Source of the DNA: Cypionkella psychrotolerans
GTDB taxonomy: Bacteria; Pseudomonadota; Alphaproteobacteria; Rhodobacterales; Rhodobacteraceae
Direction: 5' to 3'
Assembly: GCF_001294535.1 (NCBI RefSeq)
Contig: NZ_LGIC01000069.1
Location: forward strand, 1 to 64,000
Length of the DNA stretch: 64,000 nucleotides
The position numbers and the translations under genes are program-made. How positions within the stretch are numbered: position 1 is the stretch's first letter; the number at the start of each line of letters is the position of its first letter. Positions 1-64,000 of the stretch are shown here, in pieces. The notes beneath the pieces were generated by a model. The model did no database searches. It worked only from the letters and a program-made list of their open reading frames with translations, and was not told the DNA's origin.

Positions 1-1383
<1,383 letters not shown>

Positions 1384-1390
1384 ATTGCAC

Positions 1391-1528
1391 CTCCGGTTCT
1401 CTGCAACAGGCACGCCGGGAATGGTCATTGGCCGCACCGTGTTTCTGGGCGCGATTCCCGCCGCTGATGTCGCCCAGATCATCGCAGACGAACAGGAATT
1501 GCCGCCGTTACCCTGCCAGCAGGTCTGA
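1391..1528 (+). pseudogene. C-terminal stub of a DsbA-family thioredoxin-like protein
   Basis: The plus frame encodes TGTPGMVIGRTVFLGAIPA followed by an acidic helix and stops with TGA at 1526-1528. The TGTPG(x)VIG turn and the following helix match the C-terminus of the DsbA-like gene at 26005-26772 (IGTPGLVIGRTVLNGAIP). Nothing resembling the CxxC half lies upstream; the sequence runs straight into the copA relic on the other strand. It is a leftover of about 45 codons, presumably from the same rearrangement that gutted copA. Confidence 0.75.
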
Positions 1529-1543
1529 TAGAACCCAAGCCTG

Positions 1544-1987
1544 TCACACAACTCCCCAATTCTGCCAAGCCAGAACCAGCAGCCCATAGCGCGCCACCTT
1601 ACCGATGGTGACCAGCACCAGAAACCTTCCGAACGGCACCCGCATGACCCCGGCCACCAGGGTCAGCGGATCACCGATCACTGGCACCCAGGACAACAGC
1701 AGCGACCACAGTCCCCACCGCGTGAACCAGACCTGCGCCCGTGCCGTGGCGGGGGCTCTGATCGGAAACCATGACTTGTCCTTGAAACGCTCAAAGAACC
1801 GCCCTAGCCCCCAGTTCACAACCGCGCCTGCAACATTGCCCAAGGTGGCGAACATCACCAAGATGAAAGGGCTGCCCTGACCCGTCGCTAGAAAACCCAG
1901 CAACATCGCCTCGGACGATCCCGGCAGTAAGGTGGCGGACAGAAAGGCCGAAAGGCAAAGCAGGCCGTAAACCTCAGCGACAGTCAT
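1544..1987 (-). CDS. YqaA/DedA-family membrane protein
   Basis: This 147-residue membrane protein is intact. It has the small-residue-rich N-terminal helix with SATLLPGSSEA, a central FATLGNVAGAVVNWGLGRF segment and a C-terminal GDPLTLVAGVMRVPF loop followed by a hydrophobic helix. These are characteristic of the YqaA branch of the SNARE-associated (DedA-like) family of inner-membrane proteins, whose transported substrate is generally unknown. It lies between relics and has no visible operon partner. The ATG at 1987 is the first start of the frame; no strong Shine-Dalgarno is evident. Family assignment is good, function is open. Confidence 0.85.
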   Translation of the reverse strand: MTVAEVYGLLCLSAFLSATLLPGSSEAMLLGFLATGQGSPFILVMFATLGNVAGAVVNWGLGRFFERFKDKSWFPIRAPATARAQVWFTRWGLWSLLLSWVPVIGDPLTLVAGVMRVPFGRFLVLVTIGKVARYGLLVLAWQNWGVV

Positions 1988-2133
1988 AATGGGGGTCCGC
2001 CGATATAGAAGGAAATTCCGGCGCAGTTAGCACAGGTGGGCGGCGGTGGCAAAAGCCCGACCCTTGCGCAAATCGCCTTGACGTGCAGAACTGACGCCGC
2101 CCCTGCAAGTGTTCCCGGAAGTAGACGAAATAT

Positions 2134-3429
2134 ATGACCGCTGCTGTTGATCGCCAGAATGACGCCACTCGAATGCTGATCCGGCGATGGAAGGAAGATA
2201 ACAACGCAACCTATCAAAGCTGGTTTCTGTGGCCGGAACGCTTGAAAAACTTTCGCTCTATTCGGCGCGGGATTTCGCAGGTCGTGGCCGAAATCGAGAA
2301 AGGTAGCTTCGGCGTGATCTATCGCGGATCCTCGCTGGAAACCGTGGTGCATTCTATTGCCGAACAGCGTCAGATCTTTCGCGGGGCCGATCACGCCTTT
2401 TTGTGGAAACCCAAACTGCGCATTCCTGATATTTATGAAAGCCCGATAAATCAGCGCGCCTTTGGCCATTTGCTGGATGCCTGTTCGTGTTGCGATACCG
2501 CTGAGGCGATCATCGGGCATATCCACGCGATCGACCGGCTGAAGATCAAGGGGCTCGGCCCCGCTGTGGCAAACCTGCTGTACTTCTTGCACCCGACGCT
2601 GGTGCCGCCGTTCAACACCGCGATTGTCAAAGGCTACAATGCGCTGACCGGGTCCAATGTAAAGTTGGGAAGCTGGGAGCATTTTCTGGCGATGCGGGCC
2701 GGTATTCTGGAGCTGAACGACCGCCACCGCGATCTGCTGTCAAACGATCTGGGGGCGATTGGCGGCCTGCTGTTTGATATCGGGTCTGGCACCTATCCCG
2801 CGCCACCGCCCGACTTCGGCGATGCTAGTTTTGCGGACTGGACCTCGCGGCTTGAACAGGCCCGCAAGCATGCGGCCGGTTTGAGCAAGGCCGCACTTGC
2901 GCAGGGCGAAGGCGACCGCACCCATACCGAAATTCAGGCCTGGCTGCGCGATCTTGGTCATGCGCTTGGCTATCAGGTTTGGATTGCCGCCAACGACCGC
3001 AGCCGCATTCATGCCGGGCAAGCCTTGGGATATCGGTGTCTGGAACGCCTGCCGGATTGGCTGGCCACCTCCACGGGGGCGGAGTCCATCAGACTGATCG
3101 ACGTTTTATGGTTGGAGCAAACTGGCACATCCGTCGCCGCTGCGTTCGAGGTTGAACATTCGACCACCATCTATTCCGGCATTGTCAGGATGCTGGACCT
3201 TGCGCTCAGTTGCGGCGATCTGAATGTGGGTGTCGGCATGTTTCTTGTTGCCCCGGATGCGCGCGAAGCGGACGTGCGCGCACAGCTTTTGCGCCCGGCC
3301 TTCCAGCGGGTCGCCGATCTGGATATCAGATACCTTCCCTACAGCGAGCTGCAAAGCAACCGCGCCGCCATTGAAAGATTTGGCTCTGGTCTGAAATCCA
3401 TCCGGGCCATTTCGCACGCCTTGACATGA
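2134..3429 (+). CDS. Uncharacterised protein with HhH segment and nuclease-like C-terminus
   Basis: A 431-residue soluble protein with no signal peptide. Residues about 139-155 (KIKGLGPAVANLLYFLHP) read as a helix-hairpin-helix like those of HhH-GPD DNA glycosylases. Near the C-terminus, D323 (LIDVLW) is followed by FEVEHSTTIYSG with E339 and E341, a spacing reminiscent of the D...ExK core of restriction-endonuclease-like folds, with Glu where Lys is usual. A DNA-processing or defence role is therefore possible, but I cannot assign a known family. GGAAG at 2118-2122 supports the ATG at 2134; an ATG at 2173 is an alternative. It sits alone beside mobile-element debris. Confidence 0.65.
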   Translation: MTAAVDRQNDATRMLIRRWKEDNNATYQSWFLWPERLKNFRSIRRGISQVVAEIEKGSFGVIYRGSSLETVVHSIAEQRQIFRGADHAFLWKPKLRIPDIYESPINQRAFGHLLDACSCCDTAEAIIGHIHAIDRLKIKGLGPAVANLLYFLHPTLVPPFNTAIVKGYNALTGSNVKLGSWEHFLAMRAGILELNDRHRDLLSNDLGAIGGLLFDIGSGTYPAPPPDFGDASFADWTSRLEQARKHAAGLSKAALAQGEGDRTHTEIQAWLRDLGHALGYQVWIAANDRSRIHAGQALGYRCLERLPDWLATSTGAESIRLIDVLWLEQTGTSVAAAFEVEHSTTIYSGIVRMLDLALSCGDLNVGVGMFLVAPDAREADVRAQLLRPAFQRVADLDIRYLPYSELQSNRAAIERFGSGLKSIRAISHALT

Positions 3430-3614
3430 TGTCGCCACCGCATGTTGTTGCCGCCTTGACCCAATGGGGCACGCTTGGCCGATCACTTGGGCAATTTGAC
3501 TGACAGCAGCCTCGCCGTCCCATTTGACCGGGCCACTGACCCTGCCAAGCTCCAATGCTCCTCGCTTGCAGCATCATGTTGCTGTTGCGCGGAAAGTCCA
3601 CCTAGCCCGGCTGT
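3430..3614. other. Intergenic stretch without recognisable gene
   Basis: Between the HhH/nuclease-like gene and the IS66 fragment, short open frames exist on both strands. None has a plausible ribosome site or a recognisable protein motif. It is probably the eroded outer end of the IS66 element. Confidence 0.5.
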
Positions 3615-3758
3615 TCAGATTTCCGGAACCACCTCTGTGCGCAGGTAGGCATTGGGGTCGACGGCGTTGAGTTTGCAGGTTTCGATCAGGGATGCCATGC
3701 GCGCCCAAGTGCGGCCGCCCTCGTCGTGACCGGCGAAGAGCGCGTTCTTGCGGTTCAG
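3615..3758 (-). pseudogene. IS66 transposase, C-terminal fragment
   Basis: The minus frame reads LNRKNALFAGHDEGG and then RMASLIETCKLNAVDPNAYL, the highly conserved end of IS66-type TnpC transposases, and stops at 3615. The preceding part of the same protein lies at 6343-6660. Joining 3758 to 6343 recreates the expected IRPVALNRKNALFAG in frame. The last residues after NAYL differ from the family and the usual tail is missing, so this end is truncated too. Confidence 0.85.
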
Positions 3759-4243
3759 GGTCATTACCCGTTCATTCTGCCCATGTCGGCGAAGATCGGG
3801 AAGTTCATTATCGTTGGCATCCCTATTTCGGCCGGAAGGTCATCGTCCGGCGGGTCGAGCATCGGGCCACCGGCCAATTTCTCATGGTGGAGGGGCCGTC
3901 TGGCGTTGTTGTCTCGATTCCCGGGTGGATGGTGGACCCCCTCGTCTGCGCCGATATGAAATTTGGCAGGCCACAGGCTGATCTTGCGGCGCTGTCGGAT
4001 CTCAAGAGGCTGGTCGCGGCGACTGCTGCCGCCGCAAACTCCCCGAGCGAAAATGGAATCGCAAGGGAGGAAGCCGATGAAGAAGCACGATGCGCCTGCG
4101 CCGACCTTGGGCAGGCAGATGAGCCTGATGTTCGAGCCGCGCAAACTGGACGGGATGGACGTCACGGCGCGGGCGAAGGCGACAATCACGCTTGCCCAAA
4201 TTCTGATGCAGGCCGTCGGCCTGGTCGTCGAGGAGCTCGATGA
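3759..4243 (+). CDS. Small element-borne protein upstream of the recombinase (start unclear)
   Basis: The frame encodes HYRWHPYFGRKVIVRRVEH, then SGVVVSIPGWMVDP and a helical DLAALSDLKRLV. This layout is like the roughly 90-residue proteins that often precede large serine recombinases in such elements (recognised from memory, family name uncertain). No ATG or GTG start lies between the element boundary and the conserved part; the first upstream ATG is in the flanking IS66 at 3692. So the 5' end is either lost or begins outside. The last 55 codons overlap the next gene in another frame and look non-conserved. Confidence 0.45.
3768..3780. repeat. Left inverted repeat of the recombinase element
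   Basis: CCGTTCATTCTGC pairs with the reverse complement of 6325-6337 (CGGTTCATTGTGC) with two mismatches. An outer GCGGTTCA (3750-3757, in IS66 sequence) also mirrors TGAACCGC at 6331-6338. These may be recombinase half-sites. Confidence 0.5.
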
Positions 4244-4256
4244 TGACCGGCGCTGA
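4077..4256 (+). CDS. 59-residue element protein
   Basis: The ATG at 4077 follows a strong AGGGAGG at 4063-4069 and opens a basic-then-acidic 59-residue frame (MKKHDAPAPTLGRQ to VVEELDDDRR). It overlaps the start of the recombinase at 4240 by 17 bases in another frame, which suggests translational coupling. I recognise no domain. Small accessory proteins of this size are common between the first open frame and the recombinase in such elements. Confidence 0.6.
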   Translation: MKKHDAPAPTLGRQMSLMFEPRKLDGMDVTARAKATITLAQILMQAVGLVVEELDDDRR

Positions 4257-6315
4257 ACTGATCCCCACGCAACTCCTGAAGCGCAAAGCGGTTGTTTATG
4301 TGCGTCAATCGACGCAGTCTCAGGTCATGACCAACCTGGAAAGCCAGCGGCGGCAATATGACCTTGTCAACATTGCACGCCAGCACGGGTTCATCGATGT
4401 CGAGGTTATTGACGACGACCTCGGCCGGTCCGCGAGCGGAACCGTAGCGCGCCCCGGCTTTGATCGTCTGGTGGCCTGGCTATGTGCTGGAAAAGTAGGC
4501 GCGGTCTTGTGTCAGGATGCGTCAAGGCTTGCGCGAAATGGCCGTGATTGGCACCATCTTCTGGAGCTGTGCGGGCTGGTCGAGGCCCGTGTCGTTGACT
4601 ACGATGGCGTCTACAATCCTTGCCAGCCCAATGATCGCCTGCTCCTGGGTATGAAAGGCAGCATCAGCGAGTTCGAGCTTGGCGTGCTCAGGACGCGGAT
4701 GCTCGATGCCGCTAGGTCGAAGGCGCGCCGGGGCGAACTGCGCTTATCAGTCCCGTTCGGTTACGTCTGGCACCGCGAAGCGGGTCTGGGACTCGATCCT
4801 GATCTGCGCTTACAGGAAGTCATCCGGCTCATCTTCACTAGGTTCAGCGAGCTTGGCAGCGCGCGCCAGGTGTTGTTGTCGATGACGATCGACCAGATCC
4901 ACTTCCCTCGACCTTCGGATGAAGCGCGTATGACCAGCTTTACCTGGTTGCCGATCCGCTATCGCAACATCATCTCTGTGCTCAAGAACCCGTTTTACGC
5001 AGGTGTTTATGTTTACGGGAAAAGCGAAAAACGGACTTCGATCGTCGATGGGCGCGCGCGTCGGAGCTATGGCCACAGCAAGCCGATGGGGTCTTGGGAA
5101 GTGTTTATCAAGGATCATCACGAAGGATACATCAGCTGGGACGCATATGAGCGAAACCAAAAACAGTTGGCACTCAACACCTACGGTCGCGCCGACGGTG
5201 TGAAATCGGGCCGGGGAGGCCGGGCGCTGCTCTCAGGCATCCTGACATGTGGCCGGTGCGGGCGGCGGCTGACCGTTACCTATACCGGGAACCCGCAAAG
5301 CCGACCCGTCTATCGCTGCGACAAGCCCAACCTGATGATGGGCTTGCCCCGGTGCATGACCTTCGGAGGGCCCCGGGTGGACGCGGCTGTTGCGCGCGAA
5401 CTGCTGGGCGCGGTAGAACCTTTGGCGATTGAGGCCGCGTTCGAGGCGGAGCGGATGCACCGGGAGCGACAAGATGGTCAACGCCAGATCCTCGATCTGG
5501 AGCTTCAGCAGGCCCGTTACGAGGCCAGTCTCGCCGAGCGCCGCTACGCAGCCTGTGATCCCGACAATCGCCTGATCGCCGCCCAGCTGGAGAAAAACTG
5601 GGAAATCGCATTGCGTCGTGTGCGAGATCTGGAAGCACGCCAGCCGACCGAAAGCGCATCGACCATCGAGGTTGACCCAAGCGCTTTTGCCAACATGGCA
5701 GAAAACCTGTCCGCAGCCTGGAATGCTCCCGATGTAACGATGCGTGCCCGTCAGCAGCTTCTCCGCACGCTGATCGCCGACATCATCGTCGATGTCGATG
5801 ACACGGTGCGCGATGTCGTCCTCACGATCCACTGGCGGGGTGGCCAGCACTCAGAACTGCGGGTTCGCAAACCCCAAACTGGTGAACATGGTTGTGCGAC
5901 AGCTGACGATGCTTTGGCCGTCATGCGCAGCATGGCGGGTCGTTGGACAGACGAGCATATTGCCGCGTCGCTCAATCGAATAGGCTTGCCCACCGGGCAG
6001 GGCAAAACCTGGACGGCGCACCGTGTCGCATCCGTTCGGCGCGTTCGAGATATCCATGCCTATCGATCCGCCGAAAAAGATGGCGAATGGCTGACCATGA
6101 CTGAGGCAGCAAAGGCATTAAGCGTGACAAACCACAGGATTCGGCACCTTATCAAATCCGGCATCCTTCCGGCCGTGCAGGTTGTATCCGGTGCACCCTA
6201 TCAAATCCGTGCCGACGACCTGGCGTCGGAGTCGGTCAAAACCGCAGTAGCCCGGAAAGGTCGCCCGTGTCGCATCATTGATACGAATACACTTCCAATG
6301 TTTACAGATACTTGA
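4240..6315 (+). CDS. Large serine recombinase
   Basis: This 691-residue protein starts with a resolvase domain (YVRQSTQ, candidate nucleophile Ser24; DASRLARNGRDW typical of the catalytic core). The recombinase domain follows at about 170-300 (FGYVWHR, NPFYAGVYVYGKSEK), then a zinc ribbon at about 330-370 (LTCGRCGRRL with paired Cys). A helical coiled region covers 400-460, and an excisionase-like helix-turn-helix lies near 635-680 (MTEAAKALSVTNHRIRHLIKSG). The order is that of large serine integrases/transposases, which cut and rejoin DNA through a 5'-phosphoserine. It is the only intact gene needed for mobility of the 3759-6342 element. Confidence 0.93.
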   Translation: MMTGAELIPTQLLKRKAVVYVRQSTQSQVMTNLESQRRQYDLVNIARQHGFIDVEVIDDDLGRSASGTVARPGFDRLVAWLCAGKVGAVLCQDASRLARNGRDWHHLLELCGLVEARVVDYDGVYNPCQPNDRLLLGMKGSISEFELGVLRTRMLDAARSKARRGELRLSVPFGYVWHREAGLGLDPDLRLQEVIRLIFTRFSELGSARQVLLSMTIDQIHFPRPSDEARMTSFTWLPIRYRNIISVLKNPFYAGVYVYGKSEKRTSIVDGRARRSYGHSKPMGSWEVFIKDHHEGYISWDAYERNQKQLALNTYGRADGVKSGRGGRALLSGILTCGRCGRRLTVTYTGNPQSRPVYRCDKPNLMMGLPRCMTFGGPRVDAAVARELLGAVEPLAIEAAFEAERMHRERQDGQRQILDLELQQARYEASLAERRYAACDPDNRLIAAQLEKNWEIALRRVRDLEARQPTESASTIEVDPSAFANMAENLSAAWNAPDVTMRARQQLLRTLIADIIVDVDDTVRDVVLTIHWRGGQHSELRVRKPQTGEHGCATADDALAVMRSMAGRWTDEHIAASLNRIGLPTGQGKTWTAHRVASVRRVRDIHAYRSAEKDGEWLTMTEAAKALSVTNHRIRHLIKSGILPAVQVVSGAPYQIRADDLASESVKTAVARKGRPCRIIDTNTLPMFTDT

Positions 6316-6324
6316 AGAAGGACT

Positions 6325-6337
6325 GCACAATGAACCG
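6325..6337. repeat. Right inverted repeat of the recombinase element
   Basis: GCACAATGAACCG is the partner of 3768-3780. It lies ten bases after the recombinase stop codon and five bases inside the inferred right boundary. Confidence 0.5.
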
Positions 6338-6342
6338 CGCTT

Positions 6343-6660
6343 CGCGACGGGGCGGATGGTATTTTCAACCGGGTCGGGGTCCATATCGACGCGGCCATCT
6401 GTCAGAAATATCTGCAGCCCTTCCCAATGGCGGTGGATATAACTGAGCTTTTCGCCAAGGCGGGATTTGGGGGAGATGCGGTTGCGTTGATGGGTCAGCC
6501 ACATGCGGAAGTCGGCGACGAGCGGGGCGAATGGCGCGCGGCTTTCGGGCGCCTGACCCCGTATGCTGGCCGCGATCTTGTAGATCTGGGCAATGCGGCG
6601 CAGGCGGCCCTGATGTCCAGTCAAGTCTGTGTGACTTTTGGCTTCGCGTCGCAGTTTTCA
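6343..6660 (-). pseudogene. IS66 transposase, central fragment
   Basis: The minus frame reads KLRREAKSHTDLTGHQG, RRIAQIYKIAASIRG, SRLGEKLSYIHRHWEGL and DPDPVENTIRPVA, the well-known C-terminal half of IS66 TnpC. A TGA at 6658-6660 bounds it on the N-terminal side, so the first half of the transposase is absent. The 3' side is interrupted by the serine-recombinase element. The fragment abuts a truncated ABC-transporter gene, so an IS66 end probably removed the latter's 3' half. Confidence 0.9.
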
Positions 6661-7956
6661 ACGCACCTTGGTGGCCGTTGAAAGGTCGCCCGGCTTGCCG
6701 CGACCTTCCGCAAATGGACTATTGGACACCATTAAAAAAGGATAAACGGAAACCACTGGCTTTGTTTCCTTCGACTTAGCATTAGCAAAGTAATGAAGTA
6801 TCTCCCGATATCGTATGCGCGTATCCTCAACCATCTGGTAGTAAGCAAAAAGATCATTCATCGGCGAAGAGAAATCCTTGTGTGCCGCCAAAACAGCTAC
6901 CAGCGCACCTAAGCTAATGCGACCCTCAATCACAAAGTAACCGCCCAAAGAATAGAACATGAACGGGGTCAATGATGTTAGGAAGTTGTTCAGTGCCTTG
7001 TTAAAGAATTTCATCCGGAATATCCGTCTCCGGATCTGTTCAAGGTCCTTGAAAATAATGGAGACGTATCTCACTTCATTGTTGGATATGTCTTCGCGCG
7101 CAAGCTGCGATCCCAAATGACCGCCCAAAGTGCGAACTTTCTTAATCCGAAGTCTGGATTGCTCGTTGACGCGTCGCTGAAGCCTTGGAAGCAGAAGAAC
7201 TTGCACTGGCACAACCATCAATGCTGCAATTCCCAGCATAGGATCCTGAATGAGCATAAAGAGAACAATGGTAAGAAGTGTTCCGCCTTGAAGCAAGGGT
7301 AACGTGATAAATTCTGCTGCAAAGCTTCCTAAAGATTCCACCTCTTGGCCGAGTATCGGAATAATTTCACTATTCTTTCCGTCTGTTGACCGAACGCGCC
7401 ATTGACGGTAGATCAGAAAGCGGAGGCGTCGACTAAAGCGCTCCGCAACGTAGCCTTTCGCGACATTGAGCAAGTACTTGTTAAGTGAGTTTGTAAAGAC
7501 AGCAGCAAGATAGGCGCCACATAGAAGCAGCAAGAAGTCAACTTGATCAAAGCTTAGGCCTATGATTTTTATAGGAAAATGTGACGAATTCAATGCATTA
7601 TTGACGATCTGCTTGGGGAGTTCAAGAGAAGCATACAAAATGGGCATCGCGATTAAGCTTAACACAACCAATATGGCCTGCTGCTTTCTGGTATACTTAA
7701 AAACAGATCGGCTTAGGTTTGGATATAGGCCGCGAACCGAAGTGGAGGGATGAATGTCATTTTTAGAATTCTGCCTATGTCGAATGATTAGAGCTGCAAT
7801 CAGATAGACTGCGACTGCAGTCAGTAATACTGGGGTCAGAACCACAATCATATGTATGAAGGGATGAACCCATGCCGGCGAAGCGTCACTATACTGATAG
7901 CCTAGGACGGCGGCTGCGTCGTGAACATAGGCATGATAGTGATCTACTGATGACAT
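6658..7956 (-). pseudogene. ABC-exporter membrane domain lacking its ATPase
   Basis: 432 codons are open. After an N-terminal helix near residues 35-60 comes a six-helix exporter-type transmembrane domain (about 90-390) with the long cytoplasmic arms seen in type-1 ABC exporters (LLQGGTLLTIVLFMLIQDP, LGALVAVLAAHKDFSSPMNDLF). The Walker A/B ATPase domain expected after residue 400 is missing. The last ~20 residues (EGRGKPGDLSTATKVR) come from adjoining IS sequence. The coding region is clearly AT-richer than its neighbours, with AAA/ATT-type codons, which points to separate acquisition. A stand-alone membrane subunit is possible, but the fusion to IS debris favours truncation. Confidence 0.75.
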
Positions 7957-8120
7957 GGTATTGACCTGTTAGATTCGTGTCTCATTTCATTTTGCCGCCA
8001 ATGATTGTTGTATACGGTTGTCGGCAGATATGCAGAAACGTACCCGTCTCACACGGGATATGGTTGGTTGTCTTGACAACTAAGAACTGCTCAGTTCCTG
8101 CGGCAATGTCGCTCTTTTTG

Positions 8121-8154
8121 GGTTTCAACGGACCCAGTGATGCCCGTTGAAACC
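8121..8154 (-). terminator. Hairpin downstream of the CusF-like gene
   Basis: GGTTTCAACGG (8121-8131) and CCGTTGAAACC (8144-8154) form an 11-bp perfect stem with a 12-base loop, 22 bases after the stop at 8177. There is no U-tract on the minus strand, so it may stabilise the 3' end or act as a weak terminator of the copper operon. The remaining 7957-8176 gap shows no gene. Confidence 0.4.
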
Positions 8155-8176
8155 TGTAGCGTTCACTTCATGGAGT

Positions 8177-8461
8177 TCACTTGACGGCTGTGACCGTCAG
8201 CTTCCCATTCACGCGATCGGCAGTGAACTCGATCTCTTTGCCCACTTCCAGTTGCGCCAGCATTGTGGGATCGCCGAGCACGAATACCATGGTCATCGCC
8301 GGCATTTCGAGATCGACCAGATCTTCATGAATCAAGGTCACTTTCCCTGCCTTCTCGTCGATCTTCTTGACGGTGCCCTTGGTATACGTAGCGGCAAAGG
8401 CAGCTCCCGACAGGACAAGAGACATAATGGCGGCGGCGGCAATCGTGGTGAAGTTTTTCAT
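8177..8461 (-). CDS. CusF-like periplasmic copper-binding protein
   Basis: The 94-residue product has a cleavable signal peptide (about residues 1-23, ending AAFA) and the CusF_Ec fold signature: GTVKKID, GKVTLIHEDL, MPAMTMVF and a terminal beta strand. In CusF the corresponding His and two Met residues bind Cu(I) and hand it to an efflux system. Here it is the last gene of an operon with a cupredoxin, a multicopper oxidase and a TolC-like protein but no CusA/B pump, so it probably serves as a buffer or as donor to the oxidase or a P-type ATPase. Confidence 0.9.
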   Translation of the reverse strand: MKNFTTIAAAAIMSLVLSGAAFAATYTKGTVKKIDEKAGKVTLIHEDLVDLEMPAMTMVFVLGDPTMLAQLEVGKEIEFTADRVNGKLTVTAVK

Positions 8462-8485
8462 TTTTGGTTTTCTCCAGTTTGAGGG

Positions 8486-8956
8486 TTAATTGACGGCAAC
8501 AGGGGCGAACATCCCGGCTTCGTAGTGGCCAGGAATCAAGCAGGCGAACTCAAAGTCGCCTGAATTCGCAAAGGTCCAGATGATGGTTCCCTCTTTGCCC
8601 GGTTCAAGTCGAACGGCATTCGGGTCGTCATGTTCCATCTCGGGGAACTTCTCCATCAGAGCCTTGTGCTCTTCATTTTTTGGCATTGTGTCGAGCACGA
8701 ATTCATGGGGACTTTCGCCATCGTTGACGATGACAAAGCGGATCGTCTCGCCTGCTTTGATCGCCAAGTCCCTCGGTTCATAGAGATATTCACCGTCCTC
8801 GGTTTCATACATCCGGACGTTGATCGTTCGGGTAACTTCGGCTTCGATTCCGGGGCGGCCCACTTCCATTTCATCGTGAGAATGTTCGCCGGTTCCGGCT
8901 GCGAAAGCAGCGCTTGCATTCATTAGTGTAGCAACAATAAGTAACAGAGATTTCAT
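8486..8956 (-). CDS. Periplasmic cupredoxin (type-1 copper protein)
   Basis: 156 residues with a signal peptide ending AAFA near residue 19. The C-terminal domain has the type-1 copper ligands: His in ESPHEFVLD and the Cys-His-Met set in FACLIPGHYEAGMF. The cupredoxin strand pattern (KAGETIRFVIVND, GTIIWTFANSGDFEF) is clear. A His/Met/acidic linker (HSHDEMEVG) follows the signal. The ATG at 8956 has AAGGAA seven bases upstream and is preferred over in-frame starts further up, which would run into the oxidase gene. It probably shuttles electrons or copper for the neighbouring oxidase at 8992. Confidence 0.9.
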   Translation of the reverse strand: MKSLLLIVATLMNASAAFAAGTGEHSHDEMEVGRPGIEAEVTRTINVRMYETEDGEYLYEPRDLAIKAGETIRFVIVNDGESPHEFVLDTMPKNEEHKALMEKFPEMEHDDPNAVRLEPGKEGTIIWTFANSGDFEFACLIPGHYEAGMFAPVAVN

Positions 8957-8991
8957 CGATGTTTCCTTGATCTTGTTTGCTCGAGATTGTT

Positions 8992-10344
8992 TCAGGGCCT
9001 GCGCATAGCGGCAGGATTTGGTGTCAGGACAGTCTCGCCGCTGTCTCTGATGACGGGGGCCGGTACAGCGCCGGTCCATTCGTAAGCCTCAGTTCCAGGC
9101 GGATTTTCATACCAACCGGGATCTGAGTAATCGTCGGGGGCAATGCCTTTCCGCACTTTAACGACAGAAAACATGCCACCCATTTCGATGGGCCCATGGG
9201 GACCCCAGCCGGTCATCATCGGCACGGTGTTAGCGGGAATTTCCATGGACATCTCACCCATGTCGGCCATTCCCGCCGTACCCATCGGCATGTATTCGGG
9301 CTGATGCTTGCGAACCAACTCTGCCAGCTTGGTCTTGTCTGCGCCGATGAAAGTAGGCACGTCATGACCCATGGCATTCATCGTGTGGTGCGACTTGTGG
9401 CAATGGATAGCCCAATCGCCGAGGTGTACGGCGTCGAACTCATAGGCCCGCATTGCACCCACTGGGATATCGATCGACACCTCGGGCCAGCGGGCTTCGG
9501 GGCGAACCCAGCCGCCATCGGTACCAGTCACCTCAAAGTCGTAGCCATGCATGTGGATCGGATGGTTGGTCATGGTGAGGTTGCCAACCCGCACGCGAAC
9601 GCGGTCCCCTTGGTTTACGACCAAAGGATCGATGCCCGGGAAAACCCGACTGTTCCAGGTCCAGAGGTTAAAATCGGTCATCTGCATGACGCGCGGCATG
9701 TAGGTGCCGGGATCGATGTCATAGGCATTGAGCAGGAAACAGAAGTCCCGGTCCACGCGCATCAAGGCTGGATCCTTGGGATGCACGATGAAAAGGCCCA
9801 TCATGCCCATGGCCATTTGCACCATCTCGTCGGCATGCGGGTGATACATGAAGGTGCCGGATTTCACGAGGTCGAACTCGTAGACGTAGGTCTTGCCCGG
9901 AGGGATCGCTTTGTGGCTCAAGCCGCCGACGCCATCCATCCCCGAGGGAAGGATCAAGCCGTGCCAGTGGACTGTGGTGTGCTCCGGTAGCTTGTTTGTA
10001 ACGAAAATCCGGACACGATCACCTTCAACAGCCTCGATGGTCGGTCCGATCGACTGGCCGTTGTATCCCCAAAGGTAGGCGATCATGCCCTCCGCGAGCT
10101 CTCGCTCGACCGGTTCAGCTACAAGGTGGAACTCCTTGACGTTGCCATTCATCCGGTACGGAAGCGTCCAGCCGTTGAGCGTAACGACGGGATTGTAGTC
10201 CACCCCGGATGTGGGCTGGATCGGTTTTTGTGTTTTCGCATCCGTCGCAACGGGAGCCTCGGGAAGGCCCAAGTTGCTGGTCTGCGCCCAAGCGCCGGTG
10301 GCAACCAAAGTGGCGCCAGCGCCGATAAGTTGACGTCTGTTCAT
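8992..10344 (-). CDS. Tat-exported multicopper oxidase
   Basis: 450 residues. The N-terminus NRRQLIGAG plus a hydrophobic stretch ending AWAQ is a Tat signal. All copper motifs are visible: VHWHG (about 126), HPHAD (about 170), HPIHMHG and the C-terminal HCHKSHHTMNAMGH. The His-Cys-His cluster supports a complete type 1 and type 2/3 copper set. Such enzymes oxidise Cu(I), or phenolics that chelate it, in the periplasm. The ATG at 10344 follows AGGAGA; an earlier in-frame TTG overlaps the ribosome site. It begins 11 bases after the TolC-like gene ends, so the two are co-transcribed. Confidence 0.93.
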   Translation of the reverse strand: MNRRQLIGAGATLVATGAWAQTSNLGLPEAPVATDAKTQKPIQPTSGVDYNPVVTLNGWTLPYRMNGNVKEFHLVAEPVERELAEGMIAYLWGYNGQSIGPTIEAVEGDRVRIFVTNKLPEHTTVHWHGLILPSGMDGVGGLSHKAIPPGKTYVYEFDLVKSGTFMYHPHADEMVQMAMGMMGLFIVHPKDPALMRVDRDFCFLLNAYDIDPGTYMPRVMQMTDFNLWTWNSRVFPGIDPLVVNQGDRVRVRVGNLTMTNHPIHMHGYDFEVTGTDGGWVRPEARWPEVSIDIPVGAMRAYEFDAVHLGDWAIHCHKSHHTMNAMGHDVPTFIGADKTKLAELVRKHQPEYMPMGTAGMADMGEMSMEIPANTVPMMTGWGPHGPIEMGGMFSVVKVRKGIAPDDYSDPGWYENPPGTEAYEWTGAVPAPVIRDSGETVLTPNPAAMRRP

Positions 10345-10355
10345 CTGGTTTCTCC

Positions 10356-11825
10356 TCAATGACCTGCTGGTTCTTCCGCTGCGGCGGCTTCACCGCCGCC
10401 GCCCGCCGCCACTTCGCTGCCGCCGCCGTAAAGGACGGCAGTCATGTTCGCGTCTGCGAGCCAGAAATCCCGTCGCGCCGAAGCTGCGAGCAAGTTTGAT
10501 TGCATGCGCGCCCGAGTGTCCGCCAAAAGTTCAAAGGTGTTGGTGATCATGCCGTTGTAGGACAGCAAGGCCTCTTCCTCGATGGTCTTGCGGAGCGGCA
10601 AGAGCGTATCCCGGTAGTGCCGGGCGATCTTGTGCGTGCCAGTCCATGCGATGTGCGCCGACCTTGCCTCTGAGCGAACATCGACGGCTTTCTGTGCGAG
10701 CTCATGGGCGGCCTTCATGTAGGCTACTTCGCCTTTTCTGAGCCGTGCCGCGCCATTGTCAAAGATCGGAATCTCAAAAGCTATCTCAAGGTCGACACTG
10801 TCGACTTGAGCCGAATGACGTTCACCGTCCTCAAGTTCGCGCTCGATCTCGGTCCCAGCGGCAAGGGCGATGTCCGACACGATGCGCGTTCGATCGGTCA
10901 GACGATATTCCAGAGCAATGGCTTCGAGTTCGAGCATCGCCGCAGCAAGATCGACCCTGCCTGCAAGGGCTTCAGCTTCAAAGCTGTTGCGAGTAGCGAT
11001 TCTTGGCAGCCCCGGCAGAGAGTTTGGTACGTAGTAGTTCAGAGCTGCACCGAAAAGACCGAGCACCCGCGTCAGGTCTTCTTTGGCAAGTTTTGCTGCA
11101 AGGTCAGCCTGCGCTTTTTGACCTGAAAGCTCTGCGGCAAACGCGTGCTCGCGGGCCTGATCGTCTCTGCCCAGATAGCCAGTCTTGCCAAGTTCGGCAG
11201 CCAGTTCGGATGCAGCATCAGCCGTTTCAAGTGTCTGGCCGATAAGACTTGCCGCCTCAAAGGCGGCGACAGCGTCGATCCAGGCGCGTCTCGCCTCTGT
11301 TGCGACACGTAGCGTCTCCTGAGCAGCCGCAAGTTGGGCTTTCCTGAACCGGACGTCAGCAATGCGGTTGCGGCTCTTTTGGGTTGTCAAGGCAACTAGG
11401 CTGGCGGCGATGCCACCTTCCACAGTGCGAAAGCCGTCAAGGCTCTTGCTGCCCAAACCCAGAATTCCAAAATGCAGGGACGGGTTCGGGGCAAGAGCGA
11501 TCTGCCACGAATCGGCGGCCGACAGCCCCAGATCGGCATAGGCCGCCTGAAGTCCGCGGTTGTTCAACAGCGCTATTTGCACCGCTGTGTCAGCCGAGAT
11601 GGTTTTGCCTACGACCAGTGCCGAAACGCGTTTGGCATTTGCCGCGACCTCTTCAGGCGTCTGCAACCAGACAGCGTTAGCGCCTGTCGCGCGTTTGGTC
11701 GTGCTGACGACCGAGCCAAAGCCAGCGGTCGGTGAAGAAAGTCGGGAGATGTCCGATGCCGGTGTGCACGCGGCTAGGAGCATAGCGCCCGACAAGACAA
11801 GCGAAAGGTTGCGTGACGCGGTCAT
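10356..11825 (-). CDS. TolC-family outer-membrane efflux lipoprotein
   Basis: 489 residues with a lipobox (GAMLLAAC, Cys about 20). It is dominated by long Ala/Leu/Glu-rich helices in two repeats, ending near 460, as in TolC/CusC/NodT channel proteins. The tail is Gly/Ala-rich (GGGSEVAAGGGG). A strong GGAGGTGATC precedes the ATG, which overlaps the stop of the upstream lipoprotein gene (ATGA). No RND or membrane-fusion partner is encoded nearby, unlike Cus systems. The channel must borrow a pump or serve another periplasmic export role; association with multicopper oxidases is seen in other copper islands. Confidence 0.88.
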   Translation of the reverse strand: MTASRNLSLVLSGAMLLAACTPASDISRLSSPTAGFGSVVSTTKRATGANAVWLQTPEEVAANAKRVSALVVGKTISADTAVQIALLNNRGLQAAYADLGLSAADSWQIALAPNPSLHFGILGLGSKSLDGFRTVEGGIAASLVALTTQKSRNRIADVRFRKAQLAAAQETLRVATEARRAWIDAVAAFEAASLIGQTLETADAASELAAELGKTGYLGRDDQAREHAFAAELSGQKAQADLAAKLAKEDLTRVLGLFGAALNYYVPNSLPGLPRIATRNSFEAEALAGRVDLAAAMLELEAIALEYRLTDRTRIVSDIALAAGTEIERELEDGERHSAQVDSVDLEIAFEIPIFDNGAARLRKGEVAYMKAAHELAQKAVDVRSEARSAHIAWTGTHKIARHYRDTLLPLRKTIEEEALLSYNGMITNTFELLADTRARMQSNLLAASARRDFWLADANMTAVLYGGGSEVAAGGGGEAAAAEEPAGH

Positions 11826-12043
11826 TGATCACCTCCGGGTGCCTGACCATCATTGACGGCACGCCAGTTGGCCGGGTCCGTAACGGGCCTCGCGGTGTAA
11901 ACCAGCTGAACGGATGGCATCGGTGTTGCTACGCCGGTCGGAACGATTGCTGGTGCGACTGTACCTGGCTGCGGCAGCGGGACGGATTGAGCGCAAGCCG
12001 CCACCGCAAGCGGCAACAATGCCGCCTTGAGTCTGAAAAGCAT
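11822..12043 (-). CDS. Small putative lipoprotein
   Basis: 73 residues: MLFRLKAALLPLAVAAC is a lipoprotein signal with a lipobox (AVAAC), followed by a Pro/Val-rich low-complexity segment and a DPANWRAVNDGQAPGGDQ tail. Its stop overlaps the start of the TolC-like gene. Similar DPANWR-type short lipoproteins next to TolC genes are known in copper clusters by general resemblance only; I assign no function. Confidence 0.7.
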   Translation of the reverse strand: MLFRLKAALLPLAVAACAQSVPLPQPGTVAPAIVPTGVATPMPSVQLVYTARPVTDPANWRAVNDGQAPGGDQ

Positions 12044-12129
12044 GAGATTTTCTGATCCTGTATATGTTTCTTGATCCCGCAGCTTGCTGCTGGGGCTTCA
12101 GGCGAACATGGTCACGCGAGAGCGTGGGA

Positions 12130-12489
12130 TCAGACGATGGGCGGTCGGTGCAAACTCTCGGCACTCAGCGAGGCGCGGAGAAGATCCCCGCGCAAGGTAG
12201 GAATTGCAGATGCTAGGTGCTGAACACGTGCGCTGATCGACATAGACGCATCTACCGCGACGCAACTATGCTGTACGCAGCTACGCTCTTTAGGCTCGGG
12301 ATCTGCAGCGGCCTCGTGCTGACCTGCCGCATGGCTATGCGGAGCAGACGGTTCCTCTTGGCTCGAATCGATGCAGTGCGATCCATGTGTGCCGGGATGA
12401 CTCGCAAAGGCAATACCAGTCATCCCGGTCGCAAGGACCAGCATCAGGCACACTGCCCGCGATAGATATATGAAACTGCGATACATCAT
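12130..12489 (-). CDS. Small secreted His/Cys protein heading the copper operon
   Basis: 119 residues with a signal peptide (about 1-29, ending AFAS), a His/Cys-rich middle (HPGTHGSHC, SHAAGQHE, SCVQHSC) and the C-terminus LHRPPIV. It is the first gene of the operon that continues through the TolC-like protein to the CusF-like protein. Four other short proteins here share this design (signal or membrane helix, spaced cysteines, proline-rich end) at 14853, 23982, 25098 and 48181. The pattern recalls CopL/DUF2946-type copper-associated proteins. AGAGGTG precedes the ATG. Confidence 0.75.
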   Translation of the reverse strand: MMYRSFIYLSRAVCLMLVLATGMTGIAFASHPGTHGSHCIDSSQEEPSAPHSHAAGQHEAAADPEPKERSCVQHSCVAVDASMSISARVQHLASAIPTLRGDLLRASLSAESLHRPPIV

Positions 12490-12729
12490 TGCACCTCTTA
12501 AGCCAGCGCACAGCCTCCACTGTCAACCAACAATTTTGTCAGATGGTTGATGTTGTTCGACTTTGTCGCACCGCTTCAACACAAAGTGACCGATCAGTAA
12601 CGCTGACGTAACTGACCGAGCGTTTTTCAAGCATTTCTAGGGTGAAAGTGACAACGCTGAGCATCCGACGGACTCGACGGGTGTCCGAATCCGTGTGAGC
12701 TGCAGTGAGCCTTCGGTTATCGGCAATTG
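12490..12729. other. Promoter region of the downstream copper operon
   Basis: No gene is seen in these 240 bases. TCAACCA (12523-12529) and TGGTTGA (12544-12550) form a 7-bp inverted repeat with a 14-base gap, just upstream of the ATG at 12489. This is a candidate operator, but it does not have the CCTTCC/GGAAGG form of the CueR-type boxes elsewhere. Confidence 0.35.
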
Positions 12730-13253
12730 CTATCGCAGCAACTGCCAGAACTGGTCTTTTGTATCGGCACTGTTCCAGTCGAATGGGCCCTGAAGGCGTC
12801 CGATTTCCCGTGATGATCTATCGATCAACATCGTGTCGGCAAACCCAAAAAACCGAAGGCCAACTGCACTCGCAGAGATTCGGCCCAATAAAGGTCAAGG
12901 TTTCGTATGCCGATGTCGTTAAAGAACTGCCGCCCCCGTGCTATCCCGGCGTCATCCACGCAAAGTGGCAGCACCAGGAAGTCTGCGTCGTCAAGATGCG
13001 CCGCCAACGCGTCCAACTCGGGCATCTCTCCCCGGCAGGGTGGGCACCATGTCGCCCAGATATTCAGGAGTATCACGCGACCGGCGAAGTCGACGAGGTG
13101 CCGCTTGGTTCTGGCCTCGTCCAAGATTGGAGGCGAAAGCAGAGGCTGCGGGTCATCCCGCAGTCGGAAGGGCGGTCGCGCTTGGGCTTGCCGCGCAACG
13201 AGCGGATAGGCCAAACCAGCGAGAACGGCGCGGCGTCCGATTCGAATGGGCAT
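12730..13253 (-). pseudogene. Frameshifted TlpA-like thiol-disulfide oxidoreductase
   Basis: From the ATG at 13253 the protein has a Tat-like or Sec signal (RIGRRAVLAGLAY), the TlpA core (RVILLNIWATWC-PP-C, Cys70/Cys73) and a helix up to GFLGLP at residue 138. The frame then ends at 12825 with TRC-stop. One base added in the codon after GLP gives the expected cis-Pro motif and continuation: LPTTMLIDRSSREIGRL and a helix ending QLLR at 12730. A single-base deletion, or sequencing error, is therefore likely. The gene follows the multicopper oxidase by 59 bases and may maintain its cysteines. Confidence 0.82.
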
Positions 13254-13312
13254 CGTTTCCTCACAGAGCAAAGGTCCGTGACCCGCGGGCATGTCGCGGG
13301 CCACGGTGGCTT

Positions 13313-14782
13313 TTACGCCGATACGGCGAACTCGGTCATCATGCCCGTCGATAGGTGGGGCATGTGGTGGCAATGCAGCATCCACCGTGCGGCTTCACCT
13401 GCATCCACAGCGACGGCCACCATGCCCATGGGTGGTACGTGCACAGTGTCGCGCACCGCACCTGCAAAGCGCGCGCCACCCGTGCTGACCACCTGAAACG
13501 CGTGACCGTGCAAGTGCATGGGATGCGCCATCATCGACATGTTGTGGAACGTGATCTCTACCCTGTCGCCGGATTTCGCGGTGACAGGGACATGGTTGCC
13601 CCAGGACTGGCCGTTGATCGTCCAGACATAGGGCATCATCGACCCGCCCAGCATCAGCATCGGCTGCGAAGCCGGCGCGCGTTCGGGCAGCGACATGACT
13701 GCGCGCAAGACAGCCTCTTGCGAAAGGTCAGCGCTGAATGCCGGATGTTCAGCGTCCGACAGACTGGATAGCTTCATCACAGCAGCCCCCGGCGTCGCAA
13801 GAATCAGGCCCGTGCGTTCTGTCGCGCCTTCTCGCAGCGCAAGGATGGGGAAAGCTCCGCCCTCGGCCGGCACATCCAGTTCGATGTCAAGCCGCTGACC
13901 CATGGCCAAGCCGAAACGGCTGCCGGGCAAGGGCTGGACCGGCTCGCCATCCACTGCGACCAACCGCCCCGGCAGGCTGCCTGTGTCGATCCAGAAGACC
14001 GTCGCTGCTGCCGCATTGATGACACGGACAAGGACCCGACCCCCCTTGTCGACTTGCAATACCTCGGGGTCGTCAAGGGTGCGGTCGTTGGCGAGATAGG
14101 CATCAAAGTTGTAATCGTTCAGGTCCATGGCCATGCCGTCCATGCCCGGCATCGACATCGCATCGCCCTGCCCCATCGCGTCCATGTTCATCGCGGCCAT
14201 CCCGTCCTGCCCCATCTGGCTGTGATCCATCCCGGCCATCGAGGCGCCACCAGTGATCTCGGCCAGCACTTCGGCGGGTGGTCTGAAGGAGAAGTCATGC
14301 AGGAATAGCGTCACTTCCTGCCTGTCGGCCGACACATCTTCCGGCCGGCGAACCACGAGCGGGGCAGCAAGCAGTAGCATTTCATGCTCGGGGATATGGG
14401 CATGCATCCAATGCGTACCGGGACGTGCGGCAAAGTCATAGCCGCGGGACTCTCCGGGTTGGAGCATCGGCATCGGCAGGTCGGGCACCCCGTCCTGCAT
14501 ATTGGGCGGGATCTGACCGTGCCAGTGGATGATGGTCGGTGCGTCAAGCGTATTGGTCAGATCAACCGCCAAGGCCTGCCCCGGATCAAGGACAAGGCCG
14601 GAACGTCCGTTCCCGTCGAGCAAACCCCAGACTTTCGCGGCCTTGCCTTGCACCTCAATGGTGCGCGATGTGGCCGAAAGTGTCATCCGGGTGGATTGAG
14701 CACGCACCTGGGCGGGCAAAAGCAAAGCAGCGGCCGAAGCCGAAGTAGCGGCAAGAAAGCCGCGTCGGGTCAAAAGCGACAT
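13313..14782 (-). CDS. Tat-exported multicopper oxidase with Met-rich insert
   Basis: 489 residues. TRRGFLAATSA is a Tat signal. Copper motifs are IIHWHG (about 85-89), HWMHAH (124-129), HPMHLHGHAF and WMLHCHHMPHLSTGMM at the C-terminus. Residues about 182-219 form a Met/Asp/His-rich insert (MAGMDHSQMGQDG and onward) like the copper-holding loops of CueO and PcoA/CopA oxidases. Probable role: periplasmic Cu(I) oxidation. GGAGA lies eight bases before the ATG. The small secreted protein at 14853 precedes it in the same operon and the TlpA-like gene follows. Confidence 0.94.
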   Translation of the reverse strand: MSLLTRRGFLAATSASAAALLLPAQVRAQSTRMTLSATSRTIEVQGKAAKVWGLLDGNGRSGLVLDPGQALAVDLTNTLDAPTIIHWHGQIPPNMQDGVPDLPMPMLQPGESRGYDFAARPGTHWMHAHIPEHEMLLLAAPLVVRRPEDVSADRQEVTLFLHDFSFRPPAEVLAEITGGASMAGMDHSQMGQDGMAAMNMDAMGQGDAMSMPGMDGMAMDLNDYNFDAYLANDRTLDDPEVLQVDKGGRVLVRVINAAAATVFWIDTGSLPGRLVAVDGEPVQPLPGSRFGLAMGQRLDIELDVPAEGGAFPILALREGATERTGLILATPGAAVMKLSSLSDAEHPAFSADLSQEAVLRAVMSLPERAPASQPMLMLGGSMMPYVWTINGQSWGNHVPVTAKSGDRVEITFHNMSMMAHPMHLHGHAFQVVSTGGARFAGAVRDTVHVPPMGMVAVAVDAGEAARWMLHCHHMPHLSTGMMTEFAVSA

Positions 14783-14852
14783 GTGAGTTCTCCTGTGAGT
14801 CGCAGAAAACAGCAGACTGGCAGACCGTGGCGCGAGCGCCTGCTCTGCGGGG

Positions 14853-15203
14853 TCAGATCACTACGGCTTTTGGAGGATGTCCGGGGGGCGGAAAGGCCAG
14901 GGAGGAAACCAGAGGATCGTCTCCGGTCACAACGTCAATCGGGTGCCCGGCTATTTCAATCGTTTGATCTGCTGCCGGCAAGGTCGCAACCACAACCAAA
15001 CAATGTTGCTGGCACAAGAGCATTGTTTGGTCTGTCTCAGAGCTGCCCATATCGGCCAGGTTCATCTCGTGGCCGACCATGGCCATCATCTGGGCATATT
15101 CGACTGGAGTTTGCTCACCAACCATGGTCAAACCGGGAACAAGCATCGCCAGCAAATAGGCTGCGAAAACGAGGACTTTAACGAAGAGGCCCGCCTTGTT
15201 CAT
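14853..15203 (-). CDS. Small secreted/membrane copper-operon protein
   Basis: 116 residues from the ATG at 15203. A hydrophobic helix (VFAAYLLAMLVPGLTMV), a Met/Asp segment (YAQMMAMVGHEMNLADM), a Cys pair in LLCQQHC and a proline-rich end (PPPGHPPKAVV) give it the same layout as the proteins at 12130 and 23982. It heads the oxidase operon. A longer start at 15239 is possible, since no clear ribosome site separates the two. Unknown function; probably copper-linked by context. Confidence 0.65.
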   Translation of the reverse strand: MNKAGLFVKVLVFAAYLLAMLVPGLTMVGEQTPVEYAQMMAMVGHEMNLADMGSSETDQTMLLCQQHCLVVVATLPAADQTIEIAGHPIDVVTGDDPLVSSLAFPPPGHPPKAVVI

Positions 15204-15390
15204 GGAATTGTAACTATCAGCATGATGCGGCACAGTCATTTGACATTTTGGTGTCTCAGAACATGCCCAAGAACCCGTACAATGCGGCAGATTTGTCAAA
15301 ATTGTTGAAAACTATTTAGCCTATCGGAAAGTTTACTGGATGACCTGAGTTTTGCCAAGAAAGGCTTGGCTACACAGGCAGGTGACACAG

Positions 15391-16002
15391 ATGAGAAATA
15401 TCTTTTTGGCATTAGCGGCAACCCTGAGTTTGGCTGCTTGCGGGGCGGAACCGATCTGGGCACCCGAAGCGACTGTTGTCGCATCACGCTACACGCATCC
15501 CGGCCCGACTTCGGTAACACTCTACACCGTGCTTTCGACACGCAATGGCTCTGGTGCCCATGCGGGGCTTCTGATCAACGGCTCGCAGAGGGTCATGTTT
15601 GATCCCGCCGGGACATGGCGCCACCCGCGGCTTCCAGAGCGCAATGATGTGCATTTCGGTGTTACGGAAAAAATGGTTGATTTCTACATCGACTACCATG
15701 CGCGCGAGACTTTCGATGTGGTGGAGCAGACGGTCGAAGTTTCGCCAGAAGTGGCCGCACTGATCATGCAGCGAGCGATGGCCTATGGTGCGGTTCCAAA
15801 AGCGAACTGCACGATTGCGCTCTCTCGGGTCCTTGAAGGTGTCCCCGGCTTTGAAAGCTTGCCGATGACGTGGTTTCCCAAGCGGATGATGGAAGCTTTT
15901 GCTGAACTGCCCAGGGTCGAAACCCGCAAGATTACGGATGACGATGCAGACAACAATCATGGTGTTCTTCTGGTGCAAGCCGGCGATCCGAGATTGGAGT
16001 AA
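15391..16002 (+). CDS. Putative lipoprotein, unknown function
   Basis: 203 residues with a clean lipoprotein signal (LALAATLSLAAC, Cys about 17). The mature part begins with RYTHPGPTSVTLYTVLSTRNGSGAHAGLLINGSQRVMFDP, suggesting a beta-rich globular domain of the kind sometimes seen in hydrolase-like secreted proteins with a buried His (AHAGLLI, VHFGVTEK). NCTIALSRVL holds a conserved-looking Cys. It is transcribed away from the oxidase operon and towards the DUF411 gene. The ATG at 15391 fits the signal peptide; an upstream in-frame start would spoil it. Confidence 0.75.
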   Translation: MRNIFLALAATLSLAACGAEPIWAPEATVVASRYTHPGPTSVTLYTVLSTRNGSGAHAGLLINGSQRVMFDPAGTWRHPRLPERNDVHFGVTEKMVDFYIDYHARETFDVVEQTVEVSPEVAALIMQRAMAYGAVPKANCTIALSRVLEGVPGFESLPMTWFPKRMMEAFAELPRVETRKITDDDADNNHGVLLVQAGDPRLE

Positions 16003-16102
16003 TCTTTCGGTGATCGGGCGCAAATCCACCAAAGATTGATGGCTTGGACGCCTGCAGACCACTACAACGATGCCAAAGTGATAAACCGCGAGGGACAAAA
16101 AC

Positions 16103-16570
16103 ATGCGGATATCTCGACGCACCATGATCGGAGCAATGAGTTGGGCCATCAGCCTCGCCACCACGCCCGTTTGGGCCGAAACAGACGCGAGCATCCACGT
16201 GGTCAAGGATCCGGGCTGCCCCTGCTGCAATGCCTGGATCGACCACCTTCGCGAGAACGGCTTTGCCGTCAGCTTCGAAGAGCGCAGCCTTGAAGAACTG
16301 ACCGCATTCAAGCGCGAACGTGGCATCCCCGATAATCTTGTCTCGTGCCACACGGCGACGATCGGCGACTACACCATCGAAGGCCACGTCCCAGCCGCCG
16401 ATATCCGTCGCTTGGTGGCCGAACGGCCCGCTGCTACCGGGCTGACCGTTCCAGGCATGCCCTTCGGCTCTCCCGGCATGGGGCCAGAGGCCGAGCGCGA
16501 AGCTTTTGACGTTCTTCTCGTCGAACTTGACGGCAGCAGCAGCATCTTCACCAGCTATCCGGCCGCCTGA
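16103..16570 (+). CDS. DUF411 periplasmic metal-binding protein
   Basis: 155 residues. A Tat-like or Sec signal (MRISRRTMIGAMSWA, cleavage near PVWA) is followed by the DUF411 signature VVKDPGCPCCNAWIDHLRENGF (Cys 39, 41, 42, shown here in part) and later SCHTATIGDYTIEGHVP and GLTVPGMPFGSPGM. DUF411 proteins accompany copper and silver resistance genes and are predicted to bind metal through the Cys motif and the Met/His loops. GAGGGA precedes the ATG. It stands alone between the lipoprotein and the convergent redox operon. Confidence 0.92.
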   Translation: MRISRRTMIGAMSWAISLATTPVWAETDASIHVVKDPGCPCCNAWIDHLRENGFAVSFEERSLEELTAFKRERGIPDNLVSCHTATIGDYTIEGHVPAADIRRLVAERPAATGLTVPGMPFGSPGMGPEAEREAFDVLLVELDGSSSIFTSYPAA

Positions 16571-16653
16571 CTTAGGTCAGGCAAGCAGGGTCGCGCCAAA
16601 AGCACCGACTCGTAACGGCCCAGTGCAGACGGCGATTTCCGAGAACTTCAGGA

Positions 16654-17308
16654 TTACCAAGGCAGCCCAGCTTCGGGTGATCGCCAAGCGTCTTCCAGAG
16701 CCGCCCGCGGGATCACACCGTCCAGCGGTCTGATGGCGACATCCAGACGACGCGCTGCGCGATAGCCTGTTGCCGCCATCAAGCCGGGCGCTGTGCCATA
16801 GGCGAGACGGTAGCGCCACAAAACTGTCAGTCCCTTCGTCGCTGTCCCATCCCACCAGTAGCACCACTTGCAGCAGGACGGTGCTGGTTGACAGGTACTC
16901 ACGCGCGGCTTCGCTTGCTGCGGACTCCGGGCCAAGGACGACCACTACATCGGCGGGCTCGGTGGGCGTACCGATCAGGCCTTCGACCAACCCGGATGCA
17001 TCCTGCGTAAGCGGAAGCACATGCACATCGACCCCACCCAGATGCCCGTCAGACGTTTCGTTTGAGTGCCCATCCCGCTCGTCTGCCGCCAGCAGGAAAC
17101 CGCGGACGGCTTCTGCGAGGCTTGCTTCACGGTTATCGCCGGCGACTATAAGAGCGGCAGTGAACGAATGCGCCAAGGCGTTCCCTGACAGGGCTGTCCA
17201 CACTGCAACGACCAAGAAAGACCTAATGATCGAGGTCTGGACCTTTTCCACCAACGCAAAAGCGAATGGAAGACGGGCAAAAAGAATGCGCAGCAATAGG
17301 ACAGTCAT
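16654..17308 (-). pseudogene. Periplasmic protein of unknown function, probable frameshift
   Basis: Starts with ATG overlapping the dsbA stop (ATGA). After a hydrophobic leader (about 1-47, ending NALAH) comes SFTAALIVAGDNREASLAEAV and DVVVVLGPESAASEAAREYL, resembling one lobe of a periplasmic-binding fold. Near 16815 the good coding switches frame: AYGTAPGLMAATGYRAARRL continues to a natural-looking end (EAGLPW, stop at 16654), while the original frame runs into nonsense until 16577. One extra base would explain this. The protein is last in the redox operon; substrate unknown. Confidence 0.6.
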
Positions 17309-18033
17309 TCTGCCGCCCGTGCTGCTGTCACGGCTTCGACCAACCGCGGCTTTTCCACAAAACCGGGGATCAGCTGATCGCCGACCACGAACGACGGCGT
17401 GCCATTGAAACCAAGCGCCTCGGCCAGTCGCATTGAGGTGGCAATATGCTCCTCAACTTCGGGCGACTGCATGTCGATCTTCAGCTTCTCAACGTCGAGA
17501 CCGACTTCCCCTGCTATGCGCAGCACGGCCTCTGCTTCAACCTTGCCGCGCATCGTCATCAGGGCGTCGTGCATTTCGGCGTATTTGCCCTGCTGCCGCG
17601 ATGCCAGGGCGGCACGGGCGGCAAAAGCAGACCCCTCGCTCAGGATCGGCCACTCACGCAAAACAAGTCGCTCGTTGGTGTCCTTGGCCATCAAGGCAGT
17701 GACTTCGGGCATGGCCCGTTTGCAATAGGGGCAGTTATAGTCGAAGAATTCGACAATCGTGACGTCGCCGTCTGGATTGCCGAGAAACGGGGCATTCGGG
17801 TCGCGTTCCAAAGTGGTGCGTTCTTTGGAGAGGACAGACGCGGCAGTGGCGGCCTGAGCTTCGGCTTGGCGCGCTTCCAGGGCCTGCAAGGCTTCCAGTA
17901 CCAGTTCGGGATTTTCCCGAAGTGTTTCGGCCACGAGCGCCTTGATCCGATCATCGGAGATCTCTTGCGACAGGGATTGTTCTGGCAACGCTAGCGCGAA
18001 CGTGGCGGCGAGGATCATTTGGGAAACGCGCAT
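17305..18033 (-). CDS. DsbA/DsbG-type thiol oxidoreductase
   Basis: 242 residues with a signal peptide (ends SLSQ near 23). A charged helical N-terminal segment (about 25-75) is like that of Com1/ScsC-type proteins. The thioredoxin domain carries FFDYNCPYCKRAM (Cys101-Cys104) and the cis-Pro loop NGTPSFVVG. ScsC-like proteins handle copper-damaged disulfides, which fits this neighbourhood. The ATG at 18033 follows AAGGTC and the signal peptide fixes it; the long in-frame upstream extension is not coding. A MerR-type dyad lies 48 bases upstream (18081-18095). Confidence 0.9.
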   Translation of the reverse strand: MRVSQMILAATFALALPEQSLSQEISDDRIKALVAETLRENPELVLEALQALEARQAEAQAATAASVLSKERTTLERDPNAPFLGNPDGDVTIVEFFDYNCPYCKRAMPEVTALMAKDTNERLVLREWPILSEGSAFAARAALASRQQGKYAEMHDALMTMRGKVEAEAVLRIAGEVGLDVEKLKIDMQSPEVEEHIATSMRLAEALGFNGTPSFVVGDQLIPGFVEKPRLVEAVTAARAAE

Positions 18034-18080
18034 AGGTGAGACCTTCTGGGAAATGTGACTGATTTTGCATTGTGTGATCC

Positions 18081-18101
18081 CTCTAGCAACTAGAGAGGCA
18101 A
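18081..18101 (-). promoter_or_regulatory. MerR-family-type operator upstream of dsbA
   Basis: CTCTAG-CAA-CTAGAG (18081-18095) is a perfect 6-bp dyad. On the minus strand it sits directly after TTGCCT (18101-18096), a possible -35, as in MerR-family promoters where the dyad fills an overlong spacer. The -10 is poor (CACACA). Confidence 0.5.
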
Positions 18102-18137
18102 GCAGGGTTCTTCTTGGGGTGAGATTAAGGTGCTTGT

Positions 18138-18614
18138 TCATTCGCTCGCCGCCTCCATGCGGGTGCGGTCTTCCTGCGTGGCGCGGACCCGCGCTGGCCA
18201 AGTCGATTTGATATAAGCGAGGATCGCTTCGATCTCGGCATCCGAAAGTTGCTCACCGAACGCGGGCATGCCTGACATGAAATCGACACCCATCTCGTCC
18301 AGCACAACTTGCCCACCTTTGCGGATGTAGTTGAGCAACATTTCATCCCCGTGGTGCCACGTATGACCTGTCTCGTCGTGGGGAGGTGCAGGATAAGTCC
18401 CGTTCGAGTTTGCTGATTGCCAGTTCGGCTGCCCTTCCAGATTTGCGCCGTGGCAGGATGCACATGTTTCCTGATACATCGTCCGACCCTTTTCGATATC
18501 CGGCTCTTTGTGAAAGAAGGCGAAGGATGGAGTGGCCATGCTCGCCAAGAGCCCGCCGATGAGCAACGACCTTTGAAGGCGAAACGGCAGTTTGTTCTTC
18601 TCCCAAAAGGTCAT
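18138..18614 (-). CDS. c-type cytochrome, monohaem
   Basis: 158 residues. A signal/anchor helix (about 15-33, ending SFAF) precedes a class I cytochrome c domain with CASCH at 51-55 and a candidate axial Met in FMSGMPAFGEQLSDAEI. WQSANSNGTYPAPPHDETGHTWHHGDE is typical of small c-type domains in copper-resistance and sulfur-oxidation clusters. Its ATG overlaps the PBP2 stop (ATGA), so it is translationally coupled to a cell-wall gene, an odd pairing. Probable role: electron carrier for periplasmic redox partners in this operon. Confidence 0.9.
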   Translation of the reverse strand: MTFWEKNKLPFRLQRSLLIGGLLASMATPSFAFFHKEPDIEKGRTMYQETCASCHGANLEGQPNWQSANSNGTYPAPPHDETGHTWHHGDEMLLNYIRKGGQVVLDEMGVDFMSGMPAFGEQLSDAEIEAILAYIKSTWPARVRATQEDRTRMEAASE

Positions 18615-20557
18615 GTCCGGCTCACAATTGACGTCGCACCATCGGGCGGAAGGATGCGATCGGACAAGAGTGCCAGCTGATCGCTGACGCGGGTCCTTTG
18701 CGACGCGGGATAAGCGTCCACCGGTGGCAATTCTCCGTGCTGTGCAAACAGCATGATATCTCGTGCTATCGGCGCGGCAGCCGTGGAACCTCCGCCACCA
18801 TGCTCGACCACCACTGTGACCGCATAGCGGGGTGCGTCGAACGGCGCAAAAGCAACAAACAGCGCGTGGTCCCGACGGTTCCACGGCAGTTCGTCCTGTG
18901 ACCGCACACCCGCCGCGCGTTCCGCCGCCGAGATCGAGAAAACCTGGCTTGAGCCGGTCTTACCTGCCATCACCTTTGTCGGGTCGGCAATTCTTGACGC
19001 GTAGGCAGTGCCACGTTCGTGGTTCGACACCTCGAACATACCCTGCCGAACAATGGACAGCGCCTCAGCTGAAAGTCCCAGAGACGCCGGAGCAGAGTTT
19101 TCCGTCGACGTCCCGCCGATCGACCGCACCATCCGAGGCAGCACGGCCGTGCCGGAAGCAAGCCGCGCCGCCATGGTTGCGAGCTGGATCGGCGAGGCAA
19201 GAGTAAAGCCTTGGCCAATGGAGGCGTTGATCGTATCGCCAATCAGCCAGTCCTGCCCGTACTTCTGCTGCTTCCATTCGCGGGACGGGTTGTTGCCGCG
19301 CGCCATGCCGGACAGCGGCAGATCATACTTCTGGCCAAACCCGAGCCGATCGTTCATGGCAAAAATGCCGTCAATCCCGATGCGTTGCGCAACCTCGTAG
19401 AAGTAGACATCGCAGGACTCACGCAAAGCGCCCACCATATCCACCCGCCCGTGCCCGCCACGTTTCCAGCAATGGAACCGGCGGCCTGAAATCTCGACAT
19501 AGCCATTGCAGGCGACCGTTTCTGCAGGGTCCATGACACCGCTTTCAAGAGCGGCCAAAGCATTCGACATCTTGACCGTTGATCCCGGTGGATAGGCGCC
19601 CTGCACTGTCTTGTCGGACAGCGGGCGAAACTCGTTGTCGCGCAGCGCGCTATAGTCCCGATTCGAGATGCCACGCACGAACAGGTTCGGATCAAACGAC
19701 GGTGCCGATGTGCAACCAAGCACATCGCCATTCGTCACATCCATGACGATGGCAGCGGCGCTCTGACCTTCGAGACGCACGCGCATGAAATTCTGGAGAT
19801 GGTGGTCAAGCGTGATTTGCATGTCCGGCCCAGCTGTCGGAGGATCAAGCGCCAGTTCCCGCATGGTGCGGCCAGACACATTGACCTCGACACGTCGCGT
19901 TCCCGGCAAGCCGCGCAGCGCACGTTCATGTCTGCGCTCGATCCCGATCTTGCCGACCTCAAAGTCTGGCAGACGAAGCAACGGTTCAGCCGCGTCCTCT
20001 TCTTCCTTCAGATCGTTCTCGCTCACTGGGCCGACATAGCCAACCTGGTGGGCAAAATCGGAACCAAACGGATAGACGCGCGATAGGACCATTTCCGGAT
20101 GGATCCCCGGAAGTGCTGGCGCGTTCACGGCGACGATTGCCAGTTCTTCCCAGGTCACCCGGTCCTTCACGGTGATTGGGGCAATGCCGCTCGCTCGGTC
20201 GATCTGGCCTTTAAGCTTCAGGATGGCTTCGTCATCAAGCCCTAGAAGGCTTCGCAGTTTCGCAAGAATATCGTCAAGGTCCTTAACCTCTTCGTGCACC
20301 ATCGCGATGCGGAAAGCTTGCTCGTTGTCGGCCACGATCTTCCCTGCGCGGTCGAAGATGCGACCTCTGTTGGGTGGGACGAGCCTCAAGCTGATCCGGT
20401 TATCTTCGGCCAACAGATAATATTGGTCGGCATCACGGACGCCCAGTTGCCACATCCGCAGGCCAAGTACGCCTGCAAACGTTGTCATTGCGCCTCCCAT
20501 CAAGAGGGCCCTTCGTGTGGTCTTCCGAGACATATGGTCAGGTTCAGATCGGCGCAC
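18611..20557 (-). CDS. mrdA: Penicillin-binding protein 2 (PBP2-type transpeptidase)
   Basis: 648 residues. An N-terminal membrane anchor (ALLMGGAMTTFAGVLGLRM), the PBP dimerisation region with RGRIFDRAGKIVADN, then the transpeptidase domain with GSTVKM (active-site Ser), SCD in RESCDVYFYE and KTGSS. All catalytic motifs are present, so a working D,D-transpeptidase for elongation-type peptidoglycan synthesis is likely. The GTG at 20557 has GGGAGG five bases upstream; a GTG at 20563 that overlaps the upstream stop is an alternative. It is not next to rodA or mreBCD but inside a copper/redox operon, so it is probably an accessory paralogue. Confidence 0.9.
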   Translation of the reverse strand: MRRSEPDHMSRKTTRRALLMGGAMTTFAGVLGLRMWQLGVRDADQYYLLAEDNRISLRLVPPNRGRIFDRAGKIVADNEQAFRIAMVHEEVKDLDDILAKLRSLLGLDDEAILKLKGQIDRASGIAPITVKDRVTWEELAIVAVNAPALPGIHPEMVLSRVYPFGSDFAHQVGYVGPVSENDLKEEEDAAEPLLRLPDFEVGKIGIERRHERALRGLPGTRRVEVNVSGRTMRELALDPPTAGPDMQITLDHHLQNFMRVRLEGQSAAAIVMDVTNGDVLGCTSAPSFDPNLFVRGISNRDYSALRDNEFRPLSDKTVQGAYPPGSTVKMSNALAALESGVMDPAETVACNGYVEISGRRFHCWKRGGHGRVDMVGALRESCDVYFYEVAQRIGIDGIFAMNDRLGFGQKYDLPLSGMARGNNPSREWKQQKYGQDWLIGDTINASIGQGFTLASPIQLATMAARLASGTAVLPRMVRSIGGTSTENSAPASLGLSAEALSIVRQGMFEVSNHERGTAYASRIADPTKVMAGKTGSSQVFSISAAERAAGVRSQDELPWNRRDHALFVAFAPFDAPRYAVTVVVEHGGGGSTAAAPIARDIMLFAQHGELPPVDAYPASQRTRVSDQLALLSDRILPPDGATSIVSRT

Positions 20558-20559
20558 GG

Positions 20560-21291
20560 TCACCTCCCTCGCTTTCCGGTCGAGATTTCCCTCTTACGCG
20601 CACGGTCAACATAGGCCGCCACTCGCAGAGCAAAAACTGCGGCGACCAACTCCAGAAACCAAGGCTGGAGCATATTCGGCGGCGGGGTCGCGCGGTGAAA
20701 ACTGAGGAAGTGCATGAACAGAAAGTAGGCGACATGCGCGACGGTCAGCCACCAGAGCGGCAGGACGCCCATTTGAAGAAATTTCCAGCCCGAAACACCA
20801 AGGCGACGCATGGCAAAGTCGCTCGAAGTCGCACCCAACAGGATCGCAAGCAGAAGGGCGGCAAGCCCAATGGCATTGGCAAGTCCGAAGCCACGCTGAA
20901 GCATCACATAGGTCAGAAGTTCAGGATGCCATTCGAAGCCAAAAAGCCGCATCAGGTCCCATTGGACCCAACCAATCAGGATCACAGCGGCATGAACGCT
21001 GGCAAGAAGACAACCGTAGATGCCAAGTTCACGCCGGAAAGGTAGAACACGCACGACGCCCCGGAGGAAACGGGCCAATGGCCCTAACCCGATGGACAGA
21101 GCCACAAGTACCATGGAGGCATCTCCGAATGCCCGGTTCCAGCGGTGCATCGGGCTGAAGTCGATGTGTACGGCGGCAAAGCCAAGAACCAGTCCCGTGG
21201 CCAGAAACGCCACGGCTGCATGGCGAACCGGCATCCGTTTTGCCAGACGACGCGGCCTTGCAGCGTGGCCTGATATTTCGGCGACCCTCAT
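20560..21291 (-). CDS. Ferric-reductase-like transmembrane protein
   Basis: 243 residues with about six helices. Histidines sit in membrane segments in the pattern of the ferric-reductase-like (YedZ/MsrQ-type) domain: GCLLASVHAAVIL and WWLTVAHVAYFLFMHF, plausible haem b ligands. This suggests transmembrane electron transfer feeding the periplasmic cytochromes of the same operon. Its start overlaps the stop of the gene before it (21288) and its stop overlaps the PBP2 start region. MsrQ repairs periplasmic methionine with MsrP; no MsrP is encoded here. Confidence 0.78.
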   Translation of the reverse strand: MRVAEISGHAARPRRLAKRMPVRHAAVAFLATGLVLGFAAVHIDFSPMHRWNRAFGDASMVLVALSIGLGPLARFLRGVVRVLPFRRELGIYGCLLASVHAAVILIGWVQWDLMRLFGFEWHPELLTYVMLQRGFGLANAIGLAALLLAILLGATSSDFAMRRLGVSGWKFLQMGVLPLWWLTVAHVAYFLFMHFLSFHRATPPPNMLQPWFLELVAAVFALRVAAYVDRARKREISTGKRGR

Positions 21292-21779
21292 TTGTTGCCC
21301 CCAAACGACTTTGAACTGGCGTTTACAGTTCCGCCCGCCGACATTCTGAAATCACGGTATGCCCGCAACGCCCGCATCGCTGCGAATGACATGATGATTA
21401 CACCTGCCACCGCCAGATAGGGCCGAACCGGGTCGAACCAGGCCAGCAGTGCTGGACCGCCGAAGATCAGCATCAGGACTTTGTTGCAGGTCGGGCAAGC
21501 GATGCCGAGAAAGCTTGCAACGCCGCCCGCCCCGGACGTTCGCAAACGGCACTGCGGAACCCAGAGGCCGACGATCACGCCAGCCAGTATAGCCGTCAGG
21601 GTCGTCGCCCCAAGCTCCCAGGGCCCAACCGGGGTCATGCGCACAAAGAAGGGATTGATCCAGACAGCGGTAACTGTGCCCAAGGCGACGAATACGGCCA
21701 GCCCGGCAAGGGTTCCGCGAAAAAGCCTTCGGAGGGCATCTGCGCGCAATTTCTCAGGCGCGAGAATTTCAGGGAGCAT
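21288..21779 (-). CDS. Membrane protein with CPTCNK motif
   Basis: 163 residues with four or five predicted helices. A motif GIACPTCNKVLMLIFGG places a CxxC pair at the membrane edge, as in proteins passing electrons or binding metal. The ATG at 21779 overlaps the previous gene by 11 bases and has GGGAG-like sequence nearby. I do not recognise the family with certainty. Its position between a FixH-like protein and a ferric-reductase-like protein suggests a place in the same redox or copper pathway. Confidence 0.7.
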   Translation of the reverse strand: MLPEILAPEKLRADALRRLFRGTLAGLAVFVALGTVTAVWINPFFVRMTPVGPWELGATTLTAILAGVIVGLWVPQCRLRTSGAGGVASFLGIACPTCNKVLMLIFGGPALLAWFDPVRPYLAVAGVIIMSFAAMRALRAYRDFRMSAGGTVNASSKSFGGNK

Positions 21780-22197
21780 CGAATTGAATCTCCGCAAACT
21801 CCTCACCGAAACCGACGTTGCCGATCCATAGACCAGCCATTGGCAGCTTGAGGTTGACCCGCCAAACTCCGGCCTCGACCAGTTCAAGCGGCGGTGTGAA
21901 ACCGTCCATATGCATCTTAACCATGGCTAAGTTGACGTCCGGGCGCATGCCGACCGTCTCTACAGCATCAGCGTCCGGCATGAACTGAATTTCCAAGCGG
22001 ACACCTCGGTTCCCCGTGACGTAGACTTGCACGTCGAGTCGTCCGTCCGACAGCATTTCAGAAACCGACGCCGTCGGTGCGACTCCATCGGATGCTGTCT
22101 GCACCGACGGCGGGGGCCGCATCGCTGCCCAAACAAATGCACCCACAAATGCGAGGATTCCAAGGGCAACGAGGATGGCCAGAACTCTAGTTTTCAT
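21769..22197 (-). CDS. FixH/YtkA-like membrane-anchored protein
   Basis: 142 residues: one N-terminal helix (VLAILVALGILAFVGAFVW) and a periplasmic beta-sandwich with MHMDGFTPPLELVEAGVWRV and LPMAGLW, a pattern like FixH/YtkA domains. These are linked to copper delivery to cytochrome oxidases or to ion-pump accessory roles. Here a His-Met pair (KMHMDG) could bind copper. The gene overlaps both neighbours by about ten bases, so it belongs to the same transcript. Confidence 0.68.
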   Translation of the reverse strand: MKTRVLAILVALGILAFVGAFVWAAMRPPPSVQTASDGVAPTASVSEMLSDGRLDVQVYVTGNRGVRLEIQFMPDADAVETVGMRPDVNLAMVKMHMDGFTPPLELVEAGVWRVNLKLPMAGLWIGNVGFGEEFAEIQFDAP

Positions 22198-23170
22198 TGC
22201 TCATGTCCATGTTTGAATGATCCATCCCCGCCATGGGTGTGTCTGTGGGCAGCGGTGCAGGCAGGGGCACTAATCCAGTGCCATCGGGATCAAGAAGGTA
22301 GGTTGCAATCGCTTCGCGGTCGGCGTCCGTAAAATAAGAAGTGCCCTGCGCTACGACCTCAGCCATGCTGCCGCCAAAGGCATCCCCGTTCGGAAGGAGC
22401 CCGGATTTGAGGGCATAGCTGAGGTTGCCCACCGTAAAGCCCCGCCCAACGAGGTCGGCCACGAGGATCGACGGCGCCTTGCTGCCGCCGGGCAGATCGT
22501 CGTTCCCAGCAAATCGCGCGCTGTCTTTCAGGCCACCGGCAAGGTTTCGTCCCGTGTGACAGGCCGCACAATGCGCCGCCCCCTCAACCAGAACACGTCC
22601 GCGGTTCCACGGCGACGATGTGCCCATCAGCGCGTCCGTCACCGGCGCATCAAGATAGTTGGCCCGCCACAGCTTCAGCCCGGACCGGAAACTGAAGGGG
22701 AAGCCCACATCATGGACAGGAGCCGCTTCGGGGACGGGTGGGACAGTCCGGAAAGCCTCCCATAGGTCGGCAATGTCCTGGTCTGTAAACCCGGCGTAGA
22801 AGGAGTAAGTGAAGACCGGATAATAAGGGTCCCCTTCCGGGGAAACGCCCTGACGCACGGCACGCGCGAAATCCTGAATGGTCCACCGTCCGATTCCCGC
22901 AACAGGATGCGGCGTGATGTTCGGCGGCACGAAAGTTCCGAACGGCGTATCGAGCGGTGCACCGCCAGCAAGTGCGGGGCCCTTCGCCGCCGCGTTGCTG
23001 TGGCACGACACGCAACCGCCTGAACGGGCCAGATACGCCCCACGTTCAGGGTCGCCGATCGGAAATGCGGCGGGCTCCGCATCTCCGATGGGCCAGAGCG
23101 CCAGCATCCCGGCACCAAGGCTACCCACAACGGTCGGCAAGATGGCAAAAAGCCGGATCAGGCCCCGCAT
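22187..23170 (-). CDS. Dihaem c-type cytochrome
   Basis: 327 residues with an N-terminal anchor and two cytochrome c domains: GCVSCH at 53-57 and HCAACH near 200. The segments PPNITPHPVAGIGRWT and FTDQDIADLWEAFRTVPPV are characteristic of the dihaem subunits that serve membrane-bound dehydrogenases or act with copper oxidoreductases. The C-terminus ends in a Met/His copper-type tail (MAGMDHSNMDMSNEN), like the DUF305 and oxidase proteins in the window. The start at 23170 lies two bases after the upstream stop. Confidence 0.9.
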   Translation of the reverse strand: MRGLIRLFAILPTVVGSLGAGMLALWPIGDAEPAAFPIGDPERGAYLARSGGCVSCHSNAAAKGPALAGGAPLDTPFGTFVPPNITPHPVAGIGRWTIQDFARAVRQGVSPEGDPYYPVFTYSFYAGFTDQDIADLWEAFRTVPPVPEAAPVHDVGFPFSFRSGLKLWRANYLDAPVTDALMGTSSPWNRGRVLVEGAAHCAACHTGRNLAGGLKDSARFAGNDDLPGGSKAPSILVADLVGRGFTVGNLSYALKSGLLPNGDAFGGSMAEVVAQGTSYFTDADREAIATYLLDPDGTGLVPLPAPLPTDTPMAGMDHSNMDMSNEN

Positions 23171-23172
23171 GG

Positions 23173-23817
23173 TCAGTTCTTTCCCGCGCGAAACTGCGAA
23201 TGGCACGAGGAACAGGTTCCGCTGATCCGAGTGAACAGGTCATCTGCTGCAAGGCTAGACAGGGTCAGCGCAAGAGAGGCCGGGCCTGCCAGTCCTTGCG
23301 AAACCGGGCTGTCTGCGGTCTTTTCGCCATAGCCCATCAGCTCTGCCACCGAAAAACCGAGATTGGTCTCTTCGGCAGGAGGCATGGCCATTCCCGTATG
23401 ATCCATCCCCGCCATGTCTGCCGGCGGTGCGGAAGCCGGTTCAAGCCCGTTCGGCGCAGCCTCGGACAGGGCATCTGCGTAAACCCTCATCTCTTCTGCC
23501 AGAGCCGCAAAATCCTGCCAGTTGGACCAGATCTCCGGCTTGGCATAAGTTACGCCTTCAAGGCTGCCTTCGGGGAAGAGCGACAGCATGGTTTCGCCAG
23601 CGTGGCCCGCGATCACGGCGGCGCCTTCCGAGACAATGAAGGCATCGTAGGGCACAGCGCCCTGCATCATTGGCGCCAGTTCCGCCACGGTATCCCGCAT
23701 CGCCGTCATGCCGTTCATCCTCTCAAGGACGACGCCCGTCGCCGCGTTGTGTGCCATCGCCACTGCCGCGACTGCGGACGCGGCAAGCGCCATAGCGCCT
23801 GTCCATTGTTTTGCCAT
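23173..23817 (-). CDS. Cytochrome c'-like protein with Met/His loop
   Basis: 214 residues: signal peptide (to about 22), helical bundle and a single CSSCHSQFR (202-210) near the C-terminus, the hallmark of cytochrome c'. An insertion near 130-150 (MAGMDHTGMAMPP) is a copper-type Met/His motif absent from ordinary cytochrome c'. Cytochromes c' bind NO or act as electron carriers. Here the protein heads a set of redox genes and probably works with the dihaem cytochrome directly downstream. Confidence 0.88.
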   Translation of the reverse strand: MAKQWTGAMALAASAVAAVAMAHNAATGVVLERMNGMTAMRDTVAELAPMMQGAVPYDAFIVSEGAAVIAGHAGETMLSLFPEGSLEGVTYAKPEIWSNWQDFAALAEEMRVYADALSEAAPNGLEPASAPPADMAGMDHTGMAMPPAEETNLGFSVAELMGYGEKTADSPVSQGLAGPASLALTLSSLAADDLFTRISGTCSSCHSQFRAGKN

Positions 23818-23981
23818 CTGCCTGACTGCTCTCGGTTTGTTGTTTTTGATTGACCACCGCGCACCGCACGTCAGGCGGTTCGCGAACTGCGCACATGTTT
23901 TGGGTCAGGATTAAAACGACAGAGCACTCGACTGGGCCTGAAACGGCACCGTCGAACCATGGCTCTGGCCCAAGCTGACCT

Positions 23982-24356
23982 TCAGATCAGCAGGCGTGGA
24001 GGGGGCAGACTGACAGAGGGGCCTCTGAAGCGAAGCTGGGTCTGGGCAATTTGCGGTCGCGACACCACTGCATAGCCGGGGATGAACGCAGTCACTGCAC
24101 CGATAGGCAACACAAATGCAGCGCATGCCAGCGCCGGATGGCAAGACAGCGATATGTTCGTCGATCCGGCACTGCCGTCTGACGTCTCTACGGAGGTCGG
24201 AGAGTGATGATCAACCGGGGCGAACGCCGATGCAGACTGGCCAATAGTCAAACCGCAGAGCAGCACGACCGTGAAAGACCATGCCCATAAAAAACGCACG
24301 ATCCCGCCCGGAAGCAGGAAGTTCAATGCGGTCCGTTTGGTGGGCGTCTTCAACAT
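23982..24356 (-). CDS. Small membrane/secreted copper-operon protein
   Basis: 124 residues: a membrane helix (WAWSFTVVLLCGLTIG), SLSCHPALACAAF with a Cys pair, a second hydrophobic stretch and the end VSLPPPRLLI. The layout matches the proteins at 12130, 14853, 25098 and 48181. It starts four bases after the L,D-transpeptidase stop and is therefore downstream of the CueR-type box at 24954. About 160 bases separate it from the cytochrome c' gene. Function unknown. Confidence 0.65.
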   Translation of the reverse strand: MLKTPTKRTALNFLLPGGIVRFLWAWSFTVVLLCGLTIGQSASAFAPVDHHSPTSVETSDGSAGSTNISLSCHPALACAAFVLPIGAVTAFIPGYAVVSRPQIAQTQLRFRGPSVSLPPPRLLI

Positions 24357-24360
24357 GAGG

Positions 24361-24921
24361 TTAGATCAACTTGACTTGCGTCCCGACCGGAACTCGGTCG
24401 AAGACTTCTTCAATATGCTCGTTGTAGAGGCCGATGCAACCGTTTGAGGAACGGCGCCCGATTTTCCGCGTATCGTGGGTGCCGTGGATGCGGTAATATT
24501 GCCAAGACAAATAAAGGGCACGCGTCCCAAGCGGGTTGCTGGGGTCGCCACCCGGCACAAATGCTGGCCACTCGGGATTGCGCTCCCGCATCGATGGCGT
24601 CGGTGTCCAGCTTGGGTTGACGCGCTTTTCTACGACTTCGGTATAGCCCCTGCGGGTCAGATCCTCGGATAGCGGGACAGAACTCGGATACAGGAACATT
24701 TGACCGTCACCGGTCCAGTGCTGGAGAACCTTCGCGGTCGTGTCAGATATGATGATCCCAAGACCCAACGCATCGAAATGGTCTTGCCATTCGTGAACCC
24801 GAAACGACGAGATGTTATTGCGAACCGGGCCTTCGGCGTCTTCGGAGGCAAAGGCGGCACGGCCCACCAAAAAGGGCGCGGCCAGTGCTCCGACAACGAA
24901 GTAACGTCGATTGAATCGCAT
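24361..24921 (-). CDS. L,D-transpeptidase (YkuD family)
   Basis: 186 residues with a Tat- or Sec-type signal (RRYFVVGALAAPF, ending AFAS). The YkuD catalytic signature is complete: IHGTHD (His146) and RRSSNGCIGLYN (nucleophile Cys162). It makes 3-3 peptidoglycan cross-links or anchors proteins to the wall. Family enzymes use a reactive Cys that copper can poison, which makes its position under a CueR-type operator (24954-24971) noteworthy. A second, different copy lies at 25445 on the other strand. Confidence 0.93.
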   Translation of the reverse strand: MRFNRRYFVVGALAAPFLVGRAAFASEDAEGPVRNNISSFRVHEWQDHFDALGLGIIISDTTAKVLQHWTGDGQMFLYPSSVPLSEDLTRRGYTEVVEKRVNPSWTPTPSMRERNPEWPAFVPGGDPSNPLGTRALYLSWQYYRIHGTHDTRKIGRRSSNGCIGLYNEHIEEVFDRVPVGTQVKLI

Positions 24922-24953
24922 GGGCTGCTCCTCGGTTTTTTATCGTGATGCAG

Positions 24954-24975
24954 CCTTCCAACGTGGGAAGGTCAA
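24954..24975 (-). promoter_or_regulatory. CueR-type operator upstream of the L,D-transpeptidase
   Basis: CCTTCC-AACGTG-GGAAGG (24954-24971) is a perfect 6-bp dyad. On the minus strand it directly follows TTGACC (24975-24970), giving TTGACCTTCCCACGTTGG in CueR-promoter form. A 19-base spacer would put the -10 at CATCAC (24950-24945), which is weak. The ATG it serves is at 24921. Confidence 0.75.
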
Positions 24976-25097
24976 ACTGGTTTGTCAGATCAACTGGTCA
25001 CAAACTGGTGATAACGTGGCGATTTCGCCGCGCCGCGCGAAAATAGCAGAGGTCACTTCGATGTGAACATCACTTTAGGGCACATGTGTCTCTATGT

Positions 25098-25406
25098 ATG
25101 GGGATGCGACAGCTATTCGCCATTCTTTGCAGCGCTATTGTGCTCGCGTCTCTTTTTGGGGCGTCGCGATCAGCTCATGCAATTCATGAAAGCCCCTTCA
25201 TAGAAACGCATGCCATGCCAATTGCCCAGGAATCCCATTGCGGCGGCGGTTCCGGTCACGCGGCCTGCCAGATCCTATTAGCCAGTCAGATCACGACACC
25301 GATATTGACGTTCGCATTTGCCTCATCGCTATTCGAAATCGTGCCAGTCCGGGCAAGCAGCCGCATCTCCTCTCCACAACCGCCTCCACCGCGATACGTC
25401 TCCTGA
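25098..25406 (+). CDS. Small secreted Cys/Pro protein
   Basis: 102 residues from the ATG at 25098 (25104 also possible). It has a signal peptide (LFAILCSAIVLASLFGASRS), then ESHCGGGSGHAACQILLAS with two Cys and a His, a hydrophobic segment, and the terminus PQPPPPRYVS. It is the plus-strand counterpart of the protein at 23982 and precedes a second L,D-transpeptidase by 38 bases, so each transpeptidase has one such neighbour. Function unknown. Confidence 0.68.
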   Translation: MGMRQLFAILCSAIVLASLFGASRSAHAIHESPFIETHAMPIAQESHCGGGSGHAACQILLASQITTPILTFAFASSLFEIVPVRASSRISSPQPPPPRYVS

Positions 25407-25444
25407 ACGAACCCAAGTCCAATCGTTTCATCCCAGGAGACATC

Positions 25445-26008
25445 ATGATTTCCCGACGTTCCCTTTTAGCCGGTGCCGCGGCTACCGCTTTTGCCACACC
25501 TTCTATCCTGCTAGCCCACACCGAAGAACCTTTCGTTCTGGCCGAAGAATTTCAGCCGCGAGAGGTGCGCGTCCGCGAGCAGCACGCTCCGGGCCAGATC
25601 CTTGTATTCCCACGTCTTTACTACCTCTACCACGTCTTCGACAGCGAACGCGCTATTCGCTACGGCGTCGGTGTTGGCAAGGCTGGTCTCGAGTTCAAGG
25701 GAACGGCGATCATCGAGCGCAAGGCCGAGTGGCCCTCGTGGCGGCCGACGAATGACATGATACGGCGTGACCCCGACCGCTATGCGCAATTCGCAGACGG
25801 CGTGCCGGGCGGGCCCGGCAATCCTCTCGGGGCGAGGGCGCTTTATCTCTACAAAGACGGCCGCGACACCTATTTCCGCATCCACGGCACGACAGATCCG
25901 GCCTCTATAGGGCAATCCGTATCGAACGGCTGCATCCGCATGCTGAACGATCATGTGAAGCAGCTCTATGATCAAGTGCCCGTCGGCACGCTGGTGACCG
26001 TGCTGTGA
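25445..26008 (+). CDS. L,D-transpeptidase (YkuD family), second copy
   Basis: 187 residues. MISRRSLLAGAAATAFA is a Tat-like signal; the YkuD motif is FRIHGTTD (His148) with SVSNGCIRMLN (nucleophile Cys163). CAGGAG lies seven bases before the ATG. It is related to the enzyme at 24361 but clearly divergent, so the pair is not a recent duplication. The stop overlaps a GTG start for a DsbA-like gene (GTGA), which links cross-linking with thiol chemistry in one transcript. Confidence 0.93.
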   Translation: MISRRSLLAGAAATAFATPSILLAHTEEPFVLAEEFQPREVRVREQHAPGQILVFPRLYYLYHVFDSERAIRYGVGVGKAGLEFKGTAIIERKAEWPSWRPTNDMIRRDPDRYAQFADGVPGGPGNPLGARALYLYKDGRDTYFRIHGTTDPASIGQSVSNGCIRMLNDHVKQLYDQVPVGTLVTVL

Positions 26009-26772
26009 CAGGGTCACGCCGTGGCCTCCTCGTTCTTGGCGGTATCGTCACCCTGATCTACGGCTTGCGTGCCCTGCCGTGGGACCGTCTTCCGGGGCGC
26101 GGCCCACGTTATGTCGACTTGCCAGACTTGCCGCCATTTCGTCGGCTTGCGGAGCAGGGTCAGACTTCTGGAGCAACGGCCGCACTCATAGGGCTCGACG
26201 CACCGCGCGACGATGCCGACCAGCGACGCGCGCGTGCAGACGCTTTGCGGGCCGACCTTTGCCCTGCTCTGTTCGGCCTGGCAGCGCCGACGGAAATCGT
26301 CCCAATCGCTTACTTTAGTGAATTCCGCTGCCCTTACTGTCGGGCACTCGAACGGGATCTGGACGCGCTCTTGGCAGAGGATACTTCATCCTTCCGCCTC
26401 ATCCAGCACGAACTTCCGATTTTCGGGCCTCCGTCCGAACTCGCCGCACGCGCGTCGGTTGCGGCCGCACGGCAAGGCAAGCAGCAGGAGCTACGTCGCC
26501 GCTTCATGCGGACCCCACTGGTCGCAGATCCAGCATCCGTCTTGCGGGTAGCCACCGACATCGGGCTCGACGTCGATCAGCTTGCCCGCGACATGGCCTC
26601 GCCGGAAGTCCAGGCAGACCTTGATCGGACCCGGGCTCTCGCCGATATTTTCGGGTTTATCGGCACGCCGGGGCTCGTGATCGGGCGAACCGTCCTCAAC
26701 GGCGCAATTCCCTACGCACTCCTCCGTCGCATCGCAGAAGACGAGAAATCCAGACAGAAGCCTGTATGCTGA
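26005..26772 (+). CDS. DsbA-family protein with membrane anchor
   Basis: 255 residues. One N-terminal helix (GLLVLGGIVTLIYGL) anchors a thioredoxin-type domain with FSEFRCPYCRAL (Cys109-Cys112) and the cis-Pro turn FIGTPGLVIG. The GTG at 26005 overlaps the preceding stop and gives tight coupling to the L,D-transpeptidase. A plausible job is to keep the transpeptidase's catalytic Cys or other periplasmic thiols in the right state when copper is high. Its C-terminus matches the stub at 1391-1528. Confidence 0.87.
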   Translation: MTGSRRGLLVLGGIVTLIYGLRALPWDRLPGRGPRYVDLPDLPPFRRLAEQGQTSGATAALIGLDAPRDDADQRRARADALRADLCPALFGLAAPTEIVPIAYFSEFRCPYCRALERDLDALLAEDTSSFRLIQHELPIFGPPSELAARASVAAARQGKQQELRRRFMRTPLVADPASVLRVATDIGLDVDQLARDMASPEVQADLDRTRALADIFGFIGTPGLVIGRTVLNGAIPYALLRRIAEDEKSRQKPVC

Positions 26773-26776
26773 CGCC

Positions 26777-27364
26777 ATGAACACGCCATCGCACATGCTG
26801 ATCGGAGCGGCTTTTTTTGCGCGGCCCCTGGCCCCGGCAACACTTGTTGCGTCGATGGTCGGGGGGTTTGTCCCTGACTTGCCGATGTTCGCTCTGGTGA
26901 TGTGGTCCACCCGCGTGCTCGGTTTGCCCGAGCATGATGTCTTTGGACGGCTATACTTTTCGGACTCGTGGCAGGCGATTTTCGCGGTGGATCACGGCTT
27001 CCTGATTTGGGGCCCGCTTTTCCTTGCAGCCCTTTGGAGCGCCCGCGTCCTTCTGCGCGCCTTCGCGGGCTCCGGCTTGCTTCACGCCGTAGCGGATTTC
27101 GCAACTCATCACGAGGACGCCCGCCGTCAGTTCTGGCCGGTGTCTGACTGGGTCTTTCGAAGCCCGGTCAGCTACTGGGACCAGCGATTCTACGGCAACG
27201 TTTTCGCGACCTTCGAGGTCGGATTGGTTATCTTACTCGCAATATTGTTGTGCTGGCGGCTCGAACGGGCATGGCAACGGGCGCTGATCCTCGCGCCCGC
27301 GGCCCTGATCGTGGTGCCTGTCATCTTCACCGGTGGCTTCCATGGACTACACGGCATGGGGTGA
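26777..27364 (+). CDS. YdjM/YbcI-type membrane protein
   Basis: 195 residues with several helices. The N-terminus MNTPSHMLIGAAFFARP and the internal LLHAVADFATHHEDARRQFWPV carry the conserved His/Asp residues of the family annotated as membrane-bound metal-dependent hydrolases (YdjM-type). It begins four bases after the DsbA-like stop and ends the plus-strand operon. The family's substrate is unknown; a role in the envelope is likely. Confidence 0.82.
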   Translation: MNTPSHMLIGAAFFARPLAPATLVASMVGGFVPDLPMFALVMWSTRVLGLPEHDVFGRLYFSDSWQAIFAVDHGFLIWGPLFLAALWSARVLLRAFAGSGLLHAVADFATHHEDARRQFWPVSDWVFRSPVSYWDQRFYGNVFATFEVGLVILLAILLCWRLERAWQRALILAPAALIVVPVIFTGGFHGLHGMG

Positions 27365-27424
27365 CGGGCACGAATGCTGCGGGCAAGGTGATCATTGGCC
27401 ACGATGCCCGCACCGCAAGCCTGA

Positions 27425-27847
27425 TCACATGCCCTTGGCAGCAAGCCAGGCGTTCATGTCAGCAATCTCCGCTTCCTGGGCCGCGATAACTTCTTCGGCC
27501 AGCTTGCGCATTTCGGGGTCCGTGCCGAATTCAAGCTGGACTTTCGCCATGTCGATGGCGGCCTGGTGGTGCGGGATCATGCCTTTGACGAAATCGACGT
27601 CAGCATCGCCGGTATAGGGGGCCATATTGGTCATCATGGCGTCCATCGCGGCGGCATAGCCTTTGACGGCTGCGTTCTCGGCCAGCTCCGGCGGGATCAT
27701 GGCGGCGTGGCTCATCATGGTCATGCCGTCCGTTCCCATGTTCATGCCCGAATGGTCCATCCCAGCCATATTGTCGGACTGGGCATAGACATAGCTTCCT
27801 GCGGCCAAGACGGCGGCAAGCACTATAACGGATGCGATCTTCTTCAT
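27425..27847 (-). CDS. DUF305 copper-binding protein
   Basis: 140 residues with a signal peptide ending YVYA (about 22). A Met/His-rich segment follows ([19 protein letters not shown]), then the DUF305 four-helix core with [21 protein letters not shown]305 proteins such as cyanobacterial CopM bind Cu(I) in the periplasm through these His/Met clusters. It follows copZ by 55 bases on the same strand and would be read from the MerR-type promoter at 28129-28157. Confidence 0.92.
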
Positions 27848-27902
27848 ATTGTTTTCTTCCTCTTATTTAATGAACTTTATCTTTATCGCCCTGTCAGGAC
27901 GG

Positions 27903-28091
27903 TCACGCTGGCGCATAGCCAACTTCGGTCAAGGCGTTGACCAACTGGTCGCGTGGAGCCGAAGATTTGACATCGACTTTGCGTGCGCCGGGATCTGCAT
28001 TAACTTCGGCGGCAGGATCCACCGACTGGATTGCCTTGGTCACGCTGCGTGCACAGCCGCCACAGGTCATGTTCTCAATATGGAACTGCAT
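27903..28091 (-). CDS. copZ: Copper chaperone CopZ (HMA domain)
   Basis: 62 residues forming a single heavy-metal-associated ferredoxin-like fold with ENMTCGGCARSV (Cys10, Cys13) and the terminal EVGYAP. It carries Cu(I) in the cytoplasm to CopA, encoded divergently 168 bases away. GAAGGAGG precedes the ATG at 28091. Copper control through the CueR-type element at 28129-28157 is likely. Confidence 0.95.
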   Translation of the reverse strand: MQFHIENMTCGGCARSVTKAIQSVDPAAEVNADPGARKVDVKSSAPRDQLVNALTEVGYAPA

Positions 28092-28128
28092 GAAGTCCTC
28101 CTTCAGGATTTCGTTTCATGCAACAGCA

Positions 28129-28157
28129 TATGGGGCTTCCCATCGTTGTAAGGTCAA
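28129..28157 (-). promoter_or_regulatory. CueR-type promoter for copZ-DUF305
   Basis: On the minus strand TTGACC (28157-28152) is followed after 19 bases by CATATG (28132-28127). The spacer holds the imperfect dyad CTTACAACGATGGGAAG. The overlong spacer with a dyad is the hallmark of MerR-family activation. It mirrors the copA promoter 40 bases away. Confidence 0.8.
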
Positions 28158-28194
28158 GAGCACAAACCCGTGATGGGCAAATCAAAATCAGGCC

Positions 28195-28225
28195 TTGACC
28201 TTACCATCATGGGAAGCCTTATCTC
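28195..28225 (+). promoter_or_regulatory. CueR-type promoter for copA-cueR
   Basis: TTGACC (28195-28200), a 19-base spacer and TATCTC (28220-28225). The spacer contains CTTACCATCATGGGAAG, a 17-base dyad with one mismatch. The arrangement matches CueR-driven copA promoters. Transcription would begin about 25 bases before the GTG start at 28260. Confidence 0.85.
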
Positions 28226-28259
28226 GAATAGCGGAAACATATGCCGAAGGAGTTCCGCC

Positions 28260-30743
28260 GTGAACATGCACGCGAAAACGCTACCGACTGCCGAGTCAGA
28301 AAAGTTTGTTCTCGAGGTCGAGGGTATGACCTGTGCCTCTTGCGTTGGTCGTGTCGAGCGCGCGCTGAAAGCAGTGCCGGGAGTTGAGACGGCATTCGTT
28401 AATCTCGCCACCGAACGGGCCGAAGTGACGGGTGCTGCCGTTGTTCGGGCGCTACTGATCAAGGCCGTGGAGGATGCGGGCTATGACGTTGCATCTCGTC
28501 CCGTTGACCTCGTGATCGAGGGGATGACCTGCGCGTCTTGCGTGGCCCGGGTGGAAAAAGCACTGTCCGCGGTTCCGGGCGTGACCTTTGCGGCAGTGAA
28601 CCTTGCGACCGAGCGGGCGACCGTAAAGGGCGCCGCCGATATTGCCGCCCTCGTCCGTGCGATAGAGGCGGCTGGCTATGAGGCGCATGCAGCAGCACCG
28701 GCCGCTGATGTCGCAGAAGAGACCGCGAGCAAGAAAGCCGCAGAAGAGGCCGCGCTCAAGCGGGATGTGCTCATCGCAGCGACTCTGACGCTGCCAGTCT
28801 TTGTGCTCGAAATGGGTGCGCACCTGTTCACCTGGGTCCACATGGCGGTGATGAGCACAATCGGCATGCAAAACAGCTGGTATCTTCAATTCGCACTGAC
28901 CACTGCAGTCCTCTTCGGCCCCGGCCTGCGTTTTTATCGCAAAGGCCTTCCGGCGCTTGCCCGACTTGCGCCCGACATGAACAGCCTGGTGGCGGTCGGC
29001 ACAATGGCTGCCTACGGCTATTCGCTGGTTGCAACCTTTGCCGCGGGTCTGCTGCCCGCAGGCACAGTCAACGTGTATTTCGAGGCGGCGGCGGTCATCG
29101 TCACGCTGATCCTGCTCGGTCGCTATCTTGAGGCCCGCGCAAAGGGCCGCACATCCGAGGCGATCAAGCGGCTAGTCGGCCTGCAGGCAAAAACGGCGCG
29201 CGTGACTCGGGATGGAACGATCACCGAGGTGCCCGTCTCCGAGGTGCGCATCAACGACGAGGTCGACGTGCGACCAGGGGAGCGGGTTCCGGTCGATGGC
29301 GAGGTCACGGCTGGCGCAAGCTGGATCGACGAGAGCATGATTTCCGGCGAGCCATTGCCCGTCGAGAAAACGGCCGGCAGTCAGGTGACAGGTGGCACCG
29401 TCAACCAGACGGGAGCCTTCAGTTTCCGTGCAACAGCTGTCGGCGAAGCAACAATGCTGGCACAGATTATCCGCATGGTCGAGGCTGCGCAGGGTGGCAA
29501 ACTGCCAATTCAGGCACTGGTGGACAAGGTAACGATGTGGTTCGTGCCCGCTGTCATGGCACTTGCGGCGCTGACCTTCTTCGTTTGGCTGGTGTTCGGG
29601 CCGGAGCCCGCCCTAACATTCGGCCTTGTCAATGCAGTTGCTGTCCTCATTATCGCCTGCCCCTGCGCGATGGGTCTTGCCACCCCGACCTCGATCATGG
29701 TCGGCACCGGGCGGGGGGCGGAACTCGGAATCTTGTTCCGCAAGGGCGAGGCGCTGCAAACCCTGCACGGCGTCAAAGTGGTGGCCCTCGACAAGACCGG
29801 CACGCTGACGATGGGCAAGCCGAGGCTGACCGATCTGGTGCTGGCACCGGACTTTGACCGTGCCTCTGTGCTGGCTGCCGTTGCGGCAGTCGAGGCGAAG
29901 TCGGAACACCCCATCGCCCGCGCCATTGTCGCGGCGGCAAGCGAGGAAGGCCTGGTGCTACCTGAGGTTACGACCTTTGATTCCGTCACCGGCTTCGGTG
30001 TCGCGGCGCAAGCGGGCGAGCAAAAGATCGAGGTCGGAGCCGACCGTTACATGATAAAGCTGGGCCTTGATGTCGCGCCCTTCGCCGCCGAGGCCGCGCG
30101 ACTGGGCGATGACGGCAAGTCACCGCTCTATGCTGCCATCAATGGAAAGCTAGCAGCAATCCTCGCAGTCGCCGACCCGATAAAGGAAACAACGCCGGAT
30201 GCGATCCGCGCACTGCATGCGTTGGGCCTCAAGGTCGCAATGATCACCGGCGACAATGCCCGCACCGCAAATGCCATCGCGCGGCAGCTTGGTATTGACG
30301 AAGTGGTGGCCGAAGTGCTGCCCGATGGAAAAGTGGCCGCAGTAAAGCGGCTGAAGGGGATGGGCACTCTGGCTTTCGTCGGCGACGGCATCAACGACGC
30401 ACCGGCGCTGGCCGAGGCTGATGTCGGCATCGCCGTTGGCACCGGCACCGATATTGCCATCGAGGCGGCAGACGTTGTTTTGATGACTGGCCGCCTGACG
30501 GCAGTGCCCGATGCGATTGCACTCTCCAAAGCCACCATGCGCAACATCCGCCAGAACCTGTTCTGGGCCTTCATTTATAACGCGCTCCTGATCCCGGTTG
30601 CCGCCGGTGCGCTGTGGCCCGCTTTTGGCCTGCTGCTTTCACCGATCTTTGCAGCAGCAGCGATGGCGCTGTCATCTGTTTTTGTCCTCGGGAATGCGCT
30701 GCGGCTGCGGCGCTTTGCCCCCTCGCAGGAGGTTGCGGTATGA
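28260..30743 (+). CDS. copA: Cu(I)-exporting P1B-type ATPase CopA
   Basis: 827 residues. There are two N-terminal HMA domains (MTCASC near 23 and 89), eight membrane helices, the CPC ion-binding motif (Cys467), DKTGTLT (Asp511), the HP locus SEHPIARAI and the hinge [20 protein letters not shown]. All hallmarks of Cu(I)-exporting P1B-1 ATPases are present. The GTG at 28260 is chosen because GAAGGAG lies seven bases upstream; an ATG at 28266 is the alternative. The stop overlaps the cueR start (ATGA). It is the intact counterpart of the relic at 1-1383. Confidence 0.97.
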
Positions 30744-31213
30744 ACATCGGTGAAGCTGCAAAGGCGTCGAGCGTTTCGGCCAAAATGATTCGCTACTACG
30801 AATCCGTCGGCCTTATCCCGGCAGCTGACCGGACGACATCTGGCTATCGGGTCTACTCCGCAACGGACGTGGAAATGCTGCGCTTCATTCGGCGGTCGCG
30901 CGATCTGGGCTTTACGGTTGAAAAGATCGAGGAGCTTCTTGCCCTTTGGCGTGACCGCTCGCGCCACAGCGCCGACGTCAAACGCATTGCTCTGGAACAA
31001 ATCGAGGGTCTTGAACGAAAGATACTGGAAATGCAGTCGATGATGGATTCGCTACGGCAGCTGGCTGATGCCTGTTGCGGTGACCATCGCCCAGATTGTC
31101 CGATCCTTGCGGATCTCGGTCGGGGTGCAACCCAACGGAATGAACAAGTCCGCACCCAGTTCAATGGGCTGTCATCGCTGCGAACGGCAGCCCAAGAACC
31201 CCACAGCCGATGA
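30740..31213 (+). CDS. cueR: CueR, MerR-family copper regulator
   Basis: 157 residues. The N-terminal winged helix-turn-helix ([26 protein letters not shown]), long dimerisation helix and metal loop CCGDHRPDC (Cys112 and Cys120, the same positions as in E. coli CueR) identify a Cu(I) sensor. It would activate the divergent promoters at 28129-28225 and probably the box at 24954. The C-terminus runs about 28 residues past the usual end ([12 protein letters not shown] and on), unlike typical CueR. That tail may be a slipped frame, because the next gene's start overlaps it. Confidence 0.94.
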
Positions 31214-31935
31214 CTTCGTCACGCGACCTTTCAGTCGCCTCCTACAATATTCACAAAGGCATCGGTACCGACCGGCGTCGTGATCTGGCACGGACCATGG
31301 CGGTGATTTCCGAGATCGGCGCCGATATTCTGGCATTGCAGGAGGCGGATACCCGATTTGGCACGCGCACCGGGCTGCTCGATCTGGAGAGTATCCGGCG
31401 TGACCTTGGCTTAATTGCGGTGCCTTTGAAAGGTGTCGGTGACGCGCATGGCTGGCATGGCAACCTGCTGCTGGTCCGCAATGCGTTGGTGCATGAAGTG
31501 CACCAACTGATCCTGCCTGGGTTTGAGCCACGCGGTGCGCTGGTGACGGATATGCTGATCGACGGGCAGCCTCTGCGGGTGGTGAACGCACATCTTGGGC
31601 TGTTGCCGGGCTCGCGCGCTGCGCAGGCCCGCGCCTTGTTGGACAAACTTGGCAGCCTCGAAGCGCGGCCGACTTTGCTGATGGGCGATTTAAACGAATG
31701 GCGCGGCAAAAGTGCCTCGCTAAAAACCCTCGGTGAGCAGTTCACTATCGGGCAATCGCGACCCAGTTTCCCCTCGCGATACCCGCTGCTGGCACTCGAC
31801 CGGATGATGACCTGTATTCAGGGCGAGCTTATGGATATTGCCACCCATGACAGCCCGTTGGCCCGCCGCGCCTCGGACCATCTGCCGATTACCGCCAGGC
31901 TGCGGCTGGTGCCGCAAAGCGTAGAGGGGCTGTGA
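31210..31935 (+). CDS. Endonuclease/exonuclease/phosphatase-family protein, copy 1
   Basis: 241 residues without signal peptide. EEP-fold catalytic motifs are in place: ASYNIHKGIG, ILALQEAD (metal-binding Glu), VVNAHLGL, MGDLNEWR and ASDHLPI. The family includes DNases, phosphoinositide and sphingolipid phosphodiesterases. The overlap with the downstream phospholipase-D gene (TGATG) suggests action on lipid or phosphodiester substrates. The ATG overlaps the cueR stop, so it is in the copper transcript. A paralogue with the same partner is at 62482-63228. Confidence 0.88.
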   Translation: MTSSRDLSVASYNIHKGIGTDRRRDLARTMAVISEIGADILALQEADTRFGTRTGLLDLESIRRDLGLIAVPLKGVGDAHGWHGNLLLVRNALVHEVHQLILPGFEPRGALVTDMLIDGQPLRVVNAHLGLLPGSRAAQARALLDKLGSLEARPTLLMGDLNEWRGKSASLKTLGEQFTIGQSRPSFPSRYPLLALDRMMTCIQGELMDIATHDSPLARRASDHLPITARLRLVPQSVEGL

Positions 31936-33485
31936 TGACAGCACTAGCCATGCAGGTTCTGCTCTGGATTGTGGTCGGCGCAGGTGCGATCGGCATAGCA
32001 TCCTGGCTGGCGCACTGGTCCTACCGTCGGTTCCTCCGCCGGGCGCGCGGACCTGCATCAAAGTCGCTTGGTCGTGGAGAGGTGCCGACAAAACTCGATA
32101 CGCTGCTCGATCCCTTGGCAGCACAGAACCAGGGCCAATCCGGCCTTGCGACATTGCTTGACAATTCCGACGCATTCGCCACCCGCGCCCTGTCGGCGGC
32201 GCAGACGGGGCGCAGCCTTGACCTGATGTATTACATCTGGCGCACCGACGTGACCGGTTGGCTGCTGCTTGACGCGCTGGTTTTGGCGGCAGACCGGGGC
32301 GTGCGCATTCGCCTGCTGCTGGACGATGTGAATGTGCAGGGATTTGACCCGGCTTTTCTGGCGCTGACCCAACACAAGCTCATCGAAGTGCGGCTGTTCA
32401 ATCCGACGCGCAACCGGGGCCATGCCGTGCGGCGCGCCATCGAGATGGTTCTGGGACTGGCAAGGTTCAACCGCCGCATGCATGGCAAACTGTGGATCGC
32501 GGACGGAAGGTTGGCGATCATCGGCGGGCGCAATATTGGCGATACGTATTTTGGCGCGGTCGATGCCGGGACGCGCAACTCGGTTGACGCCGACATGCTG
32601 CTGGTCGGGCCGAAGGTGGATGAGGTGGCGGCGCTGTTTGACAGCTATTGGAATCTTGGGCTCTCGATGCCGATCCTTGCCCTCTGGCCCGGGTTCAAGA
32701 TGAATCTGGCCAAATTTTGCACCCGTTTGGCCTGCGAGGTCCGCAGCCCTGCGTCGCGCCGCTACCTCGCGCGCACGCTGGACGGGCGTACGGCAGAGTC
32801 AGTGCTGGCCGGGCAGCTGCACTGGACCGACAAGGTGCAGCTTCTTGCCGACCCGCCGGACAAGGCGTATGGCAACCACTCTGCCCCCTGGATGTCGACG
32901 GCCATCGCCGACATACTGCTGCGGGCCAAGTCCGAGGTTCGGCTGATCACCCCATATTTCGTACCCGGTCGGGCGGGCATTGAGGGGTTGACCGTACTTG
33001 CGAAGCGGGGTGTCAGGGTAAACCTGTTGACCAATGCGCTGTCGGCGACCGACATGCTGCTGGTTTATGGCGCCTATCGGCGTTACCGCAGCACACTTCT
33101 GAAGGCAGGGGCTGTGATCCATGAATTCTCGCCTGCGCCCAAGCCAAATCGCAAACGTGATGTGCTCCATTCGAAAGTGTTCGTGATCGACGGGGTGCAG
33201 GCCATCGTCGGCTCGCTGAATTTCGATCTGCGTTCGGCCTTCACCAACACGGAATTGGGGCTGTTGTTCGAACACCCCGCGCTGGTGGCTGACATCACCC
33301 GGATGATCGACGCGCTGAGCGCCCCGGATCAGGCCTATGCCGTATCGCGCCCCGAACATGCGCTGCACTGGAGCGTTGCGCGTCCCGGTCTGCCAACGGT
33401 CATGTTCGTGGAACCTGAGGCGAGCGCACCGCAGCGGGCTATTTCGTGGCTTGTCGGGCTGTTGCCGATTCAGGCCTACCTATGA
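31935..33485 (+). CDS. Phospholipase-D/cardiolipin-synthase-like protein, copy 1
   Basis: 516 residues: one N-terminal helix (LLWIVVGAGAIGIASWLAHW) and two HKD motifs, HGKLWIADGRLAIIGGRN (His183) and HSKVFVIDGVQAIVGSLNFD (near 411). This is the organisation of bacterial cardiolipin synthases of the PLD superfamily (ClsA/ClsC-like). Possible reactions are transfer or hydrolysis of phosphatidyl groups in the inner membrane. It starts inside the EEP stop codon. Copy 2 begins at 63225. Confidence 0.9.
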   Translation: MTALAMQVLLWIVVGAGAIGIASWLAHWSYRRFLRRARGPASKSLGRGEVPTKLDTLLDPLAAQNQGQSGLATLLDNSDAFATRALSAAQTGRSLDLMYYIWRTDVTGWLLLDALVLAADRGVRIRLLLDDVNVQGFDPAFLALTQHKLIEVRLFNPTRNRGHAVRRAIEMVLGLARFNRRMHGKLWIADGRLAIIGGRNIGDTYFGAVDAGTRNSVDADMLLVGPKVDEVAALFDSYWNLGLSMPILALWPGFKMNLAKFCTRLACEVRSPASRRYLARTLDGRTAESVLAGQLHWTDKVQLLADPPDKAYGNHSAPWMSTAIADILLRAKSEVRLITPYFVPGRAGIEGLTVLAKRGVRVNLLTNALSATDMLLVYGAYRRYRSTLLKAGAVIHEFSPAPKPNRKRDVLHSKVFVIDGVQAIVGSLNFDLRSAFTNTELGLLFEHPALVADITRMIDALSAPDQAYAVSRPEHALHWSVARPGLPTVMFVEPEASAPQRAISWLVGLLPIQAYL

Positions 33486-33586
33486 TGTCGGCCAGGCTCG
33501 GGCTGACACCGCGAATGCCGTCATCGGACCAGTTGCCAGATTCGGCCTGTGGTGGCAGTGCAGCATCCAACACGCCGCCTCGATTG
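33480..33586 (-). pseudogene. C-terminal relic of a multicopper oxidase
   Basis: The minus strand encodes EAACWMLHCHHRPNLATGP and MTAFAVSA. The oxidase at 13313 ends EAARWMLHCHHMPHLSTG and MMTEFAVSA, so the correspondence is nearly residue by residue. The copper-ligating HCH is kept but nothing upstream is. The relic is joined head-on to an MFS relic at about 33590 and marks an old deletion junction. Confidence 0.85.
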
Positions 33587-33589
33587 CAT

Positions 33590-33852
33590 TGCGGCGGGTG
33601 TTACTGTTCGGGTTCACTGGATTCAGCGCCACCCTGATCGCCTCTGCCTTTTTCGGGGCGTTGGCGGTGGTCTATTGTGAACGGGACCCAAGCGGCGTGT
33701 TCACGGCAGCGATAACACCGGTCGCTATTGCCGTTGTCACAAATTTCGTCGGACAAAGAATTACTTGGACGCCATCTCTCGTTCTTATCGATGGCGGGCA
33801 TCTCGTTGCCATTTTCGACCGACATCTGGGGCTGTCTCGCGCCGCTGCTTGA
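33590..33852 (+). pseudogene. Relic of an MFS transporter
   Basis: RRVLLFGFTGFSATLIAS, then VYCERDPSGVFTAAITPVAI and AVVTNFV correspond to RRPVLLIGLVGFAATMLAF, VYVERALSGLFAAAVTPVAL and AAVTDVS in the intact transporter at 57599-58846. Only about 60 codons are recognisable; the rest, up to the stop at 33852, is not. The same transporter sits beside the second ATP-grasp gene, so this was once part of the same module. Confidence 0.8.
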
Positions 33853-33913
33853 CAGCCTTTGTGGTTAGCCGAATATTTAATCCGGAGAGATGGCCTGAAC
33901 AAATGCCTCCGCG

Positions 33914-35194
33914 TCAGACAATAAGCACCGGCGCAAAGCCACCGCCCGGTGTGCGGAAATTCGTGGTCTGGCCCTGATAAAGCCGGGCCGCAACGAGCGG
34001 CGTTTGCGCCCGGTAGGTATAGAGCCGAACATCGACCTTGCGCAGCGTGGGCACGCCATCGAGCCGGATCATCCGTTGGCCAGGGGCGGCAATGGTCTGC
34101 GCCACATACTCGGCTTGCAGAATATCGGCCCAGACCGATTTCGTCAGCTTGTCGCCGGATACACCGCCTTGCCCCGACACCGGCTTGAAGAACAACTGCC
34201 GCCGTGCGGTCCACAACTCATCCGCGTTCCGGGGCGTCACCATCCGGGTCTGTGGTATCCCAGACAGCCGCGCAATCAGCGAGGGCGCGACCCCAAGCCC
34301 GGCCAGCGCCACCGAGTCTGACAACAAAGTCAGATTGCGCTTATGCGCCAGAGCCGCGTGATTGTGCGGGTTCGGGGTCAGCACCACGGACCCATCAAGG
34401 TAGGCGCGGCGCAGGGCGGCGTGGCTGGGTTCAGCCAGTGCGAAATCGACGAGTCGATCATAGACCAGATCGATCTGTAAATCGCCGAAGAACAGCCCAG
34501 TGACACGAATTTCCAACGCGCCCGGGTCGCAGATCACCGTATCAATCCCCGCCCAGATCAGCATCTGCTGCGCCAGCACAAATTCGGGATACAAATACTG
34601 CCCCTCAGGCCCATCGTCGACAATGGCGATCCGGCGCAGCGGGGCGTCCCCGCGCTGGCGCTGCCATTCTGCGCGGAACATGGCCAGAACATGCGCCTCA
34701 AACCCCAGCGTCAGCCCATCCTCTGGGCGGTGCACCAGTTCGGCGCAACATATCGATTGCGCCCGGGCCAACAGGGCGTTCAGGAACGCGCCCCCGGCAT
34801 TGGTATTCACCTCAATCAGCTTGGGGTCGTCGTCTCCCAGATGAAAATCATAGCCCATCAGCGCGCCCGCCGGACCGGGATCAAGCTGTGAAATCTCCGG
34901 CGCCCAGGCCATGACCGCTTCGCGAAAGGTCGGGATTTGCGCCACCGCCTCGATTGCTGTGACGGTAGTTAGCATGGCCTCCAGTGCCGCGGCCGGCAGA
35001 AACACCGGTACGTTGGAAAACAGATGCGGATGGCTCTCAGCCATCTGGAAGGACAGACACGGGTTCCCCGAATCGGTCGCAAGAGCCCGATCAAGTTTCG
35101 CCTGATCAATTGTGATGCAGAAACAGCTCTGATTCAGGTCCGCCGGGACCAGACCGGGCGTGCCGTGAAGCAAGGTATCACACAAGACGGGCAT
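33914..35194 (-). CDS. ATP-grasp-like protein of unknown function, copy 1
   Basis: 426 residues. Conserved blocks shared with copy 2 (55930) are LNQSCFCIT, GALMGYDFHL, PKLIEVNTNAGGAFLNALL (Glu128/Asn130), LYPEFVLAQQ, RRQLFFKPVSG (Lys337) and QGQTTNFRTPGGGFAPVL. The acidic ExN block comes before the Lys block, the reverse of classical ATP-grasp ligases, which suggests circular permutation. Copy 1 has lost three residues in the glycine loop after the Lys (GQGGVSGDKL against GHGGKAVYRGDKL) and may be impaired. AGGAAA precedes the ATG at 35194. An FNR box lies about 100 bases upstream. Confidence 0.75.
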   Translation of the reverse strand: MPVLCDTLLHGTPGLVPADLNQSCFCITIDQAKLDRALATDSGNPCLSFQMAESHPHLFSNVPVFLPAAALEAMLTTVTAIEAVAQIPTFREAVMAWAPEISQLDPGPAGALMGYDFHLGDDDPKLIEVNTNAGGAFLNALLARAQSICCAELVHRPEDGLTLGFEAHVLAMFRAEWQRQRGDAPLRRIAIVDDGPEGQYLYPEFVLAQQMLIWAGIDTVICDPGALEIRVTGLFFGDLQIDLVYDRLVDFALAEPSHAALRRAYLDGSVVLTPNPHNHAALAHKRNLTLLSDSVALAGLGVAPSLIARLSGIPQTRMVTPRNADELWTARRQLFFKPVSGQGGVSGDKLTKSVWADILQAEYVAQTIAAPGQRMIRLDGVPTLRKVDVRLYTYRAQTPLVAARLYQGQTTNFRTPGGGFAPVLIV

Positions 35195-35293
35195 CTGGTT
35201 TCCTAATATGGCTTCAGCTGAAGGCGGGAACGGATGGTCACTCTGGCAGGCAACACTCATTTCCCAGCATATCCCATCTTTTTCCCCGCGAAG

Positions 35294-35307
35294 TTGATCG
35301 AGGTCAA
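35294..35307. promoter_or_regulatory. FNR/FnrL-type box upstream of ATP-grasp copy 1
   Basis: TTGATCGAGGTCAA fits TTGAT-N4-RTCAA with one departure from perfect symmetry. It is centred about 106 bases before the ATG at 35194 and reads almost identically to the box at 48100-48113. On the other side lies only a copB relic. Confidence 0.72.
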
Positions 35308-35399
35308 CGTGGTTGGCTCGCAAGCGCTAGGCTATGTTCATCTGCCGCCATCGGCGCGATGACACTTGCTCGACAAGGAACAGAAGAACGGCCCGTCGG

Positions 35400-35760
35400 G
35401 CAATTGCCGGCGTGCGGCGGTCGAGATAACGGCCGCGCCCTTCAGCGCCACAGTGACTTACGACCATGATCGGTGCTCAAACATCTTTGCTTGCCCGACC
35501 ACTTGGGGGTGCCCCCTGACGCTCCAAAGGTCCACTCGCCAGCGGTGGCTGCGAGACGCCCCATTTGGACCATGCCGGAATTGACGGCCGCAACGATGGC
35601 GGCGACTGAAAGAGCCCGGCCGACAAAAAGGGCGCATGGCCAAGGACGCGTTGGCCCATGAGATGGGCCACGCGTCCGGCATGGATACGCAGGCTATGGT
35701 CCGCGACATGCGCAGCCGGTCATTTATCTGCCCGTTTTTCACAGTCTGCGTAGGATGGGC
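35400..35760 (+). pseudogene. Relic of the CopB-type ATPase N-terminus
   Basis: HEMGHASGMDTQAMVRDMRS at 35660-35725 mirrors [20 protein letters not shown] in the intact ATPase at 50129. A weaker match (VEITAAPFSATVTYD against [15 protein letters not shown]) lies near 35420-35465. The first membrane helix fails after FFTV. No catalytic domain remains. The rest of the 35195-35812 interval holds the FNR box and nothing else I recognise. Confidence 0.75.
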
Positions 35761-35812
35761 TGAACAGGAATTAGCGCGCGACGAAAGCGTTCATGCCGAA
35801 CCCGCCAGCCCT

Positions 35813-36742
35813 TCATCCGCCCAGGACGGCAAGCACGACCCCGATTATCGTCAGGACCATCCCTGCCATCGCAAGCGGGGTGAGGCTCTCGCCCAGAAAG
35901 GCGACGCTGATCGCGACTCCCAGAAGCGGTACGAGGAAGTTGAAGGCGTTCGCGGTGTTCAGCGGACAGTCATTGAAAACAGCTATCCACAGCGTGAATG
36001 TCACTGCCGTCCCTCCAATCCCCAAGACGATCACCAGCGCAAGAAATCGGGGCTCCAGCACCACTGAAGTGAACGGTTCGGACACGAAGGCAAGAATGGC
36101 GAGAGGCACCGAGCCAAGCAGAAGTTGAACCGCTGCCGCAGCGATCGGGTCGACATCCGAAGCAAATCGCTTCGTCAGGGCGTTGCCGAAAGCGCTTCCC
36201 CCAGTCGCCGAGACAATCGGCGCAATTCCCGCGACCGCCGTGGTCCCCCCAGCCGAAATGTCCTGAAGCGTCATCGCAGTTAGTCCGGCAAGGGCTACGG
36301 ACATCCCGATAGCCTGCCATTTTCCAATGGGCTGGCCGAACATCACCAACGCCAGAAGGCCCGCGACGATGGGTTGCGTTCCCGCAACCACGGCGGCAAT
36401 GCCCGGCGCGATCAGGCCACCCGCACCAAACACGCTCGCGAAGCCCATGGTCGTAGCGGAAAAGCCCGACCCCCCAGCCAGCAACCAGAGCCGTCTTGTT
36501 TGGGGAAACGGGCGGCGCAGCACCAAAGCCAGCATCAGCAGCGAAAGCCCGGCAACGCCCGCACGGAGCGCGGCAAACTGGAACGGAGGTGCGCGGGCAA
36601 GTCCAACCGACAGAAGCGGGTAGCAAAGCGCAGTTAGCGTCGCGACCGCGAGCAGGCTGGCGACCGTTCCGCGACCAAGCGGTTTGGAATAGTCACCCGG
36701 CAATGGTGATTGCCGGTGCAACGGTCGCGTATTCCAATGCAT
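35813..36742 (-). CDS. EamA/DMT-family transporter
   Basis: 309 residues with ten predicted helices in two EamA repeats (FAALRAGVAGLSLLML; AANAFNFLVPLLGVAISV-type ends). The family exports small metabolites, often nucleosides, amino acids or sugars. The ATG at 36742 follows GGGGAAA and overlaps the phosphorylase gene by 50 bases, so it is translated from the same message. A nucleoside or base substrate would suit its neighbours, but this is only a guess. Confidence 0.88.
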   Translation of the reverse strand: MHWNTRPLHRQSPLPGDYSKPLGRGTVASLLAVATLTALCYPLLSVGLARAPPFQFAALRAGVAGLSLLMLALVLRRPFPQTRRLWLLAGGSGFSATTMGFASVFGAGGLIAPGIAAVVAGTQPIVAGLLALVMFGQPIGKWQAIGMSVALAGLTAMTLQDISAGGTTAVAGIAPIVSATGGSAFGNALTKRFASDVDPIAAAAVQLLLGSVPLAILAFVSEPFTSVVLEPRFLALVIVLGIGGTAVTFTLWIAVFNDCPLNTANAFNFLVPLLGVAISVAFLGESLTPLAMAGMVLTIIGVVLAVLGG

Positions 36743-38216
36743 AGGCAATTTCCCCGGCGCTCCCCGCGTGAAGGCGAAACAGCGGTTGTCCCTTCACGAC
36801 TGTGTCGCCGACCCGGACCGCAAGGGTAAGCCCTGCGGCGAGATTGCCGGGCGCCCCTGCCAGCTTCGCCAGCCGCGCCAGTTTCCGGTTATCGATGGCA
36901 GCAACGCTGCCGGCAGCGGTGGACACCACTTCATGGCTCTGCACCGCTTCAGGCGGATCGCGCAGGCCACCCTGCGCCTCGCAGATGGCGGCGAATTTCG
37001 CCCAAGCGCGACCGTCTGAAAGCACAGCCCGCGCGAGGTCGGAACCGGTGCCGGGCGCGGCCACCCCGCCAGTTTCCAGCAACGTCGCCGCAAGGGCAAG
37101 TGCGCGTTCGGCAAGGTCCTGTGGTGCCCCGAAATCGCGTCTCAGGACCGAAAGGACATCACGTGCCTCTGGTGCCGGGCCAATGCCGCGGCCAACCGGT
37201 TGGCTGCCATCGGTCAGCAGGCAGGCAACGTCGAGGTCCAGCGCGGTGCCAACCATTAAAAGCCGCCCAGCAAGTGCCCGAGCGGACTCAGCGGTCCTCA
37301 TCTTGGCAGTGGGGCCGACCGGGATGTCGATCACGACATGGGTAGATCCGGCGGCAACCTTCTTCGACAGAACAGATGCAATGAGCTGGCTTTCAGCATC
37401 GATGTCGATCTCGCGTTCGATCCGCACGAACGCATCATCCGTCGGGCTGAGCCGGACCGCGCCACCCCAGACGACGCAGCCGCCCTCTGCCTCGACCACG
37501 CGGCGAATCGCGGGCAGGTCCAGATCGACGGGCGCCAGCGTTTCCATCATATCTGCAGTCCCTGCGGGCGAAGTAATGGCACGCGATGACGTCTTCGGGA
37601 TCACAAGGCCACATGCCGCAACGATAGCTACGACGATCGGCGTCGTCCGGTTGTCGGGAAGCCCACCGACACAGTGCTTGTCCATCACGCGCGGGACATC
37701 CCATTTCAGGCGTTCTCCGACCGCGACCATCGCGCGGGTCAACGCGATTGTCTCTGAATCATCGAGCGGCAGCGCGGCACTTGCTGACAGGAATGCCGAG
37801 ATCTGAATATCGCTGAGACGACCGGCCTGGACATCCCGCAGGATGGACACAAAGTCAGTCTCCTCGAGATGGCCACCGTAAAGCTTGCGGCGCACCAGAG
37901 ACATCGAGCCCGCTGCAGATGCGGGCAGAACTATGGCCTCGGCCCCCTCTGTGGCACCGAGGCGCGCCCATGCGTCTTCGGACAGTGCGATTTCGTGCAA
38001 GTTCAGCACCGTTCCATCTACGGGCAGAAGCCGGGCAGTAACGCGACGCCCACCGGATTCGATTTCAACACGCGCACGGGCGTGCAGCCCTTCGGACCGG
38101 CAGACTTGGCAATCGGATCGCATCATGGCAATAGCTTCACCCTGGCTGTGCAGGCCAATCCGCAAAAGCCGCATCGGCGTTGGTGCCTCGTAGACGTCGC
38201 CATTCCTTTCGCTCAC
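36693..38216 (-). CDS. AMP/thymidine phosphorylase (archaeal AMP phosphorylase family)
   Basis: 507 residues. An N-terminal domain of about 85 residues precedes the phosphorylase core with DKHCVGGLPDNRTTPIVV, KTSSRAITSPAGTAD and GTALDLDVACLLTDGSQPVG. The extra domain and these motifs place it with archaeal-type AMP phosphorylase (AMP + Pi to adenine + ribose 1,5-bisphosphate) rather than classical DeoA. The GTG at 38216 overlaps the RNase stop (GTGA) and has GGAG eight bases upstream. With PRPP synthetase two genes away it suggests nucleotide salvage into pentose bisphosphates. Confidence 0.87.
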   Translation of the reverse strand: MSERNGDVYEAPTPMRLLRIGLHSQGEAIAMMRSDCQVCRSEGLHARARVEIESGGRRVTARLLPVDGTVLNLHEIALSEDAWARLGATEGAEAIVLPASAAGSMSLVRRKLYGGHLEETDFVSILRDVQAGRLSDIQISAFLSASAALPLDDSETIALTRAMVAVGERLKWDVPRVMDKHCVGGLPDNRTTPIVVAIVAACGLVIPKTSSRAITSPAGTADMMETLAPVDLDLPAIRRVVEAEGGCVVWGGAVRLSPTDDAFVRIEREIDIDAESQLIASVLSKKVAAGSTHVVIDIPVGPTAKMRTAESARALAGRLLMVGTALDLDVACLLTDGSQPVGRGIGPAPEARDVLSVLRRDFGAPQDLAERALALAATLLETGGVAAPGTGSDLARAVLSDGRAWAKFAAICEAQGGLRDPPEAVQSHEVVSTAAGSVAAIDNRKLARLAKLAGAPGNLAAGLTLAVRVGDTVVKGQPLFRLHAGSAGEIAYALEYATVAPAITIAG

Positions 38217-39571
38217 AGTGTGAACTCCTGATCCTGCCTCGCAGCATCCGCGCGCCATCCAAGTTCGCGCTTGATCTTCACGCGCAGTGCCTCGGCTGCC
38301 TCCGGCTCGCCGTGGACGATGGTGACGTGCTTGGGAGCGGATCGGAACCCGCCCATCCAGCGGAGCAACTCACCCGCATCAGCATGGGCGGAAAGCATCG
38401 CAAGGTTCGCCACTTCGGCCCCTACCGGCACCGATTCGCCAAACATCTTCACTTCGGATGCGCCATCGACCATCGACCGCCCGCGCGTGCCAGCCGCCTG
38501 GAAACCGGAAAAGAGGATGAGGTTGCGCCGATCAGGGGCAAAGGCGCGGATGTGGTGCAGGACGCGTCCCCCGGTTGCCATGCCGCTAGCCGAAATCACG
38601 ATCTTCGGGTAGGGATTGGCGGTAATTGCCTTCGATTTCTCGACATCGCGGACATAGGTTGCGATGGCGCAGGCGTCGCGGCAGGTGTCGGCGGACATGC
38701 GGTGGTCATTGGGGTAGGTGCAAAGCAGTTCACTTGCATTGATCGCCATCGGACTGTCGAGGTAGACTGGCAAATCCCGGAACCAACCACCCTGCTTCAA
38801 TTTCCAGATGTAATAGAGCAGGCTTTGCGCCCGACCGACAGCGAAGGCCGGAATGACCACGGTGCCGCCCCGCGCGGCGGTGCGTGAAATCAAGGTCGCC
38901 AGCGCCTCGGCCGGGTCGGTCTGATCATGGATGCGGTTGCCGTAGGTTGATTCAATGACAATATGATCCGCTTCTTCCACCGGCTCCGGGTCAACCATGA
39001 CTTCGTCTCCGTAGCGGCCCAGATCGCCAGAGAACACCACCTTGCGCCCACCCCAGTCGATGCTGGCAGACGCCGCGCCCAGAATGTGACCCGCACGCCG
39101 ATACGTCAGCGCGGCGTCCCCCAGGATTGCGGTCGCTTCATGGAAATCGACGTCGACAAACGCCTCCAGCGCGCGCTCGGCGTCCTTGACGCCGTAAAGA
39201 GGCCGCGCGGGCTTGTGCTTGGTGTAGCCCCTTCGGTTGGCATATTCCGCGTCTTTTTCCTGCAGAAAGCCGCTGTCGCGCAGGATCAGCTCTGCCACGG
39301 CACGGGTTGCGGGTGTGGCGTAGATCGGGCCGCGGAATCCGTCGGCCACCAGTTTTGGAAGATAACCCGAATGGTCTAGGTGCGCATGGGTTAGCACGAC
39401 CGCACCGATCGACCGCGGTTCGACCGGAAACGGTGCCCAGTTGAGGTCGCGCAGATTCTTCAGGCCTTGAAACATGCCGCAATCCACCAGAATGCGCTGG
39501 TTGCCACGGGTCAGAAGATGGCGCGAGCCGGTGACGGTTCCGGCCGCTCCGTGCGTTGTAAGGGTCAGCAT
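38213..39571 (-). CDS. Beta-CASP metallo-beta-lactamase RNase-like protein
   Basis: 452 residues. Metallo-beta-lactamase motifs THAHLDHSG, GAASASIDWGGRKVVFSGDLG and the beta-CASP part (STYGNRIHD, SASGMATGGRVLHHI, HADAGELLRW, VHGEPEAAEAL) mark the CPSF73/Ysh1-like exonuclease group (COG1236). Such enzymes process or degrade RNA. GGAG precedes the ATG at 39571. It is coupled to the phosphorylase, as if RNA breakdown fed nucleotides directly into phosphorolysis. Confidence 0.92.
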   Translation of the reverse strand: MLTLTTHGAAGTVTGSRHLLTRGNQRILVDCGMFQGLKNLRDLNWAPFPVEPRSIGAVVLTHAHLDHSGYLPKLVADGFRGPIYATPATRAVAELILRDSGFLQEKDAEYANRRGYTKHKPARPLYGVKDAERALEAFVDVDFHEATAILGDAALTYRRAGHILGAASASIDWGGRKVVFSGDLGRYGDEVMVDPEPVEEADHIVIESTYGNRIHDQTDPAEALATLISRTAARGGTVVIPAFAVGRAQSLLYYIWKLKQGGWFRDLPVYLDSPMAINASELLCTYPNDHRMSADTCRDACAIATYVRDVEKSKAITANPYPKIVISASGMATGGRVLHHIRAFAPDRRNLILFSGFQAAGTRGRSMVDGASEVKMFGESVPVGAEVANLAMLSAHADAGELLRWMGGFRSAPKHVTIVHGEPEAAEALRVKIKRELGWRADAARQDQEFTL

Positions 39572-39608
39572 CAACGATCTCCTGTCAGAGCCGAAGTCGG
39601 CATGTGAT

Positions 39609-40502
39609 TCATCGCGAAGGCAGCTCCGCCAGTGCGTGAGCCACCAGCGGGGCAAGCGGGACCGCATTCGAGGGATGCGGCACGCTATCGCAGGACACCA
39701 CACGCGCCGAGACCGCCTGAAGCCGCGCGAAGGCGTCGCCGGCGAAAAGCGCATGGACCACGGCACAGACCGGCCGCGCCATGCCCCGCGCGGCAAGAAG
39801 GTTCGCAGCCGCGATCAAGGTGCGCCCGGACGAGGCGATATCGTCGATCAGGACCGGGGTGCAGATGGCATGTCCTGTAAGGTCGGGTAGTTCGACAGAC
39901 ACGTCGAAGTCACCGCGCCGGGTCTTTTCCATCACCGTCCAGGGCGCACTGATCCGTTCGGCAATCGCTTGGACCCATTGCGCGCTTTCGGAATCCGGGC
40001 CGATGAGAAGCGGGCGTTCCACCTCGGCCAGGATCCAGTCGGCCAGCGCCGGGGCCGCCTGCACCGCTGCGGCCGGAATGTCGTAGAGGTCAGACAGCGC
40101 AGTGCGGCGGTGCAAATGCGGATCCACCGTCACAAGCCCATCGAACAGTGACGAGACGAGCCGTGCGAACGTGTCGGACGTCACCGCTTCGCCAGGTTTA
40201 AACGCCTTGTCCTGCCGCATGTAGGCAAGATAGGGCGCAACCAAACGGACACGCGCTGCCCCCTGCGCGCGGGCCGCGTCGGCGGCAAAGGCAAGGCGGA
40301 GGAAATCCGGATCCGGTCCGGACAGCGTGGCAACCACATCGACGGCACGACTGTTCACGGACGACAACAGTCGCAGATAGGTCTCGCCGTCTGGAAAGCG
40401 GCGCGTTTCAATCGCGCCTACGTCGCCGCCCCCGGCAAAAGCAAGCTCGCGGGCGAAGTTCTCATTCCCGGGCATGGCCAAGATCATCGGAATAGGAGAC
40501 AT
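39609..40502 (-). CDS. Ribose-phosphate pyrophosphokinase-like protein
   Basis: 297 residues with FPDGETYLRL, YMRQDKAFKPGEAVTSDTFA, the DPHLHR divalent-metal region and the PRPP loop VLIDDIASSGRTL. The PRPP loop has SSGRT where TGGT-like sequences are usual, and the MRQD/KPGE form resembles archaeal enzymes. Expected reaction: ribose 5-phosphate + ATP to PRPP + AMP, or the reverse at high AMP. The ATG at 40502 has AAGG eight bases upstream. Confidence 0.85.
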   Translation of the reverse strand: MSPIPMILAMPGNENFARELAFAGGGDVGAIETRRFPDGETYLRLLSSVNSRAVDVVATLSGPDPDFLRLAFAADAARAQGAARVRLVAPYLAYMRQDKAFKPGEAVTSDTFARLVSSLFDGLVTVDPHLHRRTALSDLYDIPAAAVQAAPALADWILAEVERPLLIGPDSESAQWVQAIAERISAPWTVMEKTRRGDFDVSVELPDLTGHAICTPVLIDDIASSGRTLIAAANLLAARGMARPVCAVVHALFAGDAFARLQAVSARVVSCDSVPHPSNAVPLAPLVAHALAELPSR

Positions 40503-40551
40503 CTTTGCTGCCTTCACTGCTTATCAAGCTGGCTCAAGTCCCGCCCGGCCA

Positions 40552-40824
40552 TCACGCAAATCGCCGAAAGAAATAATTTCGGATCGGGACAAACAGTACG
40601 GCAATGTACCATCCGTAGAAAGCCGCCCAGAATAGTCCCAGAACGACACCTTTTGCCGTGAGCCAGACGAAACCCGGAAAGACTGCATCGAATACCATTC
40701 GCATTCCTTGTGTCGGCAGAACGAGCGCCGCCAGCAGGCAAAGGATGAAACTGACCGCGAAGAATACCGACAGTGTAAAGCCAAGCGGCACGATAGAAAG
40801 GGGACGAAATTCTCGATGATCCAT
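40552..40824 (-). CDS. DUF5676-like two-helix membrane protein
   Basis: 90 residues, two or three helices (TLSVFFAVSFILCLLAALVLP; VLGLFWAAFYGWYIAVLFVPI). FPGFVWLTAKGVVLGLFWAAFYGWY resembles the small DUF5676 proteins common in copper and stress islands. GGAGAA precedes the ATG. The 164 bases upstream (40825-40988) hold no gene I can support. Confidence 0.7.
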   Translation of the reverse strand: MDHREFRPLSIVPLGFTLSVFFAVSFILCLLAALVLPTQGMRMVFDAVFPGFVWLTAKGVVLGLFWAAFYGWYIAVLFVPIRNYFFRRFA

Positions 40825-40988
40825 GACAATTTCTCCAACGGTTAGGCAACACTGCCCGATATGATTAAAGACGCTCCTACGAGAAGGACATTACATCGGC
40901 GCCAGATCAGAAAATTTGGCGCGCCTGCCCAACCTCTCTTCGAAGGCGATGTCCCCAGGAATCAGCGCGAAGTGAGTTTTTTGAAACT

Positions 40989-41699
40989 TCAGGCGGCACT
41001 TCTGGCCGGGTCGTGTCCGAACAGCTCCGGGCATTCTTCGGCGCATTTGTTGGTCAGGATAATCCAAGCCAGATGCACCGTCGCCAACCCTGCGAGAAGG
41101 CAGAAGAATGAGATGTAGGCGTAGCGCAGCAATGTCACATCCAGCACCACCACTCCCACCACGGTCAGCGCGAAGTGCCTCATGTGCCGATAGTGCGACA
41201 AGGCGGGGGGTGCGATGATCAGAACGACATAAAGCGTGTAACTAACCCAGCGTGGCATAAACTGGTCAAGCAGCATCGAATTCTCGTAAGCGAGTGAGTC
41301 GCGGTTGACCGTAACCACCAGCCAGTCTGTCCCCAACCCGTGCGGGATGTAGAGCAGAAGGCCAAGCAGCAGCCCCACCCCTGTCATAGCAAGGAACCAG
41401 GGACGGCGGCGGCTCTCCGGCGGCTCCAGCACCCATACCGAGAAGGGGATCCAAAACGGCCACATGAACCAGGTGAAGAAGATAAAGCTCATCGCGCCCC
41501 ACACCATCGTGGTATGGTCGCCTCCGTTGACGCCGACCCAGACAAACCCCTCACTGAATTGCTGGATGCCCGCGAATAGTGGCATCAGACCGATGGGAAG
41601 ATAGCGCCAGTTACTGCGCACGGCTTTGACGATGATCGCGGCGCCCCCCGTTGTCAGAAGCGCGCTGGCAGTGAAGCTGACGGTGGCCGAGAGACACAT
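40989..41699 (-). CDS. DUF6629-type membrane protein
   Basis: 236 residues, about seven helices. The N-terminus MCLSATVSFTASALLTTGGA and AGIQQFSEGFVWVGV are typical of this family (first residues MCFSATASF in relatives). The C-terminus is charged. It is the last gene after arcC, 15 bases downstream, probably on the arginine operon transcript. No function is known to me. Confidence 0.8.
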   Translation of the reverse strand: MCLSATVSFTASALLTTGGAAIIVKAVRSNWRYLPIGLMPLFAGIQQFSEGFVWVGVNGGDHTTMVWGAMSFIFFTWFMWPFWIPFSVWVLEPPESRRRPWFLAMTGVGLLLGLLLYIPHGLGTDWLVVTVNRDSLAYENSMLLDQFMPRWVSYTLYVVLIIAPPALSHYRHMRHFALTVVGVVVLDVTLLRYAYISFFCLLAGLATVHLAWIILTNKCAEECPELFGHDPARSAA

Positions 41700-41714
41700 T
41701 GCGCTGTCCTTATT

Positions 41715-42623
41715 CTAGGCTGAGATGACGGTTCCGGCCACTCCGTTAAGGATGGCAGTGGCGTCTTCCATCCGGCCGATGCCCGCCAGTTGCCCACCCT
41801 TTGCGACAAAGCTCAACCCGGCGGCGACCTTCGGCCCCATGGATCCTTCCGGTAGCGCCAACTGCCCTGCCTGGGCGGCGGACAGGCGCGGAATGCGGCG
41901 GACGGCAGGCGTGTCAAACCCTTCCATCACCCCTTCCACATCCGTCAACATGAGCAGCGCGTCAGCGCCAAGGCCATGCGCAAGCAGGGCGCTGGCGTGA
42001 TCCTTATCGATCACCGCCTCGACGCCGATCACGCTGCCGTCGCCCCGCCGCACCACTGGAATTCCGCCGCCCCCGGCGCAGATCACCACCACGCCTTGCG
42101 ACAGGAGCAACTGGATCACCCGCAGGTCGGGAATCTCGACGGGCTTCGGCGAGGGCACGACGCGCCGCCAGAACGCTCCGTCTGGGGCGACGGACCAGCC
42201 ACGTTGAGCGGCAAGTGCTTTCGCCTCGGCCTCGCTGTAGACCGGGCCGACAGGCTTCGTCGGATAGGTAAATGCCGGATCGGCCGGATCGACCAGAACC
42301 TGAGTCAAAAGGGCCGCCACCGGACGGTCGTGGCCCAGTGCGTTCTCCAGCTCCTGCTCGATCAGATAGCCGATCAGGCCTTCGGTTTCCGCACCCAGCA
42401 CATCCAGCGGGTCGGGTGCTTCGGGCCGGAATGCGGCCCCCTGCAACGCCAGCAGCCCGACTTGCGGGCCGTTACCGTGCGTGACGACCACATCATGCCC
42501 CGCGCGCACCAGGGCGGCCAAAGCCACCGCCGCGCGCGCGACGTTGGCGCGTTGCACTTCGATTGTCATGGGCTCGCCCCGCCGCAGAAGGGCATTGCCG
42601 CCAAGGGCTGCGACAACCAGCAC
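41715..42623 (-). CDS. arcC: Carbamate kinase
   Basis: 302 residues: VAALGGNALLRRGEP, VVTHGNGPQVGLLALQ, VICAGGGGIPVV, DKDHASALLA and GSMGPKVAA are all carbamate-kinase signatures. It forms ATP from carbamoyl phosphate and ADP, the energy-yielding last step of the arginine deiminase pathway. The GTG at 42623 has GGAGG five bases before it (inside the arcB end), and the stop of arcB is one base upstream of the GTG, so translation is coupled. Confidence 0.95.
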   Translation of the reverse strand: MLVVAALGGNALLRRGEPMTIEVQRANVARAAVALAALVRAGHDVVVTHGNGPQVGLLALQGAAFRPEAPDPLDVLGAETEGLIGYLIEQELENALGHDRPVAALLTQVLVDPADPAFTYPTKPVGPVYSEAEAKALAAQRGWSVAPDGAFWRRVVPSPKPVEIPDLRVIQLLLSQGVVVICAGGGGIPVVRRGDGSVIGVEAVIDKDHASALLAHGLGADALLMLTDVEGVMEGFDTPAVRRIPRLSAAQAGQLALPEGSMGPKVAAGLSFVAKGGQLAGIGRMEDATAILNGVAGTVISA

Positions 42624-42624
42624 C

Positions 42625-43626
42625 TCAGCCTCCCAAAGTGGCAACAAGCACCGCCTTGATGGTGTGCATCCGGTTTTCGGCCTGATCGAATACGATCGAG
42701 GCCGGGCTTTCGAACACCTCGTCGGTGACTTCCATCTCGGAAATGCCGAACTTGGTCGCGATGTCCTTGCCGACCTGGGTGTCCGCATTGTGAAAGGCGG
42801 GCAGGCAATGCATGAACTTGGCGCGCGGATTTCCGGTCTTTTTCATCAGTTTGGCATTGACCTGGTAAGGCAGCAGCAACTTTATCCGGGCGGGCCATTT
42901 GTCTTCGGGCTCTCCCATCGAAAGCCAGACATCGGTGTAGACGAAATCGACGCCCTTGACCGCATCGCCTACATCTTCGGTGATCATGATCCTCGCGCCG
43001 GTCTCTTTGGCTATCGCCTCCGCCTCAGCCTGAATGGCTTTGGCGGGCCAGCAGGCCTTGGGCGCGCAAAGCCGCACATCCATGCCCATCTTGGCCCCGC
43101 CGATCAAGAGGCTGTCGCCCATGTTGTTTTTGGCATCGCCCAGAAACACATAAGAAATCTGTCGCAGCGGCTTATCGCTGTGCTCTTGCATGGTCAGGAA
43201 ATCGGCGAGGATCTGGGTCGGGTGGAATTCATCGGTCAAGCCGTTATAGACCGGTACGCCGGAATAGGCGGCCAGCTCCTCGACAATCGACTGGCCGAAG
43301 CCGCGGTATTCGATGGCATCATAGACTCGGCCCAGCACCCTTGCGGTATCCTTGACGCTTTCCTTGTGGCCGATATGGCTGCCCGATGGCCCCAGATAGG
43401 TCACGGTGGCCCCCTGATCATGCGCGGCCACCTCGAACCCGACGCGAGTGCGGGTGCTGTCTTTTTCAAAGATCAGCGCAATCTCCTTGCCCTTCAGACC
43501 CGGCTGTTCGGTACCCGCATACTTCGCGGCTTTGAGGTCCGCTGCGAGTTTCAGCAGAAATCCGATCTCGGCAGGTTTGAAATCGCGCAAGGTGAGGAAA
43601 CTGCGGTTCTTGAGGTTGTAGCTCAT
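42625..43626 (-). CDS. arcB: Ornithine carbamoyltransferase (catabolic)
   Basis: 333 residues with the carbamoyl-phosphate motif [26 protein letters not shown] and HCLPAFHN. The length and the SHIGHKES form fit the catabolic ArcB branch, which runs citrulline phosphorolysis towards ornithine and carbamoyl phosphate. AGGAA precedes the ATG. The neighbours arcA and arcC confirm the pathway. Confidence 0.96.
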
Positions 43627-43650
43627 GTTGCGTTCCTTCGGGATTGGGGT

Positions 43651-44880
43651 CTATTCGGCATCGCGAATGGTGGGGCAACTCATGCAATGGCTGCCACCCC
43701 GGCCCCGGCCCAGTTCGGCCCCCGGGAGTTCCAGCACCGTGATGCCGACGGCGCGCAAGGCGGCGTTGGTGTCGTCGTTGCGGTCGTAGCCGACCACCAC
43801 GCCGGGGCGTAGCGCCAGCAGGTTGTTGCCGTCGTTCCATTGTTCGCGGGCGCGTTCCGCCGGATCACCCCCACCAGTTGGCACGATGGTTAGTTTCGGC
43901 AGGCTCAGCACCTCGGCCACCACGTCGAACAGCGGGCGGGGGTCAGCGCGGAATTGCAGGGGGGCATTGCCTTCGACGGGGCGTAGATCGAAACAGGTGA
44001 TTGCATCGGCGACCTCTTTGAAGGTTGTCACCACATCGCCGCCCAGCAGTGTGAACACGGTATCCAGATGCATGGCGGACCGGCTTTTGGGAAGTTGGCA
44101 GGCGATCACCCGGTCGACCACGCCCTTGGCAAACAGCGAGGCCGCCAGAAGGCCGATGCCCTGCGGCGAGGATCTTTCGCCCATGCCGACCAGCACGGTG
44201 CGGTTGCCTACCGGCATCACGTCGCCACCCTCAACCGAGGCAAGGCCATGCTCCACTGTCGGGTCGCCCCAATGCACCGCAGCCTTGCCCGCGAATTTCG
44301 GATGAAACCGGTAGACGGCGGCGGTCAGCAGGGTTTCGGGCTTGCGCGCCGCCCAGTACATGGGGTTCAGCGTGACGCCACCGTAAACCCAGGCAGAGTT
44401 GTCGCGGGTGAAGAGGAAATTGGGCAGCGGCGGCAAAACAAACCCATGCGGCCCGAGATAGCTGCCAAAAAGGCCCGAGGGTTTAAACGGCAGATCGCCA
44501 ACCTCCAGCCCGCCAATCAGGTATTCGGCGAGCTTTGCCCCCGGTAAATCGTGCATCCATGCCAGCAGTTCACCAAGCATCCCGGTGCCGACATCATTGG
44601 GGGTGATGCGGTGATCGAGCACCCATTTGCGCGCCTGCGGAATGTCCAGCACCTCGGCAAGCAGGGTGTTCACATCCAGCACCTCGACGCCTTCGGCCCG
44701 CATCAGGGTCGAGAAAACGTCATGGTCCTTCTGCGCCTGCTTGACCCAGAATACATCGTCAAACAGCAGTGCCTGCGCGTTGGAGGGCGTGAGGCGGCGA
44801 TGCGCCAGACCGGGGCGGCAGACGATGACCTGCCGCAGTCTGCCGGTTTCGGAATGAACTCCAAGATCATGGGTCGTCAT
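43651..44880 (-). CDS. arcA: Arginine deiminase
   Basis: 409 residues. Catalytic landmarks are [15 protein letters not shown], the His in [14 protein letters not shown], and the nucleophile Cys in [13 protein letters not shown] at the C-terminus. It hydrolyses arginine to citrulline and ammonia, which also raises pH. GGAGA precedes the ATG at 44880; an in-frame start seven codons upstream lacks one. It is first of three pathway enzymes after the transporter. Confidence 0.96.
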
Positions 44881-44897
44881 GGGGAATGTCTCCAATG

Positions 44898-46334
44898 TCA
44901 AAGGATCGCGCCGATGCTCAGTACCACCGAGATGAAAATCGTCAGGATAAGCAGAAGCGGCCAGACAAACACGATCCAGCGGTCATAAGAGATGCGGCCA
45001 ATCGCCAGCGCCCCGATCACCACTGCCGAGGTGGGGGTGATGAGGTTGACCAGACCACTGGCCGATTGATAGGCCGTCACCACCAGGTCGCGCGTCACCC
45101 CGGCGAAATCGGCTAGGGGTGCCATGATCGGCATCGACAGTACGGCGAGGCCAGAGGATGAGGGAACAAGGAAACTCATCGCCACTTCAATCCAGAACAT
45201 CAGGTTGATGAAGGCCAGTTCCGGCAGTCCGCTCACCGCCTGCGCCGCCGCGTTCAGGATCGTGTCGGCGATCAGGCCGTTCTGCATGATCACCACGATA
45301 CCGCGGGCAAGGCCGATGATCAGCGCCACGCCCAACAGATCGCGCGCACCGTCAACAAAGGTCGAGGTCAGACGCTTTTCGCCAAGCCGTCCCACCAGCC
45401 CGATCAGGATTGCCATGCCAAGGAACAGCGCCCCCATCTGCGCCATCCACCAGCCCTGTGACGACACCCCCCAGATCAGTCCCACAAAGGTCGCCGCGAA
45501 CAGTACCAGGATCACAGACTGGGTGCCGCTCAGACGGTCGTTCCCGGTCCCATTGCCACCCGACAAGAAGGCTTGCCGATCGCGACTCGCCTGGGCCGCC
45601 ACCACGGACCTTGCCGGATCGGCCTTAACTCGCAGCGCGTAGCGGGTGACATAGGCGATGCAGATCGCCAGCCCGCCCAACAGCAGCACAACGCGCAACA
45701 CCATGCCTTCTGTAAAGGCCACCCCAGCGGCATTTGAGGCAATGACAGTGGCAAAGGGATTGATCGTTGAGCCCAGCGTGCCGATGCCGGCGCCGATCAG
45801 GATGACCGCCACCGCCGTCATCGTGTCGAACCCCGCGACCAGCATCGCCGGGATCAACAGCGGATAGAACGCCAGCGTCTCCTCAGCCATGCCGTAGGTC
45901 GTGCCGCCCAGTGCGAACAACGACATCAGGATCGGGATCATCCAGACCTCGCGTCCGTTCAGCTTGCGCATCGCCGCTTTGATGCCGGTGTCGATCGATC
46001 CGGTGGCATTGACCACGCCCAGAAAGCCACCCAGAAACAGAACGAACAGCGACACGTCGATGGCGTTCGCGGCATAGCTGTCGGGGTCGTAAAATCCGGC
46101 AGTCGGGGCCAGCAGGACGTCGATGAAACCCTGCGGATTGGCCTCGACCGTCTTGTAGGTGCCCGCCACCGCCACTTCGCGCCCGACGGCGTCGTTCTGC
46201 ACCCGGTCAAACTTGCCCGCCGGAATGATCCAGGTCAGGGCTGCCACGACGATGATCAGCGCGAACAGGATCGTATATGCGGTGGGAAATCGCGAGGCGA
46301 GACTGTCAGGTTGTGGGGTGGGGCTAAGTGCCAT
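44898..46334 (-). CDS. YfcC/ArcD-like arginine-ornithine exchanger candidate
   Basis: 478 residues with about 12 helices. [27 protein letters not shown] and [22 protein letters not shown] are typical of the C4-dicarboxylate anaerobic carrier-like family (YfcC), members of which replace ArcD in many arginine deiminase operons. Exchange of arginine for ornithine is the likely role from context. The ATG at 46334 with AAAAGAGA is chosen; an ATG at 46355 overlapping the previous stop is an alternative. Confidence 0.88.
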
Positions 46335-46351
46335 GGCGGTCTCTTTTCCAA

Positions 46352-47005
46352 TCATTTTACGGGTTGAGCAGTTGATCCGAGGATCGGCAAAAACCCCGGA
46401 ACGCGTCGCGCATAGTCGTCAAAGACGGCACCGAACCGGGCGCGGGTTTCGCGCTCTTCGGCGCGGGCCAGACGGGCGTACATCCAGATCAGGAACGGAT
46501 ACATCGCAAGCGTCAAAAGCGTCGGCCATTGCACCAGAAACCCGGTCAGCACCAGCACGAAGCCTGCGTATTGCGGATGGCGCAGCCGGGCATAAAGACC
46601 TGTGGTGGCCAGTTTGCCGCTGCGTTGTGCGGCATACAGCACCGGCCAGGCGGCGGAAATCAGCCAGAAACCACCGCCGATCAGCAAGAAGCTGAGCAAA
46701 TGGAACGGGCCGAAATGCGGATTGCCTCCCCAGCCGAACATCATCTCGGGCAAATGGCCCGCGTCATGCGCAAACCAGTCGATACCGGGATAGCGGGTCT
46801 GCAGCCAGCCGGACAATAAGAATATGGTAAGTGGAAACCCATACATCTCGGCAAAGAGGGCCACCAGAAACGCGCTGAACGCGCCGAAACTGCGCCAGTC
46901 GCGCGGCGTCTGCGGCTTGAAGAAACTGAAGGCGAACAGGATGAAAATCGCCGCGTTGATAAGGGCAAACAACCACAGGCCATAGCCAGAGGACGTGGTG
47001 ATCAT
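46352..47005 (-). CDS. Membrane methyltransferase of the ICMT/PEMT type
   Basis: 217 residues, about five helices. The C-terminal block GLYARLRHPQYAGFVLVLTG and RAEERETRARFG is the S-adenosylmethionine-binding signature of isoprenylcysteine/phospholipid methyltransferase-like membrane proteins. A target could be a phospholipid headgroup, which would sit well with the cardiolipin-synthase genes, but there is no direct evidence. Its ATG overlaps the DUF2933 stop (ATGA). Confidence 0.85.
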   Translation of the reverse strand: MITTSSGYGLWLFALINAAIFILFAFSFFKPQTPRDWRSFGAFSAFLVALFAEMYGFPLTIFLLSGWLQTRYPGIDWFAHDAGHLPEMMFGWGGNPHFGPFHLLSFLLIGGGFWLISAAWPVLYAAQRSGKLATTGLYARLRHPQYAGFVLVLTGFLVQWPTLLTLAMYPFLIWMYARLARAEERETRARFGAVFDDYARRVPGFLPILGSTAQPVK

Positions 47006-47298
47006 GGCTTGTCTCCGGTGTCATTAGTCTGATCATCTGGCGCTTTGGCCTGAGGTTCGTTGTGGCTGCCATGCCCACCGTGCCCGCCGTGGCCCCGGTG
47101 CATGAAGAAATGCATCCCGATCCAGACTGCCAGAAACACAAAGGAACCCGAAGTGCCGCCAAAAATATGGACGCGGTGTTCATAGCCGAGCAGGATCGCG
47201 GCGATGACAAGAAAGACGATTAGGGCAATTCCGGTAGAAGACTGCCAGAAACCGGGGTTGGGCTCTAGCTTGTGCATCGAATGATCATGGTCTTGCAT
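47002..47298 (-). CDS. DUF2933 His-rich membrane protein
   Basis: 98 residues: a central helical pair (GIALIVFLVIAAILLGYEHRVHIFG; FVFLAVWIGMHFFMH in part) and a GHGGHGGHGSHN tail that should bind metal. MQDHDHSMH at the N-terminus adds more His. DUF2933 proteins accompany copper-export genes. GGAGA precedes the ATG at 47298. Confidence 0.85.
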   Translation of the reverse strand: MQDHDHSMHKLEPNPGFWQSSTGIALIVFLVIAAILLGYEHRVHIFGGTSGSFVFLAVWIGMHFFMHRGHGGHGGHGSHNEPQAKAPDDQTNDTGDKP

Positions 47299-47385
47299 CG
47301 CTGTTTCTCCTTGAACACTACAGACTTGGCGCGAATGTTTTGCAGGCTTTGGCCTTGAGAACCGATGCTGGAACATGGACCAACG

Positions 47386-47892
47386 TCATGCGGCAACTCC
47401 CGGTTCTTCACCTGAGCCGAAATGCTGCCTTGCATCCTTGACCATGCGCCAAACGCACCATCTGGCGTAAATCGGCGCGAAAATCCGGCCAAGCCAGCGC
47501 CCTACAAGACCGGATGGCAACCGGTAGTCGATGAAAACCCGGACCTCGGTTCCTGCGCCCATTCTCCGCGTCACAAACCGCATGACGTAGCTGTCGATCA
47601 CCAGCAGGCGCTGCAGCCCGCGGGTTTCCCAACGCTTGGTGCTGGGTGGCGTCCGCTGCGTCACGACCTCTTCGACGAACAGCGAAAGGCCTAGAAAGCG
47701 TCCGCCCGTCCGGATCACAGATCCCACGGCGCGGCCTTGTGCGGCGTCAAATTGATAGGTCATCCGCCCGCCCAGCATCATCATCGACCGCCTGCCCATA
47801 TGGGCGGCAAGCCTGGTCTGATCGTCGAGATGGGCGAAAACGTCGGACTGTGAGCCGCTCACAATGGCCTGGGACTGATCGTGATGGGTCAT
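47386..47892 (-). CDS. SRPBCC (START-like) domain protein
   Basis: 168 residues. The pattern of a helix-grip fold is visible: SQSDVFAHLDDQTRLAAHMG at the N-terminus, RWETRGLQRLLVIDSYVMRF strands and a long C-terminal helix ending in RMVKDARQHFG. These proteins bind hydrophobic ligands or act in lipid metabolism. It is the first gene on the minus strand after the FNR box at 48100 and may be the first of the arginine deiminase transcript. Confidence 0.72.
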   Translation of the reverse strand: MTHHDQSQAIVSGSQSDVFAHLDDQTRLAAHMGRRSMMMLGGRMTYQFDAAQGRAVGSVIRTGGRFLGLSLFVEEVVTQRTPPSTKRWETRGLQRLLVIDSYVMRFVTRRMGAGTEVRVFIDYRLPSGLVGRWLGRIFAPIYARWCVWRMVKDARQHFGSGEEPGVAA

Positions 47893-48099
47893 TGGTGGCA
47901 CGGTCTTGATCCTGACAGATTCCGCCTGCCCCCATATCGGGCGGCATGACGTGGCGACTTTTCAGATACAGACGCGGCTTGGGTCGGAACATTACAGGCC
48001 GGACTGCCAGATTGCGCCAAAGCACCGCCGCTGCTGTGGTGGCATACCGGTTTTGGCTGTTTCAACGTGCTCGTTGCATTTGGCGGGCTCGCGGCCCGG

Positions 48100-48113
48100 T
48101 TGATCGAGATCAA
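48100..48113. promoter_or_regulatory. Perfect FNR/FnrL box between divergent genes
   Basis: TTGATCGAGATCAA is a perfect TTGAT-N4-ATCAA palindrome. It lies 208 bases upstream of the ATG at 47892 (towards the arginine deiminase block) and 68 bases upstream of the ATG at 48181 (towards the sigma-factor block). Oxygen-responsive control of one or both is likely. Confidence 0.8.
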
Positions 48114-48180
48114 AGCACGACAGGGCCTGTTGTGACCAAATGCAGACAAGGAACGATTCCTTGGCGGTGGTGCCATCCCA

Positions 48181-48543
48181 ATGCAACTTAAGTTCAACAG
48201 GCCGAAGATCAAAACTGCGATCTTGCAGACCATTGCCCTGCTGATGATTTTCGGGCTGTTCCTGACCACCGCAAATGCCGAAGTGCCGACAATGGCGGAT
48301 CATCCGGTGGCCGAGATCAGTCTTTCCGCCGTGCCGTCCGATTGCCAGACTTCTGGCCCGTCACTTGGCCACACACATTGCAATGCCAATACAGTCGTTA
48401 TTCCCGAAAGACGGGCACTTGATGTCCCGCTCATGCCCGTCGCCGACTCAGGCGTCTGGCATTATGCGGCGGTGACCTGTGGTCCGGCCCCGATCAATCA
48501 GCGGCTGCTTCGCCCGCCCAAAGCCTTTCGTGCGCCTGTCTGA
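48181..48543 (+). CDS. Small secreted Cys/Pro protein upstream of the sigma factors
   Basis: 120 residues with a signal peptide (LQTIALLMIFGLFLTTANAE), scattered Cys (SDCQTS, THCNAN, VTCG) and the end LLRPPKAFRAPV. It has the same layout as the proteins heading copper operons at 12130, 14853, 23982 and 25098. The gap to the first sigma gene is 66 bases and includes an AACGC-CTCC-GCGTT hairpin at 48561-48574. Function unknown. Confidence 0.65.
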   Translation: MQLKFNRPKIKTAILQTIALLMIFGLFLTTANAEVPTMADHPVAEISLSAVPSDCQTSGPSLGHTHCNANTVVIPERRALDVPLMPVADSGVWHYAAVTCGPAPINQRLLRPPKAFRAPV

Positions 48544-48609
48544 CTGACGCGGGGTGGTCCAACGCCTCCGCGTTGCGATCCAACCGCTTTTCCACGCACG
48601 GAGCACCCC

Positions 48610-49194
48610 ATGTCCATCCATAGCTACATGCTGTCCGAACCGGACAACCGCGCTGCTGTCAATCCGGCCGTCAATCAGCACCTGATTGCGGGAAAACAGG
48701 CATTTCTAGGTTACCTGCGCCGCAGGCTCGGCAGTCTTGATGAGGCCGAAGACGTGTTGCAGAATTTCAGCCTCAAGGTGATCCGCGCCAGCCAGACCGC
48801 AAGCGGCGAGGAAAAGATTGACGCTTGGCTGGGCCAGATCCTGCGCCATACGCTGATTGATCATTATCGGCGGCGTGCCACGCGACTACGGGCGGAAATC
48901 GCCTATTCGCAAGAGCAGGGTTTTGAGGAACCAGCGACAGAGGCTGACCCTGCTGCAGGGCCATGCAAATGCTTGCCCAAGGCCTTGTCTCGGCTGGGCC
49001 AGGATCAAGCCGCGATCCTGCGCCGTGCCGACCTGGAGGAAGAGCCGCGTACCCAAATTGCCGCCGACCTTGGGCTGACGGCAAACGCCCTGAACGTCCG
49101 CCTGCACCGCGCCAGACATGCCTTACGTCAGGAACTTGAATCCGCTTGCCTGTCCTGTCGCGACGGCAGCTTTCTGGAATGCGCCTGTGACTGA
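48610..49194 (+). CDS. ECF sigma factor with Cys-rich tail (CorE-like), first of two
   Basis: 194 residues. Sigma region 2 (RRRLGSLDEAEDVLQNFSLKV) and region 4 (RTQIAADLGLTANALNVRLH) are clear. A CxC sits in the linker (GPCKCLPKAL), and the C-terminus carries CLSCRDGSFLECACD (Cys180, 183, 191, 193). The linker CxC plus Cys-rich tail is the arrangement of copper-responsive CorE from Myxococcus, where metal binding to the sigma itself replaces an anti-sigma factor. No anti-sigma gene is present. GGAG precedes the ATG. Confidence 0.88.
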   Translation: MSIHSYMLSEPDNRAAVNPAVNQHLIAGKQAFLGYLRRRLGSLDEAEDVLQNFSLKVIRASQTASGEEKIDAWLGQILRHTLIDHYRRRATRLRAEIAYSQEQGFEEPATEADPAAGPCKCLPKALSRLGQDQAAILRRADLEEEPRTQIAADLGLTANALNVRLHRARHALRQELESACLSCRDGSFLECACD

Positions 49195-49804
49195 CGCCTT
49201 TGATCCGGCCACCACCGCCAATGCCAGTGCGGTCTGCACCGCCCTGAGCCAAAGCCACGCGTATCTGCGATCTTATCTGCAACGGCGCCTGGGCAACAGC
49301 GAGGAAGCCAGCGATGTCATGCAATCTTTCATGTTGCGGGCGATGGAACGCGCCGATGATCTGCGCGATGTCCGAACTGTTCGTGGCTGGCTTAGCCGAT
49401 TGTTGGCCACATCCCTTGCCGATCACCAGCGTGGTGCGGCACGGCGCAGACAGCGGGAGGCTGTGATGAGGCCGCAATTTTTTGACGAAAGCCCGGCCGC
49501 CGAGGTCGAATTGCAGGCCGCCATTTGCGCTTGCCTCCTCGAGTTGATCGCAACGATCAAACCCGATGATGCCGACCTGATCCGGCGCATCGACCTGAAC
49601 GAGGAACCACGCGCGGCGGTCGCTGCTGATCTTGGTCTGACGCCTTCCACTCTGGCTGTGCGGCTGCACCGCGCCCGCAAGGCACTGAAGCAGCGGTTGG
49701 TCGAGATGTGCCTGACCTGCCCGGAGCATGGCTTCATGGACTGCGGCTGCGATGCCGCCCGTCGGGCAGGATTGCTTCGTGCCGCTGCGGCGGAGAAGGG
49801 CTGA
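49187..49804 (+). CDS. ECF sigma factor with Cys-rich tail (CorE-like), second of two
   Basis: 205 residues from a GTG at 49187 that overlaps the end of the first sigma gene. Region 2 (RRLGNSEEASDVMQSFMLRAM) and region 4 (RAAVAADLGLTPSTLAVRLH) are intact. The linker has ICACLLEL, and the tail CLTCPEHGFMDCGCD repeats the CxxC-x7-CxCD pattern of its neighbour, followed by a basic extension. The two proteins are clearly related but differ throughout. They may recognise different promoters or respond to different metal states. Confidence 0.87.
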   Translation: MTDAFDPATTANASAVCTALSQSHAYLRSYLQRRLGNSEEASDVMQSFMLRAMERADDLRDVRTVRGWLSRLLATSLADHQRGAARRRQREAVMRPQFFDESPAAEVELQAAICACLLELIATIKPDDADLIRRIDLNEEPRAAVAADLGLTPSTLAVRLHRARKALKQRLVEMCLTCPEHGFMDCGCDAARRAGLLRAAAAEKG

Positions 49805-49899
49805 CCTGTAATGATCGCGCGGCCTTTGCGTCTATTGGAATGAGGCCGGGCAAACGAACAGGTTCCGCGCCCTTGGACCCAACGCATCAGGAGAAAGCC

Positions 49900-50088
49900 A
49901 TGAACCAGATTTTGAAGCCTGCGCATGATCACAGCGGCCATGCGCAATCGGACAGCCATTCCGCTGCGGGCGGATGCTGCGGCGGTGCCGAGGCCAAGCC
50001 GCAGGCGACTGCCGACGCCGCGCCGCAGCATCCGGCCGCCGACAGCAAGACCAAACCGGCAGGATCTTCAGGCTGCTGCTGCGGCTGA
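49900..50088 (+). CDS. Cys/His-rich mini-protein (metallothionein-like)
   Basis: 62 residues: [21 protein letters not shown] at the N-terminal half (shown in part), an Ala/Pro/Lys spacer, and SSGCCCG at the C-terminus. Five Cys and six His in 62 residues indicate soft-metal binding. CAGGAG lies seven bases before the ATG at 49900. It is 40 bases upstream of the CopB-type ATPase, so it may be a cytoplasmic copper buffer or a delivery protein for that pump. Confidence 0.8.
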
Positions 50089-50128
50089 CCCTACCGCCCG
50101 CCCTTTGACGCGACAGCAAGGACAAAAG

Positions 50129-52510
50129 ATGACCAGAACAGCTTCACTTGACGTTGGTGCCTATTTTGACGGGCTGGGCCATCTTGGTGTCGTAAAGCAA
50201 TTGCTGACCGAACCAGGCGTGCAGGAGGCAAGCTCCAATCCTGGTTCGGCCTCGGTCACAGTGCGGTTTGACGAGGGCGTTACCAGTGTCGGCAAACTGC
50301 AGGCGGTGATCGTGGCGTGCGGCCAGCATTGCCGGGGCGAAAAGGTGCCCGCCCATATCTGCGCGCCGGACGACATGCCGGGAATTCCTGCGCCGACCCC
50401 GGCGAAGGCCGATCCCCACGTTGGGCATAACATGGCGGGCCCTCATGCGGGGCATGACATGGCGGGCATGGCAAAAACCGGCACCGCCCGCGATGAGATG
50501 GCGGCCGAAATGGGCCATGGCGCAGGTGGCGACATGCAATCCATGGTGCGTGACATGCGCAACCGCTTCTTTGTCGCGCTGGTATTTACCGTCCCGATCT
50601 TTATCTATTCCCCGATGGCGGGCCTGTTCAAAGCCCCGCCGCCGCCGTTCGGCCTGCGGCTGGATGTATGGTTGCTGATCCTTGGCAGCGCCGCCGTGCT
50701 CTACCCAAGTTGGCCGTTTTTTGTCGCCGCCGCGCGGGCGCTGCGCAATGGCGTGCTGAACATGGCGGTGCTGGTCGTGCTGTCGGTCGGCACCGGCTAT
50801 GTATTCAGCCTAGCATCGGTTTTGTTCTTCCCGGGCGTGCAGTTCTTTGAAGCGGTCGCCGTGCTGCTGGTGTTCATCCTGCTGGGTCACTGGCTGGAAA
50901 TGCGGGCCCGGGCCGGCGCGTCTGAGGCGATCCGGGCCCTGTTGGACCTCGCCCCGCCAAAGGCAAATGTCCTGCGCAAAGGTGTCGAAGTCGAGGTGTC
51001 CACCGCCGAGGTGCTGGCAGGCGAGATCGTCGTAATCCGCCCCGGCAACAAGATCCCCGTCGATGGCGAAGTCACCGAAGGCACCTCATTGGTCGACGAA
51101 TCCATGCTGACCGGCGAGTCGATGCCGGTGAATAAGACTGTCGGCAGTCAGGTGATCGGGGCAACGATCAACAAGAGCGGCACTTTCCAATACCGTGCCA
51201 CCAAGGTTGGGGCCGATACCGCGCTGGCCCAGATCGTCAAGCTGGTCCAAGAGGCGCAGAATTCCAAGGCCCCGGCGCAACTGCTGGCCGACCGCGCCTC
51301 ACAATGGTTGGTGCTGGTGGCGATCGTGGTCGGCCTTGCCACCTTTGCGGTCTGGTATTGGTGGCTGGGCGCACCGCTGCTGTTTGCCCTCACCCTGACT
51401 ATCACCGTCTTTGTTATCGCCTGCCCCGATGCGCTTGGCCTTGCTACGCCGATGGCGGTCATGGTCGGCACGGGGCTGGGCGCGATGAACGGCATCTTGT
51501 TCAAGAACGCCAGCGCGCTGGAGGATGCAACCAGACTCGATGTCATCATCTTTGACAAGACCGGCACCCTGACCATGGGTCAGCCCAAGGTTGTCGAAGT
51601 GGTTGCCGCCGAAGGCCGCAGCGAGGACGAGGTTGTGATGGCGGCGGCGGCAGTGGACAAGGGGTCTGACCACCCGATGGCCGTTGCCATCGTCGAACGG
51701 GCCGCCAACCTGACCCTAGGTGCGATGTCGGCGTTCGAGACGCTCGACGGTCGCGGGGCCAAGGCCGAAGTCGCGGGCAAGTCGGTGCTGGTCGGCAACC
51801 GGCGCCTGATGGACGAAGAGAAGGTGGCGCTTGGCGCGCTGGCGGACCGCGCCGAGACGCTCAAGGGCGCCGGCCGGACGGTCGTGCATGTCGCCGAGGG
51901 CGGCCAAGTTCTGGGCCTGATCGCGATTGCCGACGCCTTGCGGCCTACCGCGAAAGCGGCGGTTGCCAAGCTGCGCGAACGCGGCGTGCAGGTGGCGATG
52001 CTGACCGGCGACAATGCGGGGACTGCGGCGCGCATCGCGGGCGAACTGGGCATCGATATCGTTTTGGCCGATGTGCTGCCGGGGCAAAAGGCCGAGAAGG
52101 TCAAGGAGTTGCAGGCGCAGGGCAAAAAGGTCGGCATGGTGGGCGACGGGGTCAATGACGCCCCCGCCCTGACCCAAGCCGACGTCGGTTTTGCCATTGG
52201 CGCAGGCACCGACGTGGCGATGGAAAGCGCCGATGTGGTGCTAATGAAAAGTGATCCCTATGACGTGGTGGGGGCAATCATTCTATCACGCGCCACCCTG
52301 CGAAAAATGCACCAGAACCTGTTCTGGGCGGTGGCTTACAACGTGGTGGCCTTCCCGGCCGCTGCGGGTGTGTTTTTCCCCTATGTCGTCAGCCCCGAAA
52401 TTGCGGCCCTCGCGATGTCAGGCAGCTCTGCCCTGGTCGCCGTCAACGCGCTTCTCCTCAAGAGAACCCGGCTTGAGGGGATCGCAAAGTCGCAACCTGC
52501 TACGACCTGA
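50129..52510 (+). CDS. CopB-type heavy-metal P1B ATPase with CPD motif
   Basis: 793 residues. The N-terminal domain is a degenerate HMA-like fold without its Cys motif ([11 protein letters not shown]), then a His/Met-rich stretch ([18 protein letters not shown]). Eight helices, DKTGTLTMG (Asp476), SDHPMAVAI and [20 protein letters not shown] follow. The ion-site motif in helix 6 is CPD (Cys432-Pro-Asp), not the CPH of CopB or CPC of CopA. Probable substrate is copper or silver from context. A relic of a sister copy lies at 35400-35760. Confidence 0.93.
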
Positions 52511-52579
52511 CCCGCAGCAGCAAGACATTTCCAGTCATGCCCAGCCCGCAACAAGCGGCACAAAAGAAAGAGTACGAAA

Positions 52580-53635
52580 ATGACCCAACACACAAAACTG
52601 CGGATCGCGGTCAACGGCTATGGTGTGATTGGCAAGCGAGTTGCGGACGCAGTCTATCAGCAGATCGACATGACGCTTTCCGGTGTTGCTGACATCGGCA
52701 CCGATTGGCGCCCACGCATCGCAACGCACAAGGGTTTCGATCTGTTTGGTGCCACGCCAGACGCCGTACAAGCGATGCGCGCTGCAGGAATGCAGGTCAC
52801 GGGAACGCTCGATGATTTGCTGGAAGTGTCGGATCTGGTGGTCGACTGTACCCCCAAGCATGTCGCTTCCCGAAATGTCGAACTCTACCGTCAGCGCGGT
52901 CTGAAATTCATCCTGCACGGCGGCGAAAAGCACGACGTGACCGGTCACTCCTTTGTCGCCGAGGCGAATTTCGCCAGTGCGCTTGATCGCGACTGCACGC
53001 GTGTCGTTTCCTGCAACACCACCGCGACGGTGCGCACCCTGTCTGCGCTGAAACGGGCGGGTCTTTTACGCCGAGCACGCGGCACTTTGCTGCGCCGCGC
53101 CACAGACCCTTGGGAAAGTCATCTGGGCGGAATCATGAACACCTTGCTGCCCGAACCGGAAATTCCGAGCCATCAGGGCCCGGACGCGCGCACCGTCGAT
53201 CCGGACCTGGACGTGATAACGATGGCGGTCAAGGTTCCTGAGACGCTGGCCCATCTGCATTACTGGGCCGTTCAACTGACCCGCCCGGCCAGCAAGGACG
53301 AAGTTCTCGCCGCATTCCGCACATCTTCCCGGATCGCCTTGATCGGCCAGGATACAGGACTGACCGCGATCAATACGGTCAAGGAGTTTGCAGCTGACCT
53401 CGGGCGTCCGCACGACGACCTCTATGAGGTGGCGCTGTGGGCAGACATGCTCAAAGTCGAGGGCGACGAGCTTTTTTATGCCTACATGGTCGACAATCAG
53501 GCCATCGTGATCCCTGAAACGATCGACGCGATACGGGCGCTGACCGGCAGTATCCGAGACTTCCGGGACTCGATCGAACGAACCGATGCGGCCCTTAATA
53601 TCGGGATCATGTCACGGGCTCTTGGTCCGGCATGA
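52580..53635 (+). CDS. Archaeal-type (type II) glyceraldehyde-3-phosphate dehydrogenase
   Basis: 351 residues. VNGYGVIGKRVADAV is the nucleotide-binding loop. The catalytic Cys145 is in SCNTTATVRTL, and HQGPDARTVDPDLDVITMA plus KVPETLAHLHYWAV are signatures of the archaeal GAPDH family, distinct from bacterial GapA. Phosphorylating oxidation of glyceraldehyde 3-phosphate with NAD(P) is expected. It follows the CopB ATPase by 69 bases. Archaeal-type enzymes also occur in the block at 36-40 kb. Confidence 0.9.
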   Translation: MTQHTKLRIAVNGYGVIGKRVADAVYQQIDMTLSGVADIGTDWRPRIATHKGFDLFGATPDAVQAMRAAGMQVTGTLDDLLEVSDLVVDCTPKHVASRNVELYRQRGLKFILHGGEKHDVTGHSFVAEANFASALDRDCTRVVSCNTTATVRTLSALKRAGLLRRARGTLLRRATDPWESHLGGIMNTLLPEPEIPSHQGPDARTVDPDLDVITMAVKVPETLAHLHYWAVQLTRPASKDEVLAAFRTSSRIALIGQDTGLTAINTVKEFAADLGRPHDDLYEVALWADMLKVEGDELFYAYMVDNQAIVIPETIDAIRALTGSIRDFRDSIERTDAALNIGIMSRALGPA

Positions 53636-53768
53636 ATGCATGGCAGCACGTCTCCAGGGCAAATGCTGACACCGGCATAGGCTTGGCATTCATCAACGCA
53701 ATTTCATGGCGACGGGTGTGATCATTCGGAACTGTGCACCGAAAACCAAATAGGAAAGGGTACTCATC

Positions 53769-54875
53769 ATGGAACTCAGCAATCAAACCGGCAAGACCGC
53801 GAAAGCCCCGGACACGAGCGTGCCCGCGGTCCGCAGGTTGTTTCTAGCTATGGCAACTGCCCTCGCTCTGGGCCACCCTGCAGTCGCCCAAACCCTTGCG
53901 CCGGGATTGACCAGCGGCGTGGTATTCACAGCTGACGAATATGACTCGACCATCAGCCGGATCGACCTTGGCAGCGGCGAAGTCGCCACGGTTCCAGCGA
54001 CGATCGAGCCGCACAATATTCAGATATCTCCGGATGGATCCTGGCTGCTTGCCGTGGGATTACCGCCGGACATGGCCGAAGAAACCACCGATCAATCATC
54101 GGGCGGCGGCATGGCGGGTATGGACGTCAGGGGCGAGGTCGTGCTGTTCGATCCGCATCACATGGCGGCAGGTCCGGTGGCGCGGATTTACGTCGGGATG
54201 CATCCCGCCCACGTCATCACCGACCTGAACGGCTCCCGCGCCTTCGTGACCAATGCCGAAGACGACACGCTCAGCGTCATCGACCTTGCCACGCGCAAGG
54301 TGACCGCGACCGTCCCCACAGGCGATTATCCGCATGGCCTGCGCCTAAGCCCGGACGGGCTAGAGATCATGGTTGCCAATGTGCAAAGCGGAACGGTTTC
54401 GGTGATTGACACGGCAACGCTGAAAGAGGTCGCCAGCATTCCGGTTGGCATAACCCCTGTGCAAGTGGGGTTCACCCCGGACGGCAGCCGTCTTTATGTC
54501 TCGTTGCGCGATGCCAATCAGGTGGCGGTGGTCGATGTGAAAACCAGAGCGCTGGTTGCGACTGTCGATGTCGGCCGCAATCCGATTCAGGTTTTTGCCA
54601 CGCCGGACGGCCGGTTGGTCTATGTGGCCAATCAGGGAACCGAGGCGGAGCCTGACAACAGGGTTTCGGTAATCGACGTGGCGACAAACACCGTGGTGGC
54701 GACAATCGAAACCGGGCGCGGTGCCCATGGCGTGGTGGTCAGCCGCGACGGTGCTACCGTCTTTGTCACCAACATCCTTGACGCAACCGTCTCGGCAATT
54801 GACGTGGCGACGCAAATCGTGATCGCGACGGTTCCGGTTGGCAAGGGGCCGAACGGCATCACGTATTTGCCCTGA
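53769..54875 (+). CDS. YncE-family beta-propeller protein
   Basis: 368 residues. A long signal region (cleavage near AVAQ at 41) is followed by seven-bladed-propeller repeats with the YVTN/NHL pattern (VFVTNAEDDTLSVIDLATRKV, MVANVQSGTVSVIDTATLKEV in part). A short MAGMDV segment sits in a loop near 117. Periplasmic propellers of this kind often bind metals or serve as scaffolds. Its place between GAPDH and PPK2 does not indicate a substrate. Confidence 0.88.
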   Translation: MELSNQTGKTAKAPDTSVPAVRRLFLAMATALALGHPAVAQTLAPGLTSGVVFTADEYDSTISRIDLGSGEVATVPATIEPHNIQISPDGSWLLAVGLPPDMAEETTDQSSGGGMAGMDVRGEVVLFDPHHMAAGPVARIYVGMHPAHVITDLNGSRAFVTNAEDDTLSVIDLATRKVTATVPTGDYPHGLRLSPDGLEIMVANVQSGTVSVIDTATLKEVASIPVGITPVQVGFTPDGSRLYVSLRDANQVAVVDVKTRALVATVDVGRNPIQVFATPDGRLVYVANQGTEAEPDNRVSVIDVATNTVVATIETGRGAHGVVVSRDGATVFVTNILDATVSAIDVATQIVIATVPVGKGPNGITYLP

Positions 54876-54977
54876 AAATTTTGCTTGCCCACTGCGACCA
54901 ATTCCCGTCGCTGCGGGCGAACTTTCCAGCATATGCAAGTCGATAACTCCACACCAGATATTCAAGGGATACAGGTG

Positions 54978-55781
54978 ATGAGCAAGAAATCGAAGAAGCC
55001 CGCCAATACCAAGAATGCGATTGTTGAACCAGAAGACTACAAATCCGCTCTGCACGATTTGCAAATTGAACTGGTCAAGCTGCAACGGCATCTGATCAAG
55101 AATGACCTGCGGATTCTCATCCTGTTCGAGGGTCGCGATGCCTCGGGCAAGGATGGCGTGATCAAGCGGATCACCGAACACCTCAGCCCGCGCGACACCC
55201 GCGTTGTCGCACTTGGCAAACCGTCGAACCGCGACACGCACTCGTGGTATTTTCAACGCTACGCTGCCCAACTACCGGCAACCGGCGAAATGGTCCTGAT
55301 GAACCGCAGCTGGTACAACCGCGCCGGTGTGGAAAGGGTGATGGGGTTCTGCCCCAAGACTGAACACGAGGAGTTCATGCAATCCGTCTTGCCGTTCGAG
55401 CGGCTGCTCGTCAACTCGGGCACGCAGGTGTTCAAATACTACCTCGATATTTCGAAACTCGAACAGAAAAGTCGCTTGGAGGCGCGTCGTGACGATCCGC
55501 TCAAGCAATGGAAAGTCAGCCCGATCGACAAGACCGCGCTGCGCCACTGGGATGACTATTCGACGGCGCGCAACGAAATGTTCGCGCGCACCCACAGCGA
55601 CGACCTGCCATGGCATGTGGTGCGGGCCGATGACAAGAAACAGGCCCGGCTGAACGTGATCCGTCACCTGATGTCACGCGTTGATTGCCCTGAGAAAGAC
55701 AAGCATCTGGCGAAAGCCGACCCCGAAACCGTTTTCGACTATGCCAAGGAGCATGTGCAAAGCGGTGCCATTGCACCGTAG
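54978..55781 (+). CDS. ppk2: Polyphosphate kinase 2
   Basis: 267 residues. The PPK2 P-loop FEGRDASGKDG (about 51-60), the lid region LSPRDTRVVALGKPS, and MNRSWYNRAGVERVMGFC are all present. It transfers phosphate between polyphosphate and nucleotides; single-domain members of this form usually make ATP or GTP from polyphosphate. The ATG at 54978 begins the Lys-rich N-terminus; an in-frame ATG at 54933 is an alternative. It joins arcC and GAPDH as a respiration-independent ATP source here. Confidence 0.95.
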   Translation: MSKKSKKPANTKNAIVEPEDYKSALHDLQIELVKLQRHLIKNDLRILILFEGRDASGKDGVIKRITEHLSPRDTRVVALGKPSNRDTHSWYFQRYAAQLPATGEMVLMNRSWYNRAGVERVMGFCPKTEHEEFMQSVLPFERLLVNSGTQVFKYYLDISKLEQKSRLEARRDDPLKQWKVSPIDKTALRHWDDYSTARNEMFARTHSDDLPWHVVRADDKKQARLNVIRHLMSRVDCPEKDKHLAKADPETVFDYAKEHVQSGAIAP

Positions 55782-55929
55782 CGAAACATCCGTCCTCTGA
55801 CAGTTGGTTCCAAAGCCGCGGCTTCGGTTTTCACGGTGCTGGCCTTTGTGGGCGCAGTGACATAGCACTCTGACTGAAAAGGATGTGCGGCAGGCGAGGT
55901 GTCTGATGCTCAACCCCAAGGGACAACAG

Positions 55930-57219
55930 ATGAAGAACCCTATTCAGCCTGATTGTTGTGACACGTCCGGGTTTGCACCCGAACACCTCAATCAATCCTG
56001 CTTTTGTATAACGCTGGACCGCAATGAGCTGGGCCGGGAGCTGGATACTGCCGCGAGCGAGCCGGGGTTTCACGACCGAATCGCCGCCAATCAGCCGCAT
56101 CTGTTTTCCAACGTCCCGGTGTTTCTGCCTGCCCGCGCCCTGATGGCAATGCAAGATATCGTCGCAGCCATCGAACAGGTGGCGCAAATACCCAGCTACA
56201 AGGCGACGGTTCTGGGCTGGGCCCCGCCGATTGCACAGCACGATCTTGGGCCGCAGGGGGCCCTGATGGGCTATGACTTTCACTTGTCAGACGAAGCCCC
56301 GAAACTGATCGAGGTGAACACCAACGCCGGGGGGGCATTTCTGAATGCGCTGTTGGCACAGGCGCAAACCTTGTGCTGCGCAGGGCGGGTGCATGTCGCT
56401 GATGACAGCCATGTCGCAGGCTTCGAGGCGGCTGTGATCGCAATGTTTCGCGCCGAATGGCAGCGCCAGCGTGATGCGGCACCGCTGCGCCGGATTGCCA
56501 TTGTCGATGATGCGCCGCAGGATCAATATCTGTATCCGGAATTTGTGCTGGCCCAGCAGACGCTTGCGCGGCACGGCATGGATGCGCTGATCTGCGATCC
56601 GCAGACGCTGACTTTTCGCGACGGCGGGCTTTATTTCGGCGATCTGCTGGTTGATCTGGTCTATAATCGGCTGGTGGATTTCACCCTATCCGAGCCACGC
56701 CATGCCGCCCTCCGCGCGGCCTATCAGGCCAGCGCAGTGGTGGTCACACCCAACCCGCACACCCATGCGCTTCTGGCCCACAAACGCAATCTGACGGTGC
56801 TGTCCGACCCCGTCGCATTGGCGGCAATCGGAGTGCCGCCCACATTGGCCGCGCGGTTGCAGTCAATCCCGCAAACCCGATTGGTCACACCCGAAAACGC
56901 CGCCGCCCTGTGGCAGGACCGGCGGCAGTTGTTCTTCAAACCCGTCTCGGGGCATGGCGGCAAGGCGGTCTACCGAGGTGACAAGCTGACGAAATCTGTT
57001 TGGGTCGACATCACCCAGGCTGACTATGTGGCGCAGGCGATGGCCACGCCCAGTACGCGGATGATCCAGCTCGACGGGGTGCCCACCCCGCGCAAGGTCG
57101 ATTTGCGGCTTTACACCTATGCCGCACATCCGCTGCTGGTGGCTGCGAGGGTTTATCAGGGTCAGACCACCAATTTCCGCACCCCCGGCGGCGGCTTTGC
57201 GCCGGTTCTGACTGTCTGA
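55930..57219 (+). CDS. ATP-grasp-like protein of unknown function, copy 2
   Basis: 429 residues, with all blocks described for copy 1 (33914) and a longer, presumably functional glycine loop FFKPVSGHGGKAVYRGDKL. The CFC pair in LNQSCFCITLD near the N-terminus is kept in both copies and could be a metal or redox site. The product is probably a ligase joining a carboxylate to an amine or thiol; the substrate is unknown. AAGGGA precedes the ATG at 55930. It follows PPK2 by 148 bases. Confidence 0.78.
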   Translation: MKNPIQPDCCDTSGFAPEHLNQSCFCITLDRNELGRELDTAASEPGFHDRIAANQPHLFSNVPVFLPARALMAMQDIVAAIEQVAQIPSYKATVLGWAPPIAQHDLGPQGALMGYDFHLSDEAPKLIEVNTNAGGAFLNALLAQAQTLCCAGRVHVADDSHVAGFEAAVIAMFRAEWQRQRDAAPLRRIAIVDDAPQDQYLYPEFVLAQQTLARHGMDALICDPQTLTFRDGGLYFGDLLVDLVYNRLVDFTLSEPRHAALRAAYQASAVVVTPNPHTHALLAHKRNLTVLSDPVALAAIGVPPTLAARLQSIPQTRLVTPENAAALWQDRRQLFFKPVSGHGGKAVYRGDKLTKSVWVDITQADYVAQAMATPSTRMIQLDGVPTPRKVDLRLYTYAAHPLLVAARVYQGQTTNFRTPGGGFAPVLTV

Positions 57220-57351
57220 TCCGCAGTTCCGGCAAATCCTCGCGGAATTAGCCCCGGCGCTGTAATCCGCAGCGGGGTCAGGCGTCTGTATGTTCAGAAG
57301 GCTCTTGCGCCATCAGGCGTGGCGGGCCTTGGCCCGGAACAGGATGCCGCA

Positions 57352-57561
57352 ATGAGCATGAACATCGAAACACCGCCGGGCTGGCGGGCCGACACCGCGC
57401 CCACGGATGTGATCGAGGAAAAGGACCTGCGCAGGCGTGGCCGTCTGCAACAGACCAGCGGAGAGTTTCTGCTGTGTCGTTTGCTGGCAAAGATCATTCG
57501 AACGGGCACGCTTCACGTGCAGATGCCCAGCGGGCGCACCCATAACGGCACCAAGATGTAG
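57352..57561 (+). pseudogene. N-terminal remnant resembling cyclopropane-fatty-acyl synthase
   Basis: 69 codons: RLLAKIIRTGTLHVQMPSGR resembles the N-terminal entry of CFA-synthase-like methyltransferases, which normally continue for more than 300 residues. Here the frame stops right after THNGTKM, and no methyltransferase core follows before the convergent MFS gene. Probably a truncated lipid-modification gene. The resemblance covers one block only. Confidence 0.5.
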
Positions 57562-57598
57562 GCCGCGCGTCCGGGCGATCCGTTGCCCGGACACACCG

Positions 57599-58846
57599 TC
57601 AGGGATCTTTAGCCCGGCGGGGCATCAGCCGCTCCGGCAACCACAGGCTTGGCCAGACCGCTAGCCCCAGCACCGCCGCCGTCAGCACAAAGGCGGCGTT
57701 GGGCAACCAAGTCACATCATAAAGCAGCCCGCCCGCCCCTGACCCCAGAGCCGCCCCCAGACTGGCTGCCGCCGTCTGCTTGCCCAGTTCCGCGCCGGAT
57801 TTATGCCCGGCATGGCCAGCAATCCAATAGGTCAGGATCGGTGATAATATCCCGGCACTGGCCGCCACAGCCCCGACCACCCCCAGCATCGCCGGGAATT
57901 CCGTGGCCAAGGGCACGGCAAACAGCCCCACCCCCATCACGCCAAAGGCGGGTGCGATCAGCCAGCGGGTCAGTTCTGGCTTGACCAGCGGCGAAAACAC
58001 CAGTGCCTGCACCGCGATCATTACGCCCGAGCACAGCGTGAACATCGCCGCAATCTGCGCCGGGGTCAGACCAAGTTCCTGCTTGCCGCGCAACGCCAAC
58101 CCCACCTCGAACACCGCAACCCCAGCGGACACGACAAAGCCCAAGGCCAAAAGCCACCGCACCAGTCCCGGTTCGCTGGTCACGGCAACCTCACGGGCAT
58201 CGGGCGGGGTGGCAACGGCTAGACGCACAGTCAACGCCACGACCAGCGCCGCGATCAGCGCCAGACCGCCCGTTGCGACCAGCGGCACCGCCAAAGCACC
58301 CGCCGCACCTCCAAGCCCGCCCAATCCACGTGTCAGTGCCACGCCCAGCGTCGGCCCCAACAGAAACCCGGAAATCCCCGCCAGCGAAACAAAGGTCAAC
58401 CGACGGCCCAGTTCCGCCTTGGTCGCCGACACGTCCGTGACCGCCGCAAGGGCAACCGGGGTGACCGCGGCGGCGAATAGCCCGCTCAACGCCCGCTCCA
58501 CATAGACTGCGGTCAACGTTTCGAACACTGCGAATGCCAACATAGTCGCGGCAAAACCGACAAGCCCGATCAGTAGGACAGGCCGCCGCCCCCACTGATC
58601 CGACAGCCGCCCCCAGAACGGTGCACATAGAAACAACGCGAACATATAAAGCGCCGTCAACAGCCCGGTAGCGCGCGACACATGCTCCGCCGTGCTGGCC
58701 TCGCCCAGCAGGCGTTCGATCAGGTCGGGCAGCTGCGGCAGCAATATCCCGAAACCGACGGAAATGGTGAACACCGCCAGCATCAGGGCGGCAAGCATTG
58801 ATGTCCGAGGTCTGGCTTTGACAAGATCACGTGGGGTATCTGTCAT
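57599..58846 (-). CDS. Major facilitator superfamily transporter
   Basis: 415 residues with 12 predicted helices. The loop 2-3 motif GRLSDQWGRRPVLLIG and the motif-C-like GFLLGPTLGVAL mark a drug:H+ antiporter-type MFS member. The ATG at 58846 opens a cytosolic N-terminus (MTDTPRDLVKARPR). A relic of a sister copy lies beside ATP-grasp copy 1 (33590-33852). Co-occurrence with the ATP-grasp gene in both places suggests it exports that pathway's product. Confidence 0.92.
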   Translation of the reverse strand: MTDTPRDLVKARPRTSMLAALMLAVFTISVGFGILLPQLPDLIERLLGEASTAEHVSRATGLLTALYMFALFLCAPFWGRLSDQWGRRPVLLIGLVGFAATMLAFAVFETLTAVYVERALSGLFAAAVTPVALAAVTDVSATKAELGRRLTFVSLAGISGFLLGPTLGVALTRGLGGLGGAAGALAVPLVATGGLALIAALVVALTVRLAVATPPDAREVAVTSEPGLVRWLLALGFVVSAGVAVFEVGLALRGKQELGLTPAQIAAMFTLCSGVMIAVQALVFSPLVKPELTRWLIAPAFGVMGVGLFAVPLATEFPAMLGVVGAVAASAGILSPILTYWIAGHAGHKSGAELGKQTAAASLGAALGSGAGGLLYDVTWLPNAAFVLTAAVLGLAVWPSLWLPERLMPRRAKDP

Positions 58847-58856
58847 ACGGCGCGGC

Positions 58857-59243
58857 TCAGATCGCTGCAACTGCGCCAGCCAGCAGATCACGCACCTGAC
58901 CGGCCACCGCATGTAGCGCCGGATTGTCGATGGCCGCCATCGAGGCCGTGGGATTTATGGCGCTGACCTCAACCCCGCCGTCAACCGCCCGGAGGATCAC
59001 GTTGCAGGGCAGCATTGCGCCCACGCGCGGCTCCAGCGCGATGGCTTCCAGTGCCATCTTCGGGTTGCAGGCCCCTAGAATGCGGTAGGCTGGCATATCC
59101 ACGTCCAGCTTCCTCTTCATCGTTGCCTTGACGTCGAACTCTGTCAGCACGCCAAAGCCGTTATGAGCCAGCGCGGCACGGGTTCTGGCGTCGACCACGT
59201 CAAATTCCGCACCTGTGATCAGCCGGTTGATCGTATAGTCCAT
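58857..59243 (-). CDS. DUF302 protein
   Basis: 128 residues: FDVVDARTRAALAHNGFGVL, then FDVKATMKRKLDVDMPAYRIL, GACNPKMALEAIALEP and MLPCNVILRAV, the conserved DUF302 core with its two Cys. The family is frequent in sulfur-oxidation and metal-stress clusters; its role is not established. GGAAA precedes the ATG. It starts 10 bases upstream of the MFS gene region. Confidence 0.93.
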   Translation of the reverse strand: MDYTINRLITGAEFDVVDARTRAALAHNGFGVLTEFDVKATMKRKLDVDMPAYRILGACNPKMALEAIALEPRVGAMLPCNVILRAVDGGVEVSAINPTASMAAIDNPALHAVAGQVRDLLAGAVAAI

Positions 59244-59258
59244 CGGGTTTCCTTTAAG

Positions 59259-59378
59259 CTATTTGCGCAAGTATTTGACCAGCGCCGCAATCGCGAGGCC
59301 GACCAGCACGAGGGTGACGATCATCCAGAGCCAGCCGAAGCCCATTCCAAATCCCATACCATAGCCGTTCATCTTCAT
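59259..59378 (-). CDS. 39-residue single-helix membrane protein
   Basis: A strong GGAGG seven bases before the ATG at 59378 opens a 39-codon frame. It has a Gly/Met-rich start (MKMNGYGMGFGMGFGWLWM), one helix (IVTLVLVGLAIAALV) and a basic end (KYLRK), stopping with TAG at 59259. The pattern is that of tiny membrane proteins found with DUF302 and SHOCT-type genes. It is 15 bases upstream of the DUF302 gene and shares its strand. Confidence 0.82.
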   Translation of the reverse strand: MKMNGYGMGFGMGFGWLWMIVTLVLVGLAIAALVKYLRK

Positions 59379-59400
59379 GGCCTCCTGATCTGTGTTGGGA

Positions 59401-59442
59401 TTTCTCCCGCTAACGGAAACTTCGCCCAGTTAGCGGGAGAAA
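59401..59442 (-). terminator. Perfect 14-bp inverted repeat after the EF-hand gene
   Basis: TTTCTCCCGCTAAC (59401-59414) and GTTAGCGGGAGAAA (59429-59442) pair fully around a 14-base loop, nine bases past the EF-hand stop. The minus strand lacks a U-tract after the stem, so intrinsic termination would be weak. It may still separate the EF-hand gene from the 39-residue gene. Confidence 0.6.
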
Positions 59443-59451
59443 AAAGCCGCG

Positions 59452-59913
59452 TCAGTCGTTGTCCATCATGCCTTTACCCATGCCCTGCATGCCGCCTTGC
59501 TGTCCGCCCATGTGGCTTTGCATCATTTCTGCCATGGCGGACATTTCAGCCTCCGTCACCTGCGCATCTCCATCGGCGTCGTGCATCTGGAAGGCACGCA
59601 CGGTCATCGGTCGAGTGTGGGCCGCATGCATCACCGCGAATTCCTCCAGCTACAAAGTACCGTTGGCGTCGGTGTCGTAGGTCTTGAGTTCAGCCTGAAT
59701 CCCGGCTGTCATTTCCTCGGGACTGAGCGTGCCGTCTTTGTTGGTATCGAACGTGACCATGGCATAGCTCTGGCCGCCAGCCATCATTCCCATGCCTCCG
59801 TCCATCATACCGTCATGTTGCATATGGCCCTGCTGGGCGACGACCGGTACGGCGACAGCGGCTACGCCAAGGGCGGCAACGGTAGCGAGGGCGAATTTTG
59901 TCGAACGTTTCAT
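59452..59913 (-). pseudogene. EF-hand protein interrupted by an amber codon
   Basis: MKRSTKFALATVAALGVAAV begins a secreted protein with a Met/His linker (HMQHDGMMDGGMGMMAGG) and EF-hand loops DTNKDGTLSPEE and DTDANGTL. A TAG at 59650-59652 stops it in the second loop. The same frame continues LEEFAVMHAAHT, DADGDAQVTEAE and QGMGKGMMDND to 59452. CAG to TAG is a single transition (expected GTLQLEEF), so this is one lesion in an otherwise whole gene of 153 codons, unless amber is read through. Confidence 0.88.
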
Positions 59914-60004
59914 TCTGTCTCTCCTGGATCAGATTGCGATGGGTCCAATCTGAGAGCGAGGTGTCCCACAGGTTTGTCAGGGCGACGCCAGTTTTGTATC
60001 AATC

Positions 60005-60040
60005 TGTCGCAAGCAAGGGCGTTGAGAGAGATTTGCGACA
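60005..60040. promoter_or_regulatory. Inverted repeat between EF-hand and response-regulator genes
   Basis: TGTCGCAA (60005-60012) and TTGCGACA (60033-60040) are perfect inverted copies 20 bases apart, in the intergenic region of divergent genes. This is a candidate binding site for the response regulator encoded at 60098, controlling itself and the EF-hand gene. Confidence 0.55.
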
Positions 60041-60097
60041 AACTTCTGTCCGCAGACCCAACAGGTTCGGCTAGGGTCGAAATCAGGAGACAATGAT

Positions 60098-60883
60098 ATG
60101 ACCCAGCCGCCGCATATCCTGATCGTCGATGACCATCGCGATATCCGCGATGCGCTTGTGAAGTATCTGGAAAAGAACGGCATGCGCGCGACCTCTGCCG
60201 CCGATGCCGTGGCCATGGATGCGGCGATGAAGGTGGGTCAATTCGATCTGATCGTGCTGGATGTGATGATGCCAGGCGAAGATGGCCTGTCGGTTTGCCG
60301 ACGTCTGCGCGCGCAGGGGGCCATTCCGATCTTGATGCTGACAGCCCTGGGTGATGAAACTGACCGTATCGTGGGTTTGGAGGTTGGTGCGGACGACTAT
60401 CTTCCGAAACCCTTCAATCCGCGTGAGTTGCTGGCTCGGATCAAAGCTATCTTGCGAAGGTCCGACCGGGCGGAAGTCGTTGGTCGCAGCCTTGCCGGGC
60501 ACAGATTGGCCTTCGACCGATGGGTGCTTGATACCGACCGCCGGACCCTGACCGACGACGATGGCATCGAGGTCGCACTGACAACCGCAGAATTCCGTCT
60601 GCTGACGGTGTTTCTGGAACGGCCGCGCTTCGTGCTCAGCCGCGAACAACTGCTTGATCTTAGATCGGGTCGCGCCGCACAGGTGTTCGACCGCACCATA
60701 GACAACCAGATCAGCCGCTTGCGCCGCAAGATCGAGGCTGATCCGGCCAAGCCTGCGCTGATCGCAACCGTCTGGGGTGGAGGCTACAGCCTTGCCGCAG
60801 ATGTCAGTTGTCGCGTTGCCCTTAAATCTGGCACTTGGCGCGTTGGTCGGGAGTGGACAAAACATGGGTGTCGTCGTCGGTGA
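60098..60883 (+). CDS. OmpR-family response regulator, 3' end altered by an IS
   Basis: 261 codons. The receiver domain has the acidic pair in IVDDHRDI, phospho-acceptor Asp in LIVLDVMMPGEDG, and Lys in DDYLPKPFNPREL. The winged-helix DNA-binding domain ends with DRTIDNQISRLRRKIE and WGGGYSLAADV at about 235. The last residues (about 252-261) are read from the ISKra4-type element that begins at 60849. The regulator may still work, but the histidine kinase expected next is absent. GGAG precedes the ATG. Confidence 0.9.
   Translation: MTQPPHILIVDDHRDIRDALVKYLEKNGMRATSAADAVAMDAAMKVGQFDLIVLDVMMPGEDGLSVCRRLRAQGAIPILMLTALGDETDRIVGLEVGADDYLPKPFNPRELLARIKAILRRSDRAEVVGRSLAGHRLAFDRWVLDTDRRTLTDDDGIEVALTTAEFRLLTVFLERPRFVLSREQLLDLRSGRAAQVFDRTIDNQISRLRRKIEADPAKPALIATVWGGGYSLAADVSCRVALKSGTWRVGREWTKHGCRRR
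60849..60872 (+). repeat. Left terminal inverted repeat of the ISKra4-type element
   Basis: Starts GGGAGTGGACAAAACATGGG and matches the reverse complement of 62286-62309 at 22 of 24 positions. Confidence 0.8.
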
Positions 60884-60925
60884 TCTGGCCTGTGCTAAGG
60901 TAAGCTCTTTACGAGGGGGGCTGCC

Positions 60926-62287
60926 ATGGACGTTCGGATTGCGATCGAAACGACCTTCGACAACGGGGAGAAGCGTACACATCAGCTTGATAGCATATCT
61001 CGACCCTACCGGGTCACCTGCCCAGACGGGATCGGGCTGCGCCTCGAGGATGGGAAGAAGATCGCCGAACAGTTCCAAAGGGTAATCCTTTACGACCAAG
61101 TCGAGGAGATCACTCGAGAGAGCCGCGTATGCCCTGATTGCGCCTCGGTTCGTGCCATTCATGACTATCGCACGCGCGTTCTCGACACGACCTTCGGGCG
61201 GGTTCGGGTCGAAGCCGCGCGCTTGCGCCGCTGTTCCTGTGATGTGAAGTCAGCGGCGATGCCCGGCGGACCTATTTCTCCGCTGGCCTATTTCTTTCCA
61301 GACCGGGCTACCCCGGAGCTGCAGCGGTTCCATGCGGAGCTCGGGTCCCGGCATTCCTTTCGCGAAGCCGCGCGGCTGATGAAGAGCTTCTTGCCCTGCC
61401 ACCCGCCCCATCACGCCACAGTGCGCGCCCGGTTGGGTCGGATCGCCGAGCGGCTCGAGTGTAGTCGCAGGGCTTCAAGCAGTCCCGCTGAGGTGACGCC
61501 CAAAGGTGGTTTGACGGTTTTCCTAGACGGTGCACATATCCGCTGTCGCCCGGAATATCAGCAGCGACATCTGGATCTTGTGGTCGGTAAGATTGAAAGC
61601 CGAAATATATGTCGACGATTTGGCATGGTCGTCAATGCGACAGCGTCGCCACGCCGCCGCATGCGCGAGGAGCTTTCGGCCTTTGAATGGAAGCCAGGCC
61701 GTCTTTTGACGGTCATTTCGGACGGCGAGGCAGCTCTCCCGAACCTCATCCGAAATGCCACCAACGGCGACGGCCCGGTGAAGCATATCCTCGACTGGTG
61801 GCACTTCTCTATGCGTGTGCAGCATGTCGAGGCAGCCGTTCAAGGGCTCGTCCAGACACAACGTTTTGCCGGCAATCCAGTGCTGTTCCAGCGCCCCGCG
61901 AAAAGCCTACGCTGGTGGTTGTGGCACGGCAGAGCACGCGTCGCGGAAACCTACCTGAAGGGGCTCATGCACGATTGCGCCAGCTTTGCGGAAGAACCTC
62001 AGGCTGTCCGCGCGGCTGCCGCGCGCGTGCAGGCACGCTGCGAGACCCTGTACACCTATCTTGCGAACAATATGGAATCCCTTGTGGACTATGGCCGCCG
62101 CTATCGGAGTGGGCTGCCGATCTCATCATCTCGTGCTGAGAGTTCGGTCGATGACATTGCCAATGCCCGGATGGGAAAGCGCAGAAGGATGAGGTGGTCA
62201 CTAAAAGGGGCTCACCGAGTTGCCGTCACACGGGCCGCCGTCCTCGACGGTCGCCTGACGGTCACAAACAGCAAACGCGCGGCATGA
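60926..62287 (+). CDS. ISKra4-family transposase
   Basis: 453 residues. An N-terminal zinc-binding section (RVCPDCASVRAIHDYRTR) precedes the ISKra4 core: TVFLDGAHIRCRPEYQQRH with the first catalytic Asp, VISDGEAALPNLI with the second, LDWWHFSMRVQHVE, and the glutamate region ISSSRAESSVDDIANARMGK near the end. All parts look intact, so the element is probably active. GAGGGGGG lies a few bases before the ATG. Confidence 0.92.
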   Translation: MDVRIAIETTFDNGEKRTHQLDSISRPYRVTCPDGIGLRLEDGKKIAEQFQRVILYDQVEEITRESRVCPDCASVRAIHDYRTRVLDTTFGRVRVEAARLRRCSCDVKSAAMPGGPISPLAYFFPDRATPELQRFHAELGSRHSFREAARLMKSFLPCHPPHHATVRARLGRIAERLECSRRASSSPAEVTPKGGLTVFLDGAHIRCRPEYQQRHLDLVVGKIESRNICRRFGMVVNATASPRRRMREELSAFEWKPGRLLTVISDGEAALPNLIRNATNGDGPVKHILDWWHFSMRVQHVEAAVQGLVQTQRFAGNPVLFQRPAKSLRWWLWHGRARVAETYLKGLMHDCASFAEEPQAVRAAAARVQARCETLYTYLANNMESLVDYGRRYRSGLPISSSRAESSVDDIANARMGKRRRMRWSLKGAHRVAVTRAAVLDGRLTVTNSKRAA

Positions 62288-62309
62288 CCCCCATGTTATG
62301 TCCACTCCC
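62286..62309 (-). repeat. Right terminal inverted repeat of the ISKra4-type element
   Basis: Reads GGGAGTGGACATAACATGGG on the minus strand. It overlaps the last bases of the transposase stop codon. Confidence 0.8.
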
Positions 62310-62481
62310 CTTTCGAGGTGTCCCAGATCAAAAACACGTTCTGGGGAACCCGCGAAGCAAGGTGTTTATGCCCGGGTCGGCCGGGGTATTAACTCGTTGG
62401 GCCATCATTTTCCTCTGCCCAGCAGGCGCGACCCGTCGGCAATCCTATACACTGGGCCTTATGCAGGTCAGACTGCTTTAC

Positions 62482-63228
62482 ATGACCGAATTCGATGACC
62501 TTACTGTCGCCTCCTATAATGTCCACAAGGGCGTGGGCACTGACCGACGACGTAATCCCGGCAGGATTGCTGCGGTGATTGCTGAAATCGGGGCTGATAT
62601 TCTGGCCTTGCAAGAGGTCGACATGCGGTTTGGCAATCGTGAGGGTTTGCTTGATCTGGAGGCTCTGCGCCGCGATCTGGGCCTGATCGCCGTGCCGGTG
62701 GCCACTGTCCGCGAAGCGCATGGCTTTCACGGCAATTTGTTGCTGGTGCGCAACGGGCTGGTGCAACAGGTCCATCATCTGATCCTGCCGGGGCTGGAGC
62801 CGCGCGGCGCACTAATCAACGATCTGCAGATCGCAGGCCAATCTTTGCGGGTCGTGTCCACGCATCTTGGGCTGCTGCCCGCGTCGCGCAGGCTGCAGGC
62901 CCGCGCCATTCTGGACAAGCTAAGCACGCTTGACGCCCGGCCCATCCTGCTGATGGGTGATCTGAACGAATGGCGCCACGATGCCCGGTCACCATTGAAG
63001 GCCTTGAATGCACATTTCACCAAACCACCAAAACTGCGGAGCTTCCCAGCGCGCTATCCGTTGTTTGCGCTGGACCGGATGATGACCAATGCGCAGGCCG
63101 AACTGCATGGCCTTGACGTCCATGACACGCCTTTAGCGCGGCGCGCGTCAGACCATCTGCCGATCAAGGCGCAGTTGCGGCTGATCGGTTTGCAATCGGG
63201 TTTGGACCCGTTGGTGGATGAGACATGA
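62482..63228 (+). CDS. Endonuclease/exonuclease/phosphatase-family protein, copy 2
   Basis: 248 residues, closely parallel to copy 1 (31210): ASYNVHKGVGTDRRRNPG, ILALQEVDMRFGNREG, GFHGNLLLVRNGLV, HLGLLPASR, LLMGDLNEWR and RRASDHLPIKAQL. The catalytic set is complete. The ATG at 62482 is chosen by alignment with copy 1; an in-frame ATG at 62461 is possible. Upstream is the ISKra4-type element, so its native promoter may be replaced. The stop overlaps the next start (ATGA). Confidence 0.88.
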   Translation: MTEFDDLTVASYNVHKGVGTDRRRNPGRIAAVIAEIGADILALQEVDMRFGNREGLLDLEALRRDLGLIAVPVATVREAHGFHGNLLLVRNGLVQQVHHLILPGLEPRGALINDLQIAGQSLRVVSTHLGLLPASRRLQARAILDKLSTLDARPILLMGDLNEWRHDARSPLKALNAHFTKPPKLRSFPARYPLFALDRMMTNAQAELHGLDVHDTPLARRASDHLPIKAQLRLIGLQSGLDPLVDET

Positions 63229-64000
63229 TCCACTGGAGCCTTGGCTTGCTGATCTGGATGTTTTTGGTAACGGCGGTTGTGGCCGTAGCCTCGATCTTGA
63301 CATTCCGGTCGTGGCGGCGCTTTGCCAAAACGGCGCGCGGCAAGCCGGGCAAATCGCTGCTACGGACCGGGCCGGATACGCCGCTGGACGCGCTTTTCAA
63401 CCCTCTTGAAGCGTTGCGTCCCGGGCAAAACGGATTGCTTGGCCTGTTCGATCCGCGTGAAGCTTTCGCCGCCCGTACCTTTTCGGCGCAACAGGCCGGG
63501 CGCAGTCTTGACCTGATCTACTATATCTGGCGCACCGATATGACCGGCTGGCTGCTCGTTGCCGATCTGCTGGCGGCGGCGGATCGCGGGGTGCGTGTCC
63601 GGCTCTTGCTGGATGATGTCAATGTGCAGGGATTTGATCCCGCTTTTCTTGCGCTGAACCAGCACCCGCAGATTGAGGTGCGCCTATTCAATCCGACCCG
63701 CAACCGGGGCCACGCGCTGCGGCGCGGGTTGGAGATGTTGCTGGGTCTGGCGCGGTTCAACCGCAGGATGCATTGCAAGGCCTGGATCGCCGACGGGCGG
63801 CTGGCCATCGTTGGTGGTCGCAACATCGGGGACACCTATTTCGGGGCGGTGGGTCAGGGCGGGCGAAACTCGATCGACGCGGACCTGATGGTGGTGGGAC
63901 CAGCGGTCGCCGAACTCGAAACCCATTTCGATCTCCTTTGGAACCATGGCCTTGTGCTACCCATTCTGGCGCTGTGGCCTAAGTTCAGGATCAATATGAC
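63225..64000 (+). CDS. Phospholipase-D/cardiolipin-synthase-like protein, copy 2 (partial)
   Basis: The frame runs off the right edge after about 258 codons. An N-terminal helix (LLIWMFLVTAVVAVASILTF) is followed by SLDLIYYIWRTDMTGWLL, RVRLLLDDVNVQGFDPAFLAL and the first HKD motif, HCKAWIADGRLAIVGGRN. It aligns with copy 1 (31935) throughout. The second HKD lies outside the window. Coupling to the EEP gene by ATGA matches copy 1. Confidence 0.9.
   Translation, partial: MIHWSLGLLIWMFLVTAVVAVASILTFRSWRRFAKTARGKPGKSLLRTGPDTPLDALFNPLEALRPGQNGLLGLFDPREAFAARTFSAQQAGRSLDLIYYIWRTDMTGWLLVADLLAAADRGVRVRLLLDDVNVQGFDPAFLALNQHPQIEVRLFNPTRNRGHALRRGLEMLLGLARFNRRMHCKAWIADGRLAIVGGRNIGDTYFGAVGQGGRNSIDADLMVVGPAVAELETHFDLLWNHGLVLPILALWPKFRINM

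Follow-up and report, generated by a model that had tools for sequence, protein, structure and literature searches.

Efflux, oxidation, reduction and methylation are the usual explanations of resistance to copper, arsenic and mercury. The portions consulted of the literature on copA-cueR copper operons and ars operons do not mention an ATP-grasp ligase, and those on ATP-grasp enzymes, on glutathione synthetase in ars operons and on YgiC/YjfC do not describe the family treated here. Among enzymes of the same fold class, YgiC and YjfC are named peptide-spermidine ligases in the title of a work cited by PMC12568646, and the ligase Cp1B is assigned to the E-64 pathway in the consulted part of the same article. 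In the part consulted of a study of Nitratiruptor, an ATP-grasp gene is among those differentially transcribed under Cd and Cu (PMC10092412). In the ybhP-clsB-ybhN operon of enterobacteria, according to the consulted portions of two articles, a small gene is followed by the gene of a PLD-type cardiolipin synthase (PMC9241728, PMC10100675).

The window, a stretch of 64,000 nucleotides from Cypionkella psychrotolerans, carries two gene blocks, A and B (Table 1), best read as copies of a single island for copper resistance that have since diverged. Their ATP-grasp genes belong to an unnamed family that has the predicted fold of glutathione-making enzymes and often neighbours genes for resistance to copper, mercury and arsenic. 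With a probability of roughly 0.6, the EEP-PLD pair of these diverged islands serves the envelope lipid, and the ATP-grasp protein is an accessory ligase for thiophilic metals with a putative ligand as its product. This reading is based on gene content, gene overlaps, CueR-type sites, the recurrent Cu/As/Hg context, the predicted fold and the cysteine pattern.

Table 1. Features of blocks A and B, in window coordinates
Block	Feature	Position	Strand	Evidence or remark
A	CopZ/MerP-like heavy-metal-associated small protein (presumed name)	27903..28091	-	ORF; divergent from copA
A	CueR-type operator-promoter	28129..28158	-	faces CopZ-like gene
A	CueR-type operator-promoter	28194..28223	+	faces copA-cueR-EEP-PLD
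A	copA, copper P-type ATPase	28266..30743	+	TIGR01511 586.8 bits, above cut-off
A	cueR-like MerR-type regulator	30740..31213	+	72% to congener gene
A	EEP-family protein, copy A	31210..31935	+	PF03372 57.1 bits
A	PLD/cardiolipin-synthase-like protein, copy A	31932..33485	+	PF13091 (PLDc_2) 116.7 bits
A	MFS relic	33592..33805	+	two overlapping fragments in different frames (tblastn with intact MFS)
A	ATP-grasp, copy A	33914..35185	-	ORF 33914-35323; three residues of a conserved segment missing
A	CopB-type ATPase relic, 45 residues	35618..35752	+	tblastn, 51%
-	thymidine/AMP phosphorylase-like, beta-CASP MBL-like and ribose-phosphate diphosphokinase	36693..40517	-	NCBIfam
B	CopB-type copper P-type ATPase	49925..52510	+	TIGR01511 586.4 bits
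B	type II glyceraldehyde-3-phosphate dehydrogenase-like protein	52580..53635	+	PF02800; 73% to annotated type II GAPDH
B	YNCE-like beta-propeller protein	53769..54875	+	
B	polyphosphate kinase 2	54885..55781	+	PF03976 315.8 bits
B	ATP-grasp, copy B, intact	55930..57219	+	ORF 55885-57219, likely ATG 55930; CxC and CC cysteines
B	MFS transporter	57599..58912	-	PF07690 113.2 bits
B	DUF302 protein	58857..59243	-	PF03625 82.5 bits
B	EEP-family protein, copy B	62482..63228	+	PF03372 61.5 bits
B	PLD, copy B	63225..64000	+	runs past window to contig position 64775

In block A, the copA, cueR, EEP and PLD genes form one string behind a CueR-type operator, a copper-operon feature predicted from sequence, and the genes overlap throughout, the cueR-like gene by 4 bases with copA and by 4 bases with EEP. 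The copA ORF opens at 28170, and the ATG at 28266 is the likelier start. The regulator is presumably CueR, judging from its sequence and the operator, and the small divergent protein is one that we take from its sequence to be CopZ/MerP-like. The CueR-type sites, copA and cueR are found likewise in known copA-cueR operons; here cueR overlaps the EEP-PLD pair. The order of an EEP gene and then a PLD gene resembles ybhP-clsB-ybhN, in which YbhP is presumably an EEP-family protein. In contrast to that operon, the pair of copy A stands behind copA-cueR and is followed by the MFS relic and then the ATP-grasp gene, and the window PLD reached an equivalog score of 93.8 against the ClsB cut-off of 281. 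By its likeness to the ClsB pair, EEP-PLD of copy A, the last part of the string, would probably remodel or repair envelope phospholipid in copper stress. A looser consensus, which we take to be of the CueR type, matched the window 6 times against 1.88 expected, a number reached by 4 of 100 shuffles, and a pattern tightened after the two sites of the window had been seen matched 7 of 73 scanned sources and 0 of 20 control regions. No CueR-type site turned up in the scanned upstream stretches of ATP-grasp copies A, B and C, and among 17 stretches upstream of other ATP-grasp genes a near-perfect one was found only in Caulobacter pCB4, where it lies between copA and the ATP-grasp gene and faces copA.

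The observations of the sequence-only reading of this DNA were borne out, and its interpretation in part. The overlapping EEP-PLD pairs that it placed at 31210-33485 and from 62482 are confirmed by ORFs and Pfam, its two ATP-grasp-like genes are homologous, its MFS and CopB relics in block A are real though small by tblastn, with intact genes in block B, and the copper context that it named holds for both blocks, which are copper islands. The MFS relic matches the intact MFS with 49% (33592-33795) and 46% (33722-33805) identity. Between A and B the identity is 69% for EEP, 59% for PLD and 69% for ATP-grasp, and the EEP-PLD pair is oriented towards the ATP-grasp gene in A and in the same direction as that gene in B. 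One recent segmental duplication was rejected on account of these identities (59-69%) and the differing orientation. The fallback offered with the sequence-only reading, that the pairing is just one segmental duplication, likewise fails, as the copies have diverged from each other and their genes are also present on a Hoeflea plasmid and in a congener (G1124), in the latter within an island of about 30 kb. A third ATP-grasp copy, C, lies on contig C20 (C20:3228-4523), and a third PLD-EEP pair, in reverse order, lies on C61 (34-35% identity for PLD, 44-45% for EEP). ATP-grasp copy A is without three residues of a segment kept by the other 19 sequences of the alignment (A1) and may therefore be impaired, as far as the alignment indicates.

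The ATP-grasp protein exceeded the cut-off of no Pfam or NCBIfam model. At E 0.1, five Pfam families match one or more of 20 members, and neither a glutathione-synthetase model nor PF03738 is among them; the circularly permuted ATP-grasp type 2 model, PF14403, shows a weak likeness, matching 9 of the 20 at this threshold and giving 25.1 bits for copy B against a cut-off of 32. A sequence search of the PDB returned no relative (best E 0.76, unrelated). The predicted structure (pLDDT 84.6, pTM 0.88) has the same overall fold as eukaryotic-type glutathione synthetases, the best PDB match being homoglutathione synthetase (3kal, E 1.7e-15, TMq 0.63), with human GSS (8fbz, E 2.6e-15) as a second. 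In contrast to those enzymes, at about 13% identity, the family has four cysteines of its own and occurs in bacterial metal islands. These cysteines, arranged as CxC and CC, are invariant in 20 of 20 aligned homologues. Among 72 distinct sequences, 50 possess both pairs, 18 neither, 4 CxC alone and none CC alone; a short subfamily lacks both, and the pattern mostly splits two clades and thus reflects few events.

In the preferred reading, the ATP-grasp protein would be an accessory metal-resistance enzyme that couples a carboxylate with an amine at the expense of ATP. Its product could be a ligand for thiophilic ions, namely Cu(I), As(III) and Hg(II), either a small molecule that contains cysteine or derives from glutathione, or a modified peptide; the four conserved cysteines may bind metal, and polyphosphate kinase 2 may contribute to the ATP supply. 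Transport of the product, or of its complex, may fall to the adjoining MFS proteins. The MFS partner proposed from sequence alone stands insofar as MFS genes adjoin ATP-grasp in B, C and the congener, and falls as part of a single pathway. GAPDH and MFS together would be a candidate ArsJ-type arsenate system; the MFS protein of block B matched tetracycline and multidrug models below their NCBIfam cut-offs, and no ArsJ model was among the best 25 of the 34 NCBIfam families matched. A broader form of this reading is put forward tentatively, as a possibility with less than even odds: a widespread unnamed ligase family could, on demand and under CueR or ArsR control, synthesise a dedicated thiol or peptide ligand of low molecular weight, with an MFS protein moving the product, as a bacterial counterpart of homoglutathione and phytochelatin chemistry common to Cu, As and Hg islands.

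It is doubtful that the ATP-grasp gene is cargo only, coding for a housekeeping or general-stress ligase that has come to lie in metal islands with no role in resistance. Its distance from copper-type ATPases (TIGR01511, E 1e-60) on plasmids is smaller than under random placement: among the matches listed, and leaving out W06, which has fragments of a broken ATPase at a distance of about 2 kb, and the truncated W23, 9 of 21 plasmids have such an ATPase within 5 kb where 2.9 would be expected (P 6e-4), and 11 of 21 have one within 10 kb where 4.6 would be (P 1e-3). Allowing four further ATPase matches (W04, W10, W15) brings the expectations to 3.0 (P 9e-4) and 5.0 (P 2e-3). CueR-type sites face a DUF305-ATP-grasp string on a Mesorhizobium plasmid and a Rhizobium lusitanum plasmid, and mer genes lie near the ATP-grasp gene on two plasmids. 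Metal genes, scored against reference genes that came from plasmids of these kinds and from ars loci, occur at 8 of 23 loci chosen blind to their neighbours; in control regions placed in these genomes, 1 of 20 has them (P 0.019). With a narrower list the counts are 7 of 23 and 0 of 20 (P 0.008). The control regions were hand-placed, two of them were short (1.3 and 10.1 kb), and some regions were clipped by contig ends. The 23 loci are the matches outside this genome at E < 1e-130 together with G1068, G276 and G287, leaving out a second partial match in G663 and the partial G281. At 17 genome-contig loci, found with copy B peptides and clade-biased, ars genes are present at 13 and an ArsR-type gene lies just upstream of ATP-grasp at 14. 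The two genes overlap by 4 bases at two loci (L024, L025), and at two others (L028, L032) ATP-grasp starts 2 bases after the ArsR-type gene, an arrangement that also argues against cargo. As examples from three loci, ArsH, ArsB, ACR3, ArsI and ArsR-type proteins passed NCBIfam cut-offs, and the ArsC-like and ArsK-like proteins of the ars loci fell below them. What speaks for cargo is that no metal gene of the reference list lies within roughly 9 kb, or a shorter reach where a contig ends, at 15 of the 23 neighbour-blind loci, that three loci have DinG/MoeA-like surroundings (L022, L026, L119), and that sugar-phosphate and energy genes neighbour some members. In the short subfamily, none of 6 loci has a listed metal gene, and an MFS gene of another type adjoins ATP-grasp at 12 of 15. 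If the family were mere cargo, it would still merit a name, as 31 of its 33 plasmid matches carry the label (conserved) hypothetical protein and no feature is annotated for the remaining 2. If the preferred reading is true, a ligase common to Cu, As and Hg contexts beside metal regulators would point to a chelation chemistry so far overlooked in islands spread by plasmids; the ATP-grasp gene is a defined gene for assay.

The other fold neighbours of the model, YgiC/YjfC, Cp1B and, weakly, PsnB, favour a further reading, in which the enzyme would modify a peptide, protein or polyamine instead of making a metal ligand, with the cysteines as a structural or regulatory site; we consider this quite unlikely. 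Among the adjacent genes recognised, none is a small precursor gene, which speaks against it. Glutathionylspermidine synthetase and YgiC/YjfC (PF03738) share the fold class, whereas the profile comparison with PF03738 proteins, made with a family profile of 8 clean ORFs, is weak (hhalign probability 1.7%, E 0.03), its collinear alignment spanning an E-x-N motif. Since this match is weak and no Pfam glutathione-synthetase model matched, the link to glutathione synthetases is one of fold.

A pathway in which EEP would cleave a phosphodiester, PLD would pass the group on at the membrane, ATP-grasp would ligate it and MFS would export the product, as the sequence-only reading proposed, is highly improbable, for although the pair lies within 5.5 kb of ATP-grasp in both window blocks, on the Hoeflea plasmid and in G1124, these cases are of one protein lineage and hence not independent, and of 44 genomes or records only 3 have a PLD match (A2, E 1e-20) within 30 kb of ATP-grasp (this genome, the Hoeflea plasmid and a Sulfuricella plasmid). 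As a predicted activity, carboxylate ligation survives from that proposal, the ATP-grasp model having the fold of known carboxylate-amine ligases; the joint EEP/PLD pathway does not. One congener adds a fourth case beyond the 3 of 44, a PLD gene lies immediately upstream of ATP-grasp on Sulfuricella pSCD, and an annotated cls lies 6.3 kb from it in Croceicoccus. EEP or PLD was found at 0 of the 23 neighbour-blind loci and 0 of the 17 genome-contig loci, so EEP-PLD and ATP-grasp are seldom neighbours elsewhere by these counts, which largely fits the outcome that the sequence-only reading named as refuting it; with the 3 of 44 and 0 of 23, a conserved EEP-PLD-ATP-grasp unit was rejected. EEP and PLD genes are also adjacent without ATP-grasp in at least four Sinorhizobium records outside the 33 ATP-grasp records, three of the four looking near-identical.

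All genes named in the sequence-only reading were found in the window, placed as described, and this observation stands. The pathway built on them, in which EEP (a PF03372-family gene), PLD (a phospholipase-D/cardiolipin-synthase-like gene) and ATP-grasp (an unnamed ligase-like family) act together with MFS export, does not. On the contig, copy B's PLD is whole and reaches 64775. The relics of MFS and CopB amount to short fragments, and ATP-grasp copy A lacks three residues of one segment that the other 19 members of a 20-sequence alignment keep. An ORF of 453 aa at 60926-62287, between DUF302 and EEP copy B, has no Pfam match and looks by eye like an IS transposase. PPK2 repeatedly adjoins or neighbours ATP-grasp, both in the window (54885-57219) and at further loci (L020, L033, L035, L047, L120 and L167).

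Overlaps of EEP with PLD and copies of the ATP-grasp gene in the window and on contig C20 of the same genome
Feature	Position	Strand	Detail
EEP/PLD overlap, copy A	31932		4 bases
EEP/PLD overlap, copy B	63225		4 bases
ATP-grasp copy A	33914-35185	(-)	
ATP-grasp copy B	55930-57219	(+)	
ATP-grasp copy C	C20:3228-4523		

By similarity to genes of the window and of C20, a congener genome (G1124) carries an island of ~30 kb with a MerR-type gene, EEP, PLD, a multicopper-oxidase-like gene, DUF302, MFS and ATP-grasp, together with PPK2, MBL, PRPP synthetase, an AMP-phosphorylase-like gene, a beta-propeller gene, CopB and more. Its EEP and PLD match copy A at 95% and 88%, respectively, and its ATP-grasp matches copy C at 82%. 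In the present genome such an island is represented by three pieces that have diverged: A, which is decayed, B, and, on C20, C. The module described as present twice therefore amounts to several copies of one island that have diverged and were not recently duplicated. Pieces B and C are collinear in blocks of ~72-83% DNA identity, and comparison with B and G1124 places the start of the C20 contig at the point past which EEP-PLD would be expected. A copper ATPase model (TIGR01511, E 1e-60) gave 16 matches in the whole genome, some of them below the model cut-off. As a type, the copper island is nothing unusual; what is new is the ligase family.

The linkage of PLD to ATP-grasp was assessed with a PLD alignment (E 1e-20) run against 44 ATP-grasp-bearing genomes or records, comprising the 17 genomes of loci found with copy B peptides, 23 plasmids, three relatives and this genome. 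PLD was matched in 10 of the 44 and lay within 30 kb of ATP-grasp in three: this genome, a Hoeflea plasmid and Sulfuricella pSCD, the last with PLD alone. In Croceicoccus the match is 206 kb from ATP-grasp, and an annotated cls at 6.3 kb was missed by the alignment search; the remaining six genomes, five of Polaromonas and G281, have the match on a contig other than that of ATP-grasp. Neither EEP nor PLD was found near ATP-grasp in 23 loci chosen regardless of neighbours or in the 17 copy B-derived loci. Adjacent EEP and PLD occur in at least four Sinorhizobium records, taken from the matches listed in both searches (60 of 359 and 60 of 413), that are absent from the 33 ATP-grasp plasmid records. 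Because EEP and PLD are absent from the neighbour-blind loci (0/23), EEP-PLD pairs occur without ATP-grasp and PLD is seldom within 30 kb (3/44), the pairing is a lineage-specific association inside one island, and a single three-enzyme pathway is not upheld. Within the genus, ATP-grasp is present in 2 of 15 genomes, both with PLD at most 5.5 kb away or, in the case of copy B, with EEP at most 5.3 kb away and PLD directly behind it. On Sulfuricella pSCD (L043:9097-19369, plasmid), PLD directly upstream of ATP-grasp is followed by an annotated F0F1-type ATP synthase gene set. Cyclopropane-fatty-acid synthase genes are annotated ~8 kb or less from ATP-grasp in L049 and L054, and a gene at such a distance in L114 presumably encodes the same enzyme; a membrane-lipid link is possible.

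In copy A, successive 4-base overlaps join copA (stop at 30743), cueR (start at 30740), EEP (start at 31210) and PLD (start at 31932), and two CueR-type sites face a CopZ-like gene and copA, respectively. A first scan with what we take to be the CueR consensus, allowing up to three mismatches, gave six matches in the window versus 1.88 expected, including these two sites. A tighter pattern, composed after both had been seen, found them alone in the window and a mean of none in 30 random sequences; it occurred in 7 of 73 sources and in none of 20 control regions. EEP-PLD copy A is, judging from its sequence context, likely to be under copper control. Its function may be phospholipid or cardiolipin remodelling, as suggested by the two families and by comparison with the clsB operon (PMC9241728, PMC10100675).

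At the level of the order, ATP-grasp occurs in 4 of 390 genomes, at class level in 7 of 385 and at phylum level in 121 of 398; a shorter subfamily makes up most of the phylum-level cases. ATP-grasp was detected by tblastn in 33 plasmid records (31 covering at least 80% of the query), and the annotated surroundings were inspected for 23. Judged by annotation, 17 of these carry copper genes or a P-type ATPase for heavy metals around it; mer genes occur on Pseudomonas pMR68 and on Stutzerimonas S116, which is itself one of the 17, and three further plasmids (Sulfuricella, Sphingobium and Acidovorax) carry RND or CDF efflux genes. The Halomonas KO116 plasmid has DUF305 and cytochrome c only, and a Vreelandella plasmid holds a broken ATP-grasp copy amid uninformative annotation. 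Since plasmids are rich in metal genes, placement was tested within plasmids: a copper-type ATPase lies within 5 kb of ATP-grasp on 9 of 21 versus 2.9 expected (P 6e-4) and within 10 kb on 11 of 21 versus 4.6 expected (P 1e-3). With four further ATPase hits randomly placed, the expectations were 3.0 (P 9e-4) and 5.0 (P 2e-3), respectively. Among 23 loci from genomes sampled evenly by taxonomy, listed metal genes occur at 8, as against one control region in 20 (P 0.019), and a narrower list gave 7/23 versus 0/20 (P 0.008). Metal genes are thus in excess at ATP-grasp loci, although 15 of the 23 have no listed metal gene. On three chromosomes (L022, L026 and L119), ATP-grasp stands between what we take to be a DinG-like helicase gene and MobB/MoeA-like genes.

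As for arsenic, ars genes occur at 13 of the 17 copy B-derived loci, and an ArsR-type gene is directly upstream of ATP-grasp at 14. In examples from L025, L028 and L038, ArsH, ArsB, ACR3, ArsI and ArsR-type proteins passed the NCBIfam cut-offs, and ArsC-like and ArsK-like proteins fell below them. The ArsR-type gene overlaps the ATP-grasp start by four bases in L024 and L025, precedes it by two bases in L028 and L032, and overlaps it in L117, there with a score of 52.4 bits, slightly below the 55-bit cut-off. Two plasmids, of Mesorhizobium INR15 and of Rhizobium lusitanum, have a CueR-type site that starts 81-90 bases before DUF305 of a DUF305-ATP-grasp arrangement; the stretches scanned upstream of ATP-grasp copies A, B and C contain no CueR-type site.

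An AlphaFold2 model of ATP-grasp (19 sequences; pLDDT 84.6, pTM 0.88) matched homoglutathione and glutathione synthetases, glutathionylspermidine synthetase, YgiC/YjfC and Cp1B in the PDB (Foldseek, E 1e-10 to 1e-15). The sequence-level links to these neighbours are weak, and the fold match is therefore superfamily-level evidence, from which ATP-grasp is predicted to be a carboxylate-amine ligase. An amide-forming enzyme of another pathway is reported to have the same fold neighbours (PMC12568646), so that substrates vary within the fold. A peptide or polyamine ligase appears unlikely. We favour, with a probability of about 0.6, a composite reading of diverged copper islands in which ATP-grasp would be a metal-resistance ligase making a chelator, chelator synthesis being the least certain step.

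All 20 aligned ATP-grasp sequences share C39, C41, C164 and C165 (numbered as in the copy B ORF). After exclusion of one sequence that lacks the anchor motif, 72 distinct sequences remained; 50 of them have both CxC and CC, 18 have neither, four have CxC alone, two of which look like over-extended ORFs, and none has CC alone. Most of the 18 belong to the shorter chromosomal subfamily, whose homology to the rest is clear. This subfamily adjoins TIGR04283 and TIGR04282 genes at three loci of one family (L129, L131 and L132); NCBI names these arsenosugar biosynthesis glycosyltransferases, a label rather than a demonstrated function. In other families (L082-L096), 12 of 15 loci have an MFS gene in the 1.5 kb flank. 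Six larger regions around short-subfamily genes showed none of the listed metal genes. At the other extreme of length, ATP-grasp proteins of 536-569 residues occur in L047, L058, L059 and L060 (usually ~430), the surplus being a C-terminal extension in the aligned example, L047.
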